From assembly GCA_003202005.1 (NCBI GenBank), contig QJJF01000001.1, positions 1 to 64,000 of the forward strand: 64,000 bases of DNA, written 5' to 3'. Under the pieces are notes generated by a model. The model did no database searches, had not been told where the DNA came from, and saw only the letters and a program-made list of their open reading frames with translations. Source of the DNA: Williamsia faeni. Lineage in GTDB: Bacteria > Actinomycetota > Actinomycetes > Mycobacteriales > Mycobacteriaceae. The position numbers and the translations under genes are program-made. Positions 1-64,000 of this stretch are shown here, piece after piece (position 1 is the stretch's first letter; the number at the start of each line of letters is the position of its first letter).

Positions 1-3000
1 AAACGCCCACCGCGACCCCACCAACTCCCGCTCAACACCATCCAAAACATCAACATCACGAACCAACACCAACGAATCAGCAGCCACCGCCTCCAGAACC
101 CGCACAAACCGACGGCCGATCCTGGCCGCTTCGTCCGCAGAGAACGCATCGGTGAGGTAGCGCAGCTTTGTTCTGATCGTGGAGTCGGCGAAGGTGATGA
201 TCGAGATCGGATAGTGCGTGGCATCAAGCACATTCGCGCCGGTCACCGCCATCCCATCGATGGAGGCGGCCGACCTCAGGCCCTCTTCGTCGACCGGATA
301 TGTCTCCAGCACGGAGAGTGAATCGAATGCGGCACCGGGGCCGACGACCGTGATGATCTCGGCAAGGCCGAGGTGGTGGTGATCGAGCAGGGCCCTCTGC
401 TCGGTCTGCACGCGCGTCAGGAGTTCTGAGATGGTCTCGGATTCATCGATCACGATCCGGACCGGGAGTGTGTTGATGAACAACCCGATCATCGTCTCCA
501 CGCCCGGAAGGTCGGCCGGCCGACCAGAAACCGTGGTGCCGAAAACGACATCATCACGGTTCAACGATCGAGCCAGCAACAGTCCCCAGGCCGTTTGGAT
601 GACGGTGTTCAGGGTGATACCCAAACGAGATGACAGTTCCGCCAACCGGGCGGTGGTGGCCTCCTCGATCGTGACGTCCATGGTCTCGGCATCCGAGGAC
701 AAGGCAGTCGGATCCGCTATACCCGACAGCAGCGTGGGATCCTCGCTACCGCTGAAAGCATCGGTCCAGGCGCCGATTGCCGCCTGCCGATCCTGACGTG
801 CCAGCCAGGCGAGGTACCCGCGGTAGGACTCGGTATTGGGCAGCGCCGCCGCATCACCGCGGACGGCATACAGCGTCAGCAGATCCTTGATCAGCAGGGG
901 CATCGACCACCCGTCGATGACGATGTGGTGCGCCATGATCGAGAGCACGTGCCGGTCTCCCGTGCGAAGCATCATGAAACGGACCAGCGGTGCCGTGCCC
1001 AGATCGAAGGGACGTGCCCGTTCGGCGGCGAGTCGTCGCGCGACCTCCGACTCGGCCGTGGAGGCATCGAGATCGTGATCAATCCAGGCGACGTCGCCGA
1101 TGTCGGAGATCACCTGCACTGCAACGCCATCGACGGTGGTGGCGAATGTGGCCCGCAACGAGTCGTACCGCGAGAGCAGCGCCCGAGCGGCGTCACGCAG
1201 CCGCGGAACATCTACATCACCGCCCAGTTCGAGCACCATCTGGACCACATACACGTCCGGTGCGTCGCCCTGCATCGTCGAGTGGACGAACAGTCCCGCC
1301 TGCAGTGGGGACAGCGGCCACAGATCCGTGATCGCCGGAGTCTGCGATTCGAGCCGATCGATGTCGTTCTGCGACAACCGGACCAGCGCCGCATCGGACG
1401 GGGTGAGCCCCCCGGCCGTATCGGTGACCGAATGGTCGGCGATCGATTGCAGCGCCTCGACCCAATAGTCGGCGATCAGCGAGACCTCGCCTCGCGTGAG
1501 GATGTCGCTCGGGAATGCGAAGGTCGCTGTCAGCTCGTCTCCGACGGTGATGGCGTTGATGTCCAGCACCGCGTTGGCGGGCATGTCCGCGTCCATCCGA
1601 ACGTCCCCGAGTGTGGTGATGTCAGTTGCCGGGGTCCAGCCGATGCCCGCGACTCCGGCCGGGAGTTCCGGGGTCGATACCCGCCCGAGATAGTTGAAAC
1701 TGATCTGTCCGGCCGGCCCGGCCAGCAGCTCACCGGCGGTCACATCGAGGTACCGCAGGACGCCGTATCCCAAACCCTGCCCGGGAACGCCCTTCAGCTG
1801 CTCCTTGACCAGTTTGACCGCGCGTCCGGCCTCAGAGGTGGCCGCAAACGCGTCATCTATATCGATCGATGAAAGATCCAGTGCGACTGGATGACTGGTG
1901 GTGAACCAGCCGACCGTGCGGGACAGGTCTGCGCCGGGCAGATGATCGGATTCGCGGCCGTGGCCCTCGAGCCGCAACAACAGCGACTGCGACGCGGTGC
2001 CCGTCTCACGCCGGCGTCGGGCCACGGCCAGCGCGAGGGCTGCGAGCAGGCCGTCGTTCACGTTGCCGCGGAACCTCACCGGCGTCGTTGTCAGCACCAC
2101 ATCGCTGACATCGCCGGGCACGGTCACCGAGATCTTCTCGGTCCGCGCCGCGACGTCGATCTGCGGGTCGAGTGCGCGGGCCCCGAGCAGTGGATCAGGT
2201 GTGGCGATCACACGCTGCCAGTAGTCGAGTTCATCTGCGTAGTCACCCCGAACGGCCTTGTCGGCGAAGAGGGTCGCCCACGTCCGCATCGAGGTACCTG
2301 TCGGCGGCAGGATGACGTCGGCGCCGGAATCGATCGCCATCGCAGCGGTGACGAGATCGGGAATGATGATCCGCCAGGACACTCCGTCGACGGCCAGGTG
2401 ATGGGCTGCCACGATCATGCGCCCGGGTTCGGTCGAATCGATTGGTGCGAGCCGGACACACTGCAGCATGCGGCCATCGGCCGGTGACAGTCGATCGAGC
2501 GCGGCATCGAGGGCCCCGCGCGCGATCCGCTCGAGCTCACCGTGAGCGATCGCGGGGTCGTAGTCCACCCGTGTGATCAGCTCTGAGGCGTTCACACTGC
2601 CCGGTGGGGCCGTCTCGACGAGATGGCCGTCCCCATCATCGATCAGCCTGGCGCGCAACATGTCGTGGCGATCGATGACCGCCTGAACGGTCGCTGCGAC
2701 GGCGGCGTCCTGGGCTGACGCCGGTATCTCCAGCACCACCACCTGCGAGAAACGGCGGTACGCACCGCCCCGCCGGATCATGAAGTGCTCGATCGGTGTG
2801 AGCGGCCGGGTACCTGTCCCGCCGCCTTCGATTTCACGCAGTGGCTCGACACCGGTGCCGGCCGGCCGGGCCACCGCGGCGAGAGCGGCAGCGGTTCGAT
2901 GTTCGAAGACGTCACGCGGTTCGAGTACGAGCCCTGCGGCGCGCGCCCGGGATACGAGTTGGATCGAGACGATGCTGTCGCCTCCGAGGGCGAAGAAGTC

Positions 3001-6000
3001 ATCGTCGAGCCCGACCCGCTCGACACCCAGCACGCCGGCCAGTACATCGGTGATGATTCGTTCGGCCTCCGTGCGAGGTTCGCGGTAGTCCACCGTGCTG
3101 GTACCCAGACCCGGCTGCGGCAGCGCGGCACGGTCGAGTTTTCCGACGGGCGTCAGCGGAACCGAATCGATCACCATGATCTCGGCCGGCACCATGTATT
3201 CGGCGAGCGTGCCGCGCAGGAATGCGGAAAGCTCTGCCGCGGTCACACCGGTACCGGTCAACGGCACCACATAAGCGACCAGAGCATTCGTCCCATCCGG
3301 CAGTTGGTGGCCCAGTGTCACAGCGAAGGTCACGTCGGGGTGCCGGGTCAGTGCCGAGTCGATTTCGCCGAGCTCGATGCGGAATCCACGGACCTTCACC
3401 TGGAAGTCCGTGCGGCCGAGATATTCCAGCGATCCGTCCGCACCCATCCGGACAAGGTCTCCGGTTCGGTACATACGGGTGCCCGGGACCGCCGAAAGCG
3501 GGTCCGCCACAAAACGATCCGCTGTCAGGTCCGGGCGCTGATGGTATCCCCGCGCCAACCCGACGCCACTGAGATACAACTCGCCCACCACGCCTCGGGG
3601 CACCGGCGCCAGGCGTTGATCGAGTACTCGGGTGGTGGCACCGCGAATCGGACCACCGATGGTCACGGCGGCATCGGGCACCAATTGCGCACAGTTCGAC
3701 ATGATGGTGGACTCGGTCGGACCGAAGCCGTTGAACATCCGCCGACCGCCGGAGACAAAGCGCCGCACGAGGTCCGGCGGGCAGGCCTCACCTGCGGTCA
3801 CCACCACCCGCAGCTCCGGCAGCAGCGCCGGATCGACCGACTCGAGAACCGACGGGGTGATCACGGCGTGAGACACCCGCTCGCGCGCGAGCAGCAGACC
3901 GAGATCGTCACCGCCGAACACCTCTGGTGGTGAAACCACCAGCGTTGCAGCCGAACCCACCGCCATCAACAGTTCGAACACCGATGCGTCAAAGCTCGGC
4001 GAGGCCACCGCCAGCACTCGCGCCGACCCGTCGATCCGGTACCGCTCCCGTTGCTCGGCAACGAGGGCGGTCAGACCCGAGTGGGTCACCGCAACACCTT
4101 TGGGACGGCCGGTCGAACCGGAGGTGTAGATCATGTACGCGGTATTGTCCACCGACACCGGCCGCACGCGGTCGGCGTCGGTGATCGCGACCGACACCTG
4201 CCGACCGACCTCGTCCGCGAATTCAGGGTCATCGATCGACAGCCATTCCACGCGCCCGGAGGGAAGGTGTCCGTCTGCAGCACCCCGCAGGCCCACGCGG
4301 GCGCCGGCATCGCTGAGCATGAACTCGATACGGTCGGCCGGGTATTTCGGGTCCACCGGCACCCATGCCGCCCCCGTCTTCGCGACGGCCCAGATCGCCT
4401 CGACAAGCGCTGACGACCTCGGCAGTGCCAACGCGACGATCGACTCCGCCCCTACACCGCGCTCGATGAGGACTCGTGCCAACTGCGTTGAGCGCGCATC
4501 GAGTTCGCGATAGGTCAGCGCCTTCTCACGGGCGACCACGGCGACACCGTCCGGATTCGCCCGGACTGCCGCATCCAGGATTTCGGGCAATGTCGACGCA
4601 TCCGGGACACCCGCGACAGACCCCTGCGAATCACCGAGGATGGCGCGACGCTCGACATTTCCGAGTATGTCGATGTCACCAACAGCGATGTCCGGTTGTC
4701 CGACAACCGCGGCGAGGACCCCGACCAGACGTTCGCCGAAGCGCTGCACCGTGGCCGATTCGAACAGATCGGTTGCGTAGGTGATTTCGACCGAGAGATC
4801 CCCGAGGCGTCCGGATCCTTCACCGAGCGCGACGATCTCCAACGACAGGTCGAATTTCGCCGGGTGCACACCTGATTCGTAGCGTTCGACCACCAGATCC
4901 CCGAGTTCGAATCGGGTGCGTTCCAGATTCTGAAAGGCCAGACCAACCTGGAACAGCGCGTGATGTGCGGTGGACCGCGCCGGCGCCAGAACTTCCACCA
5001 AACGCTCGAACGGGATGTCGGCATGTGCGAAGGCGTCCAGATCGACGGCCTTCGCCTGCGCCACGAGATCGGAGAAGCGACCGGCGGCATCGACATTCGT
5101 CCGCAACACCAGCGTATTCACAAACATGCCGACGAGTCCGTCGAGGGCTTCGGAACCACGCCCGGCGATCGGAGCACCGATGGCGATGTCCTCGGATCCA
5201 CTCAATCTGGCGAGCAGTACGGCCAATGCGCTGTGCACCACCATGAACAGGGTCGCACCTTGACTGCGCGCGAGCTCATCGAGGCCATCGTGGAGTTCGC
5301 CGTCAATCGTCAACGCCGCCGCGCCACCGGCCCCGGACCAGATCGGTGGGCGGACATGGTCGAGAGGCAGATCGATTCGCTCGGGTAGTCCGGCCAGCTG
5401 TGCGCGCCAATAGTTTTCCTGTTCGGCCGCAACAGATGTCACGTCCGACTCGGAACCCAGCATCTGGCGCTGCCAGATCGAGAAGTCGGCGTACTGCACA
5501 TACAACGGCGGCCACTGGTTGTCCGCACCGGAGGTCCGCGCAGCGTAGGCGGCCATCACATCGGCAGCCAGCGGCGACATCGAGTAGCCGTCGGCGCTGA
5601 TGTGGTGGACCACAAAGACCAGTACCGACTCGTTCGGTGACATCCGCAACAGTGCTCCACGCACCGGAACCTCGGTTGTCACATCGAATCCCGCGGTGAC
5701 CAGTGCGCTGACCCGCGTTGCCACCATCGTCTCGTCGAGGTCTTCGATTGTGAACCGGTCCGCGACCGACTGTGCCTCACCGATGAGTTGGTAGGGCGTG
5801 CCATCGGCGTGGGGGTAAGTCGTCCGCAGCGTCTCGTGCCGGGCCAGTACGTCCGCCACCGCCAACCGCAGCACGTCTGCATCAATGGTTCCGGTGAGGC
5901 GGATCACCAGAGGGATGTTGTAGGCCGCCGAGCCGGTGTCGAACTGGTTGACGAACCACATCCGCTGCTGGGCAGGAGACAACGGGATCCGCGCGGGGCG

Positions 6001-9000
6001 AACACACGGTTCCAACGGCGGCCGGCGGCGAGCCGTCACCGATCGGGTGTCGATTGTGGCCGCCAGGCGCGCAACGGTGGGAGACTCGAACAGTTCACGG
6101 ATGCCGATCGACGCCGACAGGGCGTCGTTGATCCGCGCCACCGCGCGCATGGCGAGAAGTGAGTGCCCGCCCAGTTCGAAGAATGAATCGTCCACACTGA
6201 CGCGGTCGACATCCAGCAGTGCCGCGAAGACGTCCGCGATGAGCTTCTCGCTGATCGTGCCCGGTGCCCGATACTCTCGGTCTCCGGCGTCGAAGGCCGG
6301 CGCCGGAAGCGCTCGTCGGTCCAGTTTTCCGCTGGGCGACAACGGGATCCGGTCGAGGGGCAGGATCTGCGCAGGCACCATGTACGCCGGCAGTCTGCGA
6401 CTGACGAACTCGAGAAGTTGGTGTGGCTCCGGCGTCGTGCCCGGTGCCGGGACGACATATCCGACGACCGCATCGCCGGTCGAGGGATGCGAGTACAGGA
6501 TCGCGACCGCTCGCGCGACGTCTTCGTGCTCGCTGAGCGCCGACTCGATTTCGCCGAGCTCGATCCGCAATCCGCGCAGTTTGATCTGAAAGTCGGTGCG
6601 CCCGAGGAACCTGAGCCCGCCGTCTGGCCTGACCACCACGAGGTCCCCGGTGCGGTACATCCGCGTGCCCGGTGTCAGCGGATCGGCGACGAATCGTTCC
6701 GCGGTGAGATCCGCACGGCCGTGGTACCCGCGGGCCAGCTGCACCCCGGTCAGATACAGTTCTCCGGGCACGCCGACCGGCACCTCGTGCAGCCGCGAAT
6801 CGAGCACCCGTGCACCGGTATTGCGGATCGGACTACCGATGGGCACGACAGTGTCGGCGGCCGAGGTTCGATACACCGTCGATGTGACTGTCGCCTCGGT
6901 CGGGCCATAGGTGTTGTCCAGGACTGCCGAACTGTGGTCGGCCGCCCGCCGCACGAGATCGGCAGACAGTTCTTCGCCACCGATCGACAGATACCGCAAC
7001 GAGGGCGGCAAGTCCGCCGTTGCCTCGGTGATGAACAGTTCGAGCATCGACGGAACGAACTCGAGGATCGCGAACTGGTACCGAACTGTCAGGTCCAGAA
7101 GATATCCGACATCAAGATGACCTTCGGGCCGCGCGATCACCAGAGTCGCACCCAGTTGCAGCGGCAGGAACAGTTCCCACACCGAGGCGTCAAATGTCAC
7201 CGGCGTCTTGTGCAGCATCACATCGTCGTGGTCGAGGTCGTACCTCTCCCGCATCCAGAGCAACTGGTTGAGTACCGAACGATGCTCGACTGCAACACCT
7301 TTCGGATTTCCGGTCGAGCCCGAGGTGTAGATCAGGTAGGCGGTGTTCCGCGCCCGCAGCGGCGTGGGCCGGTCGGTGTCGGCGATCGGTCCGGCCGGGT
7401 GCCCGGTCAGGTCGAGCTCATCGATGACAACGATCGATTCGAAGACGGGCAGGTCGGCACGATCGCGTGTGGTGGTCAGGACGACCGCAGGCCGCGCGCT
7501 GGCCAGCACGTACTCGTTGCGTTCGTCCGGATGATCCGGGTCGATCGGCACATACGCGCCACCGGCCTCGAGGACCGCATAGATGGCGACCAGCATGTCG
7601 ATCGAACGGCGAGCCGCCACCGCGACAGTGACCTCCGGGCCTACTCCGATGCCCACGAGGTGGTGGGCCAGCCGGAACACCCGCTCACCGAAGTCGCGGT
7701 AACTGATCTGCTCATCCTCGAAGACAACGGCGGTCCGGGAACCGTTGGCGGCCACCGCCCGCCGGAACCCGTCCACCAAGGTCTCATCCGGCATCGGACG
7801 AGAGTCCGAGCCGATCAGTTCGCGCTGCCCCGTCTCTTCGGGCAACAACAGCGGCAAATCGCCCACCGGCCGCGAGGGATCGGCGGCGACTGCCGCCAGC
7901 ATCTCGACAAACCGACCGGCGAACGCCTCCATCGTTCCACGGTCGAACAGGTCCGTGGCATAGAGCAGCGAGCCGCGGATCCGGCCCGCCGAACCGTCTG
8001 CGTTGAACTCCTCGACCAGGGTGATGGTCAGGTCGAGTTTGGCGATCGCCGCCTCCACGTCGTCGATCACCTCGATCGTCACCCCGGGCAACCGGATTTC
8101 GGTGCGCTCGAAGTTCTGCAACATCAGCAGCACTTGGAAGAGCGGCGTGTAGGCCAAAGATCGGGCCGGACGCAGGATCTCGATCAAGCGGTCGAGCGGG
8201 ACATCCGCTTCGCCGAGTGCTTGCAGATCAGTTGAGCGCACATCGGACAGGAATGCATCGAACGGCTGGTCCGGCGACACGACCGAACGCAGCACCAGGG
8301 TGTTGCCGAACATCCCGACCAGGTCATCAAGGGACTGTTCACCGCGACCCGCTATCTGGGTGCCGATGGACACGTCGTCCGTGGCCGCCAACCGCGACAA
8401 GAGCACCGCCAGTGCCGCATGCACTGTCATGAAGAGCGTCGAATTCGCATGCTGGGCATAGGCATTCAACTGCTGCGCGACGTCTGGGCTGATCTCGAAT
8501 TCGACCAGGTCACCGCGGCCGGAAGGCTTGTCGGGTCGCGGGCGGTCCGCGGGCAACTCCAGAACCTCGGGAGATCCCGCCAGTGCAGCCTTCCAGAAAC
8601 TGATCTGTCGCGCGATCAGACTCTCGGGGTCCGATTCCTCTCCGAGCATCTCCCGATGCCACAAGGCGTAATCGGCGTACTCCACGGGCAGTTCGGCGAA
8701 CTCCGGATCGACACCCTGCATCCGGGCCGAGTACGCCAGCATCAGATCACGAACCAGTGGTGTCAGCGATCCACCGTCACTGGCGATGTGGTGAGACACC
8801 ACCACCAGAACCCAACTGTCCTCCGCGAGCTGGAACAGGCGGGCGCGCAACGGTGTCTGCGAGGACACATCGTAACCCCGGGAGATGAAACCGGTGACGG
8901 TCGTCCAGAGCTCCGACTCCTCGACCTGCTCGCTCACCAGGGGCAATATCACCTCGGAAGCGGGCCGGATATCCTGCACCGGACCGTCGTCGGTGTCGGG

Positions 9001-11067
9001 GTACACCGTGCGTAACGGCTCGTGACGCCCGATGAGGTCGCCGAACGCCTGCTCCAGCGCACCGATGTCGAGACTCCCGCTGATTCGCAAGGCAATCGGC
9101 TGGTTGTAAGCGATAGATGTTGTGTCGAACTGATTTGTCAGCCACATCCGCTGCTGCGCGAATGACAGCGGCAAGACGTCAGGCCGCGGTCGGCGTTCGA
9201 GCACCGGTCTGATGTTTCCGCCACGGTTTGCCTCCACGCGGGCAGCGAGTTCGGCGACGGTTCTCGATTCGAAGATCTCCCGGACCCCACTGGTCGATCC
9301 GACTGCGGCGTTGAGACGGGCAACCGCCTGCGTCGCGATCAGGGAGTTGCCACCGAGTTCGAAGAAGTTGTCGTCGAGGCCGACCCGTTCGATCCCCAGC
9401 AGATCTGCCAGCGCAGACGCGACCACCAGCTCGGTCTCGGACTGCGGTTCGCGGTATTCCTTGCGTGAGGTCCCGATGGTCGGAGCCGGTAGTGCGGCAC
9501 GGTCGAGCTTCCCGACCGGGGTGAGCGGCACCTCGTCGATCCGAACGATCTCCGCCGGAACCATGTAGGCCGCCAACGACTTCCCGACGAACGCTGTCAA
9601 CTCGTCGGGGTCGATATCGGCACCCGGACGCGGCATCACATAGGACACCAGCGTCATGGAGCCGTCTGCCAGCTGATGGCCGATGGTGACCGAGAAACCG
9701 ACCCCGGGATGGGCCGCCAGCGCCGAGTCGATCTCGCCGAGTTCGATGCGGAAACCACGGACCTTGACCTGGAAGTCGCTTCGGCCAAGGTATTCGATCA
9801 CCCCGTTCGCGCGCCCGCGAACCACATCGCCGGTGCGATACAACCGGCTTCCCGGTTCGCCGAACGGGCTGGCCACAAATCGTTCCGACGTGAGCGAAGG
9901 CCGGTTGTGATACCCACGTGCCAGCCCTACCCCCGCGATGTACAGCTCGCCGGCCACACCGGCCGGAACCGGCCGCAGCATCGTGTCGAGGATGTGCGCG
10001 GTGACCGCGGGCAGCAGGCCACCGATCGAGACCGGTTCCCCCGGAAGGAGTTCCACCAGGCTGGTCACAACCGTTGTCTCTGTGGGCCCGAATCCGTTCA
10101 TCATGCGGCGGCCGTCCCTGGCGACCTGGGTCACCAATTCCGGACTGACCGCTTCGCCGCCTCCCACCACCGTGCGCAGGTCAGTCAGTCCGTCCAGCAC
10201 CAGGGTCTGCAGCACCGACGGCGTGATGAACGCGTGTGTCACTCCGGTGGTTCGCAGCCACTCCGTCAGCGGCTCACCACCGAATGCGTCCGGCGGCGCG
10301 ATGACCAGCGGTATCCCGGAGCTGAATGCTCCCAGCATCTCGAACAGCGAGACATCAAAACTAGGGGTCGCCACAGCCAGCATTCGCGACGATCGGTCGA
10401 TCTCACACCGGTCCCGGATCGTCTCGGCGAGACCGGACAAGCCGGAATGCGTGACCTCAACACCTTTCGGCCGCCCGGTCGATCCCGATGTGAAGATCAT
10501 ATAAGCCACATTGTTCGGCGCTATCGGACGCAGCCGGTCTGCATACCCGACCGGGTCTGCCGCCTCACCGGCGATCGCTTCCTCATCGGAACCGTCGCCG
10601 AGCACGATCCAATCAACCGAATCAGGCAGTACGGAACGAAACTCGGTCGTGGTGATCCCGCACGTCGCACCGGAATCGTCGAGCATGAACTCGATACGTT
10701 CTGCCGGATATCCGGGATCGACCGGAATATAAAAAGCTCCGGTCTTCGCCACCGCCCAGATCGACACGATCATGGACGCCGAGCGGGTGTTGGCAAGCGC
10801 GACACCGGATTCGGTACCCATGCCACGAGCGATCAAAATCCGGGCGAGTCGAGACGAGCGCTCGTCGAGCTCACGATAGGTCAGGGTGCCGTCGACCGCC
10901 ACGACCGCAATCGAGTCCGGATTGAATTCGACTGCGGTGGATAGGATTTGCGCTAGTGTCGGAACCCTTTTCGCGGGCCGTGGTCGCCGTGTCCGGGCCG
11001 GCGGTCGACCGACCTTTCGGTTGCCCCGCCCCCCTCGAGCATTGCCTCCATGAGCTTCCTCGGTCAT
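1..11067 (-). CDS. Non-ribosomal peptide synthetase, 3'-incomplete (A-T-C-A-T-C-A-T-E-C-...)
   Basis: Assembly-line enzyme that activates amino acids as adenylates and links them on phosphopantetheine arms. The 3689 codons present run off the left edge. The start is the ATG at 11067 behind GAGGAG. A basic, Arg-rich tail of about 35 residues comes first, then directly an A domain with no C domain before it. Approximate residue positions: A1 with TSGSTG near 195, T1 with LGGNSL near 570, C with HHIASDG near 760, A2 near 1250, T2 LGGHSL near 1633, C HHISADG near 1820, A3 near 2315, T3 LGGDSI near 2697, an epimerisation domain with HHLAVDGVSWRI near 2890, then a post-E C domain with HHIVIDG near 3380. 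The nine-residue pocket codes I read by alignment to GrsA are DVFFVGGVV, DAWESGTVT and DAFVVAGIM; I do not assign substrates firmly. The third residue should be D-configured. It follows the other NRPS gene by 150 bp. Confidence 0.95.
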   Translation of the reverse strand, partial: MTEEAHGGNARGGRGNRKVGRPPARTRRPRPAKRVPTLAQILSTAVEFNPDSIAVVAVDGTLTYRELDERSSRLARILIARGMGTESGVALANTRSASMIVSIWAVAKTGAFYIPVDPGYPAERIEFMLDDSGATCGITTTEFRSVLPDSVDWIVLGDGSDEEAIAGEAADPVGYADRLRPIAPNNVAYMIFTSGSTGRPKGVEVTHSGLSGLAETIRDRCEIDRSSRMLAVATPSFDVSLFEMLGAFSSGIPLVIAPPDAFGGEPLTEWLRTTGVTHAFITPSVLQTLVLDGLTDLRTVVGGGEAVSPELVTQVARDGRRMMNGFGPTETTVVTSLVELLPGEPVSIGGLLPAVTAHILDTMLRPVPAGVAGELYIAGVGLARGYHNRPSLTSERFVASPFGEPGSRLYRTGDVVRGRANGVIEYLGRSDFQVKVRGFRIELGEIDSALAAHPGVGFSVTIGHQLADGSMTLVSYVMPRPGADIDPDELTAFVGKSLAAYMVPAEIVRIDEVPLTPVGKLDRAALPAPTIGTSRKEYREPQSETELVVASALADLLGIERVGLDDNFFELGGNSLIATQAVARLNAAVGSTSGVREIFESRTVAELAARVEANRGGNIRPVLERRPRPDVLPLSFAQQRMWLTNQFDTTSIAYNQPIALRISGSLDIGALEQAFGDLIGRHEPLRTVYPDTDDGPVQDIRPASEVILPLVSEQVEESELWTTVTGFISRGYDVSSQTPLRARLFQLAEDSWVLVVVSHHIASDGGSLTPLVRDLMLAYSARMQGVDPEFAELPVEYADYALWHREMLGEESDPESLIARQISFWKAALAGSPEVLELPADRPRPDKPSGRGDLVEFEISPDVAQQLNAYAQHANSTLFMTVHAALAVLLSRLAATDDVSIGTQIAGRGEQSLDDLVGMFGNTLVLRSVVSPDQPFDAFLSDVRSTDLQALGEADVPLDRLIEILRPARSLAYTPLFQVLLMLQNFERTEIRLPGVTIEVIDDVEAAIAKLDLTITLVEEFNADGSAGRIRGSLLYATDLFDRGTMEAFAGRFVEMLAAVAADPSRPVGDLPLLLPEETGQRELIGSDSRPMPDETLVDGFRRAVAANGSRTAVVFEDEQISYRDFGERVFRLAHHLVGIGVGPEVTVAVAARRSIDMLVAIYAVLEAGGAYVPIDPDHPDERNEYVLASARPAVVLTTTRDRADLPVFESIVVIDELDLTGHPAGPIADTDRPTPLRARNTAYLIYTSGSTGNPKGVAVEHRSVLNQLLWMRERYDLDHDDVMLHKTPVTFDASVWELFLPLQLGATLVIARPEGHLDVGYLLDLTVRYQFAILEFVPSMLELFITEATADLPPSLRYLSIGGEELSADLVRRAADHSSAVLDNTYGPTEATVTSTVYRTSAADTVVPIGSPIRNTGARVLDSRLHEVPVGVPGELYLTGVQLARGYHGRADLTAERFVADPLTPGTRMYRTGDLVVVRPDGGLRFLGRTDFQIKLRGLRIELGEIESALSEHEDVARAVAILYSHPSTGDAVVGYVVPAPGTTPEPHQLLEFVSRRLPAYMVPAQILPLDRIPLSPSGKLDRRALPAPAFDAGDREYRAPGTISEKLIADVFAALLDVDRVSVDDSFFELGGHSLLAMRAVARINDALSASIGIRELFESPTVARLAATIDTRSVTARRRPPLEPCVRPARIPLSPAQQRMWFVNQFDTGSAAYNIPLVIRLTGTIDADVLRLAVADVLARHETLRTTYPHADGTPYQLIGEAQSVADRFTIEDLDETMVATRVSALVTAGFDVTTEVPVRGALLRMSPNESVLVFVVHHISADGYSMSPLAADVMAAYAARTSGADNQWPPLYVQYADFSIWQRQMLGSESDVTSVAAEQENYWRAQLAGLPERIDLPLDHVRPPIWSGAGGAAALTIDGELHDGLDELARSQGATLFMVVHSALAVLLARLSGSEDIAIGAPIAGRGSEALDGLVGMFVNTLVLRTNVDAAGRFSDLVAQAKAVDLDAFAHADIPFERLVEVLAPARSTAHHALFQVGLAFQNLERTRFELGDLVVERYESGVHPAKFDLSLEIVALGEGSGRLGDLSVEITYATDLFESATVQRFGERLVGVLAAVVGQPDIAVGDIDILGNVERRAILGDSQGSVAGVPDASTLPEILDAAVRANPDGVAVVAREKALTYRELDARSTQLARVLIERGVGAESIVALALPRSSALVEAIWAVAKTGAAWVPVDPKYPADRIEFMLSDAGARVGLRGAADGHLPSGRVEWLSIDDPEFADEVGRQVSVAITDADRVRPVSVDNTAYMIYTSGSTGRPKGVAVTHSGLTALVAEQRERYRIDGSARVLAVASPSFDASVFELLMAVGSAATLVVSPPEVFGGDDLGLLLARERVSHAVITPSVLESVDPALLPELRVVVTAGEACPPDLVRRFVSGGRRMFNGFGPTESTIMSNCAQLVPDAAVTIGGPIRGATTRVLDQRLAPVPRGVVGELYLSGVGLARGYHQRPDLTADRFVADPLSAVPGTRMYRTGDLVRMGADGSLEYLGRTDFQVKVRGFRIELGEIDSALTRHPDVTFAVTLGHQLPDGTNALVAYVVPLTGTGVTAAELSAFLRGTLAEYMVPAEIMVIDSVPLTPVGKLDRAALPQPGLGTSTVDYREPRTEAERIITDVLAGVLGVERVGLDDDFFALGGDSIVSIQLVSRARAAGLVLEPRDVFEHRTAAALAAVARPAGTGVEPLREIEGGGTGTRPLTPIEHFMIRRGGAYRRFSQVVVLEIPASAQDAAVAATVQAVIDRHDMLRARLIDDGDGHLVETAPPGSVNASELITRVDYDPAIAHGELERIARGALDAALDRLSPADGRMLQCVRLAPIDSTEPGRMIVAAHHLAVDGVSWRIIIPDLVTAAMAIDSGADVILPPTGTSMRTWATLFADKAVRGDYADELDYWQRVIATPDPLLGARALDPQIDVAARTEKISVTVPGDVSDVVLTTTPVRFRGNVNDGLLAALALAVARRRRETGTASQSLLLRLEGHGRESDHLPGADLSRTVGWFTTSHPVALDLSSIDIDDAFAATSEAGRAVKLVKEQLKGVPGQGLGYGVLRYLDVTAGELLAGPAGQISFNYLGRVSTPELPAGVAGIGWTPATDITTLGDVRMDADMPANAVLDINAITVGDELTATFAFPSDILTRGEVSLIADYWVEALQSIADHSVTDTAGGLTPSDAALVRLSQNDIDRLESQTPAITDLWPLSPLQAGLFVHSTMQGDAPDVYVVQMVLELGGDVDVPRLRDAARALLSRYDSLRATFATTVDGVAVQVISDIGDVAWIDHDLDASTAESEVARRLAAERARPFDLGTAPLVRFMMLRTGDRHVLSIMAHHIVIDGWSMPLLIKDLLTLYAVRGDAAALPNTESYRGYLAWLARQDRQAAIGAWTDAFSGSEDPTLLSGIADPTALSSDAETMDVTIEEATTARLAELSSRLGITLNTVIQTAWGLLLARSLNRDDVVFGTTVSGRPADLPGVETMIGLFINTLPVRIVIDESETISELLTRVQTEQRALLDHHHLGLAEIITVVGPGAAFDSLSVLETYPVDEEGLRSAASIDGMAVTGANVLDATHYPISIITFADSTIRTKLRYLTDAFSADEAARIGRRFVRVLEAVAADSLVLVRDVDVLDGVERELVGSRWAF

Positions 11068-11105
11068 CCCCTGCTCCTCATTCGAGTGCCAGATTCACAC
11101 GTACG

Positions 11106-11130
11106 CGCCGACGCATGCGCTGCGTCGGCG
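11106..11130 (-). other. Hairpin in the spacer between the two NRPS genes
   Basis: A perfect 10-bp stem (CGCCGACGCA with TGCGTCGGCG) and a 5-nt loop sit in the 150-bp spacer between the two NRPS genes. No T-tract follows on the minus strand. It may be an RNA processing site or partial terminator that sets the ratio of the two synthetases, but that is inference. Confidence 0.5.
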
Positions 11131-11217
11131 TTCAGATGCTGATTCCTGCCGCGATCAGAGCCCACTGAACTCGAAACGGCGGCGCCGGCGGTCGGTCGAA
11201 CATGTCGACGATCGGGC

Positions 11218-14200
11218 TCAACCCCATTCCGACGTCCTCAGCTGCACCGAGTCGACGGTCATGAGTTCGACAGTCGCCTCGGCGTCCGCCGGGAATGCGG
11301 CCGGATTTCCCTCGCTGATCACGACTTGCAGATCTTCCAGCGATTCGCCCGTGACAGCAGGCAACTGGCCGGGCCGGATGAACACGTGGGTCACCCATTC
11401 ATCGGCGAGCAATCCCATCAGGTCGGTCTCTTCGTCGGACGTCGGCACGACGACCGTGGCCCCGGCAGCTCCGGCGAGGAGAGCCTCGAACACGGTGACC
11501 GCAGGCGAGACCTCTGCGGTGGCCAGCAGTCTGGACTCGTAGTTCATTCCCAGGCGGTCTGTTTCGGCCGCAACCCGCTGTCCGAGTCGTTCATGCGACA
11601 GTTCGGCCCAAGTACCGGACTCCGGCACCAACAGTGCCGGGCTCGAGGGAACCAGAGGCCGAACGCGGTCGGCATAGGTGAACGGTCGCGGGTTGAATCG
11701 GCTCAACTGTCCCGGCAATTCGAAGAGGTGCTTCACGTCGGCATGCGCATTGCCCGCCTCCGACGACGGATCGACGCCGAACACGAGATCGGTTTTCGCG
11801 GGTAGTTCGGCATCGGTTGCCGGAAGCACCAAACCGGCTCCCGACTTCAGGACGGCCCACCACAGCGGAAGCGCCTCGCGCAGACATCCGGTTTCGACAT
11901 GGACGAGTTGCCCGGGCCCATACCCGTACTCGGCCAGCATTCGCGCCAGCCGGTTCGCTCGGGCATCGAGTTCGGCAAACGTGGTCTCGCCCGCCCCGCC
12001 CACCATCGCGGGCGCACCCGGATCTGCTTCCACCGAAGCCTCGAACAGGGACAGCACCGTGCCTCCCCGGGATCCGCTGGCGACACCGTTCGGTTCGGCC
12101 ACGGGCGTATCGATCACAGCGAGCGGCAGATCACCCACCCGGACATCCGGATCCTGCACGGCTGCAGTGAGAATCGAGGTGAAGTGTGCGCTGAAGGTGT
12201 CCACCGTGTCGTGGTCGAAGAGATCGACCGAATAGGTGAGTTTCATCGCCAGATCCTCGCCGTCGGCACGAGAGTCGTCGACGGTCAGCATCAAATCGAA
12301 ATCTGCCGGATCGAACGGATTCTCCATCTCGGTGATCGTCAAACCCGAAAGTGCCAACTGAACCGAATCGAAGTTCTGAAACGACAGCATCGTCTGGAAG
12401 ATCGGATGCATCGAAGCGTCACGATGCGGCGACACCGCATCGACCACGCTCTCGAAGGGGACATCGGTCATGCTGAACGCCTGCAGACTGACCTCCCTGG
12501 CGTGCTTGAGCAGATCGGTGAACGGTTCGGATTCCTTGAGCTGCAACCGCAAGGCCACCGTGTTCACCAACATCCCGACCAGGGAGTCGAGCTCGGCAGC
12601 GCCGCGGCCGGCATGCGCGGTACCGATCACCACATCCGCGCATCCCGACAACCGCGACAGAACCACCGACAGGGCGGAATGGATGATCATGAATCGTGTC
12701 ACGCCCAAGCGCTGGGCAGTGTCGGCAAGACGGTCGGCAGCGTCCGCATCGAGCGAGAAGTGCACCGAGGCACCCACCCGGCTCGGTGTTGCGGGGCGCT
12801 CACGATCACGCGGAAGGTCGAGTTCAGCCGGAATGCCTTCGAGTTCGCGTTTCCAGAATGCGAGCTGAGCGCTTGCCACCGAACCCTCATCGGTGATCGA
12901 CCCGGCGTAATCTCGTTGCCACAGTGCGTAATCGGCATACTGGACCGGCAGCGGATCCCACTGCGGCGAGGCGCCGTCGGTCCGGGCCGCATAGGCGGCC
13001 ATCATGTCGCCGCCGAGTTGCCGGAGCGAGAACCCGTCGGCCGCGATGTGATGCACGACAACAGCGAGGACATGATCCCCGTCAGGCAATCGGAAAAGAT
13101 TGAGCCGCAGGGGAACCGACGACGTGACATCAAATGGCCGGGTGACGAACTCGACCACAGAGTCCCAAACCCGGTCCTCCTCGATGTTCTCCATGCCGAC
13201 CGATACACCGTGCTCGTGCCCCGCCATCACCTGCTGGCGGGGTACCCCTTCGACGTCCGGGTAGATGGTGCGCAGGACTTCGTGCCGCTCGATCACGTCG
13301 GCAACAGCCGCACGCAAAGCCGCGAGGTCGAGTGGACCACGCAGCCGCAACGCCAGCGGCATGTTGTATTTGGCCGAATCAGGCTCTATGCGATTGCTCA
13401 ACCACATCCGTTGCTGCGCCAGCGCGAGCGGGATCACCTCGGGACGCGGGCGCGCGATCAGCGCGGGCCGCAGTTGTCGACGCGCGTCCGCGATCCGGCT
13501 CGCGAACTCCCCGACGGTGGGCGCGTCGAAGAACGTTCGGACCGGTATCTCCACACCCAGGACCGCTCCGATGCGCGAGGCCGTCTGGGTGGCCACCAAT
13601 GAATTCCCGCCGAGGGCGAAGAAATCATCGTCGAGGCCGACCGGTGAACGATGAAGAATCTGAGAATATGCCGAGGCCACGACCTTTTCCAACCCGCTGC
13701 GTGGCGGCCGGTAGGCCTGAACCTCGATGACCGGGTCGGGTAGAGCGCCCCGATCGAGCTTTCCGTTGGCGGTGAGCGGAAGCTGGTCGAGCACCACATA
13801 GTGAGCCGGGATCATGTATGCCGGCACAAGTTTGGCCATTGCGCGACGCAGCTCTGTCCGATCCACGTGAGCACCGGGGGTGGGTACCAGGTACCCGACG
13901 AGATTGTCGTCGCGCATCAGCACCGCGGCGTTTCGCACGACCGACTGTTCGAGCAACGCCGACTCGACTTCACCGAGTTCGATGCGCAACCCGCGGAGTT
14001 TGACCTGGAAGTCGGTTCGGCCCTCGTAGATGATTTCACCGTCGCCCCGCTGGCGGACCAGGTCTCCGGTCCGGTACATCTGGGCGCCGACGTGCTCTGC
14101 ATACGGATCGGCCACGAATCGGTCGGCGGTGAGGTCGGCCCGGCCCGCATATCCGCGTGCCAGTTGGACACCCGTCAGATACAGCTCACCGGTGACCCCT

Positions 14201-17200
14201 CGCGGAGCCGGATGCAATCGGGTGTCGAGGATCCGGGCACCGGTGTTGCCGACCGGCCGCCCGATCGGAACATCGATGGAGTGGTCGGTCACGTTGTCGT
14301 GGAACAATGCCTGAACCGCCGACTCCGTCGGACCATAGAGATTGTGAAGGGCGGTGTGTGGCAGTAGTTCGGCACATCGTCGCGCCGTGGCCGCGGGCAG
14401 AGCCTCGCCACCGGCGAACAGCATGCGAAGTGACGACAACTCCGGCACGTCGGTCGGGTATTCGTCGAGCTCGTTCAGGAAGACCGTGAGCATCGACGGT
14501 ACGAACTGGGTCACCGTGACGCCGTGCTCGGCGATCAGCCGTCGCAAGTACGCCGGATCGCGATGACCCCCCGGTTCGGCAATGACAACCCTCGCGCCGG
14601 TCTGCAGCGGATAGAAGAGCTCCAGCAGCGAAACATCGAACGTCGCAGGTGTTTTGACCAGGACCACGTCCCTGTGATCTATCCCGTAGCGATCACTCGT
14701 CCAGGTCATCAGGTTCACGATCGCGCTATGACTGACCACGACACCCTTGGGCAGACCGGTCGATCCCGAGGTGAAGATCATGTACGCGGCATTGGCCGGC
14801 CGCAACGGCGACGTGCGCTCGGAATCGCGCACCGGAGCCGGCGAGTAACCCGCCAGATCAAGCGTTTCGACCTCGATCACCCGGACATCGATGGACGTCT
14901 CGAACGGCTCCCGCGAACTTGCCAGGACCATCATCGCGGCCGACGTCGAGATCGCCCGGTCGTTGCGGATCGCGGGTTGATCGGGATCGACCGGCGCGTA
15001 TACGCCACCGGCCTTCAACACCGCATGAACGGCGACCAGATGATCGATCGAGCGCGGCAAGGCCACGACGACAACCTGCTCGGGTCCGACGCCGTTGTCG
15101 ATCAGCCACCTCGCCAATCGATGTGACCGCGCGCCGAACTCCCGGTAGCTCAGCGTGCTGCCGTCTGCGACCACAGCGACCGCATCAGGCGTGCACTCGA
15201 TCTGTGCGTCGAGGAGTTCGACCAGGTTTCGGCGTTCATCGGCCAGGCCGGGGCGGTCGTCACCGGGAATGAACTGCGAATCCTCTGACCCCAGGACGTC
15301 GACATCGGCGATCGCAGCCGAGGGATCGGCGACGACGGCCTCGAGCATTCGCACGAACCTGCTCGCGATCGCCGCCACCGAATCGCGGTCGAACAGATCG
15401 GTGGCGAAGGTCAGCCTGGCGTCGATATCTGTGGGCGAACCGATCAGTGTTGCGGATTCGGTGAGCGTCAGCTGGAGATCGAACTTCGCGAGCTCCAGAT
15501 CGAGTTCGACCGGCGTCAGCGCCAGTCCACTCATCTCCATTTCGGCGGCATCCACGTTCTGGAACGCCAGCATCACCTGAAACACCGGGTGGTAGGACTC
15601 CGAGCGTTCCGGGTTGAGCGCCGTGACGATGCGCTCGAACGGGATGTTCGCATTGCTGAACGCGGCAAGATCGACGTCACGTACCCGTTCGACGAGTGAG
15701 CTGAACGACGAGGTCTGATCTACCTTCGTCCGCAGTGCGAGGGTGTTCACGAACATTCCGACCATCGCGTCGAGCGCGGCCTCACCTCGACCGGCGATCG
15801 GTGTACCGATGGTGATGTCGTCGCTGCCGGCCAACTTCGCCAGGGTGGCGGCCAGCGCGGCGTGCATCACCATGAACAACGTGGCGTTCTGGCTGCCTGC
15901 CAGATCGAGCACTGCGCGGTGCAGGTCGGCGCTGATCACGAAGTCGTGGTTGGCGCCGTGGTGGCTCGATCGGACCGGTCGCGGTCGATCCGTCGGCAGG
16001 TCGAGGGTTCCGGGTGCGTCGGACAGTGCGTCCACCCAGAAGTCGAGTTCCCGGGTGATCAACGCATCGGGGTCCTCTGGTGTCCCGAGAACCTTTTGCT
16101 GCCACACCGTGTAATCGGAATATTGGACCGGCAGTGGGGTCCACGCAGGTGGGACACCCGAGCATCGTGCGCTGTAGGCCTCGATCACATCGCGAGCCAG
16201 CGGTGCCATCGAGGCGCCGTCCGCACAGATGTGGTGGACGACCATGGCCAGCACGTGGTGCTCGGCGTCGAGACTGAACAGCCGTACGCGTAGCGGGACC
16301 TCCGCGGACACATCGAACGTCGACCCGGCGAGCTCCAACAGACCCGCCTCGAACTCGGCGTCGTCCTCCACCCGGACCTCGACGAGTTCGTGCACGACCT
16401 CACCGGGTGCGTGCACATGCTGGACCGGTGCGGACCCGTTGTTCGGGAACGACGTCCGCAACGCTTCATGTCGCTCGATCAGGTCACCGACGGCTGCCCT
16501 GAGCGCATCTGTCTGCAGTCGGCCGCGCAAGCGCACGGCGAACGGAATGTTGTAGGCCGCCGAGTCGGGTTCGAATTGGTTCAGGAACCACATCCGCTGT
16601 TGCGCGAATGACAGCGGCACATCGCCGGCGCCGTCACGCCGGACGAGTGGGAGACGCCCACCGCTGTCCGCCTGGGCGGCCAGCCGCGCGGCGAGGGCTT
16701 CGACGGTCGGCGCTTCGAACATGTGGCGCACCGATACATCTGCCTTCAGCTCTGCACCGAGGCGCGCGACCGCCCTGGTGGCGATCAGCGAGTTACCGCC
16801 GAGCGCAAAGAAGTCATCGTCGAGGCCGACATTGTCGATACCCATGAGCTCACCGAACACCGTTGCCACGATCTGTTCGACAACCGTTGCCGGAGCCCTG
16901 AATTCGATCTTTTCCATGACCGGGTCAGGTAACGCCTTCCGGTCGATCTTGCCGTTCACGGTGACCGGCAGCGACTCGAGGACAACGATCGAGGTCGGTG
17001 TCATGTGCGGGGGTAGTTGTTGCGTCGCGAAATGCTGCAGCGCGCGACGATCAAAAGTCTGTCCGGGTTCCATCACGACATACGAGACGAGTACCTCGCG
17101 CACCGGAGGCGGCTCATCGGCGGTATCGAGCGTGATGCCGTCGATCTGCTGCAGAAGGCGCACCACACCGGCGAACGGCCCGTCGTCGCTACCACGGCGA

Positions 17201-19932
17201 TCACGTTCGGGCGGGGCCGGATGGTAGGTATGCACAACCGTCACCACCGAACGCACGGCCGGATGGCCGGCGAGCACGGCGTCGATCTCACCGAGTTCGA
17301 TACGGAAGCCTCGGAGTTTGACCTGGTTGTCGGCGCGCCCGACGTACTGCAACTCTCCGGATGACGTCCAGCGCACGAGATCGCCGGTGCGGTACATCCG
17401 CAAACCGGGCTTGCTGTACGGGCTGGCGACAAAGCGGGTCGAGGTGAGCCCGAATTTGTTCATGTATCCACGGGTCAGACCATCGCCGACGATATAGAGT
17501 TCGCCGACCACCGCGACCGGCACCGCCCGCAAGCGGTCGTCGAGGACAACCAGACTCAGACCACGCACCGGAGCACCGATGGTCGGTTTGAACGCACTGG
17601 TGATCGGCGGTGTCACCGACGCGATGATCGTTGTCTCGGTCGGACCGTAGGCATTGAACAACCGGGTGCGCTCGAACCAGCGGGCGGCAACTTGCGGCGG
17701 CAGTGCCTCACCGGCGCTGATCACACATTCCAGACTGTCGAGCCCATCGGGCTCGAGTGATCCGAGCGCTGCCGGAGTGATCACCATGTGCGTGATCGAT
17801 TGCGCGCGAATGAAGTTCGACAACTCCTCGCCGCCGAAAACACCGACGGGCGCCAGCGCGAGCGTGCCGGCCGACGACAGGGCCAACAGTTGCTCGAAGA
17901 CCGACGCGTCAAAACTCGGTGATGCCACCGCCAGGGACCGTGATCCGGCCCGGACCTGATAGAGATCGCGCATATCGGCCGCGATGTTGGCCAAACCCAC
18001 GTTGCTCACCACAACGCCCTTGGGAAGCCCGGTCGATCCCGAGGTGTAGATCGTGTACGCGATGCTGTCGGGTCGAACGATGCCGGTGCGATCGGCGTCC
18101 GATACCTGGTGGGCGGGGTGATCGGCGACCACCGACGCCACGATGTCGTCGTCGAGGACGATCCAGTCCACGGAGTCGGGTAGCTGTGAGTGCAGTTCGC
18201 GAACGGTCAGTCCCCAGCGAGCATGGGAGTCGGTCAGGATGTGGCTGATCCGATCGGCCGGATAGGCGGGGTCGACGGGAAGGAACGCACCGCCCGCCTT
18301 TGCGACTGCCCAGACCGACTTCACGTAGTCAACCGATCGCGGCAGCGCCACTGCGACCGGCATCTCCGGACCGATGCCTCGCTCGATCAGGAATCGCGCA
18401 AGCCGATTGGACATCGCGTCGAGGTCTCGGTAACTCACCTCGCCGTCAACGGTGCTCAACGCCGGTTGGTCCCCGGCCGTCGTCACCGCCTCGGCGATCA
18501 GATCGATGAGCCGCTGCGGTTTCTCGCCCACGACACCGCGAGCGGGCACAAAGCGAGCCCGTTCCGACTCGCTGACCAGATCGATCTCACCGACAGACGA
18601 ATGCGATGGGCGCTCGATGAAAAGCTCTAGGAAGTGGACGAAACGATCACGGTGAATCCGCAAGCCGTCTGCTTCGTATCGCTGCGGGTTGGCCTCGAAG
18701 TCGATGTGCATCTCGGTGGTATCGGCACCGTGATAGATGTTCAGGGCCAGATCTTCCACCGGACCGGTGGCCAGCACGTTGAAGTGGCCGGACATCGGCC
18801 CGAGGTTCAGCTCGTTGTGGAAGAGCATGATGTTGACCGACGGGCCGAACAGACCGAGCCGGGTCCTGGTCTCGCCGGCATCGCGGCGAATGTCCTCGTA
18901 CCGATACCGCTGGCGCCGCAGGGCTCCGGTCAGTTCCAGCTGGGCCTGCGATACGGCGTCGCGGATGGTGGCGTGGGACGGCAACTGCAATCGCAATGGC
19001 ACCACGTTCGAGACCATGCCGCCCGAGCGACGCAGCGCAGCGGTGGTGCGGGCCGACACCGGCAGACTCATCACGATGTCGTCGAGTTCGGTCATCCGAG
19101 CCAGAAAAGTGGCGAAAGCCGCGACGACCAGCGGTGCGACGGCGCTCTCCAGGTCGACCGCACGTTCCTCGAGCTTTTTGATCAGCGAGGACGAAATCGC
19201 GCCACCTGCAACAAGGGCGGGCGAAGAGATCGGTGCGGCGGACTCGGACAGCGACGGTGGATCCGGCATCTCACGCGTCTTCTCGGCCCAGTACGCCCGA
19301 TCGTTGACAAAGCGCTCCGAATCCCGATACTTCGCATCCTCGAGATACACGCCGTAGAGATCACTTGCTTTCGACGGCGGCGGATCGTCGCCGGCGACCG
19401 CGGCCGAATAGAGCTCGGCCACCCGGCGCGTGATTGCCATCGCGCCGAAGCCGTCGAGCGCGACGTGATGAATCCTGTTGTACCAGTAGAAGTGTTCGGT
19501 ATCGAGTTGCAAAACGTAGGCGACCACCAGGCGATCGGTCAGGATGTCGATCGGTGCACTGTATTCCCCGGTCATGAACGACATGGCCGCAGCGACCGGA
19601 TCATCCTCATCGCGTAGATCGACGTACGTCAGCGCGTCATCGATCTCGCGGTCGACCAACTGGTACAGGTCCCCGTCTTCCTCCGTCAGGCGCAAAAAGC
19701 CCGACCCGAACTCCTTGCCCGCACCCACCATGCAGTCATTGAGCAATCCCACATCGAGGGCACCGCGGAGCTCTACGTACTGCGCGATCGCAATCGGGAC
19801 GTCACCGGCCAGTTCCTGGGCGAACCACATTCCGCGCTGTGCAGCAGAGAGCGGGAACCGCCCGACCTTACCTGCGTCATCAATGGCGTTGGCTTCGGTC
19901 TGCGTGAGCCTGCTCCCTCCTGCGGCATTCAA
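11218..19932 (-). CDS. Non-ribosomal peptide synthetase, C-A-T-C-A-T-C plus truncated A domain
   Basis: A 2904-residue synthetase that probably starts the assembly line. The start is TTG at 19932, supported by AGGAG six bases upstream; the nearby ATG is out of frame. Approximate residues: C1 25-460 with IHHVALDG, A1 475-1010 with TSGSTGLPKG near 627, T1 LGGNSL near 1046, C2 HHICADG near 1232, A2 with TSGSTG near 1720, T2 LGGNSL near 2109, C3 HHIAADG near 2295. An N-terminal C domain implies that it accepts an acyl or peptidyl starter from elsewhere, possibly a fatty acid. The A1 pocket code reads DAFVIAAII and A2 DVLQFGLVQ; no substrate is assigned. A1 carries a roughly 40-residue insertion near residue 900. 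The last 280 residues are an adenylation-domain remnant without a carrier domain, so the module seems to be completed by the next gene, which begins with an A domain. Confidence 0.95.
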   Translation of the reverse strand: MNAAGGSRLTQTEANAIDDAGKVGRFPLSAAQRGMWFAQELAGDVPIAIAQYVELRGALDVGLLNDCMVGAGKEFGSGFLRLTEEDGDLYQLVDREIDDALTYVDLRDEDDPVAAAMSFMTGEYSAPIDILTDRLVVAYVLQLDTEHFYWYNRIHHVALDGFGAMAITRRVAELYSAAVAGDDPPPSKASDLYGVYLEDAKYRDSERFVNDRAYWAEKTREMPDPPSLSESAAPISSPALVAGGAISSSLIKKLEERAVDLESAVAPLVVAAFATFLARMTELDDIVMSLPVSARTTAALRRSGGMVSNVVPLRLQLPSHATIRDAVSQAQLELTGALRRQRYRYEDIRRDAGETRTRLGLFGPSVNIMLFHNELNLGPMSGHFNVLATGPVEDLALNIYHGADTTEMHIDFEANPQRYEADGLRIHRDRFVHFLELFIERPSHSSVGEIDLVSESERARFVPARGVVGEKPQRLIDLIAEAVTTAGDQPALSTVDGEVSYRDLDAMSNRLARFLIERGIGPEMPVAVALPRSVDYVKSVWAVAKAGGAFLPVDPAYPADRISHILTDSHARWGLTVRELHSQLPDSVDWIVLDDDIVASVVADHPAHQVSDADRTGIVRPDSIAYTIYTSGSTGLPKGVVVSNVGLANIAADMRDLYQVRAGSRSLAVASPSFDASVFEQLLALSSAGTLALAPVGVFGGEELSNFIRAQSITHMVITPAALGSLEPDGLDSLECVISAGEALPPQVAARWFERTRLFNAYGPTETTIIASVTPPITSAFKPTIGAPVRGLSLVVLDDRLRAVPVAVVGELYIVGDGLTRGYMNKFGLTSTRFVASPYSKPGLRMYRTGDLVRWTSSGELQYVGRADNQVKLRGFRIELGEIDAVLAGHPAVRSVVTVVHTYHPAPPERDRRGSDDGPFAGVVRLLQQIDGITLDTADEPPPVREVLVSYVVMEPGQTFDRRALQHFATQQLPPHMTPTSIVVLESLPVTVNGKIDRKALPDPVMEKIEFRAPATVVEQIVATVFGELMGIDNVGLDDDFFALGGNSLIATRAVARLGAELKADVSVRHMFEAPTVEALAARLAAQADSGGRLPLVRRDGAGDVPLSFAQQRMWFLNQFEPDSAAYNIPFAVRLRGRLQTDALRAAVGDLIERHEALRTSFPNNGSAPVQHVHAPGEVVHELVEVRVEDDAEFEAGLLELAGSTFDVSAEVPLRVRLFSLDAEHHVLAMVVHHICADGASMAPLARDVIEAYSARCSGVPPAWTPLPVQYSDYTVWQQKVLGTPEDPDALITRELDFWVDALSDAPGTLDLPTDRPRPVRSSHHGANHDFVISADLHRAVLDLAGSQNATLFMVMHAALAATLAKLAGSDDITIGTPIAGRGEAALDAMVGMFVNTLALRTKVDQTSSFSSLVERVRDVDLAAFSNANIPFERIVTALNPERSESYHPVFQVMLAFQNVDAAEMEMSGLALTPVELDLELAKFDLQLTLTESATLIGSPTDIDARLTFATDLFDRDSVAAIASRFVRMLEAVVADPSAAIADVDVLGSEDSQFIPGDDRPGLADERRNLVELLDAQIECTPDAVAVVADGSTLSYREFGARSHRLARWLIDNGVGPEQVVVVALPRSIDHLVAVHAVLKAGGVYAPVDPDQPAIRNDRAISTSAAMMVLASSREPFETSIDVRVIEVETLDLAGYSPAPVRDSERTSPLRPANAAYMIFTSGSTGLPKGVVVSHSAIVNLMTWTSDRYGIDHRDVVLVKTPATFDVSLLELFYPLQTGARVVIAEPGGHRDPAYLRRLIAEHGVTVTQFVPSMLTVFLNELDEYPTDVPELSSLRMLFAGGEALPAATARRCAELLPHTALHNLYGPTESAVQALFHDNVTDHSIDVPIGRPVGNTGARILDTRLHPAPRGVTGELYLTGVQLARGYAGRADLTADRFVADPYAEHVGAQMYRTGDLVRQRGDGEIIYEGRTDFQVKLRGLRIELGEVESALLEQSVVRNAAVLMRDDNLVGYLVPTPGAHVDRTELRRAMAKLVPAYMIPAHYVVLDQLPLTANGKLDRGALPDPVIEVQAYRPPRSGLEKVVASAYSQILHRSPVGLDDDFFALGGNSLVATQTASRIGAVLGVEIPVRTFFDAPTVGEFASRIADARRQLRPALIARPRPEVIPLALAQQRMWLSNRIEPDSAKYNMPLALRLRGPLDLAALRAAVADVIERHEVLRTIYPDVEGVPRQQVMAGHEHGVSVGMENIEEDRVWDSVVEFVTRPFDVTSSVPLRLNLFRLPDGDHVLAVVVHHIAADGFSLRQLGGDMMAAYAARTDGASPQWDPLPVQYADYALWQRDYAGSITDEGSVASAQLAFWKRELEGIPAELDLPRDRERPATPSRVGASVHFSLDADAADRLADTAQRLGVTRFMIIHSALSVVLSRLSGCADVVIGTAHAGRGAAELDSLVGMLVNTVALRLQLKESEPFTDLLKHAREVSLQAFSMTDVPFESVVDAVSPHRDASMHPIFQTMLSFQNFDSVQLALSGLTITEMENPFDPADFDLMLTVDDSRADGEDLAMKLTYSVDLFDHDTVDTFSAHFTSILTAAVQDPDVRVGDLPLAVIDTPVAEPNGVASGSRGGTVLSLFEASVEADPGAPAMVGGAGETTFAELDARANRLARMLAEYGYGPGQLVHVETGCLREALPLWWAVLKSGAGLVLPATDAELPAKTDLVFGVDPSSEAGNAHADVKHLFELPGQLSRFNPRPFTYADRVRPLVPSSPALLVPESGTWAELSHERLGQRVAAETDRLGMNYESRLLATAEVSPAVTVFEALLAGAAGATVVVPTSDEETDLMGLLADEWVTHVFIRPGQLPAVTGESLEDLQVVISEGNPAAFPADAEATVELMTVDSVQLRTSEWG
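11221..12078 (-). other. Vestigial adenylation domain at the C-terminus of the NRPS
   Basis: Roughly residues 2618-2904 of the upstream NRPS align with the first part of an A domain, from the FEASVEADPGAPAMV start through ELDARANRLARML to a segment matching the A4/A5 region (LQVVISEG). The phosphate-binding TSGSTGxPKG loop is replaced by PESGTWAELSHERLG. The YGPTE motif, YRTGDL motif, C-terminal lid, catalytic Lys and carrier domain are absent. It cannot be an active adenylating unit. The open reading frame is intact, so it is translated as part of a full-length protein. Confidence 0.8.
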
Positions 19933-20289
19933 GATCTACTCCTGATCGCGACACGACCGGTGCTCAGCTAACGTACCGCCGAGTGACCAGTCAGCTGGAC
20001 AAAACCGAAACGCTATTCCTGCTTCAATCTTTCCGGATCACGCACTCGACAACACCGCTTTAGGCTGAATTTTCAAGCGAATGAACGACATAACCCGCGA
20101 TTGGAGCAAGACGTACATATGACCATATCGAGCGCTCCGATGCGGACGTTACATGCCGGTGGTGAGGCGGGGAATCGCACAATCGAGAGTGGCATGCCTC
20201 GGCTTAAGTTTTGCTGACAAAACCATAGGTTTAGTTATGCAACTTAATGAGTACTAGGTAGGTTTGCTGACAAAAGAGAAATTGCCAGA
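19933..20289 (-). promoter_or_regulatory. Upstream region of the NRPS genes, AT-rich
   Basis: This 357-bp non-coding stretch precedes the first NRPS gene on the minus strand. It is visibly richer in A+T than its surroundings, as expected for a promoter and long leader. It contains the paired repeat annotated at 20208-20275. The ribosome binding site AGGAG lies at its downstream end. I cannot place the -10/-35 elements with confidence. Confidence 0.5.
20208..20275. repeat. Two copies of a TTTGCTGACAAAA element, 53 bp apart
   Basis: The first copy (20208-20223) is GTTTTGCTGACAAAAC, a dyad with 6-bp arms around CTGA. The second (20262-20275) is GTTTGCTGACAAAA. Their start-to-start spacing of 53 bp is close to five helical turns, so both would face the same side of the DNA. 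They lie between the small minus-strand gene and the first NRPS gene and look like a pair of binding sites for one regulator. Confidence 0.5.
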
Positions 20290-20748
20290 TCAGACGGCGA
20301 ATGGAGCGCCGATATCGCCCTCGTCCATCGGATCGGAATCTCGCTTTTCGCCTATAGCGCTCGAATCGGACATCCCGGTGACGTCGGCGAAATCGGCCCA
20401 GACACGGCCCAAGGCTCCGGATACGACGGATGCAACGATCTCGTGATCGGATTCGGTCGCCAGTTCCGGTAAGCGGGCGAAGATGGCGGCCACCACGGCG
20501 GCCCCGTCGTCCATCTGCTGACTTCGGGTCACAGTGATCAGCTGATTGACGACATCGGACAATTCGCGGTAGCACAGGGCACGCTGGCGGTAACGGGTGA
20601 CAATCCGTTCCGGAGTGGTCGAGGAGACACGTGCGAGAGCAGCCACGAGCTCGACCGGCCGCACTTTCGCCGAGTCAGCGCCGCCGTTGTCGCTGGTTGT
20701 CGTCGTCTTCGCTGGTTGCGCGTTCGAACCAGGAGGCGTCAAAGTCAT
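20290..20748 (-). CDS. Small protein with adenylation-domain N-terminus-like segment
   Basis: A 152-residue protein of unknown function. Its middle (ELVAALARVSSTTPERIV, then ALCYRELSDVVNQL) matches the opening helix and the LTYRELDxxxNxLA element found at the start of NRPS A domains. It has none of the catalytic motifs A3-A10. The second half resembles the protein encoded upstream of mbtH (shared P-x-L-A and AxVxAxxxxxP spacing), so the two are probably paralogues. The tail is acidic (GEKRDSDPMDEGD). The ATG at 20748 is chosen; a GTG at 20754 behind GAAGGG is equally possible. It lies between the mbtH terminator-like hairpin and the NRPS promoter region, so it is probably part of the peptide locus. 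It may be a decoy or scaffold for MbtH or the synthetases; this is speculative. Confidence 0.65.
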   Translation of the reverse strand: MTLTPPGSNAQPAKTTTTSDNGGADSAKVRPVELVAALARVSSTTPERIVTRYRQRALCYRELSDVVNQLITVTRSQQMDDGAAVVAAIFARLPELATESDHEIVASVVSGALGRVWADFADVTGMSDSSAIGEKRDSDPMDEGDIGAPFAV

Positions 20749-20918
20749 ACTCACATCGACCCTTCGATCCCCGAATTGGCCACAACTGCCACTTCTATAC
20801 CAATCTTCACAGGCGGCACCGTACAGACCATGGGACCGTGTCCAATCGTTACCGGTTCGCCATAGGCTTCGTGACATAGTCGCGTGCAATCACCCGATCG
20901 GCAACCTATACAGCAAAC

Positions 20919-20945
20919 GGCGCGTGTAGCCAGGCTACACGCGCC
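20919..20945 (-). terminator. Strong hairpin downstream of mbtH
   Basis: GGCGCGTGTAG and CTACACGCGCC form an 11-bp perfect stem with loop CCAGG, 14 bp after the mbtH stop codon. A short GTTTG follows on the minus strand. It probably ends or attenuates the mbtH transcript before the next small gene. Confidence 0.7.
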
Positions 20946-20959
20946 GCCTTCATACACTG

Positions 20960-21184
20960 TCAGCTGGACGAGGAATCCGACTCCATCGCATCGATCAGGC
21001 TCTGTGGCCGCAGGTCGGTCCAGTTCTCGTTCACGTAGTCGAGGCACTCTGCCCGCGACGCCTCCCCGAAAACCTTGCGCCAGCCGGCGGGTACATCGGC
21101 GAACGTCGGCCACAGGGAGTGCTGGTTCTCATCGTTGACGAGCACCAGGAACCGACCGTCTTCGTCATCGAAGGGATTGCTCAT
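20960..21184 (-). CDS. mbtH: MbtH-family protein
   Basis: A 74-residue MbtH-like protein. Family knowledge: these small proteins bind NRPS adenylation domains and are often needed for their folding or activity. Visible signature elements are [14 protein letters not shown] and [14 protein letters not shown], which contain the conserved Trp residues. The length is normal. Its ATG overlaps the stop codon of the upstream small gene by 4 bp (ATGA), so the two are translationally coupled. It is followed by a terminator-like hairpin. The location beside two NRPS genes fits a dedicated chaperone role for them. Confidence 0.97.
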
Positions 21185-21651
21185 ACGTCTGCTGTCCTAA
21201 CTCGAAGGGATGTCCGGCGGTGCCGCCTGCGCGGACCACCGTCACTGGGTGACAATTCCAGAGTTTCGGCATTTCCTCCAGGCAGCTTGTGATCGGTCAA
21301 GGCCTTCGCAGCGTTTCGACGAACAGCCGACAGTGCCGCCGCGAAGCCGTCCGGCCCGGAATCCGCCAGACCCGGAACACTCGTCATCAAAGCCATCGCG
21401 ATTGCCGAGTCCTCGAGTGCGGCCGGCGAACATGCCTTCAGGTTTCCGAGGAGCTTGCGAGCCGCCATCGCCCGGGACCGGAGCTCACTGAACAACAGGA
21501 TCGCGTCACCTGAACCGACCGCCGTCGTCGTCGGCCAACGTTGACCTGCGATATCGACGAGTTCGGCAAGACGAAGCAAGTCAGGGTTGGACGGGACCAA
21601 CCGAAGACCGGGCGTCTGGCTCGTATTTCCGGAAGCAAGTTGAACATGCAC
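21181..21651 (-). CDS. Small protein with adenylation-domain N-terminus-like segment, coupled to mbtH
   Basis: A 156-residue protein of unknown function. The segment [15 protein letters not shown]...AV...[17 protein letters not shown] follows the pattern of the first 50 residues of an NRPS adenylation domain, but no TSGSTG, YGPTE or TGD motif follows. The C-terminus is rich in Arg ([14 protein letters not shown]). It appears homologous to the small protein at 20290-20748. I chose GTG at 21651 because a strong GGAGGAG lies a few bases upstream; an ATG at 21750 would add 33 residues but has no clear ribosome binding site. The stop overlaps the mbtH start, which suggests that it is made together with MbtH. 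Possible roles are MbtH partner, NRPS regulator or docking aid; none is demonstrated. Confidence 0.65.
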
Positions 21652-21918
21652 GCTGTTCTCCTCCCACTGCCCCGAAGGCGCATTAGGACATCGTATTCCA
21701 GACGTTGCCACAAGATCTCCGAACGACCTAGCGTTCGCCTGCGATGTCATTCGAACGAATTGACATTCAACTCGACCGATTTCAGCTTCTGTGCCTATAT
21801 CGTGACCGGGTAGCCAATGCGTTACACGGGTATCGACATGAGTATCTGTCGGATAAGTTCGTGAACATCACAGGCCCGATTCCACCGGATTCATCAAGCG
21901 ACAACAGGGGACCCGATC
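21652..21918. promoter_or_regulatory. Divergent promoter region between the mbtH operon and ABC exporter
   Basis: This 267-bp region separates the minus-strand mbtH unit from the plus-strand exporter genes. The part from about 21750 to 21900 is AT-richer and includes TTGACA near 21760 on the plus strand as a possible -35, but no convincing -10 at standard spacing. The left part could encode the N-terminus of the small gene if the upstream ATG is used. Confidence 0.4.
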
Positions 21919-22983
21919 ATGCGATCCACGCGGGAGCGCCACAGCGCCGGCAATGCGGACGCACCGCCGCTCGGCGATGGACCGGCATGGCCGCAGGACA
22001 AACCTCCGCCTCCACCGATTCAGGCGGTCGACCCCACCGGGGCCGCGGTCGTGGTGGAACGATTGGTCAAACGGTTCGGTGATTTCACCGCGGTGGACGG
22101 CGTCAGCTTCACGGTTCCCACCGGGTCCGTGCTGGGTCTTCTAGGGCCCAACGGTGCCGGTAAGACGACCGTGGTGAACATGCTGTCCACGTTGCTGGCG
22201 CCCGACGGTGGAAGCGCCCGAATCGCCGGCTTCGATATCGTCAAAGATCCTGCAGCCGTCCGCAAATCGATCATGTTGACCGGCCAGTTCGCAGCCCTGG
22301 ACGAATCCCTGACCGGCCGGGAGAACCTGATCCTGTTCAGCCGGCTCATGGGTCTGACGAAGGTCGCGGCCAAACAGCGCGCCGATGAACTCCTCGAAGC
22401 ATTCGCGCTCACCGATGCGGGCAATCGCCGGGTCGCGAAGTTCTCCGGCGGTATGCGGCGCCGGATCGACATCGCCTGCGGCCTGGTCGTCCGACCGGAG
22501 GTGGTTTTCCTCGACGAGCCGACCACGGGACTCGATCCGCGGAGCCGGCAGGACGTATGGGACATGGTCACGGCTCTGAGCAATCAGGGCATCACGACGC
22601 TGTTGACCACCCAGTACCTCGAAGAAGCGGATCTGCTCAGCGACCAGATCGTGGTCATCGACCGGGGCAGCGTCATCGCCGAGGGCACCGCGGACGAACT
22701 CAAGACCCAGGTGGCGGGTACATACTGCGAAATAGTTCCGAGCTTCGCCGGCGACATCTCACGTATCGTCGAACTGCTGGCCACGGTTGTCCCCCACGAG
22801 CAGATCCGGGTCGATCAGACCAGGAATTCGGTGACCGTCCCAGCGGACGGATCGAGCACACTCATCGAAATCGTGCGTCGAACAGACTCTGCGGGAATCG
22901 AATTGACCGATGTCGGCCTGCGGCGGCCATCGCTGGACGACGTCTTCCTCAAGCTCACCGCGGCACCGACAGAAGGCGAGTGA
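21919..22983 (+). CDS. DrrA-type ABC exporter ATP-binding protein
   Basis: A 354-residue cytoplasmic ATPase of the daunorubicin-resistance (DrrA) family, which powers export of lipids, lipopeptides or drugs. Walker A is GPNGAGKTT near residue 77, the Q-loop segment is MLTGQFAALDE, the signature is FSGGMRRR and Walker B is VVFLDEPTTGLD. About 35 residues of Pro-rich N-terminal extension precede the nucleotide-binding domain. The start ATG follows AGGGGAC. Two membrane-protein genes follow without a gap, so this is a three-gene exporter. It is divergent from mbtH and the NRPS genes, and export of their product is the most likely job. Confidence 0.92.
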   Translation: MRSTRERHSAGNADAPPLGDGPAWPQDKPPPPPIQAVDPTGAAVVVERLVKRFGDFTAVDGVSFTVPTGSVLGLLGPNGAGKTTVVNMLSTLLAPDGGSARIAGFDIVKDPAAVRKSIMLTGQFAALDESLTGRENLILFSRLMGLTKVAAKQRADELLEAFALTDAGNRRVAKFSGGMRRRIDIACGLVVRPEVVFLDEPTTGLDPRSRQDVWDMVTALSNQGITTLLTTQYLEEADLLSDQIVVIDRGSVIAEGTADELKTQVAGTYCEIVPSFAGDISRIVELLATVVPHEQIRVDQTRNSVTVPADGSSTLIEIVRRTDSAGIELTDVGLRRPSLDDVFLKLTAAPTEGE

Positions 22984-22987
22984 CCCG

Positions 22988-23800
22988 GTGAACCTTGCGC
23001 TCACGTCACCGATGATCGTCTCTGGCACCGCGCCGCGAACCCGGCCGTTCGATCAGTTCATGGCACTGACTTCGCGTGCGCTGCTGACGATGAACCGGCA
23101 TTACGAGTTCTTCCTGTGCATGACCGCACCGGTCTTGCTCACCGCGTGCTTCTATGTGCCGCTGCGAACCATCATGAGCGATTACATCGGCGTGGATTAC
23201 GCGCAGTACCTGATGCCGGTCATCTGCCTGCAGTCGGTCGGATTTGTCGCGACCTCGGCCGCCATGCGATCGGCGATGGATTTTGACAGCGGCGTCTCGG
23301 CCCGCCTTCGCAGTCTGCCCTTACCGACAGCCGTCCCGATCCTGTCGAGGCTCGCGGCCAACACGGTGCTGTTGGTGGTGTCGCTGGTGTGGGCGGGCCT
23401 GTCGGGACTCGTGATCGGCTGGCGCCCAACGGAAGGTGTGGCGAATACGATCGGATTCTTCGCAACCGCGTTGGTGATCGGCATTCTCCTGGCCTTCGGC
23501 GCCGACGTCATCGGAGTTCTGATGAAAGACCCGAAGGCCACCAGCCAGGCGCTCGCGCTACCGCAGTTGATCCTCGGCATGCTGTCCACCGGATTCCTCG
23601 CCGAGAACCTGTTTCCCGAATGGATCCAGCCCTTCGCCCGCAACCAACCGGTCTCGCAGTTCGCCAACGTGTTGCGCTCGTTCGACGAGGGCAATCCCAC
23701 GTGGGCAATCGCATTGCCCGCAACGCTATGGGCAGCCGGCATCCTGGTGTGCGCATACGCCGGCGCAGCGTTTGCCGCCGTGCGGAGCCACCATGGATGA
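22988..23800 (+). CDS. DrrB-type ABC-2 permease
   Basis: A 270-residue ABC-2 family membrane subunit. Several hydrophobic segments are visible, for example FLCMTAPVLLTACFYVPL, VLLVVSLVWAGLSGLVIG and FFATALVIGILLAFGADVIG. The Pro/Asn-Gln-Pro-containing stretch before the last helix (ARNQPVSQFANVLRS) is typical of the family. The start chosen is GTG at 22988, four bases after the stop of the ATPase gene with GAAGGCGAG upstream; an ATG at 23012 is possible. It overlaps the next permease gene by 8 bp. It should form the membrane channel with the second permease. Confidence 0.88.
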   Translation: MNLALTSPMIVSGTAPRTRPFDQFMALTSRALLTMNRHYEFFLCMTAPVLLTACFYVPLRTIMSDYIGVDYAQYLMPVICLQSVGFVATSAAMRSAMDFDSGVSARLRSLPLPTAVPILSRLAANTVLLVVSLVWAGLSGLVIGWRPTEGVANTIGFFATALVIGILLAFGADVIGVLMKDPKATSQALALPQLILGMLSTGFLAENLFPEWIQPFARNQPVSQFANVLRSFDEGNPTWAIALPATLWAAGILVCAYAGAAFAAVRSHHG

Positions 23801-25085
23801 CGCGACGAGGACGACGGATCAGCCGGCCACCCAGGTGTCCAGGCCACGCCACCGGGCGGCCGATTCCGCCGACCTGAATCACTGGTGGCGTCGCGACGGA
23901 GCACACGACCGGCATCAGTTCGCCGGCAGGAATGACGACGGCTCCACCGCCCATCCCGAAGTGCACTTTCCGGGGACCGGTGCGGTACGTGCTGTCGTCG
24001 ATCCGTGGCAAGCCATCGAGGACGTCGATCCCGCCCGGCTCGCGGCAGAGCACGGCCCGCATCACCAGTACGACAACATCGACGAGTTGGACGCCTCGAG
24101 CACTGCACTCAAGACGATCTCCAACCCTCGATCAATCAGTCAGCCGGGCCGGCACCGAGCCCCTGCCGACGAAAGCGACTCCGGTGATCCCGACAGCGAT
24201 ACACGCCGCGGTGAGACCCCCGGCGGGCCCCCTCACCACCGGCCCCCAACCCGTACCGCACTTGCGGTCGCGACCACGTTCCCACTCGATATCCATACCG
24301 CTGAACAAGGGACGGCGGCGTATGCCCGCCAGACCAAAATTCTGTCCGGACGGCAGATGCTGGTGTGGTTGCGGGATCGCCCGACCCTGTTCCAGAGCCT
24401 GATGTTCCCAGCCCTCAGCATGATCATGTTCAAAGTCGTTCTGGGGGATGCCGTTTCCACCTTCACCGGACAAAACAGCGCATACGGCACCGTTCCCCTC
24501 GTGATCCTCGTCGCCGCCATGTTCGGTTCGCTGGCCGCAGGTGTTCAGCTCATGCAGGAACGAAGTGCCGGATTACTGACGAGACTCTATGTGATGCCGA
24601 TCCATCGCGGCGCCGATCTCAGCGCGCGCCTCATCGCCGAGATGGCAAGGATCCTGCTCGCAGCCGTTGTACTCACCATCGCGGGGTTCGCGATCGGATT
24701 CCGGTTCGATCAGGGATTTTTTGCAGGTGTCGGGATCTACGGTGTCGCTTTGCTGTTCGGGATCTCATTCTCGACACTTGTTCTTGCGCTTGCACTGACG
24801 AGTTCGAACATCCCGTTGGTTCCACTGATGACACTGGTGTGCAGCCTGCTGATGTTCTTCAACTCCGGATTCATACCGACTATCGCCTATCCCGCCTGGC
24901 TGCAGCCCATCGTTGAGAACCAACCGATGTCCTGCGCAATCGAAGTCATGCGTTCGCTGGCGGTCGGTGGTCCGATCGCAGAGAACCTCATCAAGACAAT
25001 CGCCTGGAGCATCCTGCTCGTCGCCGTGTTCGCCTATCCCGCCATTCGCGGTTACCGACGCGCCGCGTCGTCGCCGAACGGCTGA
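23793..25085 (+). CDS. DrrC-type ABC-2 permease with long hydrophilic N-terminal extension
   Basis: A 430-residue second permease of the exporter. The membrane part, about residues 185-430, is a normal ABC-2 domain with helices such as VPLVILVAAMFGSLAAGVQL and PLMTLVCSLLMFFNSGF and the family stretch VENQPMSCAIEVMRSLA. The first 180 residues or so are hydrophilic, rich in His, Asp, Arg and Pro, and have no recognised fold. That is unusual for a DrrC protein, which is normally about 250-280 residues. The ATG at 23793 lies inside the end of the previous gene, showing translational coupling. The reading frame is continuous, so the extension is likely translated. Confidence 0.85.
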   Translation: MDDATRTTDQPATQVSRPRHRAADSADLNHWWRRDGAHDRHQFAGRNDDGSTAHPEVHFPGTGAVRAVVDPWQAIEDVDPARLAAEHGPHHQYDNIDELDASSTALKTISNPRSISQPGRHRAPADESDSGDPDSDTRRGETPGGPPHHRPPTRTALAVATTFPLDIHTAEQGTAAYARQTKILSGRQMLVWLRDRPTLFQSLMFPALSMIMFKVVLGDAVSTFTGQNSAYGTVPLVILVAAMFGSLAAGVQLMQERSAGLLTRLYVMPIHRGADLSARLIAEMARILLAAVVLTIAGFAIGFRFDQGFFAGVGIYGVALLFGISFSTLVLALALTSSNIPLVPLMTLVCSLLMFFNSGFIPTIAYPAWLQPIVENQPMSCAIEVMRSLAVGGPIAENLIKTIAWSILLVAVFAYPAIRGYRRAASSPNG

Positions 25086-25103
25086 GACGCGGTCAGCGGG
25101 GTC

Positions 25104-25529
25104 TCACTCCGTCATATTCAGGGACGCAATGACTTTCGTCGGTTCGATCCAGATCACCACTTCGCCCGGCACACCGTTGCGGTCGCCGAATTCACGGGCC
25201 CGATCGGCACCCATGTAACGGCCTCCACAGGCGGTGGCGATCCGGTGCACCTCGGGCAGATCGTCGCTGACGCGGGCGATCCCCTGCACCTGGACGAAGC
25301 CGTAGGGCGGCTCGGGCAAGTCGACGCACAGCACAACGCGACCGTCCCGGACGACCGCCTTACCCTTGGCGGTGTCCGCCGCGGTGTTGAATGCCAATCG
25401 ATCTCCGTCGATCACAAACCAGATCGGCACCACCAGCGGCCTGCCATCAGATGCGGTGTATCCGAGGTGACCGGTCTTCGTTCCCTCTTCGAGAAACGTC
25501 CGGATCGCGGGATCAGAAAGTGAGGTCAT
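25104..25529 (-). CDS. PPOX-class (pyridoxamine-phosphate-oxidase-like) F420-dependent oxidoreductase
   Basis: A 141-residue split beta-barrel protein of the PPOX superfamily, related to mycobacterial F420-binding proteins. Visible features are GHLGYTASDGRPLVVPIWFVIDG at the start (first barrel strands), DGRVVLCVDLPEPPYGFVQVQG in the middle and a C-terminal WIEPTKVIA strand. Such enzymes bind F420, FMN or haem and reduce small molecules; the substrate cannot be told here. It converges with the exporter genes, 18 bp apart, and lies downstream of mftG in the same direction, about 50 bp away. Confidence 0.85.
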   Translation of the reverse strand: MTSLSDPAIRTFLEEGTKTGHLGYTASDGRPLVVPIWFVIDGDRLAFNTAADTAKGKAVVRDGRVVLCVDLPEPPYGFVQVQGIARVSDDLPEVHRIATACGGRYMGADRAREFGDRNGVPGEVVIWIEPTKVIASLNMTE

Positions 25530-25578
25530 CGTTTCACGGTACCGACGATTCGCCGGGCGATGTCGACGTTTGTCAGGC

Positions 25579-26916
25579 TCACGCGATCTGATCGGCGATG
25601 TATGAGGCCACCATCATCACCGTTGCATGCGGTCCGCTCGACCCCGCGGTCGGCAGAATCGAGGCATCGAGAACCCGCAGACCCGACACCGCGGTGACGC
25701 GACCGAGCCAGTCCGTGTCGACCCCCATCGGGAGGGTTCCCCACGCATGTTGAGAGGTGCGGACCACCGAGTCGATCACCGCTCCGCCGCCACTGCGCTC
25801 CACCAGCGCGGCAAAGCGCGGACCGTCGAGCATCTCCCGGACGCGCTCTGCCCACACCGCGAGTTTCTCGCGATCGGATCGGCTCACCTCCCCCAGATCG
25901 ACAACCAGACCGCTGGTCAGATCCCAGGCGATCGACCCCGGTTCCCCGGTATGCATCAGGGCCACCCCCATGGCCGGTCCCGTCGCCGGGACACCGGAGA
26001 TGAAATCCGCGAAATCGCCGTTATAGCAGCGTATTTCGATTCCATCGTCGGTGTGCAGCACCGACTGCAACAGTGCCCGGGCGGCAGGTGCAGGTGGTGT
26101 TGCCGGCGTGAACCGGACAAGCACCTCTCGATGCTCCCAGACCCCGATACTCTGTGCACCGACGATGCCCGAGCGGGCCAGGAGCTGCGCGGTACCCAGC
26201 GTGCCGGCGCACAGGATCACCTCATCGGCGGCGATGACCTGCTCTCCGACCACCACAGCGGTGATCCGGTCTCCCGAACGGCGCAGTCCGATCACTTCGC
26301 TATCGGTCAGCAACTGCAGATTCTTCCGGCCTTCGATGCGCTGCGCTATCGACTCCGCGGCGCTCCGGCGCAGCCAGCCATCACGGTTCGATCGAACGCG
26401 TACCACACCGACATCCGGCCAGGGCCCCGTTGAATCACCGAAACCCTGGTCGTGCCAATGATTTTCGAATGCCCGCGCATACTCGTGGAGTTCGTCGTCG
26501 GCAAACGCCGCCACGTGCATACTGCCGCCACCCGCCTCACCGCCGTCGAGCCGGTCGTAGGCAGCCGCAATCTCCTGCTGCGGCCACGGCCAACCGGCAA
26601 AATCTGACTTGTGCCAGCGCATGAAGTACCCGCCGTTGACGGCCGACGATCCACCGAGGCCCCGGCCACGGGGCAGGTCGAAACCCTGGCGGCTCGGATA
26701 GTGGACCGCACGCTGCGACCCCGCTTCGACAGGAAGTCGATCAAGCCTCAACTCGGTCGCTGCGGCCTTGTCCCCACCCGCTTCCAGCCACAGCACCCGG
26801 CGAGCAGGATCACGCGAGAGACGTTCGGCCACCACGCATCCGCTGCTTCCGGCACCGACAACGATCACGTCCGCGCCACCCGGCATCAATCCGAGATCGC
26901 GCCGCGGAAACCGCAC
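25579..26916 (-). CDS. mftG: Mycofactocin-associated GMC-type dehydrogenase MftG
   Basis: A 445-residue flavoprotein of the glucose-methanol-choline family. In mycobacteria MftG is reported to re-oxidise reduced mycofactocin and pass electrons towards respiration. The FAD-binding dinucleotide motif VVGAGSSGCVVAERLS is near residue 20, the second GMC signature FDLPRGRGLGGSSAVNGG follows, and the C-terminus ends with ASILPTAGSSGPHATVMMVA, matching the family His/Asn active-site region. The GTG at 26916 directly follows the mftF stop; an ATG at 26886 just before VIVVGAG could be used instead. It is the last gene of the mftEFG unit. Confidence 0.9.
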   Translation of the reverse strand: MRFPRRDLGLMPGGADVIVVGAGSSGCVVAERLSRDPARRVLWLEAGGDKAAATELRLDRLPVEAGSQRAVHYPSRQGFDLPRGRGLGGSSAVNGGYFMRWHKSDFAGWPWPQQEIAAAYDRLDGGEAGGGSMHVAAFADDELHEYARAFENHWHDQGFGDSTGPWPDVGVVRVRSNRDGWLRRSAAESIAQRIEGRKNLQLLTDSEVIGLRRSGDRITAVVVGEQVIAADEVILCAGTLGTAQLLARSGIVGAQSIGVWEHREVLVRFTPATPPAPAARALLQSVLHTDDGIEIRCYNGDFADFISGVPATGPAMGVALMHTGEPGSIAWDLTSGLVVDLGEVSRSDREKLAVWAERVREMLDGPRFAALVERSGGGAVIDSVVRTSQHAWGTLPMGVDTDWLGRVTAVSGLRVLDASILPTAGSSGPHATVMMVASYIADQIA

Positions 26917-28407
26917 TCACCCGGCAGCGCTGGGCGCGGCCTGCGGACGTGGCGGAACGACGGCCGTATTGCCGATCTGTGGATACAACGCTTCCATGCT
27001 GCGCCCGGTCAACGCACCCTGCCAGAGCCCGGTTCCGTAGGCGAGGTCGTCGAGGCGCTTGAGAACCATGAACCGCCACCAGCCGACCCGGGCCCCCGGT
27101 TCGGGGTTCACCAGTTCGAGGCGCACCCATTCGTAGGCGGCCTCACCCACCGCGACCGCAAGAAGCAACGTCCGGAATCGCTTGGACACCAAGGCAAGTA
27201 GGAATGACAGCGGCCAATAGTGCCGGCACATCGCCGACGCCGACTGCAGGAGTCCGAACCCCACCGACTGTGCGGTGAGCTTGGCAGCCATCCGGGCCGC
27301 ATCGGGCATCGACGCCACCCGGCGATGCAGGCGCCCGCCGACCACACCGAAGACTGCCAGTGCAACCAGCACGCCCCAACCGGTGCCGGTGACCAACGCC
27401 GCCATCGCTGCCGCCATCGGCATGGTCAATGCCAGCGGCGCGGCCATCCCGGGGTGGCGGCCGGACAGCAGTGCTGCCCCGGTGCCGTAATACCGCTTGC
27501 GATCCAGGCTCGTCGAAAGCCGCTGCCGGTGGTCGTGGGCAACGGTGGCGACAGGGTCGTAGCGCAGCGTCCAGCCATGCTGGTGCAGGCGCCAGCATAG
27601 GTCGACATCCTCGGCGACTTCCATCGACTCGTCGAATCCGTCGAAACAGTTGCGCCGCACAACCATCGCTGCACTCGGTACATATGGGATACGCGACCGG
27701 GGCGCAATCGGGCCCTCACGCCAGCCCATGTCGAGCGACGAGCACAACGCCTCGTACCGCGACATCGCGCCACCGCCGGGGTCGAGTGCGACGATCCGCG
27801 GCGCCACCAGCGCCACCTTGGGGTCGGAGAAGTGGCCGAGGAGCTTGGTCAGCCAGTCGTGTTCGGGAACCACATCCGAGTCTAGAAACGCCACCAACTC
27901 GGTGGTGGACTCGGCAGCGCCACGATTGCGCGCCGCAGCCGGACCGCAGCTCCTCTCATTGCGCAGCACCGTCGCACCGGCCGCCGTGATCGGGATCGCC
28001 GAGCCGTCGTCGACCACGACCACCTTGTGGCCGTCGAGCACGGACAGCAGCCGATCGATGCCGGACTGGTTGTCGCGCACGGGAATCACCACGGTCACAT
28101 CGGAATCCGTGGGACCGAACATCGGCCGCGGATGCCCCACTCCGGCATCGAGAAGTTTGCGGGCAAGCCGCGAGGTGAGCTGATCGCGGACGGTCAGGCG
28201 GCCGTCGGCGTCGAGGAGATTGCCGGCGACCTCGGACAGGTTCAGCAACCGCAACGGCGAGCCACCGACGATATGGCGGCGGTCGGACGACACCGTGCAA
28301 TGGGAGTCGATCTGCACCTGGAATCCCACGGGCGGGAACTGAGCAGCCGGGTCCACCGGCGCAGCGATCACTCGCTCGTCGGGACGGTTGTCTTGCTCCG
28401 AGATCAC
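26917..28407 (-). CDS. mftF: Mycofactocin glycosyltransferase MftF
   Basis: A 496-residue family-2 glycosyltransferase. MftF adds an oligoglucose chain to the mycofactocin redox core. The GT2 domain begins with VTVVIPVRDNQSGIDRLL and holds VVVVDDGS, GPAAARNRGA and AFLDSDVVPE, giving the nucleotide-sugar and metal-binding DxD-like motif. A short N-terminal domain of about 110 residues precedes it. The C-terminal third has hydrophobic helices (PLALTMPMAAAMAALVTG and neighbours) that probably attach it to the membrane. I chose GTG at 28407 because it overlaps the mftE stop as GTGA; a GTG at 28437 is an alternative. Confidence 0.93.
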   Translation of the reverse strand: MISEQDNRPDERVIAAPVDPAAQFPPVGFQVQIDSHCTVSSDRRHIVGGSPLRLLNLSEVAGNLLDADGRLTVRDQLTSRLARKLLDAGVGHPRPMFGPTDSDVTVVIPVRDNQSGIDRLLSVLDGHKVVVVDDGSAIPITAAGATVLRNERSCGPAAARNRGAAESTTELVAFLDSDVVPEHDWLTKLLGHFSDPKVALVAPRIVALDPGGGAMSRYEALCSSLDMGWREGPIAPRSRIPYVPSAAMVVRRNCFDGFDESMEVAEDVDLCWRLHQHGWTLRYDPVATVAHDHRQRLSTSLDRKRYYGTGAALLSGRHPGMAAPLALTMPMAAAMAALVTGTGWGVLVALAVFGVVGGRLHRRVASMPDAARMAAKLTAQSVGFGLLQSASAMCRHYWPLSFLLALVSKRFRTLLLAVAVGEAAYEWVRLELVNPEPGARVGWWRFMVLKRLDDLAYGTGLWQGALTGRSMEALYPQIGNTAVVPPRPQAAPSAAG

Positions 28408-29144
28408 CGCAGCATTCCGTTCGCATCGGCCTGCCACAGCTCGAGAGCTTCGGAAAGTTTCGCGGCCATCTCGTTCAACATACGCCCTCCATCGGCCGCC
28501 GAGGCCGCCATCGGGTCGCCGAGTACCCCATTGTCACTCACTGCAACCACCCCACCCGCCCGCATCGGTGCCATCAGCTCCGCGACCGGAGTCACATTGC
28601 CGGGAACCATCTCGTCCGCACGTACGGCATGTGGTGAAATGTGAAGCAGGAGCGATGTTTCGGTGTAACCCGCGTGTGCATCGCCACCCGCCGTGGCACA
28701 GGGAAACCAAGCGACGTCCCGTCCTTCCGAACGTAGCTGCGTTACCGCGGACACCAGGGTCCGGCCGTTGCCGCCGTGGCCGTTGACGAACAACACCCGG
28801 GGAGCCCACCGGCAAGCACTTCGACCGTACTCGACCAGCACCGAATGCAGAACCTCCTGACCGATCGAAATCGTGCCGGGGAAGCCCTCGTGTTCACCCG
28901 CGGCGCCGTAGTTGAGCGCAGGGGCGAGCAGGAAGTTGCGACCTTCGGCGTCCGAACCCCCGCCGCCGCCGGATCCAACCGCGACCTGCGCGACGGCCAC
29001 CGCTATCCGGACGTCGGTGTCGAGTGGCAGGTGTGGTCCGTGTTGTTCGATGGATCCCAAGGGGACGATAACCGTTGCTGATCGCTCGTCCAGCTCGGTC
29101 CAGCTCCGGAATCCGAGCTCGCCCGCCGGTGTCATTCCGATCAT
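28404..29144 (-). CDS. mftE: Mycofactocin precursor peptidase MftE (creatininase family)
   Basis: A 246-residue metallopeptidase of the creatininase family. MftE cleaves the modified MftA peptide to release the C-terminal Val-Tyr-derived core. Metal-ligand motifs are visible: [17 protein letters not shown] near residue 30, VNGHGGNG near 120 and a Glu in [10 protein letters not shown] short Gly-rich insertion (GSGGGGGSD) separates the first helix. The ATG at 29144 is used; a second ATG at 29135 would shorten it by three residues. It starts a minus-strand unit mftE-mftF-mftG divergent from the racemase gene. Confidence 0.94.
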
Positions 29145-29288
29145 GTTAGTCCGTATCGGGCAACGCTTGAAGGGTTTACCGCCCGAGCAATCGCTCGGTA
29201 CCTGGTTTACTGGGACACCGACCGTACCTGGTTACGAAACGCGCCCGCGACACGCGGGACAAGAGCATTCAACGATGAGGGGCAGCGA

Positions 29289-30380
29289 ATGACTAAGAAC
29301 GGGCCGCTGAGCGGGACACGGGTGATCGAGTTCGCGGGGATCGGGCCGGGACCGCACGCCGCGATGATGCTCGGCGACCTCGGAGCCGACATCGTGCGCA
29401 TCGAACGTGCCGGAAAGCTTCCCGCCGAAGGTGAGGTCGCCGACCAGCTCCTGCGCAACCGGACCATCGTCGAGGCGAACCTCAAGGATCCCGTCGACAA
29501 AGAGGCGATCATGAACCTGATCGCCAAGGCCGATGTGGTCATCGAGGGCTTTCGGCCCGGTGTCACCGAGCGCCTGGGTTTCGGGCCCGAGGACGTCGCG
29601 AAGGTCAACCCGCGCATCGTCTACGGCCGGATGACCGGTTGGGGGCAGGACGGGCCCTTGTCGCTCGTTGCAGGCCACGACATCAACTACATCTCGCTGA
29701 CCGGCCTGCTGCACGCTGTGGGCCGGGAGAACGAGGTTCCCACCCCTCCGCTCAACCTCTTCGGTGATTTCGGTGGCGGATCGATGTTCCTGGTGCAGGG
29801 CATCCTGGCGGCACTGCTCGAACGCGAGAAGTCCGGCAAGGGCCAGACCATCGATGCCGCAATGGTTGACGGCGTCTCGGTGCTCGGCCAGATGATGTGG
29901 GCTTGGCGCGGCACGGGCTTCTGGCAGGACAAGCGCGCGGCAAACCTGCTCGACACCGCCGCACCCTTCTATGACGTCTACGAGACGTCCGACGGCAAAT
30001 ACTTCGCTGTCGGGGCCATCGAACCGCAGTTCTATGCGCTCCTCATCGACGGCATGGGTCTGGCCGACGACGCGACGTTGCCCCACCAGCTCGACAGTTC
30101 GCAGTGGCCCGCGATGAAGGTCAAGTTCGCGGAGGTGTTCAAGTCCAAGACCCGCGACGAGTGGACCGCGATCTTCGACGGCACCGACGCCTGCGCGTCC
30201 CCCGTGCTCGACTGGAACGAGGCCACCGAGAACAAGCACCTCGTTGCCCGCCAGACACTCATCGAACTCGACGGTGTCACGCAACCTGCTGTGGCCCCGC
30301 GCTTTTCGCGGACAGTCCCGGACACCCCGGCCGCGCCGGCCCGCACCGCGACCGACCCGGCGACCCTCTGGCTCGACTGA
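29289..30380 (+). CDS. mcr: Alpha-methylacyl-CoA racemase (CoA-transferase family III)
   Basis: A 363-residue enzyme that interconverts 2R and 2S forms of 2-methylacyl-CoA esters, needed before beta-oxidation of branched fatty acids and the sterol side chain. The family start [22 protein letters not shown], the His-Asp pair in [12 protein letters not shown] and the FGDFGGGSM motif with the second acidic residue are all present, matching mycobacterial MCR. The ATG follows GAGGGG. It lies on the plus strand inside the mycofactocin locus, dividing mftA-D and the SDR from mftEFG. A large inverted repeat separates its stop from the convergent SDR gene. Confidence 0.9.
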
Positions 30381-30386
30381 CCGACC

Positions 30387-30460
30387 ACACAAACGAGCCG
30401 GTTGTACGAAGACGAGCCGCGTATATGTGGCTCGTCTTTGTACAACCGGCTCGTTTGTGT
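30387..30460. terminator. Bidirectional terminator with 32-bp arms
   Basis: Arms at 30387-30418 and 30429-30460 pair over 32 bp with one mismatch, around a 10-nt loop. The repeat lies exactly between two convergent genes, 7 bp from the racemase stop and 4 bp from the SDR stop. Arms end in TTTGTGTTTT on the plus strand, so it can stop transcription from the racemase side and, by symmetry, from the SDR side. Confidence 0.85.
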
Positions 30461-30463
30461 TTT

Positions 30464-31267
30464 CTAGACCTTGGTCGCACCCATGTCCACCTCGATCGAT
30501 GACGCGGTAATGAACCTGGCCTTCTTCGAGCACAGGTACATCACCGCATCGGTGATGTCGCCGGACTTGGCCATCCCGGAGAGGATCGGCTCGAAATGTG
30601 CCCGGTATTGCGGCATCTCGAAGACCGCCAGCGCGTCGGTGTCCTCGATGCACATCGGGGTGTCGACACCGTAGGGGTGCACGGTGTTGACGCGAATCCG
30701 GTGTTGTCCCAGTTCTTTTGCCGTGGTGTGCGCCAGCCCCACCAGCGCATGCTTGGACGCCGAATAGGAGGCCTGCATCGGCATCGCCTTGATCCCGGCC
30801 ACCGAGGAGATGATCACGATCGAGCCGCCGTTGCCGGCCTCGATCATGGCCGGGATGGTTGCCTTGAGCGTCTTCCAGGAGCCGTTCACGTTGATGTCGA
30901 TGACGTCGGTGAATTGACTTTCGCTGAGGTCGGCTACGCCGCCCCAGGTGAGGACACCGGCGTTCGCGATCACGTGGTCGAGGCGTCCGAACTGGGCCAC
31001 CCCATCGGCGACGAGCTGTTGCTGGGCAACAAGATCGCGCGTGTCGGCCTGCCGGGCCAGGATGCTCCCACCGGCCGCTTTCACCAGGCGGACCGTCTCC
31101 TCGAGATCCTCCGCGGTGGCTGCCGGATATCCGGTGGCGGTGACCGATCGGCAGACATCGAGTCCGATGACGGCAGCACCCTCCTCTGCGAAACGAATCG
31201 CGTGACTGCGGCCCTGCCCGCGGGCGATACCCGTGATGTAGACGACCTTGCCGTCAAAATCTCCCAT
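30464..31267 (-). CDS. Mycofactocin-coupled SDR-family oxidoreductase
   Basis: A 267-residue short-chain dehydrogenase of the subfamily that co-occurs with mycofactocin and holds its NAD cofactor tightly. The N-terminal cofactor loop is VYITGIARGQGRSHAIRFA, then NAGVL, catalytic Ser in IIISSVAGIKAMPM and the YSASK Tyr/Lys pair. The loop insertion typical of this subfamily between the second and third strands (SVTATGYPAATAEDLEETV) is present. The ATG at 31267 gives the usual length. A KstR-like operator lies just upstream, so it may have its own sterol-responsive promoter instead of simply following mftD, which ends in a terminator. It is a likely alcohol or steroid-side-chain dehydrogenase. 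Confidence 0.9.
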   Translation of the reverse strand: MGDFDGKVVYITGIARGQGRSHAIRFAEEGAAVIGLDVCRSVTATGYPAATAEDLEETVRLVKAAGGSILARQADTRDLVAQQQLVADGVAQFGRLDHVIANAGVLTWGGVADLSESQFTDVIDINVNGSWKTLKATIPAMIEAGNGGSIVIISSVAGIKAMPMQASYSASKHALVGLAHTTAKELGQHRIRVNTVHPYGVDTPMCIEDTDALAVFEMPQYRAHFEPILSGMAKSGDITDAVMYLCSKKARFITASSIEVDMGATKV

Positions 31268-31275
31268 AGACGAAC

Positions 31276-31289
31276 TGTAACGTGTTCTA
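31276..31289 (-). promoter_or_regulatory. KstR-type operator at the SDR start
   Basis: The sequence TGTAACGTGTTCTA fits the published KstR consensus TnnAACnnGTTnnA at every fixed position on both strands. It ends only 8 bp before the ATG of the SDR gene, where a bound repressor would block transcription start or early elongation. Other TetR proteins recognise similar sequences, so the regulator is inferred. Confidence 0.55.
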
Positions 31290-31320
31290 GTCTCGTTTGC
31301 CCAGAGTCTCCGAATACAAA

Positions 31321-31382
31321 ACCACCCGTTCCGGTCGGGCCCACATGTTGTGCAACAGGTGGCTGTGACCGGAACGGGTGGT
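31321..31382 (-). terminator. Long hairpin terminator after mftD
   Basis: ACCACCCGTTCCGGTC (31321-31336) pairs perfectly with 31367-31382, and an inner stem CCACATGTTG / CAACAGGTGG extends it. On the minus strand the hairpin is followed by TTTTGT. It lies 13 bp after the mftD stop and should end the mftABCD transcript. Confidence 0.8.
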
Positions 31383-31395
31383 CGTGTTGGCGTGG

Positions 31396-32580
31396 CTAGA
31401 CCTTCGGTGTACCGAAGCTCTGTTCGAAGCCCTCGGGGATGATGATGTCTTCGCGGCTGAGCTCGTGAATGCTCTTGCGTCCCAAGCCCATCAGCGCCGA
31501 GTCGATACCGCCGCGCATGATGTCGAGGACATTCTCGACACCGGTCTGACCGTTGGCGGCGAGGCCCCACAGGTAAGCGCGGCCGATCATGACGGCGTCG
31601 GCGCCGAGTGCGAGTGCCTTGACAACGTCGCTGCCGCGGCGGATGCCACCGTCGAGGAGCACCTCGATGTCGTCACCGACGGCGTCGGCGATCGGGCCGA
31701 GCAGACGGATCGTGGCCGGGGTTCCGTCGAGGTTGTTGCCACCGTGGTTCGACACCGAGATCGCGGTGGCACCGATGTCGACCGCCCGCTTGGCGTCGTC
31801 GACCCGGGTGATGCCCTTGACCATGAAGGGGCCACCCCACTCCTTGCGGAGCCATTCCAGATCTTCCCAGCGCGGAGGCGGGGTCTGCATCCACTGCCCG
31901 TACGCGCCGAAGAACGTCGGACCCGGCTCACCCTTGTCGGCGACGTTGGGTGCGGTCAGGTCGGGTATGTTGATCTTGCCCTTGTTGAACCAGTCCCAGG
32001 CGTACTTGGGCCGGAGAGCGATTTCCGGCGCCAGCTTCAGCAGTGCCTTGAAGTCGACCTTCTCCGGGATCTCCGGGCTGCCCCAGTCACGTCCCATCGA
32101 GAACGACCAGTCGGTGGTCACGATCAGACCCTTGGCACCGGCTTCGCGGGCCCGGTCTGCACGCTTGAGGATCTCTTCGCGGGAGTTGAGCCAGTACGCC
32201 TGGAAGAAGACCTTGTCGTTGACCGCGGCGACCTCTTCGATGGGCTTGCTGGCGAAACTCGACAGTCCCATCGCGGTGCCACGCGCGGCGGCCGCACGCG
32301 CAACGGCGACCTCACCTTCGGGGTCCACCGCCTGCACGCCGGTCGGCGAGATGATGACGGGCAACGAAATGTCTTGCCCCATGATCGATGTCGAGAGGTC
32401 GCGGTCGGCTTGCGCACCGACCACATATGGCGCGAAGCCCAGTTCGGAGAACGCATCGACGTTGTCTGCGAGTGTGATGCCCTTTTCACTGCCCGAGATC
32501 AGCGAGGAGTAGACGGACTTGGGGAGCCGCTTCTTCGCCCGACGCTGGGCTTCGAGGACCGTCTCGAACCAGGGGTTCAT
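31396..32580 (-). CDS. mftD: Mycofactocin system FMN-dependent dehydrogenase MftD
   Basis: A 394-residue FMN enzyme of the L-lactate/glycolate oxidase family. MftD oxidatively deaminates the released AHDP core to give premycofactocin, the redox-active form. Visible elements are VIISPTGVQAVDPEGEVAVA, FQAYWL, KGITRVDDAKRAVDIGATAISVSNHGGNNLDG with the catalytic His and DGGIRRGSDVVKALALGADAVMIGR with FMN-phosphate contacts. The length matches mycobacterial MftD. It follows mftC after a 130-bp spacer containing a hairpin and is followed by a strong terminator. Confidence 0.95.
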   Translation of the reverse strand: MNPWFETVLEAQRRAKKRLPKSVYSSLISGSEKGITLADNVDAFSELGFAPYVVGAQADRDLSTSIMGQDISLPVIISPTGVQAVDPEGEVAVARAAAARGTAMGLSSFASKPIEEVAAVNDKVFFQAYWLNSREEILKRADRAREAGAKGLIVTTDWSFSMGRDWGSPEIPEKVDFKALLKLAPEIALRPKYAWDWFNKGKINIPDLTAPNVADKGEPGPTFFGAYGQWMQTPPPRWEDLEWLRKEWGGPFMVKGITRVDDAKRAVDIGATAISVSNHGGNNLDGTPATIRLLGPIADAVGDDIEVLLDGGIRRGSDVVKALALGADAVMIGRAYLWGLAANGQTGVENVLDIMRGGIDSALMGLGRKSIHELSREDIIIPEGFEQSFGTPKV

Positions 32581-32639
32581 TACTTCATCCTTTTCTCACC
32601 CGGCTGCACTGCCGGGGGTTCTTCTCTTGGGGTTGTCGA

Positions 32640-32678
32640 GTAGGCCAGCCGGAGTGTGAATCACTCCGGCTCGCCTAC
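32640..32678 (-). other. Hairpin in the mftC-mftD spacer
   Basis: A 17-bp stem with one mismatch (32640-32656 with 32662-32678, loop TGAAT) lies between mftC and mftD. No T-tract follows on the minus strand, so it may be a processing site or attenuator that lowers mftD relative to mftABC. Confidence 0.55.
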
Positions 32679-32710
32679 CTGGCTGCCGGATGGGGTCGCC
32701 GGCGGCCTTG

Positions 32711-33925
32711 TCAGGTGCTGGGTGCGAACCCGGCCAATGGATTCTCATCGCAGTCACGCGATGGCGGCCTGGTCATCAAGGTCAGCGGCACGCCGCGGGA
32801 ATGGTCCTTGTTGGCCGAGGGCACCGTGCGGTCGTCGGCGAGCAGGGATTCGCCGAAACCCTGCACACATTCGGGGTCGGGGCCGGCCAGCGGCAGTCCG
32901 GTGAAGAACTTGGCTGCCATGCAGCCACCGCGGCAGGCGTCGAAGTGCTGGCACTTGGTGCAGGCTCCGGCGTTCTGCGGTTCACGGAGTTCGAGGAACA
33001 GGTCGGACTGCTGCCAGATCGTCTTGAATCCACCGTCCGACAGGATGTTTCCGGCCAGGAAGTTCTCGTGGATCGCGAATGGGCAGGCGTAGACATCACC
33101 GACCGGATCGATCAGGCAGACAACACGGCCCGCCCCGCAGAGGTTCAGCCCCGGCAGTGCACCCTGTCCCGGTTCGGCGAACGCCGACAGGTGGAAGAAC
33201 GAGTCACCGGTCAGGACACGGTCACCGTGATCGACCAACCAGTTGTAGAGATCGCGCTGCTGTTCCGGCAACGGGTGCAGGTCATCCCACACGTCCGCGC
33301 CGCGGCCCGACGGGCGCAGGCGGGTGATGCGCAGTGTGGCACCGTACTTGTCGGCCAGCGCTTTGAACTCGTCGAGCTGGGTCACGTTCTGACGGGTGAC
33401 GACCACGCTGATCTTGGCATCCGCGAAGCCGGCCTCATGCAGGTTCTCGAGCGCCTTGATGGCCATCGCGTAGGAACCCGGCCCACGCACTGCGTCGTTG
33501 ACCTCGGCGGTCGCACCGTCGAGCGAGATCTGCACATCGACGTAGTCGCTGGCAGCGAGTCGCTCGGCCACCTTCTTGTCGATCTTCAGGCCGTTGGTCG
33601 AAAACTTCACGCCCACTTGGTGATCCGTCGCGTAGTCGACGAGTTCCCAGAAATCCGGGCGGACCGTCGGCTCACCGCCACCGATGTTCACATAGAAGAC
33701 CTGCATCCGCTGCAGCTCGTCGATGATCGCCTTGCACTGCTCGGTGTCGAGTTCGCGCGGATCACGCTTGCCCGACGAGGACAGGCAATGCACACACGAC
33801 AGGTTGCAGGCGTAGGTCAATTCCCACGTCAGGCAGATCGGGGCGTCGAGGCCTTTCTCGAATTGATCGACCAGACGGCCGACCGGCTGACGAGGCGCTG
33901 CGGGGCGCTCCAAAGTGGAAGTCAT
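32711..33925 (-). CDS. mftC: Mycofactocin radical SAM maturase MftC
   Basis: A 404-residue radical SAM enzyme with a SPASM extension. MftC decarboxylates the C-terminal Tyr of MftA and cross-links it to Val. The SAM-cluster Cys triad is C40-x3-C44-x2-C47 in TYACNLSCVHC, followed by GGGEPTVRP for SAM binding. The C-terminal SPASM region holds the auxiliary-cluster cysteines (LCGAGRVVC, VYACPF, CTKCQHFDACRGGC, and CVQGF). The ATG at 33925 is well placed. It belongs to the mftABCD operon, with 88 bp between mftB and mftC that include a GC-rich stem-loop near 33976-33998. Confidence 0.97.
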   Translation of the reverse strand: MTSTLERPAAPRQPVGRLVDQFEKGLDAPICLTWELTYACNLSCVHCLSSSGKRDPRELDTEQCKAIIDELQRMQVFYVNIGGGEPTVRPDFWELVDYATDHQVGVKFSTNGLKIDKKVAERLAASDYVDVQISLDGATAEVNDAVRGPGSYAMAIKALENLHEAGFADAKISVVVTRQNVTQLDEFKALADKYGATLRITRLRPSGRGADVWDDLHPLPEQQRDLYNWLVDHGDRVLTGDSFFHLSAFAEPGQGALPGLNLCGAGRVVCLIDPVGDVYACPFAIHENFLAGNILSDGGFKTIWQQSDLFLELREPQNAGACTKCQHFDACRGGCMAAKFFTGLPLAGPDPECVQGFGESLLADDRTVPSANKDHSRGVPLTLMTRPPSRDCDENPLAGFAPST

Positions 33926-34013
33926 GGGGGTTCCTCACGGGGATACAGGGCGTGGGCTGACGCCGGGTGTCTCGCCGGCGCCGAGGGCTGCGGCGCCGAA
34001 CATCACACCGAAC

Positions 34014-34322
34014 TCAGGTTCTGGGGACGATCATTCCCGAAGTCGCCAGTGCCGCTAGCGCATTGACGTACAACGAGCGGTCATTGTCGGTGATACCGGC
34101 AGCGGCCAGTGCATCACCCGCGTTGTCGTGGTCACCGAGCGACTGCACCACTTCGACCACTGTCAGATTCTTCAGAAACGACAGCTTACGAGTGCCGAAG
34201 TGGTACAGCAGCGCGCCGAACGGTTCGGGTCGCAGAGCGACCGAAGAGTTCAGAACCCACGCTTGGTCTACGTCAAACGTCACAGGCGAAGCCGGCGCTC
34301 GACCAGTTGTGGGAGCGGACAT
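34014..34322 (-). CDS. mftB: Mycofactocin precursor-binding chaperone MftB
   Basis: A 102-residue RRE-type (PqqD-like) peptide chaperone. MftB binds the MftA peptide and delivers it to the radical SAM enzyme MftC. The sequence matches the family with AWVLNSSVALRPEPFGALLYHFGTRKLSFL near residues 21-50 (the beta-strand part that binds the peptide) and a C-terminal helical part ending SGMIVPRT. The ATG is one base after the mftA stop, so synthesis is coupled to the precursor. Confidence 0.95.
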   Translation of the reverse strand: MSAPTTGRAPASPVTFDVDQAWVLNSSVALRPEPFGALLYHFGTRKLSFLKNLTVVEVVQSLGDHDNAGDALAAAGITDNDRSLYVNALAALATSGMIVPRT

Positions 34323-34323
34323 G

Positions 34324-34437
34324 TCAGTAGACGCCGCACATGCCGTCGATCGACACCTCTTCGACCAACGATTCCGAGACGAGATCGGTCTCGGTGCTGG
34401 TGCTGTCGGCCGACACGGAAGGATTCTGGGCTGCCAT
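34324..34437 (-). CDS. mftA: Mycofactocin precursor peptide MftA
   Basis: A 37-residue precursor peptide, too short for many gene finders. The C-terminus IDGMCGVY is the conserved mycofactocin core end, whose last two residues, Val and Tyr, become the redox cofactor. The acidic leader ([15 protein letters not shown]) is what MftB recognises. The start ATG at 34437 has an excellent AGGAGG eight bases upstream. It opens the mftABCD operon and lies downstream of a region with two dyad symmetries that may be operators. Confidence 0.97.
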
Positions 34438-34566
34438 CTGTACTACCTCCTGTTGATTGGTGTGAGCCTCACCATAATGGCACTCAGTGCATTAATGCCA
34501 GCGATCGGTCACATTTTTTTGTGAATTCTGTCGAATCTGGCCAAACGGCCAGGTACCAGCGGCACA
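34438..34566 (-). promoter_or_regulatory. mftA promoter region with two dyads
   Basis: Two inverted repeats lie ahead of mftA: GTGAG-C-CTCAC at 34462-34472, next to the ribosome binding site, and GCACT-C-AGTGC at 34480-34490. The latter is nested in wider TGGCA/TGCCA arms spanning 34478-34500. A T-rich stretch (ATTTTTTTG) is at about 34512. TetR-family MftR is known to repress mft genes and release on long-chain acyl-CoA; either dyad could be its site. Confidence 0.45.
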
Positions 34567-35709
34567 CTAGACGCCGAGATCCCGGCCGATGAGATCCTTC
34601 ATGATCTCGGTGGTGCCACCGAAGATCGTCTGGATCCGGGCATCGACGTAGGCCTTGGCGACCGGATACTCGTTCATGTACCCGTACCCACCGTGCAACT
34701 GCACGCACGCATCGATCACCCGTTTCGCAAGCTCGGTCGTCCACCACTTCGCCTTTGCCGCATCGACGGCCGTCAGCTCACCGTCGACCACTGCCCGCAG
34801 GCAGCGGTCCACGTACTGCTCGGCGATGTCGAGCTCGGTTGCCATCTCCGCGAGCTGGAACCGGTTGTGCTGAAACGACCCGATGGACTGCCCAAAAGCC
34901 TTGCGGTCCTTGGCGTATTGCAGGGTCTCGGTGAACGTCTTGCGGGCCCCGGCGACGGCCGCGATCGCAATGGACAGCCGTTCCGACGGCAGGTTGTGCA
35001 TCAGATGATAGAAACCCTTGTCCACCTCCCCCAATACGTTGGCCACCGGCACCCGCACATCGGTGAAACTCAGTTCGGCGGTGTCCTGGGCATGCTGGCC
35101 CATCTTGTCGAGCTTGCGACCGCGTTCGAATCCGGACATACCCCGCTCGACGACCAGCAGCGTGAATCCCTTGTGGCCGGCTTCCGGGTTGGTCCGCGCG
35201 ACCACGATGACCAGATCCGAATTGATGCCGGCCGAGATGAACGTCTTGGCACCGTTGAGAACCCAATGGTCGCCGTCCAGTACCGCCGAGGTCTTGATGC
35301 CGGCGAGGTCACTGCCGGCCCCGGGTTCGCTCATCGCGATGGCACCGATCAGCTCACCCGACGCGAACCCCGGCAGCCAGCGCTCCTTCTGCTTGGTCGT
35401 CGTCAGATTGGCCATATACGGACCGACGATGTCGTTCTGCAGGCTCAGCGCCGGCGACGCCGAACCGAACTTCGCCAGCTCTTCGACGATCACCGCGTTG
35501 AACCGGAAATCGTCGATCCCACCGCCGCCGTACTCCTCCGGCAGATTGAACCCGATGAGTCCGTATTTGCCCGCGGCGACATAAACCGATCGATCAACCA
35601 ATCGATCGGATTCCCATTGTGCCGCATGGGGTGCGATCTCACGCTCGATGAATTGCTTTGCGGTCGCCCGCAATTGCTCGTGTTCGGTCTCAAAGACGAT
35701 CCTGCGCAT
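34567..35709 (-). CDS. Acyl-CoA dehydrogenase (FadE family)
   Basis: A 380-residue FAD enzyme that introduces the alpha-beta double bond of acyl-CoA. Motifs seen are AMSEPGAGSDLAGIKTSAV, WVLNGAKTFISAGINSDLV, ERLSIAIAAVAGARKTF and the C-terminal LHGGYGYMNEYPVAKAYVDARIQTIFGGTTEIMKDLI, whose Glu in MNEYP is the expected catalytic base position. The ATG at 35709 begins MRRIVFETEHEQLR, the normal family start. It lies upstream of mftA in the same direction, with a 129-bp gap, and divergent from the hydrolase gene. The exact substrate is unknown; context suggests branched-chain or sterol-side-chain acyl-CoA. Confidence 0.92.
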   Translation of the reverse strand: MRRIVFETEHEQLRATAKQFIEREIAPHAAQWESDRLVDRSVYVAAGKYGLIGFNLPEEYGGGGIDDFRFNAVIVEELAKFGSASPALSLQNDIVGPYMANLTTTKQKERWLPGFASGELIGAIAMSEPGAGSDLAGIKTSAVLDGDHWVLNGAKTFISAGINSDLVIVVARTNPEAGHKGFTLLVVERGMSGFERGRKLDKMGQHAQDTAELSFTDVRVPVANVLGEVDKGFYHLMHNLPSERLSIAIAAVAGARKTFTETLQYAKDRKAFGQSIGSFQHNRFQLAEMATELDIAEQYVDRCLRAVVDGELTAVDAAKAKWWTTELAKRVIDACVQLHGGYGYMNEYPVAKAYVDARIQTIFGGTTEIMKDLIGRDLGV

Positions 35710-35941
35710 TGCGTTCCGTCCCTTGCCACTTGCCGGTATGTTCGGATGTGCGATGCGGCATCCGCTGCCATGATAGGTGCCGAAGATGCTGGTCACGGCC
35801 GTTTCCAAGGAATTGAGGACGCCACGACTGCGGCAACGCCGAAGTGTTCGCGGCACCGCGGATCCGATATCAGCCACCCTGGCGAGCTGTGGAGGACCGG
35901 GGGTGACACAGTCGAAGCGACCCCCGAGAGGAGTTCCATCC

Positions 35942-36853
35942 GTGCAGACGACGACACCCCCTGCGCCCAAGCAGGTCGAGTTCACCGGGTCGGGCGGCAT
36001 CAGACTGGTCGCCGACCACTGGTCCCCCGCATCAACGGACCGGGCAGCCGACGGTGCGGTGGGCACACCGTCGCCACGGATCGTGCTCCTCATGCACGGC
36101 GGCGGCCAGACGCGATTCTCCTGGAAGAACACCGGAGCGCTGCTCGCGGCTCACGGCCACGAGGTGATCTCTCTCGACACCCGTGGGCACGGTGAGAGCG
36201 ACTGGGCACCCGACGGGGACTACAGCGCCACAGCCCTGCAGGCCGATGGACTCGGCGTGCTCGCACAGTTACCCGATGTGACCGGACGACAACTGCCGGT
36301 CACGATCGTAGGCGCCAGCCTCGGGGGGCTGACAGGCATCGGAGTGGCCGCCATGGCGCCACCGAACACCGTCGACCGTCTCATCCTCGTCGACGTGGTA
36401 CCCCGGCCGGAAGAACGTGGAACTTCTCGGATCCGGGATTTCATGGCGTCCGGTGGTGGCGGCTTCGACGATCTCGAACAAGCCGCCGCAGCGATTTCCG
36501 AGTACCTGCCGCACCGCCCGACCACCGGGGCAACCGAAGGTCTCAAACGGAACCTTCGCCGCCGGGAGGACGGCCGCTGGTACTGGCATTGGGATCCGGC
36601 ATTCCTGAACCCGGCCGACGGCTCCGTCGTGCTACCCAGCGACATGTTCGAGAAGCAGGCGGTGGGACTGACCATCCCGATCCAGTTGATCCGCGGCCGG
36701 CTCTCCGACGTCGTGAGCAAGGAATCGGTGGACGCGTTCCGCGAGCTCATCCCCGACCTCGAGGTGACCGAGCTCTCGAGCGCCGGGCACACCGCCGCGG
36801 GCGACAGCAACGACGCCTTCACGTCTGCGGTGATCGACTTCATCGACCGATGA
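35942..36853 (+). CDS. Alpha/beta hydrolase
   Basis: A 303-residue alpha/beta-fold hydrolase. The oxyanion segment MHGGGQTRFSW, the strand with LDTRGHGESDWAPDGDY, the nucleophile elbow GASLGG and a C-terminal SAGHTAAGD with the catalytic His are present. The GTG at 35942 has GAGAGGAG eight bases upstream, and gives MQTTTPPAPKQVEF; longer frames upstream lack a ribosome binding site. It is divergent from fadE, and mftR follows 79 bp later. The substrate cannot be named; the relatives include haloperoxidase-like esterases and C-C bond hydrolases. Confidence 0.85.
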   Translation: MQTTTPPAPKQVEFTGSGGIRLVADHWSPASTDRAADGAVGTPSPRIVLLMHGGGQTRFSWKNTGALLAAHGHEVISLDTRGHGESDWAPDGDYSATALQADGLGVLAQLPDVTGRQLPVTIVGASLGGLTGIGVAAMAPPNTVDRLILVDVVPRPEERGTSRIRDFMASGGGGFDDLEQAAAAISEYLPHRPTTGATEGLKRNLRRREDGRWYWHWDPAFLNPADGSVVLPSDMFEKQAVGLTIPIQLIRGRLSDVVSKESVDAFRELIPDLEVTELSSAGHTAAGDSNDAFTSAVIDFIDR

Positions 36854-36902
36854 CGAACTACCATGGATCTCCCATGCAAGATGCTGGTCAGGCGAACGGA
36901 GA

Positions 36903-36924
36903 TGATGCGTTGATCAACACATCA
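36903..36924. promoter_or_regulatory. 22-bp palindromic operator upstream of mftR
   Basis: A 22-bp inverted repeat with a perfect GTTGATCAAC core (36909-36918) and outer TGATG/CATCA arms has a single mismatched pair. It ends 8 bp before the regulator's GTG start. This is the size and position expected for autoregulation by the TetR-type protein encoded next. Confidence 0.6.
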
Positions 36925-36932
36925 CGGTTGCC

Positions 36933-37550
36933 GTGACCGCCCCCATCGGCCGCCGTCCGACGACCACCAAGTCGAAGATCACCGATGCGGCGATCGACCT
37001 GTTCACCGAAGCCGGGTTCGACGAGACCAGCGTGGATGACGTCGCCGCGGCAGCAGGCATCGCCAGGCGCACCCTCTTCCGGTACTACCCGTCGAAGAAC
37101 GCCATCGCCTGGGGTGACTTCGACGAGCACCTCCACGACATGCGCCGCCTACTGGCCGAGGTCCCCGCCGACATGCCCGTGTCCGAAGCGCTGCGCAAAG
37201 CCCTGCTGGCCTTCAATCAGGTACCGGCCGATTACCGCGATCACCACCGTAAACGGATGCGCCTGCTCTTGGGTGTCCCTGCGCTGCAAGCACATTCGAT
37301 GCTGATGTACACCGGCTGGCGAGAGGTCGTCGCCGAGTTCGTGGCCTCGCGCACCGGTACGCGGCCTGGCGATCATGTACCGCAGACCGTCGCGTGGACG
37401 CTCCTGGCCACCGCGCTCGCTGCCTACGAGCAATGGCTGGCCGACCCTGATTCCGATCTCGACGAATTGCTCACACGCGGTACCCGGGTGTTGAGTGATG
37501 GATTGAACAGTGCGCTGGCATCGATCTCAGCTGCTGCTAATCTGAACTAG
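36933..37550 (+). CDS. mftR: TetR-family regulator of the mycofactocin system MftR
   Basis: A 205-residue TetR protein. The DNA-binding helices are in DAAIDLFTEAGFDETSVDDVAAAAGIARRTLFRYYPSKNAIAWGDFDEHL; the LFRYYPSKNxxxWGDFD ending is characteristic of the mycofactocin regulator group. MftR of mycobacteria represses mft genes and responds to long-chain acyl-CoAs. Start is GTG at 36933. In many genomes mftR is next to mftA; here it lies about 2.5 kb away, beyond fadE and the hydrolase. Its stop overlaps a KstR-like site ahead of kshB. Confidence 0.85.
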   Translation: MTAPIGRRPTTTKSKITDAAIDLFTEAGFDETSVDDVAAAAGIARRTLFRYYPSKNAIAWGDFDEHLHDMRRLLAEVPADMPVSEALRKALLAFNQVPADYRDHHRKRMRLLLGVPALQAHSMLMYTGWREVVAEFVASRTGTRPGDHVPQTVAWTLLATALAAYEQWLADPDSDLDELLTRGTRVLSDGLNSALASISAAANLN

Positions 37551-37561
37551 AACGTGTTCCT
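37548..37561 (+). promoter_or_regulatory. KstR-like site upstream of kshB
   Basis: TAGAACGTGTTCCT matches the KstR consensus TnnAACnnGTTnnA except for the last base. It overlaps the mftR stop and lies 42 bp before the kshB start, a usual place for KstR sites controlling sterol ring degradation genes. Confidence 0.5.
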
Positions 37562-37603
37562 GTTTTGTGGCATCCAGAGTTTGTGGTTCGAGGAGGTACG
37601 CCG

Positions 37604-38653
37604 GTGACAGTCACCCCACACAGCACCCGCAGTGTTGTGCTGACCGTGGCCGAGGTGGTCGACGAGACCAGTGACGCGAAGTCTCTGGTCTTCGACGTCC
37701 CCGACGATGCCGCCGACCGGTTCGACTACCGACCAGGGCAGTTCCTGACGCTTCGGATCCCGAGCGAGATGACCGGATCAGTGGCCCGTTGCTATTCCCT
37801 GTCATCGTCTCCGTTCGGCGATGAGAAGCCCAAGGTCACTGTCAAGCGGACGGCCGATGGCTACGGATCGAACTGGATCTGCGACCACGTCGCTGCCGGT
37901 GACCAGATCGAGGCCCTCCCCCCGTCCGGTGTTTTCACACCGACCGACCTCGATGCACCGATCCTGCTGCTCGGCGCCGGCAGCGGTATAACCCCGGTGA
38001 TGTCGATCCTCAAATCCGTACTCGCCAAGGGCAGCGGCCGATTGGTCCTCGTCTACGCCAATCGCGGCGAGAACGATGTGATCTTCGGGTCCGAACTGAA
38101 GGATCTGCAGCACCGGTACCCGCAGCGGCTCACCATCGTCCACTGGCTCGAATCGGTGCAGGGGCTGCCGTCCGCCGAGAAACTCGCCACGCTGCTCCGG
38201 CCGTTCAAGGCCTATCACGCCTATATGTGCGGTCCCGGCCCGTTCATGGATGCCGTACACAAAGCCCTTGCCGCCGTGGAGATGTCGCACCATCAAGTGC
38301 ATGCCGAGGTCTTCACATCGCTGGCCGGCGACCCCTTCGAGGACGTCGCGCCCGCGGAACTCACCGAGGAGCAGCTCGCCGACGCGGCATCCGTCGAGGT
38401 CGAACTCGACGGCGAAGTTCACCAATTGTCCTGGCCCAAAAGCCAGACGCTGGTCGACATCATGCTCAGTGCGGGTCTCGACGTGCCCTACTCGTGCCGC
38501 GAGGGCGAGTGCGGATCATGTGCCTGCACCCTCACCGAGGGAACTGTCGACATGGAGCACATCGGAGCCCTCGACGAAGAGGACGTCGCCGACGGCTACA
38601 TCCTCGGGTGTCAGGCACGGCCGACGTCACCGGTCCTCAAGATCGAGTTCTGA
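37604..38653 (+). CDS. kshB: 3-ketosteroid 9-alpha-hydroxylase reductase component KshB
   Basis: A 349-residue NAD(P)H reductase with an FAD/NAD module and a C-terminal plant-type [2Fe-2S] ferredoxin domain. It passes electrons to the Rieske oxygenase KshA, which opens steroid ring B. Seen are RCYSLSSSP (FAD binding), LLLGAGSGITPVMSI and MCGPGPFMD (NAD binding), then CREGECGSCACTL and a distal Cys in ILGCQA as cluster ligands. The GTG at 37604 has AGGAGG with good spacing. The related phenylacetyl-CoA and other oxygenase reductases share this layout, but the sequence start and gene context favour KshB. No kshA is in the window. It is convergent with alkD. Confidence 0.82.
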   Translation: MTVTPHSTRSVVLTVAEVVDETSDAKSLVFDVPDDAADRFDYRPGQFLTLRIPSEMTGSVARCYSLSSSPFGDEKPKVTVKRTADGYGSNWICDHVAAGDQIEALPPSGVFTPTDLDAPILLLGAGSGITPVMSILKSVLAKGSGRLVLVYANRGENDVIFGSELKDLQHRYPQRLTIVHWLESVQGLPSAEKLATLLRPFKAYHAYMCGPGPFMDAVHKALAAVEMSHHQVHAEVFTSLAGDPFEDVAPAELTEEQLADAASVEVELDGEVHQLSWPKSQTLVDIMLSAGLDVPYSCREGECGSCACTLTEGTVDMEHIGALDEEDVADGYILGCQARPTSPVLKIEF

Positions 38654-38659
38654 CACCGG

Positions 38660-39403
38660 TCACCGGAGTCCGCGATAGTGGGCTCGCTGCCCGGGCTCGA
38701 GGTGCTCTGTCGCGTAACTCAGTGCGGTACGGCCCATCTGGGCGGCATGGTCCTCGAGAAAATCGAGAAGCAACGCCCGGTCCACCCTCTTGCCCATCTC
38801 ACGCAGCATCCAGCCGACCGCTTTCTGGATGAGGTCGCGGTGGTCGTCGAGGATCCGCGGCGCCAGTTCCAGAATCGGTGCGGCGTCGCCGTTTTTGATG
38901 AATGCGGCCGTCGCGATGATGGCCACGCGCCGGCGCCACAGGTCTTTCTCCGCGACGAGGTCGAGCAGGCCGTCGAAGTCGTGTCCCACCATCGACGCCC
39001 CCAGGATGTACTCGGCCGAGGAGTCCACCAGATCCCAGTTGTTGACCCGCCCGTCGAACACCGCCTGCAGGTAGAAATCCACCCAGGCCTGACGGTCCTC
39101 GGCGGTCGCAGCCTTCTCGAATCCACTGCGCAACAAGAACAATCCGGTCAGACGATGTTCGTGGACATCGCTGTCCAGCAATGTGCGGACGCCATCTCGA
39201 TCCAGACCGCGAAACTGCCTGGCGACCCGGCGTTGAGCCGGTACGGTCACGCCGACGAAGCGGTCGCCCTCGCCGTATTGCCCGGGGGCGGTCTTGAAGA
39301 ACCCGGCCGAGTGCAGTGCGCGGTCGGGGTCACCGAGCGCGTCGATGGCCGCCTTCACCGCGGCGGCGCTGTGCCTGCGGTCGGCCGGGGCGGCCCGCGA
39401 CAT
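38660..39403 (-). CDS. DNA alkylation repair protein (AlkD family)
   Basis: A 247-residue HEAT-repeat DNA glycosylase-like protein that removes alkylated bases such as N3- and N7-methylpurines. Family features are FFKTAPGQYGEGDRFVGVTVP near residue 35, NNWDLVDSSAEYILG with the conserved Trp-Asp pair near 120 and RRRVAIIATAAFIKNGD. The ATG overlaps the stop of the reductase gene (TGATG), so it is the last member of a long operon. Why a repair gene is coupled to lipid-redox genes is unclear. Confidence 0.9.
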   Translation of the reverse strand: MSRAAPADRRHSAAAVKAAIDALGDPDRALHSAGFFKTAPGQYGEGDRFVGVTVPAQRRVARQFRGLDRDGVRTLLDSDVHEHRLTGLFLLRSGFEKAATAEDRQAWVDFYLQAVFDGRVNNWDLVDSSAEYILGASMVGHDFDGLLDLVAEKDLWRRRVAIIATAAFIKNGDAAPILELAPRILDDHRDLIQKAVGWMLREMGKRVDRALLLDFLEDHAAQMGRTALSYATEHLEPGQRAHYRGLR

Positions 39404-40608
39404 CAGCCCAGGAGGTCCGAGATCTGGGTCTGGACAAGCAGTTTGGCGCGCATCTTCATCACCGCGGCCGGCTTGCCCGCACCGACCACCGCGGTGAAGA
39501 TGCCGTCGCGGCTGTAGTAGACCACGAACTTGCCGTCTTCTTCGAGGACCACGTGCACATCGTCCTCGCCGGACGGATGGCCCAGGGCCTGAATCTTCAC
39601 CTCGAACTGATCGCTCCAGAAATACGCGACAGCAGGCCGCGGATTCTCGACCACAACACCGAGGATTGCGTTGGCAACCTTGCTCGCCTGCTCGACCACG
39701 TTGTTCCAGTGCTCGACCCGCGACGGCACACCGGCCGCATCTTTCCAGTTCGCGACATCACCGAGTGCGTAGACATCGGGCGCGCTGGTCCGGCCTTCGC
39801 TGTCGCAGGCGATACCGCCGCCGACGGTGCGGTCGGCGAGTTCGATGCCGGAGCCGTCGAGGTAGTCGATGACCGGTGTCGATCCGATGCCGAGCACCAC
39901 GATGTCGGCCGGCAGCACGGTCCCGTCGGACAGCTCGACGCCGGTGACCTTGCCGTTTTCGCTGGGCAGGCCGGTCACGCCGATTCCGGTGCGGACCTCG
40001 ATGCCGCGGTCGGTGAGGATGCGGCCGACCATGTTGCCGACCTTCTCCCCCAACGCCACGGCCATCGGAGCCGGAGCCGGCTCAACCACGGTGACCTCCA
40101 GACCACGCGTCGTCAGGCTCGCGGCAACCTCACAACCGATGAATCCGGCGCCGACAACCACCGCGCGGGTGGCGCCGTCGATCTCCGAACGCAGTGAGTG
40201 GGAATCGTCGACGGTGCGCAGCACGTGGACGCCGGCCAGCCCTTCGGCGAACGGCAGACTCCGCGGAGCCAGGCCGGTCGACAGGACCAGCGAGCTGTAG
40301 GCGATCGTTTCCGATTCGCCGCCGACTGCGGGCTGCACCGTGATGGTGTGGGCAGCGGTGTCGATCGCGGTGACCAGCGTTCCGGTCCGCAGGTCGATCT
40401 TGTTCTCGACATAGAAGTCGTCGGGCTTGAGGTCGACCCGGTCCTGCTCCCCGACCAGTACCGACTTGGACAGCGGGGGCCGGTCGTACGGCGCGTAGTC
40501 CTCTTTACCGATCAGGATGAGGTCGCCCTCATAGCCTTCGCTGCGGAGGTCGTCGACCACCCGTGCACCACCGAGTCCGGCTCCGACAATCACAATCGCG
40601 GCACTCAT
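39403..40608 (-). CDS. Ferredoxin/rubredoxin-reductase-like FAD oxidoreductase
   Basis: A 401-residue pyridine-nucleotide-disulfide family flavoprotein without the redox disulfide. It contains IVIVGAGLGGARVVDDLR for FAD at the start, the active-site type element DRPPLSKSVL, AVVVGAGFIGCEVAASL for NAD(P)H and the late FAD motif DVYALGDVANW. Such enzymes reduce ferredoxin for cytochromes P450 or oxygenases, so it may serve the CYP136-like protein of the same operon. The ATG at 40608 begins MSAAIVIVGAG. No ferredoxin gene is seen in the operon. Confidence 0.88.
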   Translation of the reverse strand: MSAAIVIVGAGLGGARVVDDLRSEGYEGDLILIGKEDYAPYDRPPLSKSVLVGEQDRVDLKPDDFYVENKIDLRTGTLVTAIDTAAHTITVQPAVGGESETIAYSSLVLSTGLAPRSLPFAEGLAGVHVLRTVDDSHSLRSEIDGATRAVVVGAGFIGCEVAASLTTRGLEVTVVEPAPAPMAVALGEKVGNMVGRILTDRGIEVRTGIGVTGLPSENGKVTGVELSDGTVLPADIVVLGIGSTPVIDYLDGSGIELADRTVGGGIACDSEGRTSAPDVYALGDVANWKDAAGVPSRVEHWNNVVEQASKVANAILGVVVENPRPAVAYFWSDQFEVKIQALGHPSGEDDVHVVLEEDGKFVVYYSRDGIFTAVVGAGKPAAVMKMRAKLLVQTQISDLLG

Positions 40609-40650
40609 CGCCACACCTCGCATCCCTACTTGGAGTTTGATCCGCCCGCT

Positions 40651-41178
40651 TTAGCCCGGCCCAACAGGTTGCAGCCCGGCAAGCAGCCAATTGCCGTCGA
40701 CCTTACGCATGTCTGCCCACCTTGTGACAGCCACCACCTGTTGTTGCGGCTGTGCCGCGGGCAACGTGATGTCCTGATTGACGAACACCAGCACCCGGGC
40801 GCTGTTGTCGTCCATGTCGGCTACCCCCGTGGCGAGAACCTGCGCCGTCATCTGCGCCCCGGACTCGACCGCGGTCGGCAGCACCACGCCGGGGCCCTGA
40901 CTCCGGAACTCCAACAGCAACCGGCCGGTGAGCCGAGCACCGACGGTCTCCTGCGCGGCGGTGAGCGTATCCGGCCGGAATGTCATCAACGCGGTCACCG
41001 CGTCGGCGGTGGCCAGCTGCACTTCTTGACGTTCGCCTTCGTCGGCACGCCCGGACACGGGAGGTCCGATGAACCCGACGACCGCAATCGCCGAGAGCAC
41101 CATCAGTGCGACGACCAGCAGTGCGCCGACGACCCGTCGGCGCACCGGCATGGCGCGTAGGGCGGAGACAGGTTTCAT
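40651..41178 (-). CDS. Mce-associated (Mas) membrane protein 4
   Basis: A 175-residue single-pass membrane protein. A cytoplasmic basic start (MKPVSALRAMPVRRR) is followed by one transmembrane segment, VVGALLVVALMVLSAIAVVGFIG, and an extracytoplasmic domain of the Mas type ending in VTRWADMRKVDGNWLLAGLQPV. Mas proteins accompany Mce lipid/sterol importers. Its start overlaps the stop of the preceding Mas gene by 4 bp. The specific role is unknown. Confidence 0.75.
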   Translation of the reverse strand: MKPVSALRAMPVRRRVVGALLVVALMVLSAIAVVGFIGPPVSGRADEGERQEVQLATADAVTALMTFRPDTLTAAQETVGARLTGRLLLEFRSQGPGVVLPTAVESGAQMTAQVLATGVADMDDNSARVLVFVNQDITLPAAQPQQQVVAVTRWADMRKVDGNWLLAGLQPVGPG

Positions 41179-41792
41179 TGCAACTCGGTCCGATCGATGG
41201 TCCAGTGGTCACCGGAATCCTTCATGGTCACGAGCAAGGCCACGCGACTCTGCGAAGGATCTGCACCCAGCACGGTCGGATTGGTGCCCTCTGCCACGAC
41301 CAGCACCTGGGCGCTTCCACCGTCGACCTCACCGACGATCCCGGCGGACAGCACCTGTCCGGTACTCGGGACCCGAAGTTCACCGATCACCTCGACCAGC
41401 TGCTCACGCGAGTCCTCCAGCCTCTGGCGTTGCTCGCCGGAGGTGACCGCGATTGCCTGATCGACGAACTCCTCGGGATGCGACGGATCGATCGTCAGCA
41501 TCGTCGCCACCGCCGAGCGGGTGTCGTCGAGCACGGCCTCATCGCGGTCGCGGTCGGCTTCCGCGCCGTGATGCGCGATGAGCAGGACAATCGTGATGAC
41601 CACCAGAACCAGTGCCACGATCGCACCGGCGACGACGGTCAGCCACAGTCGGCCCCGTCGACGTTCGGTGCGCGCCTCGATCGCCGGCGCTGCCGTGGCC
41701 CTGGCCTGCTTGGCCGCGGTACCGGCAAGGGCCACGCGCTGCCGCGCCTTGTCGACCCGGTGCGAGGCCGCGGACATCGGTTGTTCGCTCAC
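41175..41792 (-). CDS. Mce-associated (Mas) membrane protein 3
   Basis: A 205-residue single-pass membrane protein with a roughly 45-residue basic, Ala-rich cytoplasmic part, a transmembrane segment (LTVVAGAIVALVLVVITIVL) and an outer domain ending SGDHWTIDRTELQ, the usual Mas strand pattern. The GTG at 41792 overlaps the previous stop (GTGA) and gives MSEQPMSAASHR. It is member three of four tandem Mas genes. Confidence 0.75.
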   Translation of the reverse strand: MSEQPMSAASHRVDKARQRVALAGTAAKQARATAAPAIEARTERRRGRLWLTVVAGAIVALVLVVITIVLLIAHHGAEADRDRDEAVLDDTRSAVATMLTIDPSHPEEFVDQAIAVTSGEQRQRLEDSREQLVEVIGELRVPSTGQVLSAGIVGEVDGGSAQVLVVAEGTNPTVLGADPSQSRVALLVTMKDSGDHWTIDRTELQ

Positions 41793-42256
41793 AACACCTC
41801 GTCCGCACGGGCGATCTTCCACTGACCGCCGGTTCGTTCGAGGTGGACATCGACCACCTTGGTGACCGTGGTCGCCTCGGCGCCCGGCACCGTCTCGGTG
41901 ACCAGCGCGGACACCACGGCGTCGGCGTTGTCTTCTGCAACCGCGGAGATGCCGGTGTGCACCGGATTCCACACGATGGAGACTCCGGCGGGAGGCTCGG
42001 TGTCCAGGACGGCGGCATACTGCTGTGCAAACTCGTCGGTCACCGCCGCCCGGGCCTGAACCCGGTCGTCCCGGTCGGCAGTGGAAGAAAACAGTTGGGC
42101 CACAAGCGGACCCGCCTGCCGGGCGACCTCGGCCCGGTTGTCGGACAGTTGCTGATCCCGGGCATGCAGCTGCCAGGCGGCGCCCAACGCCACCGAACAG
42201 ACAACAACCACCAGCACCGCGACGACAGCCGCAATGATCGGCTTACGAAGGCTCAT
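41789..42256 (-). CDS. Mce-associated (Mas) membrane protein 2
   Basis: A 155-residue protein with an N-terminal transmembrane anchor (PIIAAVVAVLVVVVCSVALG) and an outer domain that ends VVDVHLERTGGQWKIARADEVL, like other Mas proteins. It has the shortest cytoplasmic part of the four. Both ends overlap the neighbouring genes by 4 bp. Confidence 0.75.
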   Translation of the reverse strand: MSLRKPIIAAVVAVLVVVVCSVALGAAWQLHARDQQLSDNRAEVARQAGPLVAQLFSSTADRDDRVQARAAVTDEFAQQYAAVLDTEPPAGVSIVWNPVHTGISAVAEDNADAVVSALVTETVPGAEATTVTKVVDVHLERTGGQWKIARADEVL

Positions 42257-42879
42257 CCGAAGAACTCCAGTGCCGAGATCTTCAGGGAACCGCCGTCCGG
42301 CACCATGTCCACCTGGACGCGGAACCGGCGTGGCACCGGCTCGGCCGAACCGGCGTCCGTGAGGTCGCTGCGCACGGTGATCGCGGCCGTCACGATCAAT
42401 GTGGCCCGGTCACCCGATCTCGATGACATCCCCACCCCGTCGACCGTGCCGGTCCCCACAGCACCGATCTGCGTGACGAATTGCGTATACGCATCGACCG
42501 ATTGGGCGAACTCGTCTTCGAACTCTCCGGTCGCGCCGGCCAGGATCTGCGCCGATCTCGGGTCACCGCCATCGGGGGTGAGCAGCACCTGAACGCGAGC
42601 CGCCGCTGCCCGCATGTAGTCGTCGTCGCTGTAACCGCTGTCGGACTCGGCGTAGCGGAATACACCGACGCCCGCTGCCACCGCTGCGATCACCACCAAC
42701 GCAGAAAGAATCAGCAACCACTTCGGGCGTCTCTTCCGTTCCCGGTCGCCGAGTTCGATCTCCAGCTCCGCCAACGCGGTGCGGGCGTCACGCAACTCGG
42801 ACTGCGCCGCTGCATCGGCTTTGATCAGGGCACGCTGCGATGCGGGAGCAGCGGTCAGCAGCGCGCGAACGTTGAGCAC
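42253..42879 (-). CDS. Mce-associated (Mas) membrane protein 1
   Basis: A 208-residue protein with a predicted helical cytoplasmic part of about 55 residues (ELRDARTALAELEIELGDRERKRR), one transmembrane segment (WLLILSALVVIAAVAAGVGVF) and an outer domain ending FRVQVDMVPDGGSLKISALEFFG. GTG at 42879 is chosen, five bases after the upstream ligase stop; an ATG at 42918 inside the ligase gene is possible. First of the four Mas genes. Confidence 0.72.
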   Translation of the reverse strand: MLNVRALLTAAPASQRALIKADAAAQSELRDARTALAELEIELGDRERKRRPKWLLILSALVVIAAVAAGVGVFRYAESDSGYSDDDYMRAAAARVQVLLTPDGGDPRSAQILAGATGEFEDEFAQSVDAYTQFVTQIGAVGTGTVDGVGMSSRSGDRATLIVTAAITVRSDLTDAGSAEPVPRRFRVQVDMVPDGGSLKISALEFFG

Positions 42880-42883
42880 CGGT

Positions 42884-44524
42884 TCATCGTAGTGACTCGC
42901 TGCGCGCGACGAGAGCATCGAGCGTCAACTTGGTGACCTTGCCCTGCGCACCGCGCGGCAGCTCCGGCACGATCAGCACATCCCGAGGAACTCTCGACCG
43001 CGAGAGTTCGGTGCTGACATACGTTTTCACATCCGCCTCGTCGAGGCTCACGCCGTCACGCGGGACGACAAAGGCACGCAGGCGTTGACCGAAGTCGTCG
43101 TCGGCAACAGCCACCACCGCGACGTCGGAGATGTCGGGATGACGGCCGAGCGCGAGTTCGACTTCTTCCGGGAAGACGTTCTCGCCGCCCGAGATGATCA
43201 TCCCGTCGCTGCGCCCCTCGACGAACAAGCGGCCCGCAGCATCGAGTCGGCCGGTGTCGCCGGTGTTGAGCATCCCGTCGAGCGTTTCCTTGGATGTGCC
43301 GTTGGTGTACTTGCTGATCTGGCTGCCCGACCGGACGTAGATCTGACCCGTCTGCCCCGCGGGCACCCGGACGCCCCCCGAAACGATGGCGACCTCGACA
43401 CCCAGCGGCGGTCGCCCGGCGGTGGTCGGGGCCACCGCAAGGTCTTCCGGTGTCGCGATCGTGATGTACGACGCCTCGGTGGCGCCGTAGAGATTGTGCA
43501 GCACATGCCCGAACTGCTCCTGAACCGACCGCACCAGGGACTCATCGAGTTTGGCTCCACCCGACGCGATCAGGCGCAGCGTGGAACGGTCGACCCCGGA
43601 CAATTCGTCGGTATCGAGATCCATCAGCCGCCGCAACATGGTCGGGACCATCATCGCTGCGGTACAACGATGTTCGATCAGCAGCTCGAGCGAACTCTTT
43701 GCCTGGAAGCGGCGGTCCATGACCACGGTGGCCCCGGTCAGCAGACAGACCATCGTCGCCAGCAGACCCCAGCCGTGGAAGGCCGGGGCGGACATCAATA
43801 CGCGGTCAGTGCCCCGGACCGCGATCTTCGAAACAAAACCCGCGGGCAACGACATCGCCGGTGCACCATCGCGCGGCGCACCCTTGGGGGCGCCGGTGCT
43901 GCCGCTGGTCAAGATGACCAACGACGACGTGTACGCCGGCGCTGCCGGCAATTCCGTCGACGCACTCGCGACCAGCTCGTCAATTGTCTTGGTATCAGCG
44001 GTGTCGACGGGTTCGTCGGTCCACGCGACGTAACGCCGAACACTCGGATCGATCAGTTCCAGAACCGGAGCGAACTCGGCATCGTGCAGGATCACGTCCA
44101 CGTGTTCGCGCCCGACAACCTCCGCCATCTGCTTGGCACCGAGGTCGGTGTTGAGCAGCACCACGCGGGCGCCGAGGCCGGTGGCCGAGAGCAGACCGAT
44201 CACGGCGTACCGGCTGTTGCGGCACATGACACCCACGGTCGGATGCTTGTCGGTCGGCAACACCGTGCGCAGATCATTGACCACCCCGTTGCACGTGCGC
44301 GCCAGGTCGGTGTACGTGAGAGACCCGTGGGGATCGATGATCGCCACCCGGTCGCCGTACATCAACCCGTAGACCGACGGACCCGCGGCCTCGCCCCCAG
44401 CGCGACGCAGTTTGGCTATCTGCGGCAACAGTTTCGGGCTGGGCAATGCTCCGGCACGCCGCAACTCGCGGGCCGCAGATATCTCGGTCCGTATCTTGTG
44501 CAATTTCGACATCCGGCGATTCAC
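42884..44524 (-). CDS. Acyl-CoA ligase / fatty-acid-CoA synthetase (FadD family)
   Basis: A 546-residue ANL-superfamily enzyme that forms acyl-AMP and then acyl-CoA. The P-loop is ILTSGSTGAPKGAPR, the A5 motif YGATEASYITIAT, the hinge GRSDGMIISGGENVFPEEVE and the catalytic Lys is in GAQGKVTK. It most resembles mycobacterial FadD2/FadD12-type ligases. GTG at 44524 overlaps the TetR stop (GTGA); an ATG at 44512 is possible. It shares the operon with the P450 and Mas genes and probably activates an imported lipid or sterol acid. Confidence 0.88.
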   Translation of the reverse strand: MNRRMSKLHKIRTEISAARELRRAGALPSPKLLPQIAKLRRAGGEAAGPSVYGLMYGDRVAIIDPHGSLTYTDLARTCNGVVNDLRTVLPTDKHPTVGVMCRNSRYAVIGLLSATGLGARVVLLNTDLGAKQMAEVVGREHVDVILHDAEFAPVLELIDPSVRRYVAWTDEPVDTADTKTIDELVASASTELPAAPAYTSSLVILTSGSTGAPKGAPRDGAPAMSLPAGFVSKIAVRGTDRVLMSAPAFHGWGLLATMVCLLTGATVVMDRRFQAKSSLELLIEHRCTAAMMVPTMLRRLMDLDTDELSGVDRSTLRLIASGGAKLDESLVRSVQEQFGHVLHNLYGATEASYITIATPEDLAVAPTTAGRPPLGVEVAIVSGGVRVPAGQTGQIYVRSGSQISKYTNGTSKETLDGMLNTGDTGRLDAAGRLFVEGRSDGMIISGGENVFPEEVELALGRHPDISDVAVVAVADDDFGQRLRAFVVPRDGVSLDEADVKTYVSTELSRSRVPRDVLIVPELPRGAQGKVTKLTLDALVARSESLR

Positions 44525-45147
44525 CTGACCATGGGTGCGAGGTAGCGCTGCGCGAACTCGCGCACCGACTCCGGGGACTGCCGCCCTTCATCGAGAGGCG
44601 GCGTGTCGAGAAACGAGATAACCAGGCGCACCAGGATTTCGGTGACCGCATGCAGATCATCGTCCGGCATCTGCGCACCGGCACCACGCAGCGTCTGCAT
44701 GATCCGGCCGGTGACGATCTCGATGAACAGACCGGTCACCGACTTCGTGATCCCTTGCAGGGCATCACGTTCGTCGAGCATCATCCGCCGGATCAGCGGA
44801 TCGTCGTTGACCATCTGCGCTCCGGCGACAAACGCCTCGACCACGCTGTCCTGCGGACCGTATCCGACGGTTGCCGCTTCGAGCATGCGCATCCCGTCGA
44901 GGTATACGCGCTCGGCGACGCCCATCAGGAGCGCTTCCTTGTTGGGGAAACGTCGATACAGGGTACTGCGGCTGACCCCGGCCCGCTGGGCGACATCGTC
45001 GACACCGGTCTTGCGAATCCCGTTCTCTTCGAACTCTTTACGGGCCGCTGTCAGGATCGCGTCCTCCTGCTCCTGCGGCGACTCGGTGTTGCGGACCTTT
45101 CGGGTTCCACCCACGCGCTCCGCCGTGCCCGGCACGTGCTGCGCCAT
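44521..45147 (-). CDS. TetR-family transcriptional regulator
   Basis: A 208-residue TetR protein. The helix-turn-helix is in ILTAARKEFEENGIRKTGVDDVAQRAGVSRSTLYRRFPNKEALL. The ligand-binding half is unassigned. Its ATG overlaps the P450 stop (TGATG). A TetR gene next to cyp136 is also seen in M. tuberculosis (Rv3058c beside Rv3059). It probably regulates this operon from a site ahead of the P450 gene. Confidence 0.88.
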   Translation of the reverse strand: MAQHVPGTAERVGGTRKVRNTESPQEQEDAILTAARKEFEENGIRKTGVDDVAQRAGVSRSTLYRRFPNKEALLMGVAERVYLDGMRMLEAATVGYGPQDSVVEAFVAGAQMVNDDPLIRRMMLDERDALQGITKSVTGLFIEIVTGRIMQTLRGAGAQMPDDDLHAVTEILVRLVISFLDTPPLDEGRQSPESVREFAQRYLAPMVR

Positions 45148-46484
45148 CACACCCGCCGCACCTTGACAGGCAGTTTGTCCTTGGGAACCGGCAGCGCGCT
45201 GTAGTCCATCGGCATCACGTAATCGTCTGGAACGGACCATTCGAATCCGCGCAGCAGGTGATGCATGATCGTCTTGATCTCCAGCTGACCGAAGTACAGG
45301 CCGATGCACTTGTGGACGCCGCCACCAAAGGGATGCCACGCCATGCGATGCGACTTGTCCTCTGCCCGTTCCGGAGTGAACCGCTCGGGATCGAATGTGA
45401 ACGGTTCCTTCCAGTACTCGGTGTCGTAGTGATTCGTCAGGCCCGGCACCGAGACGATCGCGCCCTTGGGAATGAAGTGCCCCATCACCTCGGTGTCCTT
45501 CACCGCCATCCGCGGCTGTCCCGGAACCGGGGCACACATCCGCAGCGACTCCTTCATGATCAGGTCGATGTCGGTCAGTTTGGACAGATCGTCATAGGCC
45601 AGATCCGGTCCGAGTTCGAGAGACTGCTCGCGGGCCCGTCGTTGCCACTCCGGCGACTTGGCCATGTGGTAAGCCATCTGTGTCATGGTCATGGTGGAGG
45701 TATCGTGCGCGGCCATCAGCACAAAGATCATGTGATTGACGACGTCCTCGTCGGTGAACCGGTGTCCCTCTTCGCTTTCCGCGTGACACAGCACCGAGAA
45801 CAGGTCGGGTGTCTGCGCCGCGCGCTTGGCCGGGATATGGCTCATCATGAACTCTTCGAGGATCTTGCGTGACCTCAGTCCCTTCCTCCAGCGACCACCG
45901 GGGACCGGCTTGCGAACGATCGATGTGCTGGCGCGCACCGTTTCGATGAACGCCTTGTTGATCCGGTTGGCCTCGGCCTGTGGGAGTTCGAGGCCCATGA
46001 AGACCTCGAGTGCCACGTCGAGTGTGAGCGCCTTGAACTCGCTGAACAGCTTCACGTCGCCGACCGGGAACTGCTTGATGCGCTCGGCGATTATCGGCTG
46101 CATCGCCTGCATGTAGCCCTTGAGGACCGGTGGCGTGAAGGCCTGCTGCAGGATCAGCCGGTGATGCCGGTGCTCATCGAAATCGAGCAACATCACACCG
46201 CGGTTGAAGAACGGACCGATGAAGAAGTTCCATGCGGGTCCGTTGGCAAAAGCCTTCTGCTTGTTCATCAGGATCTGATCGGCGGCCACGGGACCACGGC
46301 ACGTGACTATCCGCTGGCCGAAGGCGTTGATGAACGAGACGTTGCCGAACTCTGCCTGTTGTGCGGCGGCGAACGCGAACGGATCGCGGCGCATCCGGAG
46401 AATCTGGATCACTCCGTTGGTGGTTGAACCCTCTACGGGCTTCAGATCGCTGTCGGGCGGCGCTGGCGCCAGGATGACCGTCAT
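45147..46484 (-). CDS. Cytochrome P450, CYP136-like
   Basis: A 445-residue cytochrome P450. The oxygen-binding helix is AAHDTSTMTMTQMAYH, the ExxR is KESLRM, and the haem loop is FGGGVHKCIGLYFGQLEIK with the Cys ligand. The N-terminal PFFNRGVMLLDFDEHRHHRLILQQAF and the whole layout match mycobacterial CYP136 as I remember it. CYP136 has no settled substrate; a sterol or terpenoid is plausible. ATG at 46484 follows GGAGG. It leads an operon continuing through TetR, FadD, Mas and reductase genes. Confidence 0.85.
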   Translation of the reverse strand: MTVILAPAPPDSDLKPVEGSTTNGVIQILRMRRDPFAFAAAQQAEFGNVSFINAFGQRIVTCRGPVAADQILMNKQKAFANGPAWNFFIGPFFNRGVMLLDFDEHRHHRLILQQAFTPPVLKGYMQAMQPIIAERIKQFPVGDVKLFSEFKALTLDVALEVFMGLELPQAEANRINKAFIETVRASTSIVRKPVPGGRWRKGLRSRKILEEFMMSHIPAKRAAQTPDLFSVLCHAESEEGHRFTDEDVVNHMIFVLMAAHDTSTMTMTQMAYHMAKSPEWQRRAREQSLELGPDLAYDDLSKLTDIDLIMKESLRMCAPVPGQPRMAVKDTEVMGHFIPKGAIVSVPGLTNHYDTEYWKEPFTFDPERFTPERAEDKSHRMAWHPFGGGVHKCIGLYFGQLEIKTIMHHLLRGFEWSVPDDYVMPMDYSALPVPKDKLPVKVRRV

Positions 46485-46562
46485 TGGTTACAACCTCCGC
46501 TAATGGAACGTTTCGAAGAAATTGTATCTTCATAGTGGGCGGCGATCCAGACCCAGGTCCGA
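46485..46562 (-). promoter_or_regulatory. Promoter region of the P450 operon
   Basis: The 78-bp gap holds an AT-rich segment with TACAAT as a possible -10 on the minus strand and the dyad-like TTCGAAACGTTCC between it and the ribosome binding site. It could be the operator of the TetR protein in this operon; no -35 is clear. Confidence 0.35.
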
Positions 46563-47519
46563 TCAGCTTGCCGCCAGCACCGCGTGACACCTGCGCAGTC
46601 GCTCCATCCACCAGCGCCGACGCTCATCCGAGGCCAACGGGGCGGAGGCGACGTCGACCTCGATCCGGCGGGGTCTGAGCAGTCCCCCGTCGGGCACAAA
46701 CGGCTCGGCGACATCGGTGACGAACAGCCCGCCGGTTCCCAGCCCGCACGCCGGTGGCGCCACCGGCAACGCCGCCGCCGCAGCGACACCGGCGGACATG
46801 CCCACCGCCGAATCGAGCGCGCTCGAGATCACCACCGGGATGGGAATCCGGGCGGCCAGATCCAAGACCCGGCGCATTCCGCCCAGCGGCGCCACCTTCA
46901 AGATCGCGACATCGGCGGCTTTGGCCTCGATCACGCGCAGTGGATCCTCGGCCCGTCGGATGCTCTCGTCGGCGGCGATCGGGGTGCGAACCGCCGACCG
47001 CACTTCGGCAAGTTCTTCCAACGTGGCGCAGGGCTGCTCGGCATACTCCAGCTCCCCCAGGGCACGTAGAGCCGTGATCGCCTGCGGAACAGACCATTTC
47101 GCATTGGCATCCACCCTGACCGTGGGGATGTGTTCGCGAACGGCGGCCACCCTGGCGACGTCGTCGTCGAGAGTCTGGCCTTCCTGTGCGACTTTGACCT
47201 TGGCGGTGGTCGCTCCGGGGAAACGCTCGAGCAGTGCCTTAACATCGCCTGCCGGAATCGCCGGCACCGTGGCATTGACCGGAACGGTGTCACGGATCAA
47301 CTCCGGCGGTCCGAGGTACGCGGCCTCGATGCCGGCCGCCAGCCACGCCGACGACTCGACGTCGTCATACTCCGGAAAGGCCCCGAACTCGCCCCAGCCG
47401 GCCGGACCCCGGAACAACAGCACTTCCCTGGTGGTGATGCCCCGGAATTCCACGTTCATCGGCAGTGAAACAACAATGGCCGTATCGGCCAATTCCGCAA
47501 AGGACGGAAGGGAGGTCAT
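46563..47519 (-). CDS. menC: o-Succinylbenzoate synthase MenC
   Basis: A 318-residue enolase-superfamily enzyme that dehydrates SHCHC to o-succinylbenzoate in menaquinone synthesis. The catalytic Lys motif KVKVA, metal ligands in VDANAKW, EYAEQP and ADESIRR, and the second Lys in VAILKVAPLGG are visible. Short actinobacterial MenC proteins have about this length. It is downstream of a TetR gene by 6 bp; no other men genes are present in the window. Confidence 0.92.
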   Translation of the reverse strand: MTSLPSFAELADTAIVVSLPMNVEFRGITTREVLLFRGPAGWGEFGAFPEYDDVESSAWLAAGIEAAYLGPPELIRDTVPVNATVPAIPAGDVKALLERFPGATTAKVKVAQEGQTLDDDVARVAAVREHIPTVRVDANAKWSVPQAITALRALGELEYAEQPCATLEELAEVRSAVRTPIAADESIRRAEDPLRVIEAKAADVAILKVAPLGGMRRVLDLAARIPIPVVISSALDSAVGMSAGVAAAAALPVAPPACGLGTGGLFVTDVAEPFVPDGGLLRPRRIEVDVASAPLASDERRRWWMERLRRCHAVLAAS

Positions 47520-47525
47520 CAGACC

Positions 47526-48146
47526 TCATTCACCCGACAGCCATCGGAGCATCAACTCGAGTCTGGCGTCATCGCGGGCCGGCTGCGGATTCACCGCGGC
47601 CGCAACGGATTCGCCGTCGAACAGATGAACCACCGTCAACGCGACGAGCTCGATCTGCCCCTCGGGTAGGTACTGAACAGCGGGCAACGTGCGCGCGAAT
47701 GCCGCGATCTGGTCGTGGTACTCGGACAACAGGGGCGCGAGCTGTTCCCGCAATGCGGGGTCTGTGCGCGCCGCGACGAGCAGCTCGTACCAGGCACCGT
47801 TCATCGGGGCCCGGCAAGCCGCCCGCACGAGCAACAGACAGTCCTCGAGCGTCCCGGTTCCGAGTAACCCCAGCGACTGCGAAAATGCCTCGAACTGCTT
47901 GTGCCGCACATCGTCGGCGGCTGCGATCACCAGGTCGAGGCGGGTCGGAAAGTGCCGGAACAGACCGCCCTGCGACACACCACTGCGCGTACAGATCTCA
48001 CTGATGGTGCTGCGCTGATAGCCGAGCTCACACAATGACTCGACACAGGCCTGCACGAGCCGCGCCTTCGTGGCGTTGCGCCGTTGTTCCTGAGTTCGCC
48101 GTGGTGGTTGGACTGTCTCGTGTTCGGTATCAGAGGTCGAGCTCAC
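47526..48146 (-). CDS. TetR-family transcriptional regulator
   Basis: A 206-residue TetR protein. The helix-turn-helix is CELGYQRSTISEICTRSGVSQGGLFRHFPTRLDLV. GTG at 48146 overlaps the amidohydrolase stop (GTGA). The C-terminal half resembles TetR_C domains of unknown ligand. It may regulate the amidohydrolase-menC unit. Confidence 0.87.
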   Translation of the reverse strand: MSSTSDTEHETVQPPRRTQEQRRNATKARLVQACVESLCELGYQRSTISEICTRSGVSQGGLFRHFPTRLDLVIAAADDVRHKQFEAFSQSLGLLGTGTLEDCLLLVRAACRAPMNGAWYELLVAARTDPALREQLAPLLSEYHDQIAAFARTLPAVQYLPEGQIELVALTVVHLFDGESVAAAVNPQPARDDARLELMLRWLSGE

Positions 48147-49978
48147 GACAGGACCTTTGCCACACTGGGCTTCTTGTCACCTGTGACACCGGCCCGCAAG
48201 AACTGTCCACTCCGCGTGGTGGTGCCGAATCCGGGTGCAAACTGACCGCGGCCATACAGATATTCACCAGACACCACTACCGCGCTCACCGCCTCATCAT
48301 TTCGGTTCACCATGCGTTTGATGTCCCCGAACTCGGACATCGAGGCCTCAGCATATTCCTTGGTCTGGTCGTTCAATCCGTCCGGGTCGACGACCACCAG
48401 GTCGGCTCGATCACCCACCCGCAAGAATCCGGCGTCGAGATTGTAGAACTCACCGAGCTCACCGGTGAGCTTGTGAACGGCGGCCTCCACTGTGAGGAAC
48501 GGGGTCCGCGCCCCACCCTGGGCCTCCTTCACCCGCTGGAGCAACCTGATGCCGTAGTTGTAGAACGCCATGTTGCGCAGGTGCGCGCCGGCATCGGAGA
48601 AACCGATGGTCACGCCGTTCTGATTGATCAACCAGTCGGCGATGTCGGGGCGGTCGTTGGTGATGACGGTGCGCCACCGGAACGCCGTGCCGTACTCGAC
48701 GACCAGGTCGAGGAACAGATCGGTGCTCTGGATGCCGCGTTCGCGGGCCACCTGTTCCACGGTCTTGCCGACCACCGATTCGTCGGGGCATTCGGTGATC
48801 TCCGCGTCGTCGAAGTCGCGGTGCCAGATCCGCGAACTGAACTTCTTTTCGAAGTCCTCGCGGAACCACCGCCGATACTCGGGGTCTTTCAGAAGATCGT
48901 TGCGCCCCATCTCTTCTCGAAGATGCAGGGCCGCGCGGCCCGACGCGAACTCCTCGAACACCACCAGGTCGATACCGTCGCTGTACACCTGGAACGGGAT
49001 CGGCAGATGCTGCCACCGCAGCGCGCCGCGGCCCCAGTTGTTCGCGACGGTGGCGATCGGGCCGATGATCCGCCGCACCCACCGATCGGCCTTCGCATCG
49101 GCGGCAGCCAACACCGAGGTCTTGAGCGGCTTTCGTCCCAAACCGGTACTCGAGGCGAGGAAGAAGAGGATGTCGTATTTGGTGTTGAGGTTCGGGATGG
49201 TCTGTAGCACCCGATCGCGCCGCCGCAGCACTTTGTTTATCTTGCGCCGCTCACTCCATCGCGCGTAGACCGACGGCAGCGACCGCGACCGGTACCGATC
49301 ACCGTCGAGTTTGTCCCAGGGATTGCTCATCGCCGACACCCCGAGGAAGCCCACATCCAGAGCATCTTCGACCGCACGGAGCATCTTTGCCATCTCGGTC
49401 CGACTCGGCCGATGTGCGCGATCCGTGGACCGCCCCAGGCCCATCGCATCGGTGCGGATGTCGGAGTGGCCGAGGAACGCCGCGATGTTGGGGCCCAGCG
49501 GCAATTGTTCGATCGCGTCGATGTAGGACGCCGGATCGGTCCATGTCTTGCCGCCCTCGAGTGCGGCGATGACGTGATCCCGAGGTAGGGCCTCGACCCG
49601 GCTGAACAGATCCGCGGCATCGATCGGAGTGGTGTAGACGGTCGACAGCGAGCAGTTACCGATGAACGCCGTGGTGACCCCGTGGCGCACCGACTCGCCC
49701 AGACCCGGGGCGACCAGTACCTCGGCGTCATAGTGGGTGTGGACGTCGATGAATCCGGGCATCACCCATTGGCCGTGGGCCTCGATCACTCGCGTCTGCG
49801 GTCCGACCTGTAGCGGCCGGGCCGAAACCTCCACCACACGTCCGTCGCGGATCCCGAGATCACGTGTCAGGCCCGGCGCCCCCGTTCCGTCGAACCAGGT
49901 TCCGCCCCGAACCACCACGTCGTAGGGCCGGCCGCCGAGATCCTGGGCGTCGTGAGTATTGTCGAGATGAACACTCAT
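48143..49978 (-). CDS. Amidohydrolase, N-acyl-D-amino-acid deacylase family
   Basis: A 611-residue metal-dependent amidohydrolase of the D-aminoacylase/amidohydrolase-3 group. The metal ligands HTHYDAEVLV follow MPGFIDV near residue 75. A late metal-binding element is GFSDAGAHLRNMAFYNYG, where the Asp of the family sits. Long family members of this size are common in Mycobacteriales and are often annotated only as amidohydrolases. The substrate is unknown. It is the first gene of a minus-strand unit with the TetR gene and menC, divergent from the XRE regulator. Confidence 0.85.
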   Translation of the reverse strand: MSVHLDNTHDAQDLGGRPYDVVVRGGTWFDGTGAPGLTRDLGIRDGRVVEVSARPLQVGPQTRVIEAHGQWVMPGFIDVHTHYDAEVLVAPGLGESVRHGVTTAFIGNCSLSTVYTTPIDAADLFSRVEALPRDHVIAALEGGKTWTDPASYIDAIEQLPLGPNIAAFLGHSDIRTDAMGLGRSTDRAHRPSRTEMAKMLRAVEDALDVGFLGVSAMSNPWDKLDGDRYRSRSLPSVYARWSERRKINKVLRRRDRVLQTIPNLNTKYDILFFLASSTGLGRKPLKTSVLAAADAKADRWVRRIIGPIATVANNWGRGALRWQHLPIPFQVYSDGIDLVVFEEFASGRAALHLREEMGRNDLLKDPEYRRWFREDFEKKFSSRIWHRDFDDAEITECPDESVVGKTVEQVARERGIQSTDLFLDLVVEYGTAFRWRTVITNDRPDIADWLINQNGVTIGFSDAGAHLRNMAFYNYGIRLLQRVKEAQGGARTPFLTVEAAVHKLTGELGEFYNLDAGFLRVGDRADLVVVDPDGLNDQTKEYAEASMSEFGDIKRMVNRNDEAVSAVVVSGEYLYGRGQFAPGFGTTTRSGQFLRAGVTGDKKPSVAKVLS

Positions 49979-50105
49979 CTGTGACCTCCATCACTAAATA
50001 TGCCACCCAATATAACATAGCGAGTGCCCGCTCGCGAAAATCAATGAATTCTGCCGACAGCAGATCCGGCCACCGCACCGCGGGGTGCTGACTATCGTCG
50101 GACCG

Positions 50106-50489
50106 ATGGGCCCACATCTCACGCGCGTTGCCGACGCCGACGACCCAGTGTCGGCCGAACTGCTCTGGCGCGAGGCGCTCGGCGCATTCTTCCGCCGGGT
50201 ACGGACCGACCAACAGCGCATCCTCACCGATATCGCTGCGCAGGCCGGGGTGTCACCGCAATACCTGTCCGAGATCGAACGAGGTCGCAAAGAACCGTCA
50301 TCCGAGATTCTCGCCGCTGTCAGTAGGGCCCTCGGACTCTCCCTCCTCCAGGTCACCCGCGGTGTCGCGGATGCGCTCGAAGCCATGGCCCGCCCACGGC
50401 ATGCCGTGACGGCAGTCGACGGAATCCAGCGCACGGCCGCAACGACGCACCGCCAGAGCGGTCACGTGAGCCTCCGCATGGTCTCCTGA
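50106..50489 (+). CDS. XRE-family regulator, ClgR/PopR-like
   Basis: A 127-residue helix-turn-helix protein. The DNA-binding part, LTDIAAQAGVSPQYLSEIERGRKEPSSEILAAV, is nearly the same as in actinobacterial ClgR and PopR, which activate clp protease genes. The ATG at 50106 is chosen; there is no clear ribosome binding site, so the message may be leaderless. It is convergent with the neighbouring clpP-type genes, and a palindrome like the PopR site lies upstream of that pair. In Streptomyces PopR controls a second clpP pair and is itself degraded by the main ClpP; a similar circuit is probable here. Confidence 0.8.
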   Translation: MGPHLTRVADADDPVSAELLWREALGAFFRRVRTDQQRILTDIAAQAGVSPQYLSEIERGRKEPSSEILAAVSRALGLSLLQVTRGVADALEAMARPRHAVTAVDGIQRTAATTHRQSGHVSLRMVS

Positions 50490-50592
50490 GCGACCCCCCA
50501 CGTCGCCACTGCGCGGGCCCTCACACTATTCAGTTCTCAAAGATCGTGCAGTACACAGCTTTTGCCGTGTTCCCGGGGTACTTGGAACCGCA

Positions 50593-51186
50593 CTACAGGC
50601 GAGACTCCAGGATCTGGTCCACCAGGCCGTAGGCGACGGCTTGGTCGGCGCGCAAGATGAGATCTCGGTCGGTGTCGTGTCGCAAGGTCTTGGCATCTTT
50701 CCCGGTGTGCCGCGACAACAACTCCTCCAATTCACCCCGCACTCTCAGTACTTCATCGGCGTGGATGATCAGGTCTGGAATCGTTCCCTGCCCCTCGATG
50801 GCGGGCTGATGCAACACAACTCGTCCATGAGGGAGAATCCCCCGCTGTCCGGGAGTTCCCCCCGCCAACAGAACGGCCGCCGCACCGACCGCCTGACCTA
50901 CGCAGGTGGTCGCAACATCGCAGCTGATGAAACGCATGGTGTCGTAGACGGCCAGCATCGCCGACGGGGACCCGCCTGGCGAGTTGATGTAGAGGTTGAT
51001 GGGTTGGCCGGCACTCTCGGATGCGAGATGCAGCATCTGCGCGATCAGGACATTGGCCACGCCGTCATCGATTTCCGTTCCGAGATACACGATCCGTTCT
51101 GTGAGCAATCGGCTGTAGACGTCGAGCGAGCGCTCGCCGCCGCCGGCGGTCTTCTCGATTACATAGGGCACTGTGTAGCTGCTCAT
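50593..51186 (-). CDS. ClpP-like protease subunit lacking the catalytic serine
   Basis: A 197-residue ClpP-family protein. The catalytic His126 (VVLHQP) and Asp171 (DTDRD) are kept, but the position of the nucleophilic Ser is Gly101: the segment reads VGQAVGAAAVLLAGG where active ClpP has GQAASMxAxLL. Without the Ser it should not cleave peptides and is likely a structural subunit that forms mixed rings with the adjacent active ClpP, as ClpR does in cyanobacteria and plastids. The ATG overlaps the stop of the active gene by 4 bp. Confidence 0.9.
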   Translation of the reverse strand: MSSYTVPYVIEKTAGGGERSLDVYSRLLTERIVYLGTEIDDGVANVLIAQMLHLASESAGQPINLYINSPGGSPSAMLAVYDTMRFISCDVATTCVGQAVGAAAVLLAGGTPGQRGILPHGRVVLHQPAIEGQGTIPDLIIHADEVLRVRGELEELLSRHTGKDAKTLRHDTDRDLILRADQAVAYGLVDQILESRL

Positions 51187-51803
51187 CGCTTACCGCCCAA
51201 CGCAACCGGACGCGCGAATGCCGGATAGATGTCTTCTACCCCGTCGACAACTCGGTCGATGAATCCATAGTCGACGGCCTGCTGGGCGGTGTACCACCGA
51301 TCGCGCAGGGAGTCGTTCACGATCCGCTCGAGCGGCATCCCGGTGTTGGCTGCGATGATCGAGAGGACCGTGTCGCGCGTGTGCCGTAGATCGTCGGCCT
51401 GCAGTTCGACATCGACAGCCGTGCCACCGATACCGGATGACCCCTGATGCATCAGGATTCGCGAATGCGTCAGCGCATATCGCTTGCCCGGTGTGCCGGC
51501 CGACAGCAGGAACTGGCCCGCGCTGGCGGCAATTCCCAGCGCCAGAGTGCTCACGTCGTTCGGGATGGCCCGAATGACGTCCATGATGGCGAGCATCGCC
51601 GGCACCGAACCGCCCGGCGAATTGATCCAGAAGCTGATGTCTTTGTGCGAGTCCTCGGCAGACAACAAAAGTAGTTGGCTGCAGAGGCGGTTGCCCAGCG
51701 CCTGATCCAGTTGATCGCCGAGGACAACAACACGCTGGTGGAAGAGCCTGACCACCAACTCGTCGTCGATCGTGCTGTTCATGTTCTGTGGAGTGCTGTT
51801 CAT
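51183..51803 (-). CDS. clpP: ATP-dependent Clp protease proteolytic subunit, active paralogue
   Basis: A 206-residue ClpP with the complete triad: Ser94 in GIAASAGQFLL, His119 in LMHQGSSG and Asp164 in NDSLRD. It resembles the additional ClpP pair of actinobacteria more than the housekeeping clpP1P2. The start is not certain: ATG at 51803 is used; ATG at 51782 and a TTG at 51869 are possible, but the last would put the operator inside the gene. It forms a two-gene unit with the inactive subunit. Confidence 0.88.
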   Translation of the reverse strand: MNSTPQNMNSTIDDELVVRLFHQRVVVLGDQLDQALGNRLCSQLLLLSAEDSHKDISFWINSPGGSVPAMLAIMDVIRAIPNDVSTLALGIAASAGQFLLSAGTPGKRYALTHSRILMHQGSSGIGGTAVDVELQADDLRHTRDTVLSIIAANTGMPLERIVNDSLRDRWYTAQQAVDYGFIDRVVDGVEDIYPAFARPVALGGKR

Positions 51804-51908
51804 GGAGCCAGCGTGCCGGAGCGGTTCCATGCGCGAAAGCAATTGCTGCCCAAGGCAGTTCTGCCCCAAGCGGTTCTGCCGAGAGCGGCTCCGGGATTAC
51901 GGCACACT
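51804..51908 (-). promoter_or_regulatory. clpP-pair promoter region with PopR-like palindrome
   Basis: At 51845-51880 the arms CTGCC-CAA-GGCAG occur, followed by two more TTCTGCC copies (51859-51865 and 51874-51880). The reported PopR site in Streptomyces, as I recall it, is TTCTGCC-3N-GGCAGAA. The core CTGCC-3N-GGCAG is exact here, with mismatches in the outer bases. The regulator gene is next to the pair. Confidence 0.55.
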
Positions 51909-52034
51909 CGACAGCTGGTTGAGCACGGTCGACGGTCGGATGGGCACGCTCGACGGTCCGATGGGCACGGTCGGCGGTCGGATGGGCACGCTCGACGGTC
52001 GGATGGGCACGCTCGACGGCGGTTGAGCACGGTC
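51909..52034. repeat. 21-bp tandem repeat, six units
   Basis: Six 21-bp units run from 51909. The four central ones (51930-52013) follow CGACGGTCGGATGGGCACGCT with one to three changes. The two outer units are alike in ending GGTTGAGCACGGT. No gene is assigned here: short open frames through it give only a repeating seven-residue Arg/Cys/Pro pattern without a start site. It lies between the tuf terminator and the clpP promoter. Confidence 0.8.
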
Positions 52035-52049
52035 CAACTCAGAACGCAC

Positions 52050-52080
52050 AAAAACGCCCGACCCCCAAGGGGATCGGGCG
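52050..52080 (-). terminator. Rho-independent terminator of tuf
   Basis: A GC-rich hairpin (CGCCCGA...TCGGGCG, 52055-52080) is followed by TTTTT on the minus strand at 52054-52050, about 27 bp after the tuf stop codon. It ends the str operon. Confidence 0.93.
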
Positions 52081-52106
52081 CTTTCGGTGTTGCTGGGTAC
52101 TACTGC

Positions 52107-53297
52107 TTACTTGTTGATCTTGGTGACGCGACCGGCACCAACGGTGCGGCCACCTTCACGGATCGCGAAGCGCAGGCCCTCGTCCATGGCGACCGGCTGG
52201 ATCAGCTTGACGACCATCTCGGTGTTGTCACCGGGCATGACCATCTCGGTGCCCTCGGGCAGGGTCACAACGCCCGTCACGTCAGTTGTACGGAAGTAGA
52301 ACTGCGGGCGGTAGTTGTTGAAGAACGGGGTGTGGCGTCCACCCTCGTCCTTCGACAGGATGTAAGCCTGACCCTCGAACTCGGTGTGCGGGGTGGTGGT
52401 ACCCGGCTTGATGATGACCTGTCCACGCTCGACGTCCTCACGCTTGAGGCCACGCAGCAGCAGTCCGGCGTTGTCGCCGGCCTGTGCCGAGTCGAGCAGC
52501 TTGTGGAACATCTCGATACCGGTGACGGTGGTCTTGGTGGTCTTCTCGCGGATGCCGACGATGTCGACTTCCTCGTTCACCTTGACCTCGCCACGCTCCA
52601 CACGACCGGTGACAACGGTGCCACGACCGGTGATCGTGAACACGTCCTCCACGGGCATCAGGAACGGCTTCTCGGTTTCGCGAACCGGCTCCGGGATGCT
52701 CTCGTCGACAGCGTCCATGAGCTCTTCAACCGTCTTGACCCACTCGGGATCGCCCTCGAGCGCCTTGAGTGCCGAGACCTTGATGACAGGAGCATCCTCA
52801 TCGAATTCCTGTGCAGCGAGGAGCTCACGCACCTCCATCTCGACGAGCTCGATGATCTCATCATCGTCAACCATGTCGGCCTTGTTCAGCGCGACGAGGA
52901 TGTAAGGAACACCCACCTGACGAGCGAGCAGCACGTGCTCGCGAGTCTGCGGCATCGGGCCGTCAGTAGCGGCAACCACGAGGATCGCGCCGTCCATCTG
53001 AGCAGCACCGGTGATCATGTTCTTGATGTAGTCAGCGTGACCAGGGGCATCAACGTGCGCGTAGTGGCGCTTCTCGGTCTGGTACTCGACGTGCGAGATG
53101 TTGATCGTGATACCACGAGCCTTCTCTTCGGGAGCCTTGTCGATCTGATCGAACGCGAAGCTCTCGTTGAGGGTCGGGTACTTGTCGTGCAACACCTTGG
53201 TGATCGCCGCCGTCAGCGTCGTCTTGCCGTGGTCGACGTGACCGATCGTGCCGATGTTCACGTGCGGCTTGGTCCGCTCGAACTTCGCCTTCGCCAC
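52107..53297 (-). CDS. tuf: Elongation factor Tu
   Basis: A 396-residue translation GTPase that brings aminoacyl-tRNA to the ribosome. G-motifs: [17 protein letters not shown] and NKADMVDD; domains 2 and 3 follow to the C-terminal [10 protein letters not shown]. The start is GTG at 53297 with AGGAGG eight bases upstream. It is the last gene of the str operon, 157 bp after fusA, with an inverted repeat in between. Confidence 0.98.
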
Positions 53298-53365
53298 TTG
53301 ATTGTCCTCCTGGACTTCTCGAGCAACCGGGTCAATCCCGGTCACTGTGTGTTTACTTCTTGATT

Positions 53366-53393
53366 GGGGAAGGGCTTTTCGAAGCCCTTCCCC
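53366..53393 (-). other. Hairpin in the fusA-tuf spacer
   Basis: GGGGAAGGGCTT and AAGCCCTTCCCC form a perfect 12-bp stem with a TTCG tetraloop, 61 bp after fusA. No T-tract follows on the minus strand. It is probably a processing or partial termination point allowing separate tuf expression. Confidence 0.7.
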
Positions 53394-53454
53394 GCACAAG
53401 CGGTTTTCTTAATTGCTGTGCGCCGGTGGCGCTATCGCCGAGACGACGGGTGAA

Positions 53455-55560
53455 TTATTCGCCCGTTGCTTTGGCGATGATCTCCTTCGCCACGTTCGCC
53501 GGAACTTCGGCGTACGAGTCGAACACCATGGAGTAGTTTGCCCGGCCCTGGGTCCGCGACCGAAGGTCGCCGATGTAGCCGAACATCTCCGACAGAGGAA
53601 CCAGTGCCTTCACGACACGGGCGCCACTGCGCTCTTCCATGGCCTGGATTTGACCACGGCGTGAGTTGAGGTCGCCGATCACGTCGCCCATGTAGTCCTC
53701 GGGTGTGGTGACCTCTACGGCCATCAGCGGTTCGAGGATTACCGGACCCGCCATCCTGGCTGCCTCTTTCATGGCAGCCGATCCGGCGATCTTGAAGGCC
53801 ATCTCCGACGAGTCGACGTCGTGGTACGCGCCGTCGAGCAGAGAGAACTTCAAGTTGACCAGCGGATAACCGGCCAGAACACCGTACTGCATCGCATCCT
53901 GCGCGCCGGCATCCACAGAGGGGATGTACTCACGCGGAACGCGACCACCGGTCACGGCATTCACGAACTCGTAGGTTGCGCCGTCTTCGGCATCAACCAG
54001 CGGCTCGAGCTTGACGATGACCTTGGCGAACTGACCACTACCACCCGTTTGCTTCTTGTGGGTGTAGTCGTGCTTCTCGACCGTCTTGCGGATGGTCTCG
54101 CGGTAGGCAACCTGAGGCTTGCCGACGTTGGCCTCGACCTTGAACTCGCGCTTCATGCGATCAACAAGGATGTCGAGGTGCAGCTCGCCCATACCGCCGA
54201 TGACGGTCTGGCCGGTCTCGTCGTCCAGCTTGACCGAGAACGTCGGATCCTCTTCGGCCAGTTTCTGGATGGCAACACCCAGTTTTTCCTGGTCCGACTT
54301 GGTCTTCGGCTCGATCGAGACGTTGATGACCGGATCCGGGAAGCTCATCGATTCCAGGACGATCGGCGCGCTCGGGTCACACAGGGTGTCACCGGTGGTG
54401 GTGTCCTTGAGGCCGATCATCGCGTAGATGTGGCCCGCCGTGGCATCCTCAACCGGCATTTCCTTGTTGGCGTGCATCTGGAACAGCTTGCCGATGCGCT
54501 CTTTTTTGCCCTTGGTGGCATTGAGCACGCCGGTGCCGGCCGTGATGTAGCCCGAGTAGACCCGCACGAACGTCAGCTTGCCGAAGAACGGGTGCGAAGC
54601 GATCTTGAACGCCAGAGCCGCGAACGGCTCGTCGGCCGCCGGCCGGCGCGACAGGATCTCTTCTTCGTTACCGAGCGCGTGACCCTCGACAGAGGGAACG
54701 TCGAGCGGGTTCGGCAGGTAGTCGATGACCGCGTCGAGCATGGGCTGAACGCCCTTGTTCTTGAACGCGGAACCACACAGCACCGGGTACAGCTGACGGG
54801 TGACCGTGAGCTTGCGGATCGCGGCCTTGATCTCGGGGATCGTGACCTCTTCGCCGCCGAAGTACTTCTCGAGAAGTACCTCATCGGTCTCGACGATGGT
54901 CTCCATCAGCTTCTCGCGGTATTCCTTCGCCTTCTCGAGCAGATCCGCGGGGATCTCCTCGATGGTCGGCTCCGCGCCGGTGGCGACAACGCCACGCCAG
55001 GTGATGGCCTTCATCTCGATGAGGTCGACAACACCGTCGAAGTCATCCTCTGCACCGATCGGCAGCTGGAGAACCAGCGGCTTGGCACCGAGGCGCTCCT
55101 CGATGGTGCGCACGGTGAAGTAGAAGTCGGCGCCCAGTTTGTCCATCTTGTTGACAAAGCAGATACGCGGAACTTCGTACTTCTCGGCCTGCCGCCAGAC
55201 CTGCTCGGACTGCGGCTCCACACCCTCTTTGCCGTCGAAAACAGCAACAGCGCCATCGAGCACACGCAGGCTTCGCTCCACCTCGACGGTGAAGTCGACG
55301 TGCCCGGGGGTGTCGATGATGTTGATCTGGTTCTTGTTCCAGAAACAGGTCACCGCAGCGGAGGTGATGGTGATACCCCGCTCCTTCTCCTGCTCCATCC
55401 AGTCGGTCGTCGAGGCCCCGTCGTGGGTCTCGCCGATCTTGTAGTTGACGCCGGTGTAGAAGAGGATTCGCTCGGTGGTTGTGGTCTTGCCGGCATCGAT
55501 GTGAGCCATGATGCCGATATTGCGAACCTTGTTGAGGTCGCTGAGCACTTCCTGTGCCAC
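53455..55560 (-). CDS. fusA: Elongation factor G
   Basis: A 701-residue translocation GTPase. G1 is AHIDAGKTT, the G3 region [11 protein letters not shown] and G4 [10 protein letters not shown]; domains II-V complete the normal length. The GTG at 55560 begins [14 protein letters not shown]. It lies between rpsG and tuf, the standard str order. Confidence 0.98.
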
Positions 55561-55607
55561 TTAATTCCTCACTCTGAATTGAAAGTTGTTGCAGCTGTTG
55601 CTGAATG

Positions 55608-56078
55608 TCACCAGCGGTAGTGCGCGAACGCCCGGTTGGCCTCGGCCATCTTGTGGGTGTCCTCGCGACGCTTGACTGCAGCGCCCAAACCGTTGCTCGC
55701 GTCGAGGAGCTCATTGGCCAGACGCTCGACCATGGTCTTCTCGCGACGCTGACGGCTGAACGTGACCAGCCAACGCAGCGCGAGGGTGTTCGCACGGCCG
55801 GGCTTGACCTCGATCGGCACCTGGTAGGTGGCGCCACCGACGCGACGGCTCTTGACCTCGAGTGCGGGGCGGACGTTGTCCAGCGCGCGCTTGAGGGTGA
55901 CGACCGGATCGGTGCCGGTCTTCTCGCGGGCCTGCTCGAGAGCCTGGTACACGATGCGCTCGGCGGTCGACTTCTTGCCGTCCAGCAGGATCTTGTTGAC
56001 CAGCTGGGTGACCAGCGGGCTGCCGTAGACGGGGTCGTTGATCAGTGGGCGCTTGGGTGCGGGTCCTTTACGTGGCAT
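55608..56078 (-). CDS. rpsG: 30S ribosomal protein S7
   Basis: A 156-residue primary 16S rRNA binding protein of the small subunit head. The sequence starts [12 protein letters not shown] and holds [26 protein letters not shown], typical of S7. Its ATG overlaps the rpsL stop (TGATG). Confidence 0.98.
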
Positions 56079-56452
56079 CAGCCCTTCTCCTTCTTCGCGC
56101 CGTACTTGCTGCGGCCTTGCTTGCGGGCCTTGACGCCCTGGGTGTCAAGCGAGCCACGAATGACCTTGTAACGCACACCCGGGAGGTCCTTCACACGACC
56201 ACCGCGAACGAGCACCATCGAGTGCTCCTGCAGGTTGTGGCCTTCACCGGGGATGTATGCGGTCACCTCAACCGAACTGGTGAGGCGGACACGGGCGACC
56301 TTCCGGAGCGCGGAGTTCGGCTTCTTCGGGGTCGTGGTGTAGACGCGAGTGCACACGCCGCGTCGCTGCGGGCTGCCCTTCAGCGCTGCCGTCTTCTGCT
56401 TGGCAGGCTTGTCATGGCGGCCCTTACGGACCAGCTGGTTGATAGTTGGCAC
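56078..56452 (-). CDS. rpsL: 30S ribosomal protein S12
   Basis: A 124-residue decoding-centre protein. The GTG at 56452 gives [12 protein letters not shown]. Lys43 (TTTPKKPNS) and Lys88 (GRVKDLPG) are the wild-type residues, so no ribosomal streptomycin resistance is encoded here. It is the first gene of the str operon. Confidence 0.98.
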
Positions 56453-57004
56453 TGAGAGATCTTCCTTTGGTTGGCGTTCTTCTTGCTGTTGCTGCGGTTT
56501 CTGCTCCGGGCAAGCTTCCGACGAAAACACCGGAACCTCCGCAGTACGCCCCACCAGGCCTAAAAGCCCTGGTCAGATGAGCCCTCCCCTACCCCGCTAT
56601 CGGGCGTGTCGAAATTGCCCAGCGCGGCAGGTGAAGGCACGCAGATGGAACCCGACCTAATCTGAATTAGCGGAGGCCGAGCACCAGCGGTCAACTCTAC
56701 CGACCAGGGCACCCCAGGTCAAAATCGCCCCGTACGATCGCAGATCAGAGCAATCCTGCAGGTGGGTGACGGTCTTTTTGCCACTTCGACGATCACCTGC
56801 CGAGGGCGGATTCGAGAGTCATCAACCTCTATTCGGCGAGATCTATTCCCGATGTTCGGCTGTCGGATGATCCCGATCACACCGGTGAGTCGATTGCCTG
56901 GTTGACTTCGACAATGGGCCTACGGTCATCCTGGCGGGACCGTGTTGCCCGCCAATTGATGCTGCACAAACCATTGCAGCGCCGCCGTGAGGGTTGGGAA
57001 GCCG
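56453..57004. promoter_or_regulatory. Divergent intergenic region between rpsL and the MFS gene, with str promoter
   Basis: The 552-bp non-coding region includes a good sigma-A promoter for rpsL on the minus strand at 56694-56722: -35 TTGACC, 17-bp spacer, -10 TAGAGT. This would give a leader of about 235 nt, which includes a CCAGG/CCTGG stem near 56555-56575. On the MFS side, TTGACT near 56900 may be a -35 but no fitting -10 is obvious. I see no gene in it. Confidence 0.65.
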
Positions 57005-58591
57005 ATGACCGAAGTACCGAGTTCCGAGCAAACGACCGGGGGGAAACGCCTACTCCCCCTGCTGCTGGCCATGGCCATGTTCGTGCTGGTCGTGGACACC
57101 TCGTTGATGAACGTGTCGATCTCCTACGTCGTCAAAGACCTGGACACGACCGTCAGCGGCGTCCAGTCCGCCATCGCCCTCGAAGCACTGGTGTCGGCAG
57201 CGTTCATCCTGATCGGCAGCAAGATCGGTGACCTGATCGGACGCAAACGCGCGTACGTGCTCGGGCTGCTCGGATACGCCGTGGGTGCGTCGGCGATGGC
57301 GGTCGCACAGAGCCTGACGGCCATCATCATCTTCTGGGCGATTCTCGGAGGCATCGGCGCATCGTTGCTCCTGCCCGCCATGCAGTCACTGATCCATGGC
57401 AACTTCGAAGGGGCCGCGCAGAAGAAGGTCTATGCCCTGGTCGGCGCGGCCGCAGCCATCGCCGCCGCGGTGGGTCCGCTGCTCGGCGGCTTCATCACCA
57501 CCTACCTGTCGTGGCGCCTCGGATTTGTTCTCGAAGTGGTCATCATCGCGGTGGTGCTCTCGGGCATCAAGCTCGTCAAGGACGTGCCGTACACCGGCCC
57601 CAAGGGCATCGACACGGTCGGCGCGGCACTCTCGGTGCTCGGCATGGGCGGCGTTGTACTGGGAATCCTGGTTTGGCAGGAAGGCGGCGAGGCAGTCGGT
57701 GCACTCCTGGCGACCGGAGCGGTTGGCCTGGGCAGCCTGTCGTACTGGCTCGTGCGGCGCAAGAAGAGTGGCAAGACGCCGCTGTTGGATCCAGACCTGT
57801 TCAAGTCCAAGATCTTTCGGCTCGGTATCACCCAGCAGATGCTCCAGCAGATCGCACTCGGTGGCGTCATGATCGTGCTCCCCATCTACCTGCAGATGGT
57901 GCTCGAGTACAACGCGATGCAGGCCGGCTTGTCGCTCGCGCCCCTGTCGCTGAGCATGTTCGCGGTGGCATTGCTCGCCGGGAAGAAGCTGGGGAACAAA
58001 CGTCCGAGCGTCATCGTCTGCTGGGGATTTTCTCTGCTCACCGTCGGAATCGGGGCACTCGTGCCGCTCGTACCACGCGCCGACTTCGGCTGGGCACTGG
58101 TTCTCCCGCTGATCGTCGCCGGCTCGGGCATGGGATTGCTCGTGTCACAGCTCAACAACTACACACTCAGCCCCATCTCGGATGAACGGGTGAGCGAGGC
58201 CGCCGGTACGAACTCGGCGGCCGGGTCGTTCGGATTGTCGTTCGGGCTCGCGTTCGCCGGCGCGATCATGCTGGCTACGCTGTCATTCACATTCACGTCG
58301 ATGTCGGATTCGAGCACGGTCCTGCCCGCGGCCGAGCAGGAGCAGGTGGCGCAGGTTCTCGAGGACGACGCCGAGGTGATGAGCAACACCGCGCTCGATG
58401 CGCTCCTCGTCGATCAGCCGCCCGAGATCAAAGCCGAGATCATCCGGATCAACACCGACGCCCGGCCCATCGCCCTGCAAGTTGCCCTGTTGATCCCGAT
58501 CCTGGCCGGGTTGCTCGGCCTGCTCAACTCACTGCGGATGATCCGGCAGCCGGATCCGCCGGCACCGAAATCCGAAACAGTTCTGGGCTGA
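57005..58591 (+). CDS. MFS transporter, DHA2 (14-TM) drug efflux type
   Basis: A 528-residue membrane protein with about 14 hydrophobic segments. The N-terminal LPLLLAMAMFVLVVDTSLMNVSISYV fits motif D1 of the DHA2 family, and GSKIGDLIGRKRAYVLGL is motif A between helices 2 and 3. Such proteins export drugs or dyes with protons. There is a larger extracytoplasmic loop before the last helix (residues about 440-490). ATG at 57005 follows GGGAAG; a GTG at 56987 is possible. The substrate is not known. Confidence 0.9.
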   Translation: MTEVPSSEQTTGGKRLLPLLLAMAMFVLVVDTSLMNVSISYVVKDLDTTVSGVQSAIALEALVSAAFILIGSKIGDLIGRKRAYVLGLLGYAVGASAMAVAQSLTAIIIFWAILGGIGASLLLPAMQSLIHGNFEGAAQKKVYALVGAAAAIAAAVGPLLGGFITTYLSWRLGFVLEVVIIAVVLSGIKLVKDVPYTGPKGIDTVGAALSVLGMGGVVLGILVWQEGGEAVGALLATGAVGLGSLSYWLVRRKKSGKTPLLDPDLFKSKIFRLGITQQMLQQIALGGVMIVLPIYLQMVLEYNAMQAGLSLAPLSLSMFAVALLAGKKLGNKRPSVIVCWGFSLLTVGIGALVPLVPRADFGWALVLPLIVAGSGMGLLVSQLNNYTLSPISDERVSEAAGTNSAAGSFGLSFGLAFAGAIMLATLSFTFTSMSDSSTVLPAAEQEQVAQVLEDDAEVMSNTALDALLVDQPPEIKAEIIRINTDARPIALQVALLIPILAGLLGLLNSLRMIRQPDPPAPKSETVLG

Positions 58592-58607
58592 TCCCCGCCC
58601 GGTCCGT

Positions 58608-60296
58608 TCAGTCCCGGTCTCGACTGCGGAATGCGGCGACGGCCGCCTCGACGGTCGGATAGAAGTGCCCGGCATCGAATCGCTCGCTCAATCCGAACCG
58701 GATGAGAGTGTCCTTGATGGGACCCTTCATCTCGGCGAACACCAATCGGATCCCTTTGCCGTCGAGATAGGTGTCGAGGTCGACGAGTTCGTCGACCGCG
58801 GTGGTGTCGAGCCCGGTGAGTGGTTCGGAAGCGACCACCACCCATTCGACGGGGGTCTCGGCGGCCGCGACCACCGATCGCACGTAGTTGTCGAAAATGT
58901 CGCCGTTGGCGAAGAACAGTGGAGCGTCGAACCGGATCAGCACCAACCCCGGGATACGTCGTCCGTCCGGGTGGCGTTCGAGGTCGTGGAATCCGGGGCG
59001 GTCGGACGTCTCGACGAGTTCGGTGCGGTACGGCTTCCAGGCCTGGGCAACCACCGCGACGAAGGACAGCCCGATGGCGACGAGGACGCCCTGCAGCACT
59101 CCCACCAGGGCGACCCCGAGGAATGCGGCAGCGGCGAGGCCGAATTCGATCCGGCTCATCTTCCACATCCGAATCATCCCGCTGACGTCCACCAGCGCTG
59201 TCGCGGCCACGATCACCACAGCACCCAGCGTTGCGTCGGGCAGGTATTTGGTGACACCGGGTGCGACGAGGATGAACACCAGCACCGCGAGCGCACCGAC
59301 GACTCCGGCCAGCTGGGTCTTGGCACCGCTCTGTTCTGCCACCGGGGTCCGGGATCCGCTCGCGGAGATGGGGAATCCGCTGAACATTCCGCCGGCGATG
59401 TTGGCGATGCCGATCGCTTTCATCTCGGTACTGCCGTTCACGTCCTGGCCGTTGCGGGCTGCGAAGGTGCGGGAGAGAACACCGGTGTCGGCAAACGCGA
59501 TCAACGCGATGCCGGCCGCGGGCCCGATGAGTTCGGCCACGTCACCCCAGTCGACGCCGCCGAACGAGGGCAAGGGCATTCCTTCGGGCAATGCACCGAC
59601 CATCCCGATCTCATCGGTCAGCCCGAGTGCGGCCGAGACGATGATCGCCGCGACCACCGCGACGAGCACACCGGGGACCTTCGGGATCCAGACACGGAAC
59701 GCGATGATGATGGCCAACGAGCCGAACCCGACTGCAGCGGCGACGGGATCGATGTCGCCGTCCGCGATGGCCTTCAAGGTCTCCCAGACCTCGCCGATCA
59801 GGTTGTCCGCGTCGATCGAGAAGCCGAGCAACTTGGGTAGCTGGCCGACGACGACGATCAGGGCGATCGCGTTGAGGTAACCGAGCCGAATGGGCTTTGA
59901 CAGGAGGTCGGTGACAAAACCGAGCCGAAGGAATCCGCCGACGAGAAGGATCAGGCCGACGAGGGTACCGAGAACACCGGCCAGGGCGAGTGCATCTTCG
60001 GGATCGTCGGTCACCGCCAGCGGTAGGACGGCCGCCGCAATCAGCGGTGCCAGCGACGAATCAGGACCCAGGACAAGGATTCTCGACGGACCCACCACCG
60101 CGTACGCCAGCAACGGGATGATGGTGGCGTAGAGACCGGCGTACGCAGGCAGCCCTGCGGCCTCGGCATAGCCCATCCCGGCGGGGATGAGGAGCGCGGT
60201 CAAAACCAGCCCGGCGGTGATGTCCGGGCGCAGCCATTCCTTGCGGTACGCCCGCGCCGTCGCGATTCCTGGCAACCGTGCCAGATTGTCCGTCAC
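58608..60296 (-). CDS. SulP-family anion transporter with STAS domain
   Basis: A 562-residue membrane transporter. The SulP motif GLPAYAGLYATIIPLLAYAVVGPSR is split over helices 2-3, FSGFPISASGSRTPVAEQSGAKTQL is the second family signature, and the last 120 residues form a STAS domain (LIRFDAPLFFANGDIFDN through GLDTTAVDELVDL). Relatives carry sulfate, bicarbonate or other anions. GTG at 60296 is chosen; a TTG at 60308 is the alternative. It converges with the MFS gene, 16 bp apart, and is divergent from the GAF/Fis regulator. Confidence 0.9.
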   Translation of the reverse strand: MTDNLARLPGIATARAYRKEWLRPDITAGLVLTALLIPAGMGYAEAAGLPAYAGLYATIIPLLAYAVVGPSRILVLGPDSSLAPLIAAAVLPLAVTDDPEDALALAGVLGTLVGLILLVGGFLRLGFVTDLLSKPIRLGYLNAIALIVVVGQLPKLLGFSIDADNLIGEVWETLKAIADGDIDPVAAAVGFGSLAIIIAFRVWIPKVPGVLVAVVAAIIVSAALGLTDEIGMVGALPEGMPLPSFGGVDWGDVAELIGPAAGIALIAFADTGVLSRTFAARNGQDVNGSTEMKAIGIANIAGGMFSGFPISASGSRTPVAEQSGAKTQLAGVVGALAVLVFILVAPGVTKYLPDATLGAVVIVAATALVDVSGMIRMWKMSRIEFGLAAAAFLGVALVGVLQGVLVAIGLSFVAVVAQAWKPYRTELVETSDRPGFHDLERHPDGRRIPGLVLIRFDAPLFFANGDIFDNYVRSVVAAAETPVEWVVVASEPLTGLDTTAVDELVDLDTYLDGKGIRLVFAEMKGPIKDTLIRFGLSERFDAGHFYPTVEAAVAAFRSRDRD

Positions 60297-60476
60297 TACA
60301 TTTCCCAAGGCTTCATCCCCGAACGTCCGAGTGGTCCAGACCCGGTCGGATGGGCCATCCGCTCATTGTCGCCCGAACCCGCCTGGCGGAGCGGGATTTC
60401 GCGATTCAGATCACACGCGGCGCGGCCGAGATGATGATTGTTGATGGAACACACCACCGAGCGGGGGTAGCGTCGG

Positions 60477-62126
60477 ATGGCAGTGAACACCAGATCCGAA
60501 TCCCCGATCGACCGCCCAGTGATCGCGCAATCATGGCAACGGTCGGTTCGCAGCGGCCTACGGCCGGAGGATTCCCCGGATGTGCGGCCGGTCCAGATCT
60601 CGGCTCGCGACCACCCCCTCCTTCGGGCCGCCGATCCCGTTCTCGACCAGGTTGCGCACCAATTGTCCGAATCCGACACCGCCATATTGCTTGTCGACGC
60701 CAACGGCCGACTGGTCTCTCGGACGTTCGGTGGTGTCCGGGTGGAACGCGTACTGGAATCGGTGGGCGCGGTGTCGGGCGCCGAGTTCACCGAAGACGCG
60801 ATGGGAACGACCGCGCTGGGTACCCCGCTGGAAATACGCGGCGGCATCGTCATCAACGCCCCGGACCACTTCCTCGAACAGTTCCGGGCGGTCAGCTGTT
60901 ACGGGCGGCCGATCCGTCATCCGGTGTCGCGCCGGCTCGAGGGCATCATCTGCATGAGCAACCTCGAGCAGACGGTCAATCCGCTCTTCGCTCCCTTTGT
61001 GGACCGGATCGCCGGTGACATCGAACAGCGACTGCTCGACAATTCCCGGGCCCGGCAGATCGCGGTGGTCGAGGCCTTTCAGCGAGTGGCGCCGAGGCGT
61101 GATGTGGCGGTGGTGGCGGTCGGCGACGACCTGCTGCTGACGAATGCCCTGGCGTCGGACATCCTCACCTCCGCCGACTTCGGCACGCTGCGTGCGCTCG
61201 CGGCCGATCTCGGTGAGCACGAACGTCATACCCGGCTCACCCTGGTGTCGGGCAACATCGTTGATGCCATCGGCCACCAGGTACCGGGTAGCTGCGGTGG
61301 TGCCCTGTTCCGGGTGCGCCCGATCGATGTGCCCCGCGTGTCGATACCGCGCAAACCCCGAATCACGCCCGCCGGCGCCCAGGTGCCCTCCGCCGCTCAC
61401 ACCACGTGGCAGAACACGACGATCACGGGCGAACCGGGCACCGGGCGTACCACCGCGGCGACCGCACTCATCGGCGGTCGGCCGGTACGAACCGTTGATG
61501 CCGGGGCCTTGCTGACCGGCTCGGGACGCGCTGCTCTGGCCGGCATCCTCGTCGAGTCTGACGAGACGGCTCTGTTGATCGAGAACGTCCACCTCCTCGA
61601 TCCGGTGAGTCTGTCCGCACTGCGGTCAGCGGTCCTCAAAGGCGCTGTCCCCATCGTCCTGACGGCTCCCCCGCTACCCGAACTGCCGGGTCCGGTGGCG
61701 GCCTTGATCTCGTTGTGCCCGAATCGAATCGACATCGCTCCCCTGCGCCACCGGACCATCGAGCTACCGGCCTTGGCCGGGGACGTTCTGACCCGGGTGG
61801 CACCGCGGGCCACACTCGGTGCCGCGGCCGGTGAGGCATTGCTCGCCTGTGACTGGCCGGGCAATCTGAGTGAACTGACGATGGTCCTTCAAACGGCCGC
61901 CGACAATGCCGCCCGGCGCGCCGATCAGCTGATCTCGATGGCCGACCTGCCCGAGCAGTATCAGACGACCACGCGCGCCCACCGGTTGTCCGGGCGCGAC
62001 CGCGCCGAGCGGCAGGCGATCGTCGAGGCGATGAACGCCGCGGGCGGCAACAAGGTCCATGCCGCCAAGATGCTGGGCATCAGCCGCAGCACGCTCTACA
62101 CCCGCCTGCGCGCCCTCGACATCTGA
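60477..62126 (+). CDS. GAF/Fis-type transcriptional activator, AcoR/MimR-like
   Basis: A 549-residue regulator. The order is an N-terminal helical part with IAQSWQRSVRSGL, a GAF sensor domain (EFTEDAMGTTALGTPLEIRGG near residue 105), a degenerate AAA region (Walker-A-like GEPGTGRTT near 323, GAFTGA loop missing) and a C-terminal Fis helix-turn-helix (AMNAAGGNKVHAAKMLGISRSTLYTRL). Actinobacteria lack sigma-54, and such proteins there act as ordinary activators of alcohol, alkane or acetoin genes. It lies directly before the aldehyde and alcohol dehydrogenase genes, which it probably controls. Confidence 0.88.
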   Translation: MAVNTRSESPIDRPVIAQSWQRSVRSGLRPEDSPDVRPVQISARDHPLLRAADPVLDQVAHQLSESDTAILLVDANGRLVSRTFGGVRVERVLESVGAVSGAEFTEDAMGTTALGTPLEIRGGIVINAPDHFLEQFRAVSCYGRPIRHPVSRRLEGIICMSNLEQTVNPLFAPFVDRIAGDIEQRLLDNSRARQIAVVEAFQRVAPRRDVAVVAVGDDLLLTNALASDILTSADFGTLRALAADLGEHERHTRLTLVSGNIVDAIGHQVPGSCGGALFRVRPIDVPRVSIPRKPRITPAGAQVPSAAHTTWQNTTITGEPGTGRTTAATALIGGRPVRTVDAGALLTGSGRAALAGILVESDETALLIENVHLLDPVSLSALRSAVLKGAVPIVLTAPPLPELPGPVAALISLCPNRIDIAPLRHRTIELPALAGDVLTRVAPRATLGAAAGEALLACDWPGNLSELTMVLQTAADNAARRADQLISMADLPEQYQTTTRAHRLSGRDRAERQAIVEAMNAAGGNKVHAAKMLGISRSTLYTRLRALDI

Positions 62127-62130
62127 TCCC

Positions 62131-62203
62131 CACCCCCGGAATTGGTGGCTTTTGGCGACCATTTCCCCAGGTCAGCCTCACCAAAACCCACCACTTCCGG
62201 GTG
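62131..62203. terminator. Inverted repeat after the regulator
   Basis: The arms around 62135-62155 and 62181-62201 (CCGGAATTGGTGGCTTTTGG with CCAAAACCCACCACTTCCGG) pair over about 20 bp with two mismatches, around a 25-nt loop. It starts 4 bp after the activator's stop and may terminate its transcript, although there is no T-tract. Confidence 0.6.
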
Positions 62204-62263
62204 TCCGTGGCGGTGTTCAAATTCCGGACAGTTAGGCACCACAAATTGTTGGGACTATGACGG

Positions 62264-62282
62264 CAGTCACATTTTGTGACTG
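62264..62282. promoter_or_regulatory. Perfect dyad upstream of the aldehyde dehydrogenase gene
   Basis: CAGTCACA-TTT-TGTGACTG is a perfect 8+8 bp inverted repeat 23 bp before the aldehyde dehydrogenase start. It could be the binding site of the GAF/Fis activator or of another regulator of this operon. Confidence 0.5.
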
Positions 62283-62305
62283 CGCATGTTCAACGAGGAG
62301 GGTGT

Positions 62306-63817
62306 ATGACCGCCAGTACCGAAACCCGAACAGCCGACCCCCGTTTGCTGCCCAGGGTGAGGGAATTCGTCTCGCGTGATCGCCAGATGCTGATCGGCGG
62401 TGAATGGACCGACGCCGCTTCGGGCAAGACGTTCACCACCTACGATCCGGCGACCGCCGCACCGATCACTGATGTCGCCCAGGGTGAGGCGACCGACGTG
62501 GACCGCGCGGTCCGGGCCGCCCGGCAGGCCTTCGACGAGGGTCCGTGGGCGCGGATGAAGCCGAACGAACGCGAACGTCTGATCTGGCGGGTCGGCGACA
62601 TCCTCTCCGAGCGGGCCGACGAGTTCGGTCAGCTCGAAGCGCTCGACAACGGCAAATCGGCCGGGATCGCCGCCGCCGTCGACACGCAGTGGTCGGCTGA
62701 CATCTTCCGGTACAACGCGGGCCTGTGCACAAAGATCACCGGGTCGACGGTCAACGTCTCGATGCCCTTCGTCCCGGGCGGCGAGTTCCATGCCTACACA
62801 CTTCGCGATCCCCTGGGCGTCTGCGGCCTGATCGTGCCGTGGAATTTCCCGCTGTTGATGGCCACGTTCAAACTGGCCCCGGCGCTGGCCGCCGGCAACA
62901 CCGTTGTCCTCAAACCTGCCGAACAGACGCCACTGACCGCGCTGCTGCTCGGCGAGGTCTTCGAAGAGGCCGGATTCCCGCCGGGTGTGGTCAACATCGT
63001 CACCGGATTCGGAGACGCCGGCGCGGCATTGTCGGCGCATCCGGACGTCGACAAGATCGCGTTCACCGGGTCGACCGAGGTCGGCAAGAAGATTGTCGCG
63101 GCCGCGCAGGGCAACCTGAAGAAGGTCTCGCTCGAACTGGGCGGCAAGAGCCCCAACATCGTGTTCGCCGACGCCGACTTCGATCAGGCCGTGGCCGGAT
63201 CAGTGGCGGCCTGGATGTTCAATCACGGCCAGTGCTGTGTCGCCGGAACCCGACTGTTCGTGGAACGGCCCATCTTCGACGACTTCACCGCAGCCGTCGC
63301 CGAAGCTGCATCGAAAGCGAAGATCGGTCCGGGCCTCGATCCCACCACCGAACTCGGACCGCTGATCTCACAGGAACAATTCGACAAGGTGAGCGGGTAT
63401 CTGGCGCAGGGTCTCGCCGACGGCGCCCGCGCCTTGACAGGTGGAAAGCGTTGGGGCAACGAGGGTTACTTCGTCGAGCCGACCGTATTCGTCGATGTCG
63501 ACCCGAGCTTCTCGATCGTCTCCGAGGAGATCTTCGGGCCCGTGGTCGCCGCGATGCCGTTCGACGGCGACGACGTGGTCGCCGCGGCCAACGACTCGAT
63601 CTACGGTCTCGCCGCCGGTATCTGGACCAAGGACCTGTCCAAGGCCCACAAGACCGCGCGGGCCGTCAAGGCCGGGTCGGTGTGGGTCAACCAGTACAAC
63701 GGCTTCGACACCGCCATGCCCTTCGGGGGCTACAAGCAATCCGGGTGGGGACGCGAGCTCGGAAGCTCCGCGATCGATCTCTACACCGAGACCAAAGCCG
63801 TCAATATCGCTCTTTGA
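62306..63817 (+). CDS. Aldehyde dehydrogenase (NAD-dependent)
   Basis: A 503-residue ALDH-superfamily enzyme oxidising an aldehyde to its acid. The cofactor loop is FTGSTEVGKKI, the general-base Glu is in LELGGKSPNIVF, and the nucleophile Cys is in FNHGQCCVAGTR. The C-terminal PFGGYKQSGWGRELG is typical. ATG at 62306 follows GAGGAGGG. It shares an operon with the alcohol dehydrogenase downstream, so the pair converts a primary alcohol to an acid. Confidence 0.95.
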   Translation: MTASTETRTADPRLLPRVREFVSRDRQMLIGGEWTDAASGKTFTTYDPATAAPITDVAQGEATDVDRAVRAARQAFDEGPWARMKPNERERLIWRVGDILSERADEFGQLEALDNGKSAGIAAAVDTQWSADIFRYNAGLCTKITGSTVNVSMPFVPGGEFHAYTLRDPLGVCGLIVPWNFPLLMATFKLAPALAAGNTVVLKPAEQTPLTALLLGEVFEEAGFPPGVVNIVTGFGDAGAALSAHPDVDKIAFTGSTEVGKKIVAAAQGNLKKVSLELGGKSPNIVFADADFDQAVAGSVAAWMFNHGQCCVAGTRLFVERPIFDDFTAAVAEAASKAKIGPGLDPTTELGPLISQEQFDKVSGYLAQGLADGARALTGGKRWGNEGYFVEPTVFVDVDPSFSIVSEEIFGPVVAAMPFDGDDVVAAANDSIYGLAAGIWTKDLSKAHKTARAVKAGSVWVNQYNGFDTAMPFGGYKQSGWGRELGSSAIDLYTETKAVNIAL

Positions 63818-63865
63818 CAAAGCTTTTCATTCTCAGATAGTCAATTTCACGAGAGGGTAGGAACA

Positions 63866-64000
63866 ATGAAAACCAAGGCAGCAGTACTGCTCGAGGTCGG
63901 CAAGCCGTTCGAGATCATGGAGCTCGACCTCGACGGCCCGGGCGCGGGTGAAGTCCTGATCAAATACACCGCCGCCGGTCTGTGTCATTCCGATCTGCAC
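63866..64000 (+). CDS. NDMA-type zinc alcohol dehydrogenase, 3'-incomplete
   Basis: The first 45 residues of a zinc-dependent alcohol dehydrogenase; the gene runs off the right edge. The N-terminus MKTKAAVL, the spacing to GEVLIKYTAAGLCHSDLH and the first catalytic Zn ligand Cys fit the nicotinoprotein (NDMA-dependent) group. These enzymes keep NAD bound and need mycofactocin as the outside electron acceptor, which fits the mft locus in this window. ATG at 63866 has GAGAGGG upstream. Confidence 0.78.
   Translation, partial: MKTKAAVLLEVGKPFEIMELDLDGPGAGEVLIKYTAAGLCHSDLH

Follow-up and report, generated by a model that had tools for sequence, protein, structure and literature searches.

Two proteins encoded beside mbtH in Williamsia faeni belong to an NRPS-associated family that probably connects C and A domains

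Introduction

What do two small proteins do that are encoded on either side of mbtH, ahead of a split NRPS, and that begin like the adenylation (A) domain of such a synthetase? The question is raised by the window, a stretch of 64,000 nucleotides of Williamsia faeni DNA (contig QJJF01000001.1). The first-pass annotation had proposed that the two proteins, here called protein A and protein B, are stand-alone A-domain mimics that hold, titrate or hand over MbtH, or that regulate the synthetases. The start of an A domain is the place where A meets C in C-A pairs. MbtH-like proteins are solubility partners of A domains, and the contacts reported from modelling and structures lie at about residues 375-395 (G375, A378, A383 and R395 of the A domain of TxtA), according to the available part of PMC7593251. 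Docking domains determine which synthetase subunits meet and serve as handles for the re-engineering of peptide assembly lines. The available part of PMC9113145 describes two docking classes as exclusive to NRPSs and mentions split modules for PKSs.

Results

Organization of the mbtH locus

The reading frames, coordinates and strand first assigned to proteins A and B proved correct on recheck (Table 1). The gene order along the minus strand is A, mbtH, B, NRPS1 and NRPS2. Relatives of protein A from the same genus likewise open with GTG (VVVLQL...). Comparison with related loci placed the degenerate A-like segment at the end of NRPS1 at the C/A junction position where relatives carry the domain described below. 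The split between NRPS1 and NRPS2 is a C//A split of a different style, in which a degenerate A segment is followed by a subunit starting with A.

Table 1. Features of the window around mbtH, with coordinates on the stretch analysed.
Feature	Position	Strand	Remarks
Protein A, free-standing family member	21181..21651	(-)	GTG start at 21651, 156 aa
Protein A, A-domain-N-terminus-like segment	21448..21570	(-)	helix 28-38, strands 43-47 and 50-53, helix 54-68
Protein A, family-specific helical second region	21292..21426	(-)	helices 76-91 and 96-120
mbtH	20960..21184	(-)	74 aa; Pfam MbtH match 5.5e-31
Protein B, free-standing family member	20290..20748	(-)	ATG start at 20748, 152 aa
Protein B, A-domain-N-terminus-like segment	20518..20649	(-)	helix 34-44, strands 49-53 and 56-59, helix 60-77
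Protein B, family-specific helical second region	20350..20508	(-)	helices 81-92, 94-97 and 102-133
NRPS1	11218..19932	(-)	C-terminal order T - C - degenerate A-like segment
NRPS1 C-terminal pseudo-A segment	11218..12045	(-)	Pfam AMP-binding positions 1-74 of 384 only
NRPS2	1..11067	(-)	A domain first (split module C//A); truncated by contig end

Proteins A and B begin like an A domain

Searches with single proteins in Pfam and NCBIfam gave no usable family for either protein. In Pfam, protein A had no match and protein B none above the cut-off, neither matched Pfam MbtH, and none of 30 family members taken one by one had a match at E 0.01. NCBIfam returned a weak acyl-CoA-synthetase match for protein B alone, to the start of those enzymes (E 0.012). 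When a profile of 30 A and B proteins was compared with the PDB, it matched the N-termini of NRPS A domains (best 1.5e-9, ten rows below 1e-3); 57 of the 60 rows listed were ANL enzymes, and the matches spanned profile positions from about 19 to 86, with one row extending to 107. HMM-HMM comparison of each class of family members with 25 real A-domain N-termini gave probabilities of 94.3-98.5, restricted to the first 46-61 columns, against 0.1-0.7 for the controls (five column-shuffled and one reversed, each with two of the classes). The homology covers A-domain residues from about 4 to 60-65. Since it stops near A-domain residue 60, the catalytic motifs cannot fit in proteins A and B, which agrees with the early observation that neither has one. 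Both proteins show the N-terminal helix-strand-strand-helix of PF00501, as judged by AlphaFold, Foldseek, HMM-HMM comparison and the PDB profile search, and at 156 and 152 aa both lack its core ATP and substrate motifs and its full length.

In the AlphaFold models, proteins A and B have the same order of elements (H-E-E-H-H-H), with pLDDT of at least 90 for 78 residues in A and 76 in B. Among the top 50 Foldseek matches in the PDB, 47 were ANL enzymes for B and 48 for A, counting two 'plant enzyme' entries that we take to be ANL enzymes; every E-value, for A and B alike, was above 0.001, and the alignments of B were short (45-48 columns, rmsd 1.4-2.5). Structural re-ranking of B with VIA, informative only for the first ~46 residues, produced a mixed list headed by a haloacid dehalogenase (Z 5.9), with the ANL rows at 4.6 or lower. 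The two checks suggested at the outset, structure prediction of each protein alone and HMM-HMM comparison with A domains, therefore both point the same way: the first part of each predicted fold matches A-domain structures, and the resemblance to the first ~50 residues of NRPS A domains, already noticed in the first-pass annotation, is backed by the profile matches, the HMM-HMM probabilities and their controls.

A second region common to the family

The second half of the domain had an HMM-HMM probability of at most 5.2 against the A domain. Between an A-type class (free A proteins and C-terminal copies) and a B-type class (the free B, C and g9 proteins, g9 being a sister genus) the probability for this half was 89.3, and between the A-type class and the internal copies it was 94.7; the other four pairs of classes were weak (10.1-32.7). 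Over their full length the four classes, compared pairwise, aligned in 91-101 columns with probabilities of 98.0-99.2, and free and fused forms are homologous throughout. The homology of A and B is visible only via their relatives, because the pair in the window is just 15% identical. The proposal that A and B share a second region of their own is upheld by these comparisons. The family is a domain of ~100 residues, made of the N-terminal piece of an A domain and ~45 residues of its own helices, with no catalytic part.

The C-termini of some free proteins carry further conserved residues. Fifteen relatives of B (loci L109-L123) have a variable linker and then, at their very end, T(S/N/G)E(I/M)DLRxIA(S/N)RL; this may be a short motif for binding, and protein B of the window has lost it. 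The free proteins of g9 end in LRAVS-like tails.

Fused copies lie at C/A junctions of synthetases

The full-length domain was also found fused into NRPSs, either inside giant synthetases between C and A or on the two subunit tips of a module divided at this point. Giants of ~11.3 kaa carry it between C and A of modules 3 and 5, and in one of them (L090) Pfam left a gap between C and AMP-binding, where the domain lies. In eight giants from three genera, ordinary C-A junctions matched the profile only to position 58-83, whereas the copies of modules 3 and 5 reached 99-114, except for two that end at the edge of the locus (L132 and L133).

Split modules showed the domain on both sides of the break. 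All 20 g9 junctions fetched had one copy ending NRPS1 and another starting NRPS2; of the 18 N-terminal copies behind the g9 N-terminal profile, 14 came from the 20 loci searched with it. The remaining six loci had not contributed to this profile, and all 20 were likewise matched by the general one. Both tips were also occupied in four genomes of g22 (L134, L135, L137 and L188) and in five of five further junctions from g22, g9 and g6 (L207-L211, with L208 and L209 from g22 and L207 from g6), these junction loci of g9, g22 and g6 having been selected by a profile match at those places. Pfam analysis of representatives read C, domain, stop at the end of NRPS1 (L102, L134 and L140) and start, domain, AMP-binding at the beginning of NRPS2 (L102, L137 and L185). 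The fused relatives thereby occupy a subunit C-terminus together with the next N-terminus, as docking domains do, and proteins A and B of the window are free proteins. In one genome of g15 (G082), the 5.6 kb that follow an NRPS ending C, domain (L140) hold no other NRPS, and a second synthetase, in the interior of another contig, begins domain-A (L185); these are possibly partners in trans that are encoded apart. An exception was found in g6 (L212; 1-2215 and 3591-4499), where an NRPS has an N-terminal copy and the upstream NRPS ends after C without the domain; the ORF between them is presumably esterase-like.

A class-wide search of 394 genomes, which were not selected for junctions (12 candidates scored in each, so that weaker copies could escape), found full-length matches (profile end at least 95) in 8 genomes, all from the family of the window strain. 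Six of these had adjacent matches in two ORFs (five were checked), one had a giant with two matches, and the last was the window genome with protein A. The idea that the domain is general to actinobacterial NRPSs was rejected, as matches from other families in these 394 genomes stop at profile position 65-69. At E 0.05 no fused copy was detected in the window genome, where only A and B are full length. The window strain is an outlier, with a degenerate A end on NRPS1, no fused copy at this threshold, and divergent A and B.

Since it occurs on the two sides of an interrupted C/A joint, the domain is most readily taken for a connector, and the free proteins for a version of it that acts in trans. 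Judged from sequence, the domain probably works in this way. In a split module, the copy after C would pair with the copy before A and hold the two subunits together. Because the start of the A domain contacts the C domain in C-A pairs, the A-like start could occupy the C-facing surface. The surface by which the fused copies pair would serve the free proteins in trans, making them an adaptor or a cap at the C/A junction of the synthetase encoded next to them. We consider it somewhat more probable than its negation that A and B are free members of an NRPS-associated family whose domain is a protein-protein connector, with the free forms working in trans at the C/A junction of the neighbouring synthetase. 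Besides the junctions, this reading draws on the full-length alignment of the four classes, the grouping of A with fused copies in the tree and the dN/dS values given below. Speaking against it are the lack of a fused copy in the window genome, the g9 genomes that have the fused pair and no free copy, the unpaired N-terminal copy of L212, the softness of the tree, the higher dN/dS of some close A pairs, the weak matches among most second halves, and the tie of B to mbtH. A more elaborate version is tentative, and we rather doubt it: that C and A of one module are joined across polypeptides by an undescribed connector, made from an A-domain start and new helices grafted together, and that free A, B and C together with MbtH are exchangeable subunits which assemble or gate the C/A junction of the giant in trans.

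Regulation of the synthetases, the other role offered by the first-pass annotation, would mean that free copies compete with fused ones for access to the junction, turning assembly on or off in the process. Such competition would fit the homology of free and fused copies over their whole length, and the NRPS beside A and B does carry a module-3 copy in the 15 loci retrieved with protein B (see below), reaching at least profile position 91 in 11 of them and cut at 65-77 by the edge of the locus in four; yet the window genome has A and B without a fused copy at E 0.05, and we regard this role as unlikely.

Free copies and their linkage to mbtH

An alignment of B proteins alone was scanned over genome_contigs (84,980 species genomes per its description) and returned 15 loci of one lineage; the record title was Williamsia for 14 of them and Kitasatospora arboriphila for one. 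In the latter (L114; NZ_JNYV01000004.1, strain NRRL B-24581) the Williamsia genes are almost the same as in W. muralis, and the record is probably mislabelled or contaminated. All 15 loci have the order A-mbtH-B followed by an NRPS ORF of more than 3,000 residues, with 229-483 bp between mbtH and B. The ATGA overlap reported between A and mbtH is present in the window strain but does not hold generally, a gap of 16-108 bp separating the two genes in 15 of these 15 other loci. These named loci and the genomes of g1, g16 and g18 are largely identical genomes, so the counts were kept separate. In g1, the genus of the window strain, matches to A and B were found in nine of nine genomes. Eight of these nine, the window genome being the one without, have a third free paralogue, C, located ~37-40 kb away (8340-8654 in L091, 9894-10289 in L094); in both loci read it adjoins what we take to be a racemase-like gene.

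A free copy is present in 56 of the 59 genomes of the sister genus g9. The distance to mbtH is at most 1.83 kb for 64 of 68 such copies, with a median of about 360 bp between matches, and 63 of these 64 are on the mbtH strand and downstream of it; for the other four, two of which are on contigs of about 16-21 kb, the contig gave no mbtH match. Seen from the other side, 63 of 111 g9 mbtH genes have a free-protein neighbour. Two g9 genomes (G334 and G395) keep the fused pair and have no free copy, and a third (G319) has no free copy. The pair of mbtH and free protein remains intact whether it lies before the NRPS, as in Williamsia, or after one, as in the g9 loci examined. The search for MbtH-linked homologues, suggested as a check, thus found the mbtH and NRPS neighbourhood kept in the 15 Williamsia-type loci and mbtH close to 64 of 68 g9 free copies, and neither an unrelated fold nor a lack of conservation beside these genes was encountered.

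At E 1e-7, with ten candidates scored in each of 394 genomes of the class, B-type free copies were found only in the window genome and in three g9 genomes. Among 41 genomes from five further genera of this family (g22, g23, g15, g6 and g13), the matches listed (to E 1.4e-4) were all in ORFs of at least 505 residues. Of the genera mentioned, g9, g22 and g23 are perhaps Gordonia, Nocardia and Rhodococcus. A genome of g12 (G019) has two adjacent free copies. No mbtH was found in the 20 kb examined around this g12 locus (L101) or around each of the two C-paralogue loci L091 and L094. A profile from a mixed alignment of A, B and C proteins matched 323 of 401 genomes of the family (ten candidates scored in each), a figure that does not count the domain, because many of the matches are ordinary A-domain starts.

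The central idea of the first-pass annotation, stand-alone A-domain-like proteins beside MbtH, therefore survives in part: the family, its conservation next to mbtH and NRPS genes, and the predicted fold of the first part stand, and the holding or titrating of MbtH is not supported. That A and B bind, store or hand over MbtH draws on the position of the g9 free proteins downstream of mbtH, nearly all within 2 kb and on its strand, and on that of B downstream of mbtH in all 15 loci although the place of the NRPS differs between Williamsia and g9. We nevertheless find this improbable. The A-domain segment that contacts MbtH, as given in the available part of PMC7593251, is not present in A and B and lies about 300 residues past the piece that they have; 48 of 111 g9 mbtH genes stand without the protein; the C-paralogue and g12 loci have free copies without mbtH; and fused copies are located at C/A junctions and on subunit tips. 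A connector is favoured over an MbtH-titrating mimic because NRPSs contain the domain at C/A junctions and at the two tips of a split. The B type does have a genetic tie to mbtH, for which docking alone does not account. MbtH could bind another surface of A or B, as the conserved mbtH-B gene pair would allow; with the domain as a connector, the tie would probably reflect joint action at the A domains of the synthetase concerned rather than titration of MbtH.

The same linkage to mbtH, and the solubilization of A domains by MbtH-like proteins as partners (in the available part of PMC7593251), would suit proteins that act alongside MbtH as chaperones in the folding or solubility of the giant synthetase, but this leaves the fused copies flanking split modules unexplained and is very improbable in our view.

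Relationships among copies and selection

For a tree, copies with a profile end of at least 95 and a start of at most 40 were taken as full length; 157 were kept, 109 partial ones were set aside, and merging of identical stretches left 146 domains. Together with 25 real A-domain N-termini they entered a quick tree (~100 columns, SH-aLRT supports), which gave long-branch warnings and in which the A-type protein L100_8 carries a g9-type label. The B, C and g9 free proteins formed one group (SH-aLRT 100), and A joined the g9 C-terminal copies (82). Further groups were the g9 N-terminal copies (99), most module-3 copies (99), most module-5 copies (95) and the real A domains (98); at ~100 columns the joins between groups are soft. 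Protein A of the window lies on a long branch, and its best identity is to a fused g9 C-terminal copy (40% over 92 columns). The place of A among g9 C-terminal copies looks, by sequence, as if free and fused forms interchange.

For topology tests, a random draw by class took 80 rows from the 171 of the tree and left out those of window A, L178 and L106. Constraining A with the g9 C-terminal copies gave a slightly better tree than the free search, a single clade of all free proteins was not rejected (p 0.44), and A plus B alone was borderline (p 0.077). A recent duplication of A and B within one genus was rejected as they belong to different tree classes, though with this p of 0.077.

Estimates of dN/dS were obtained for 92 of 105 A pairs and 84 of 105 B pairs, all of them below 1. 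The seven closest loci gave 0-0.22 for their A genes, and the closest B pairs 0.02-0.10; A evolves less strictly among L117, L118 and L121 (0.29-0.54). The family is under purifying selection in most comparisons. Decay of A and B into functionless A-domain leftovers, rejected on dN/dS, is the least probable reading: the clear descent from A-domain N-termini, the degenerate A segment of NRPS1, the long branch of window A and the higher values in some close A pairs speak for it, but open frames and gene order are kept in 15 of 15 loci, the added helical region is common to the members, both subunit tips are occupied at all 20 g9 junctions fetched, and dN/dS remains below 1 throughout, lowest in the closest B pairs.

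Relation to known systems

With the NRPS docking domains described in the available part of PMC9113145 (COM/helix-hand and others), the family shares small size, lack of catalysis, and a position on the ends of consecutive subunits with both partners present. It differs in its ~100 residues, in its A-domain N-terminal piece, in its place at C//A splits within a module, and in being retained also inside unsplit giants and as free proteins; what is described there of two NRPS-exclusive classes is not of its kind. In fold, the Foldseek lists of A and B hold mainly ANL enzymes, and likeness to a docking class outside those lists is possible. The likeness to the ANL superfamily and the NRPS adenylation domain (PF00501) is confined to the first 46-61 residues, in place of whose continuation and catalytic motifs the family has ~45 helical residues of no detectable A-domain relation. 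Like MbtH-like proteins (PF03621), A and B are small NRPS accessory proteins, with mbtH as gene neighbour, but they do not match Pfam MbtH, and the part of the A domain touched by MbtH (available part of PMC7593251) is the one they are missing. The open-access literature searched, including the available parts of PMC9113145, PMC11253843, PMC7593251, PMC5550956 and PMC9680422, held no description of the domain or of free MbtH-linked A-domain pieces, and the domain is apparently undescribed so far. We would class the family with the docking domains, as one with free members and a putative function, and neither with A-domain enzymes nor, by sequence, with MbtH-binding mimics. If the connector reading is true, a natural connector that divides a module between C and A would be a new joint for engineering, the MbtH-tied free versions would reveal how a giant synthetase kept across several genera of the family is assembled, and the role of the conserved gene trio would become testable.

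Further features of the window

Upstream of the locus, on the plus strand, lies what we take from the translations to be an ABC transporter set (21919-25085). Beside the NRPS cluster, genes at 25579-28437 presumably encode an oxidoreductase and a glycosyltransferase resembling those of mycofactocin clusters. No consensus promoters or terminators were found near the genes. The gap after mbtH contains a perfect 14-bp inverted repeat with a 1-base loop and no T run (20918-20946), which may terminate an A-mbtH transcript ahead of B. Between B and NRPS1, the sequence AG(T/G)TTTGCTGACAAAA occurs twice, at 20207-20222 and 20260-20275, with a spacing of 53 bp. Its core, TTTGCTGACAAA, has no other occurrence in the window (0.07 expected, one mismatch allowed) and, among 191 loci, was present only in four from the window's own place. 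The TTTGCTGACAAAA repeat pair is a possible candidate for a strain-specific regulator site.
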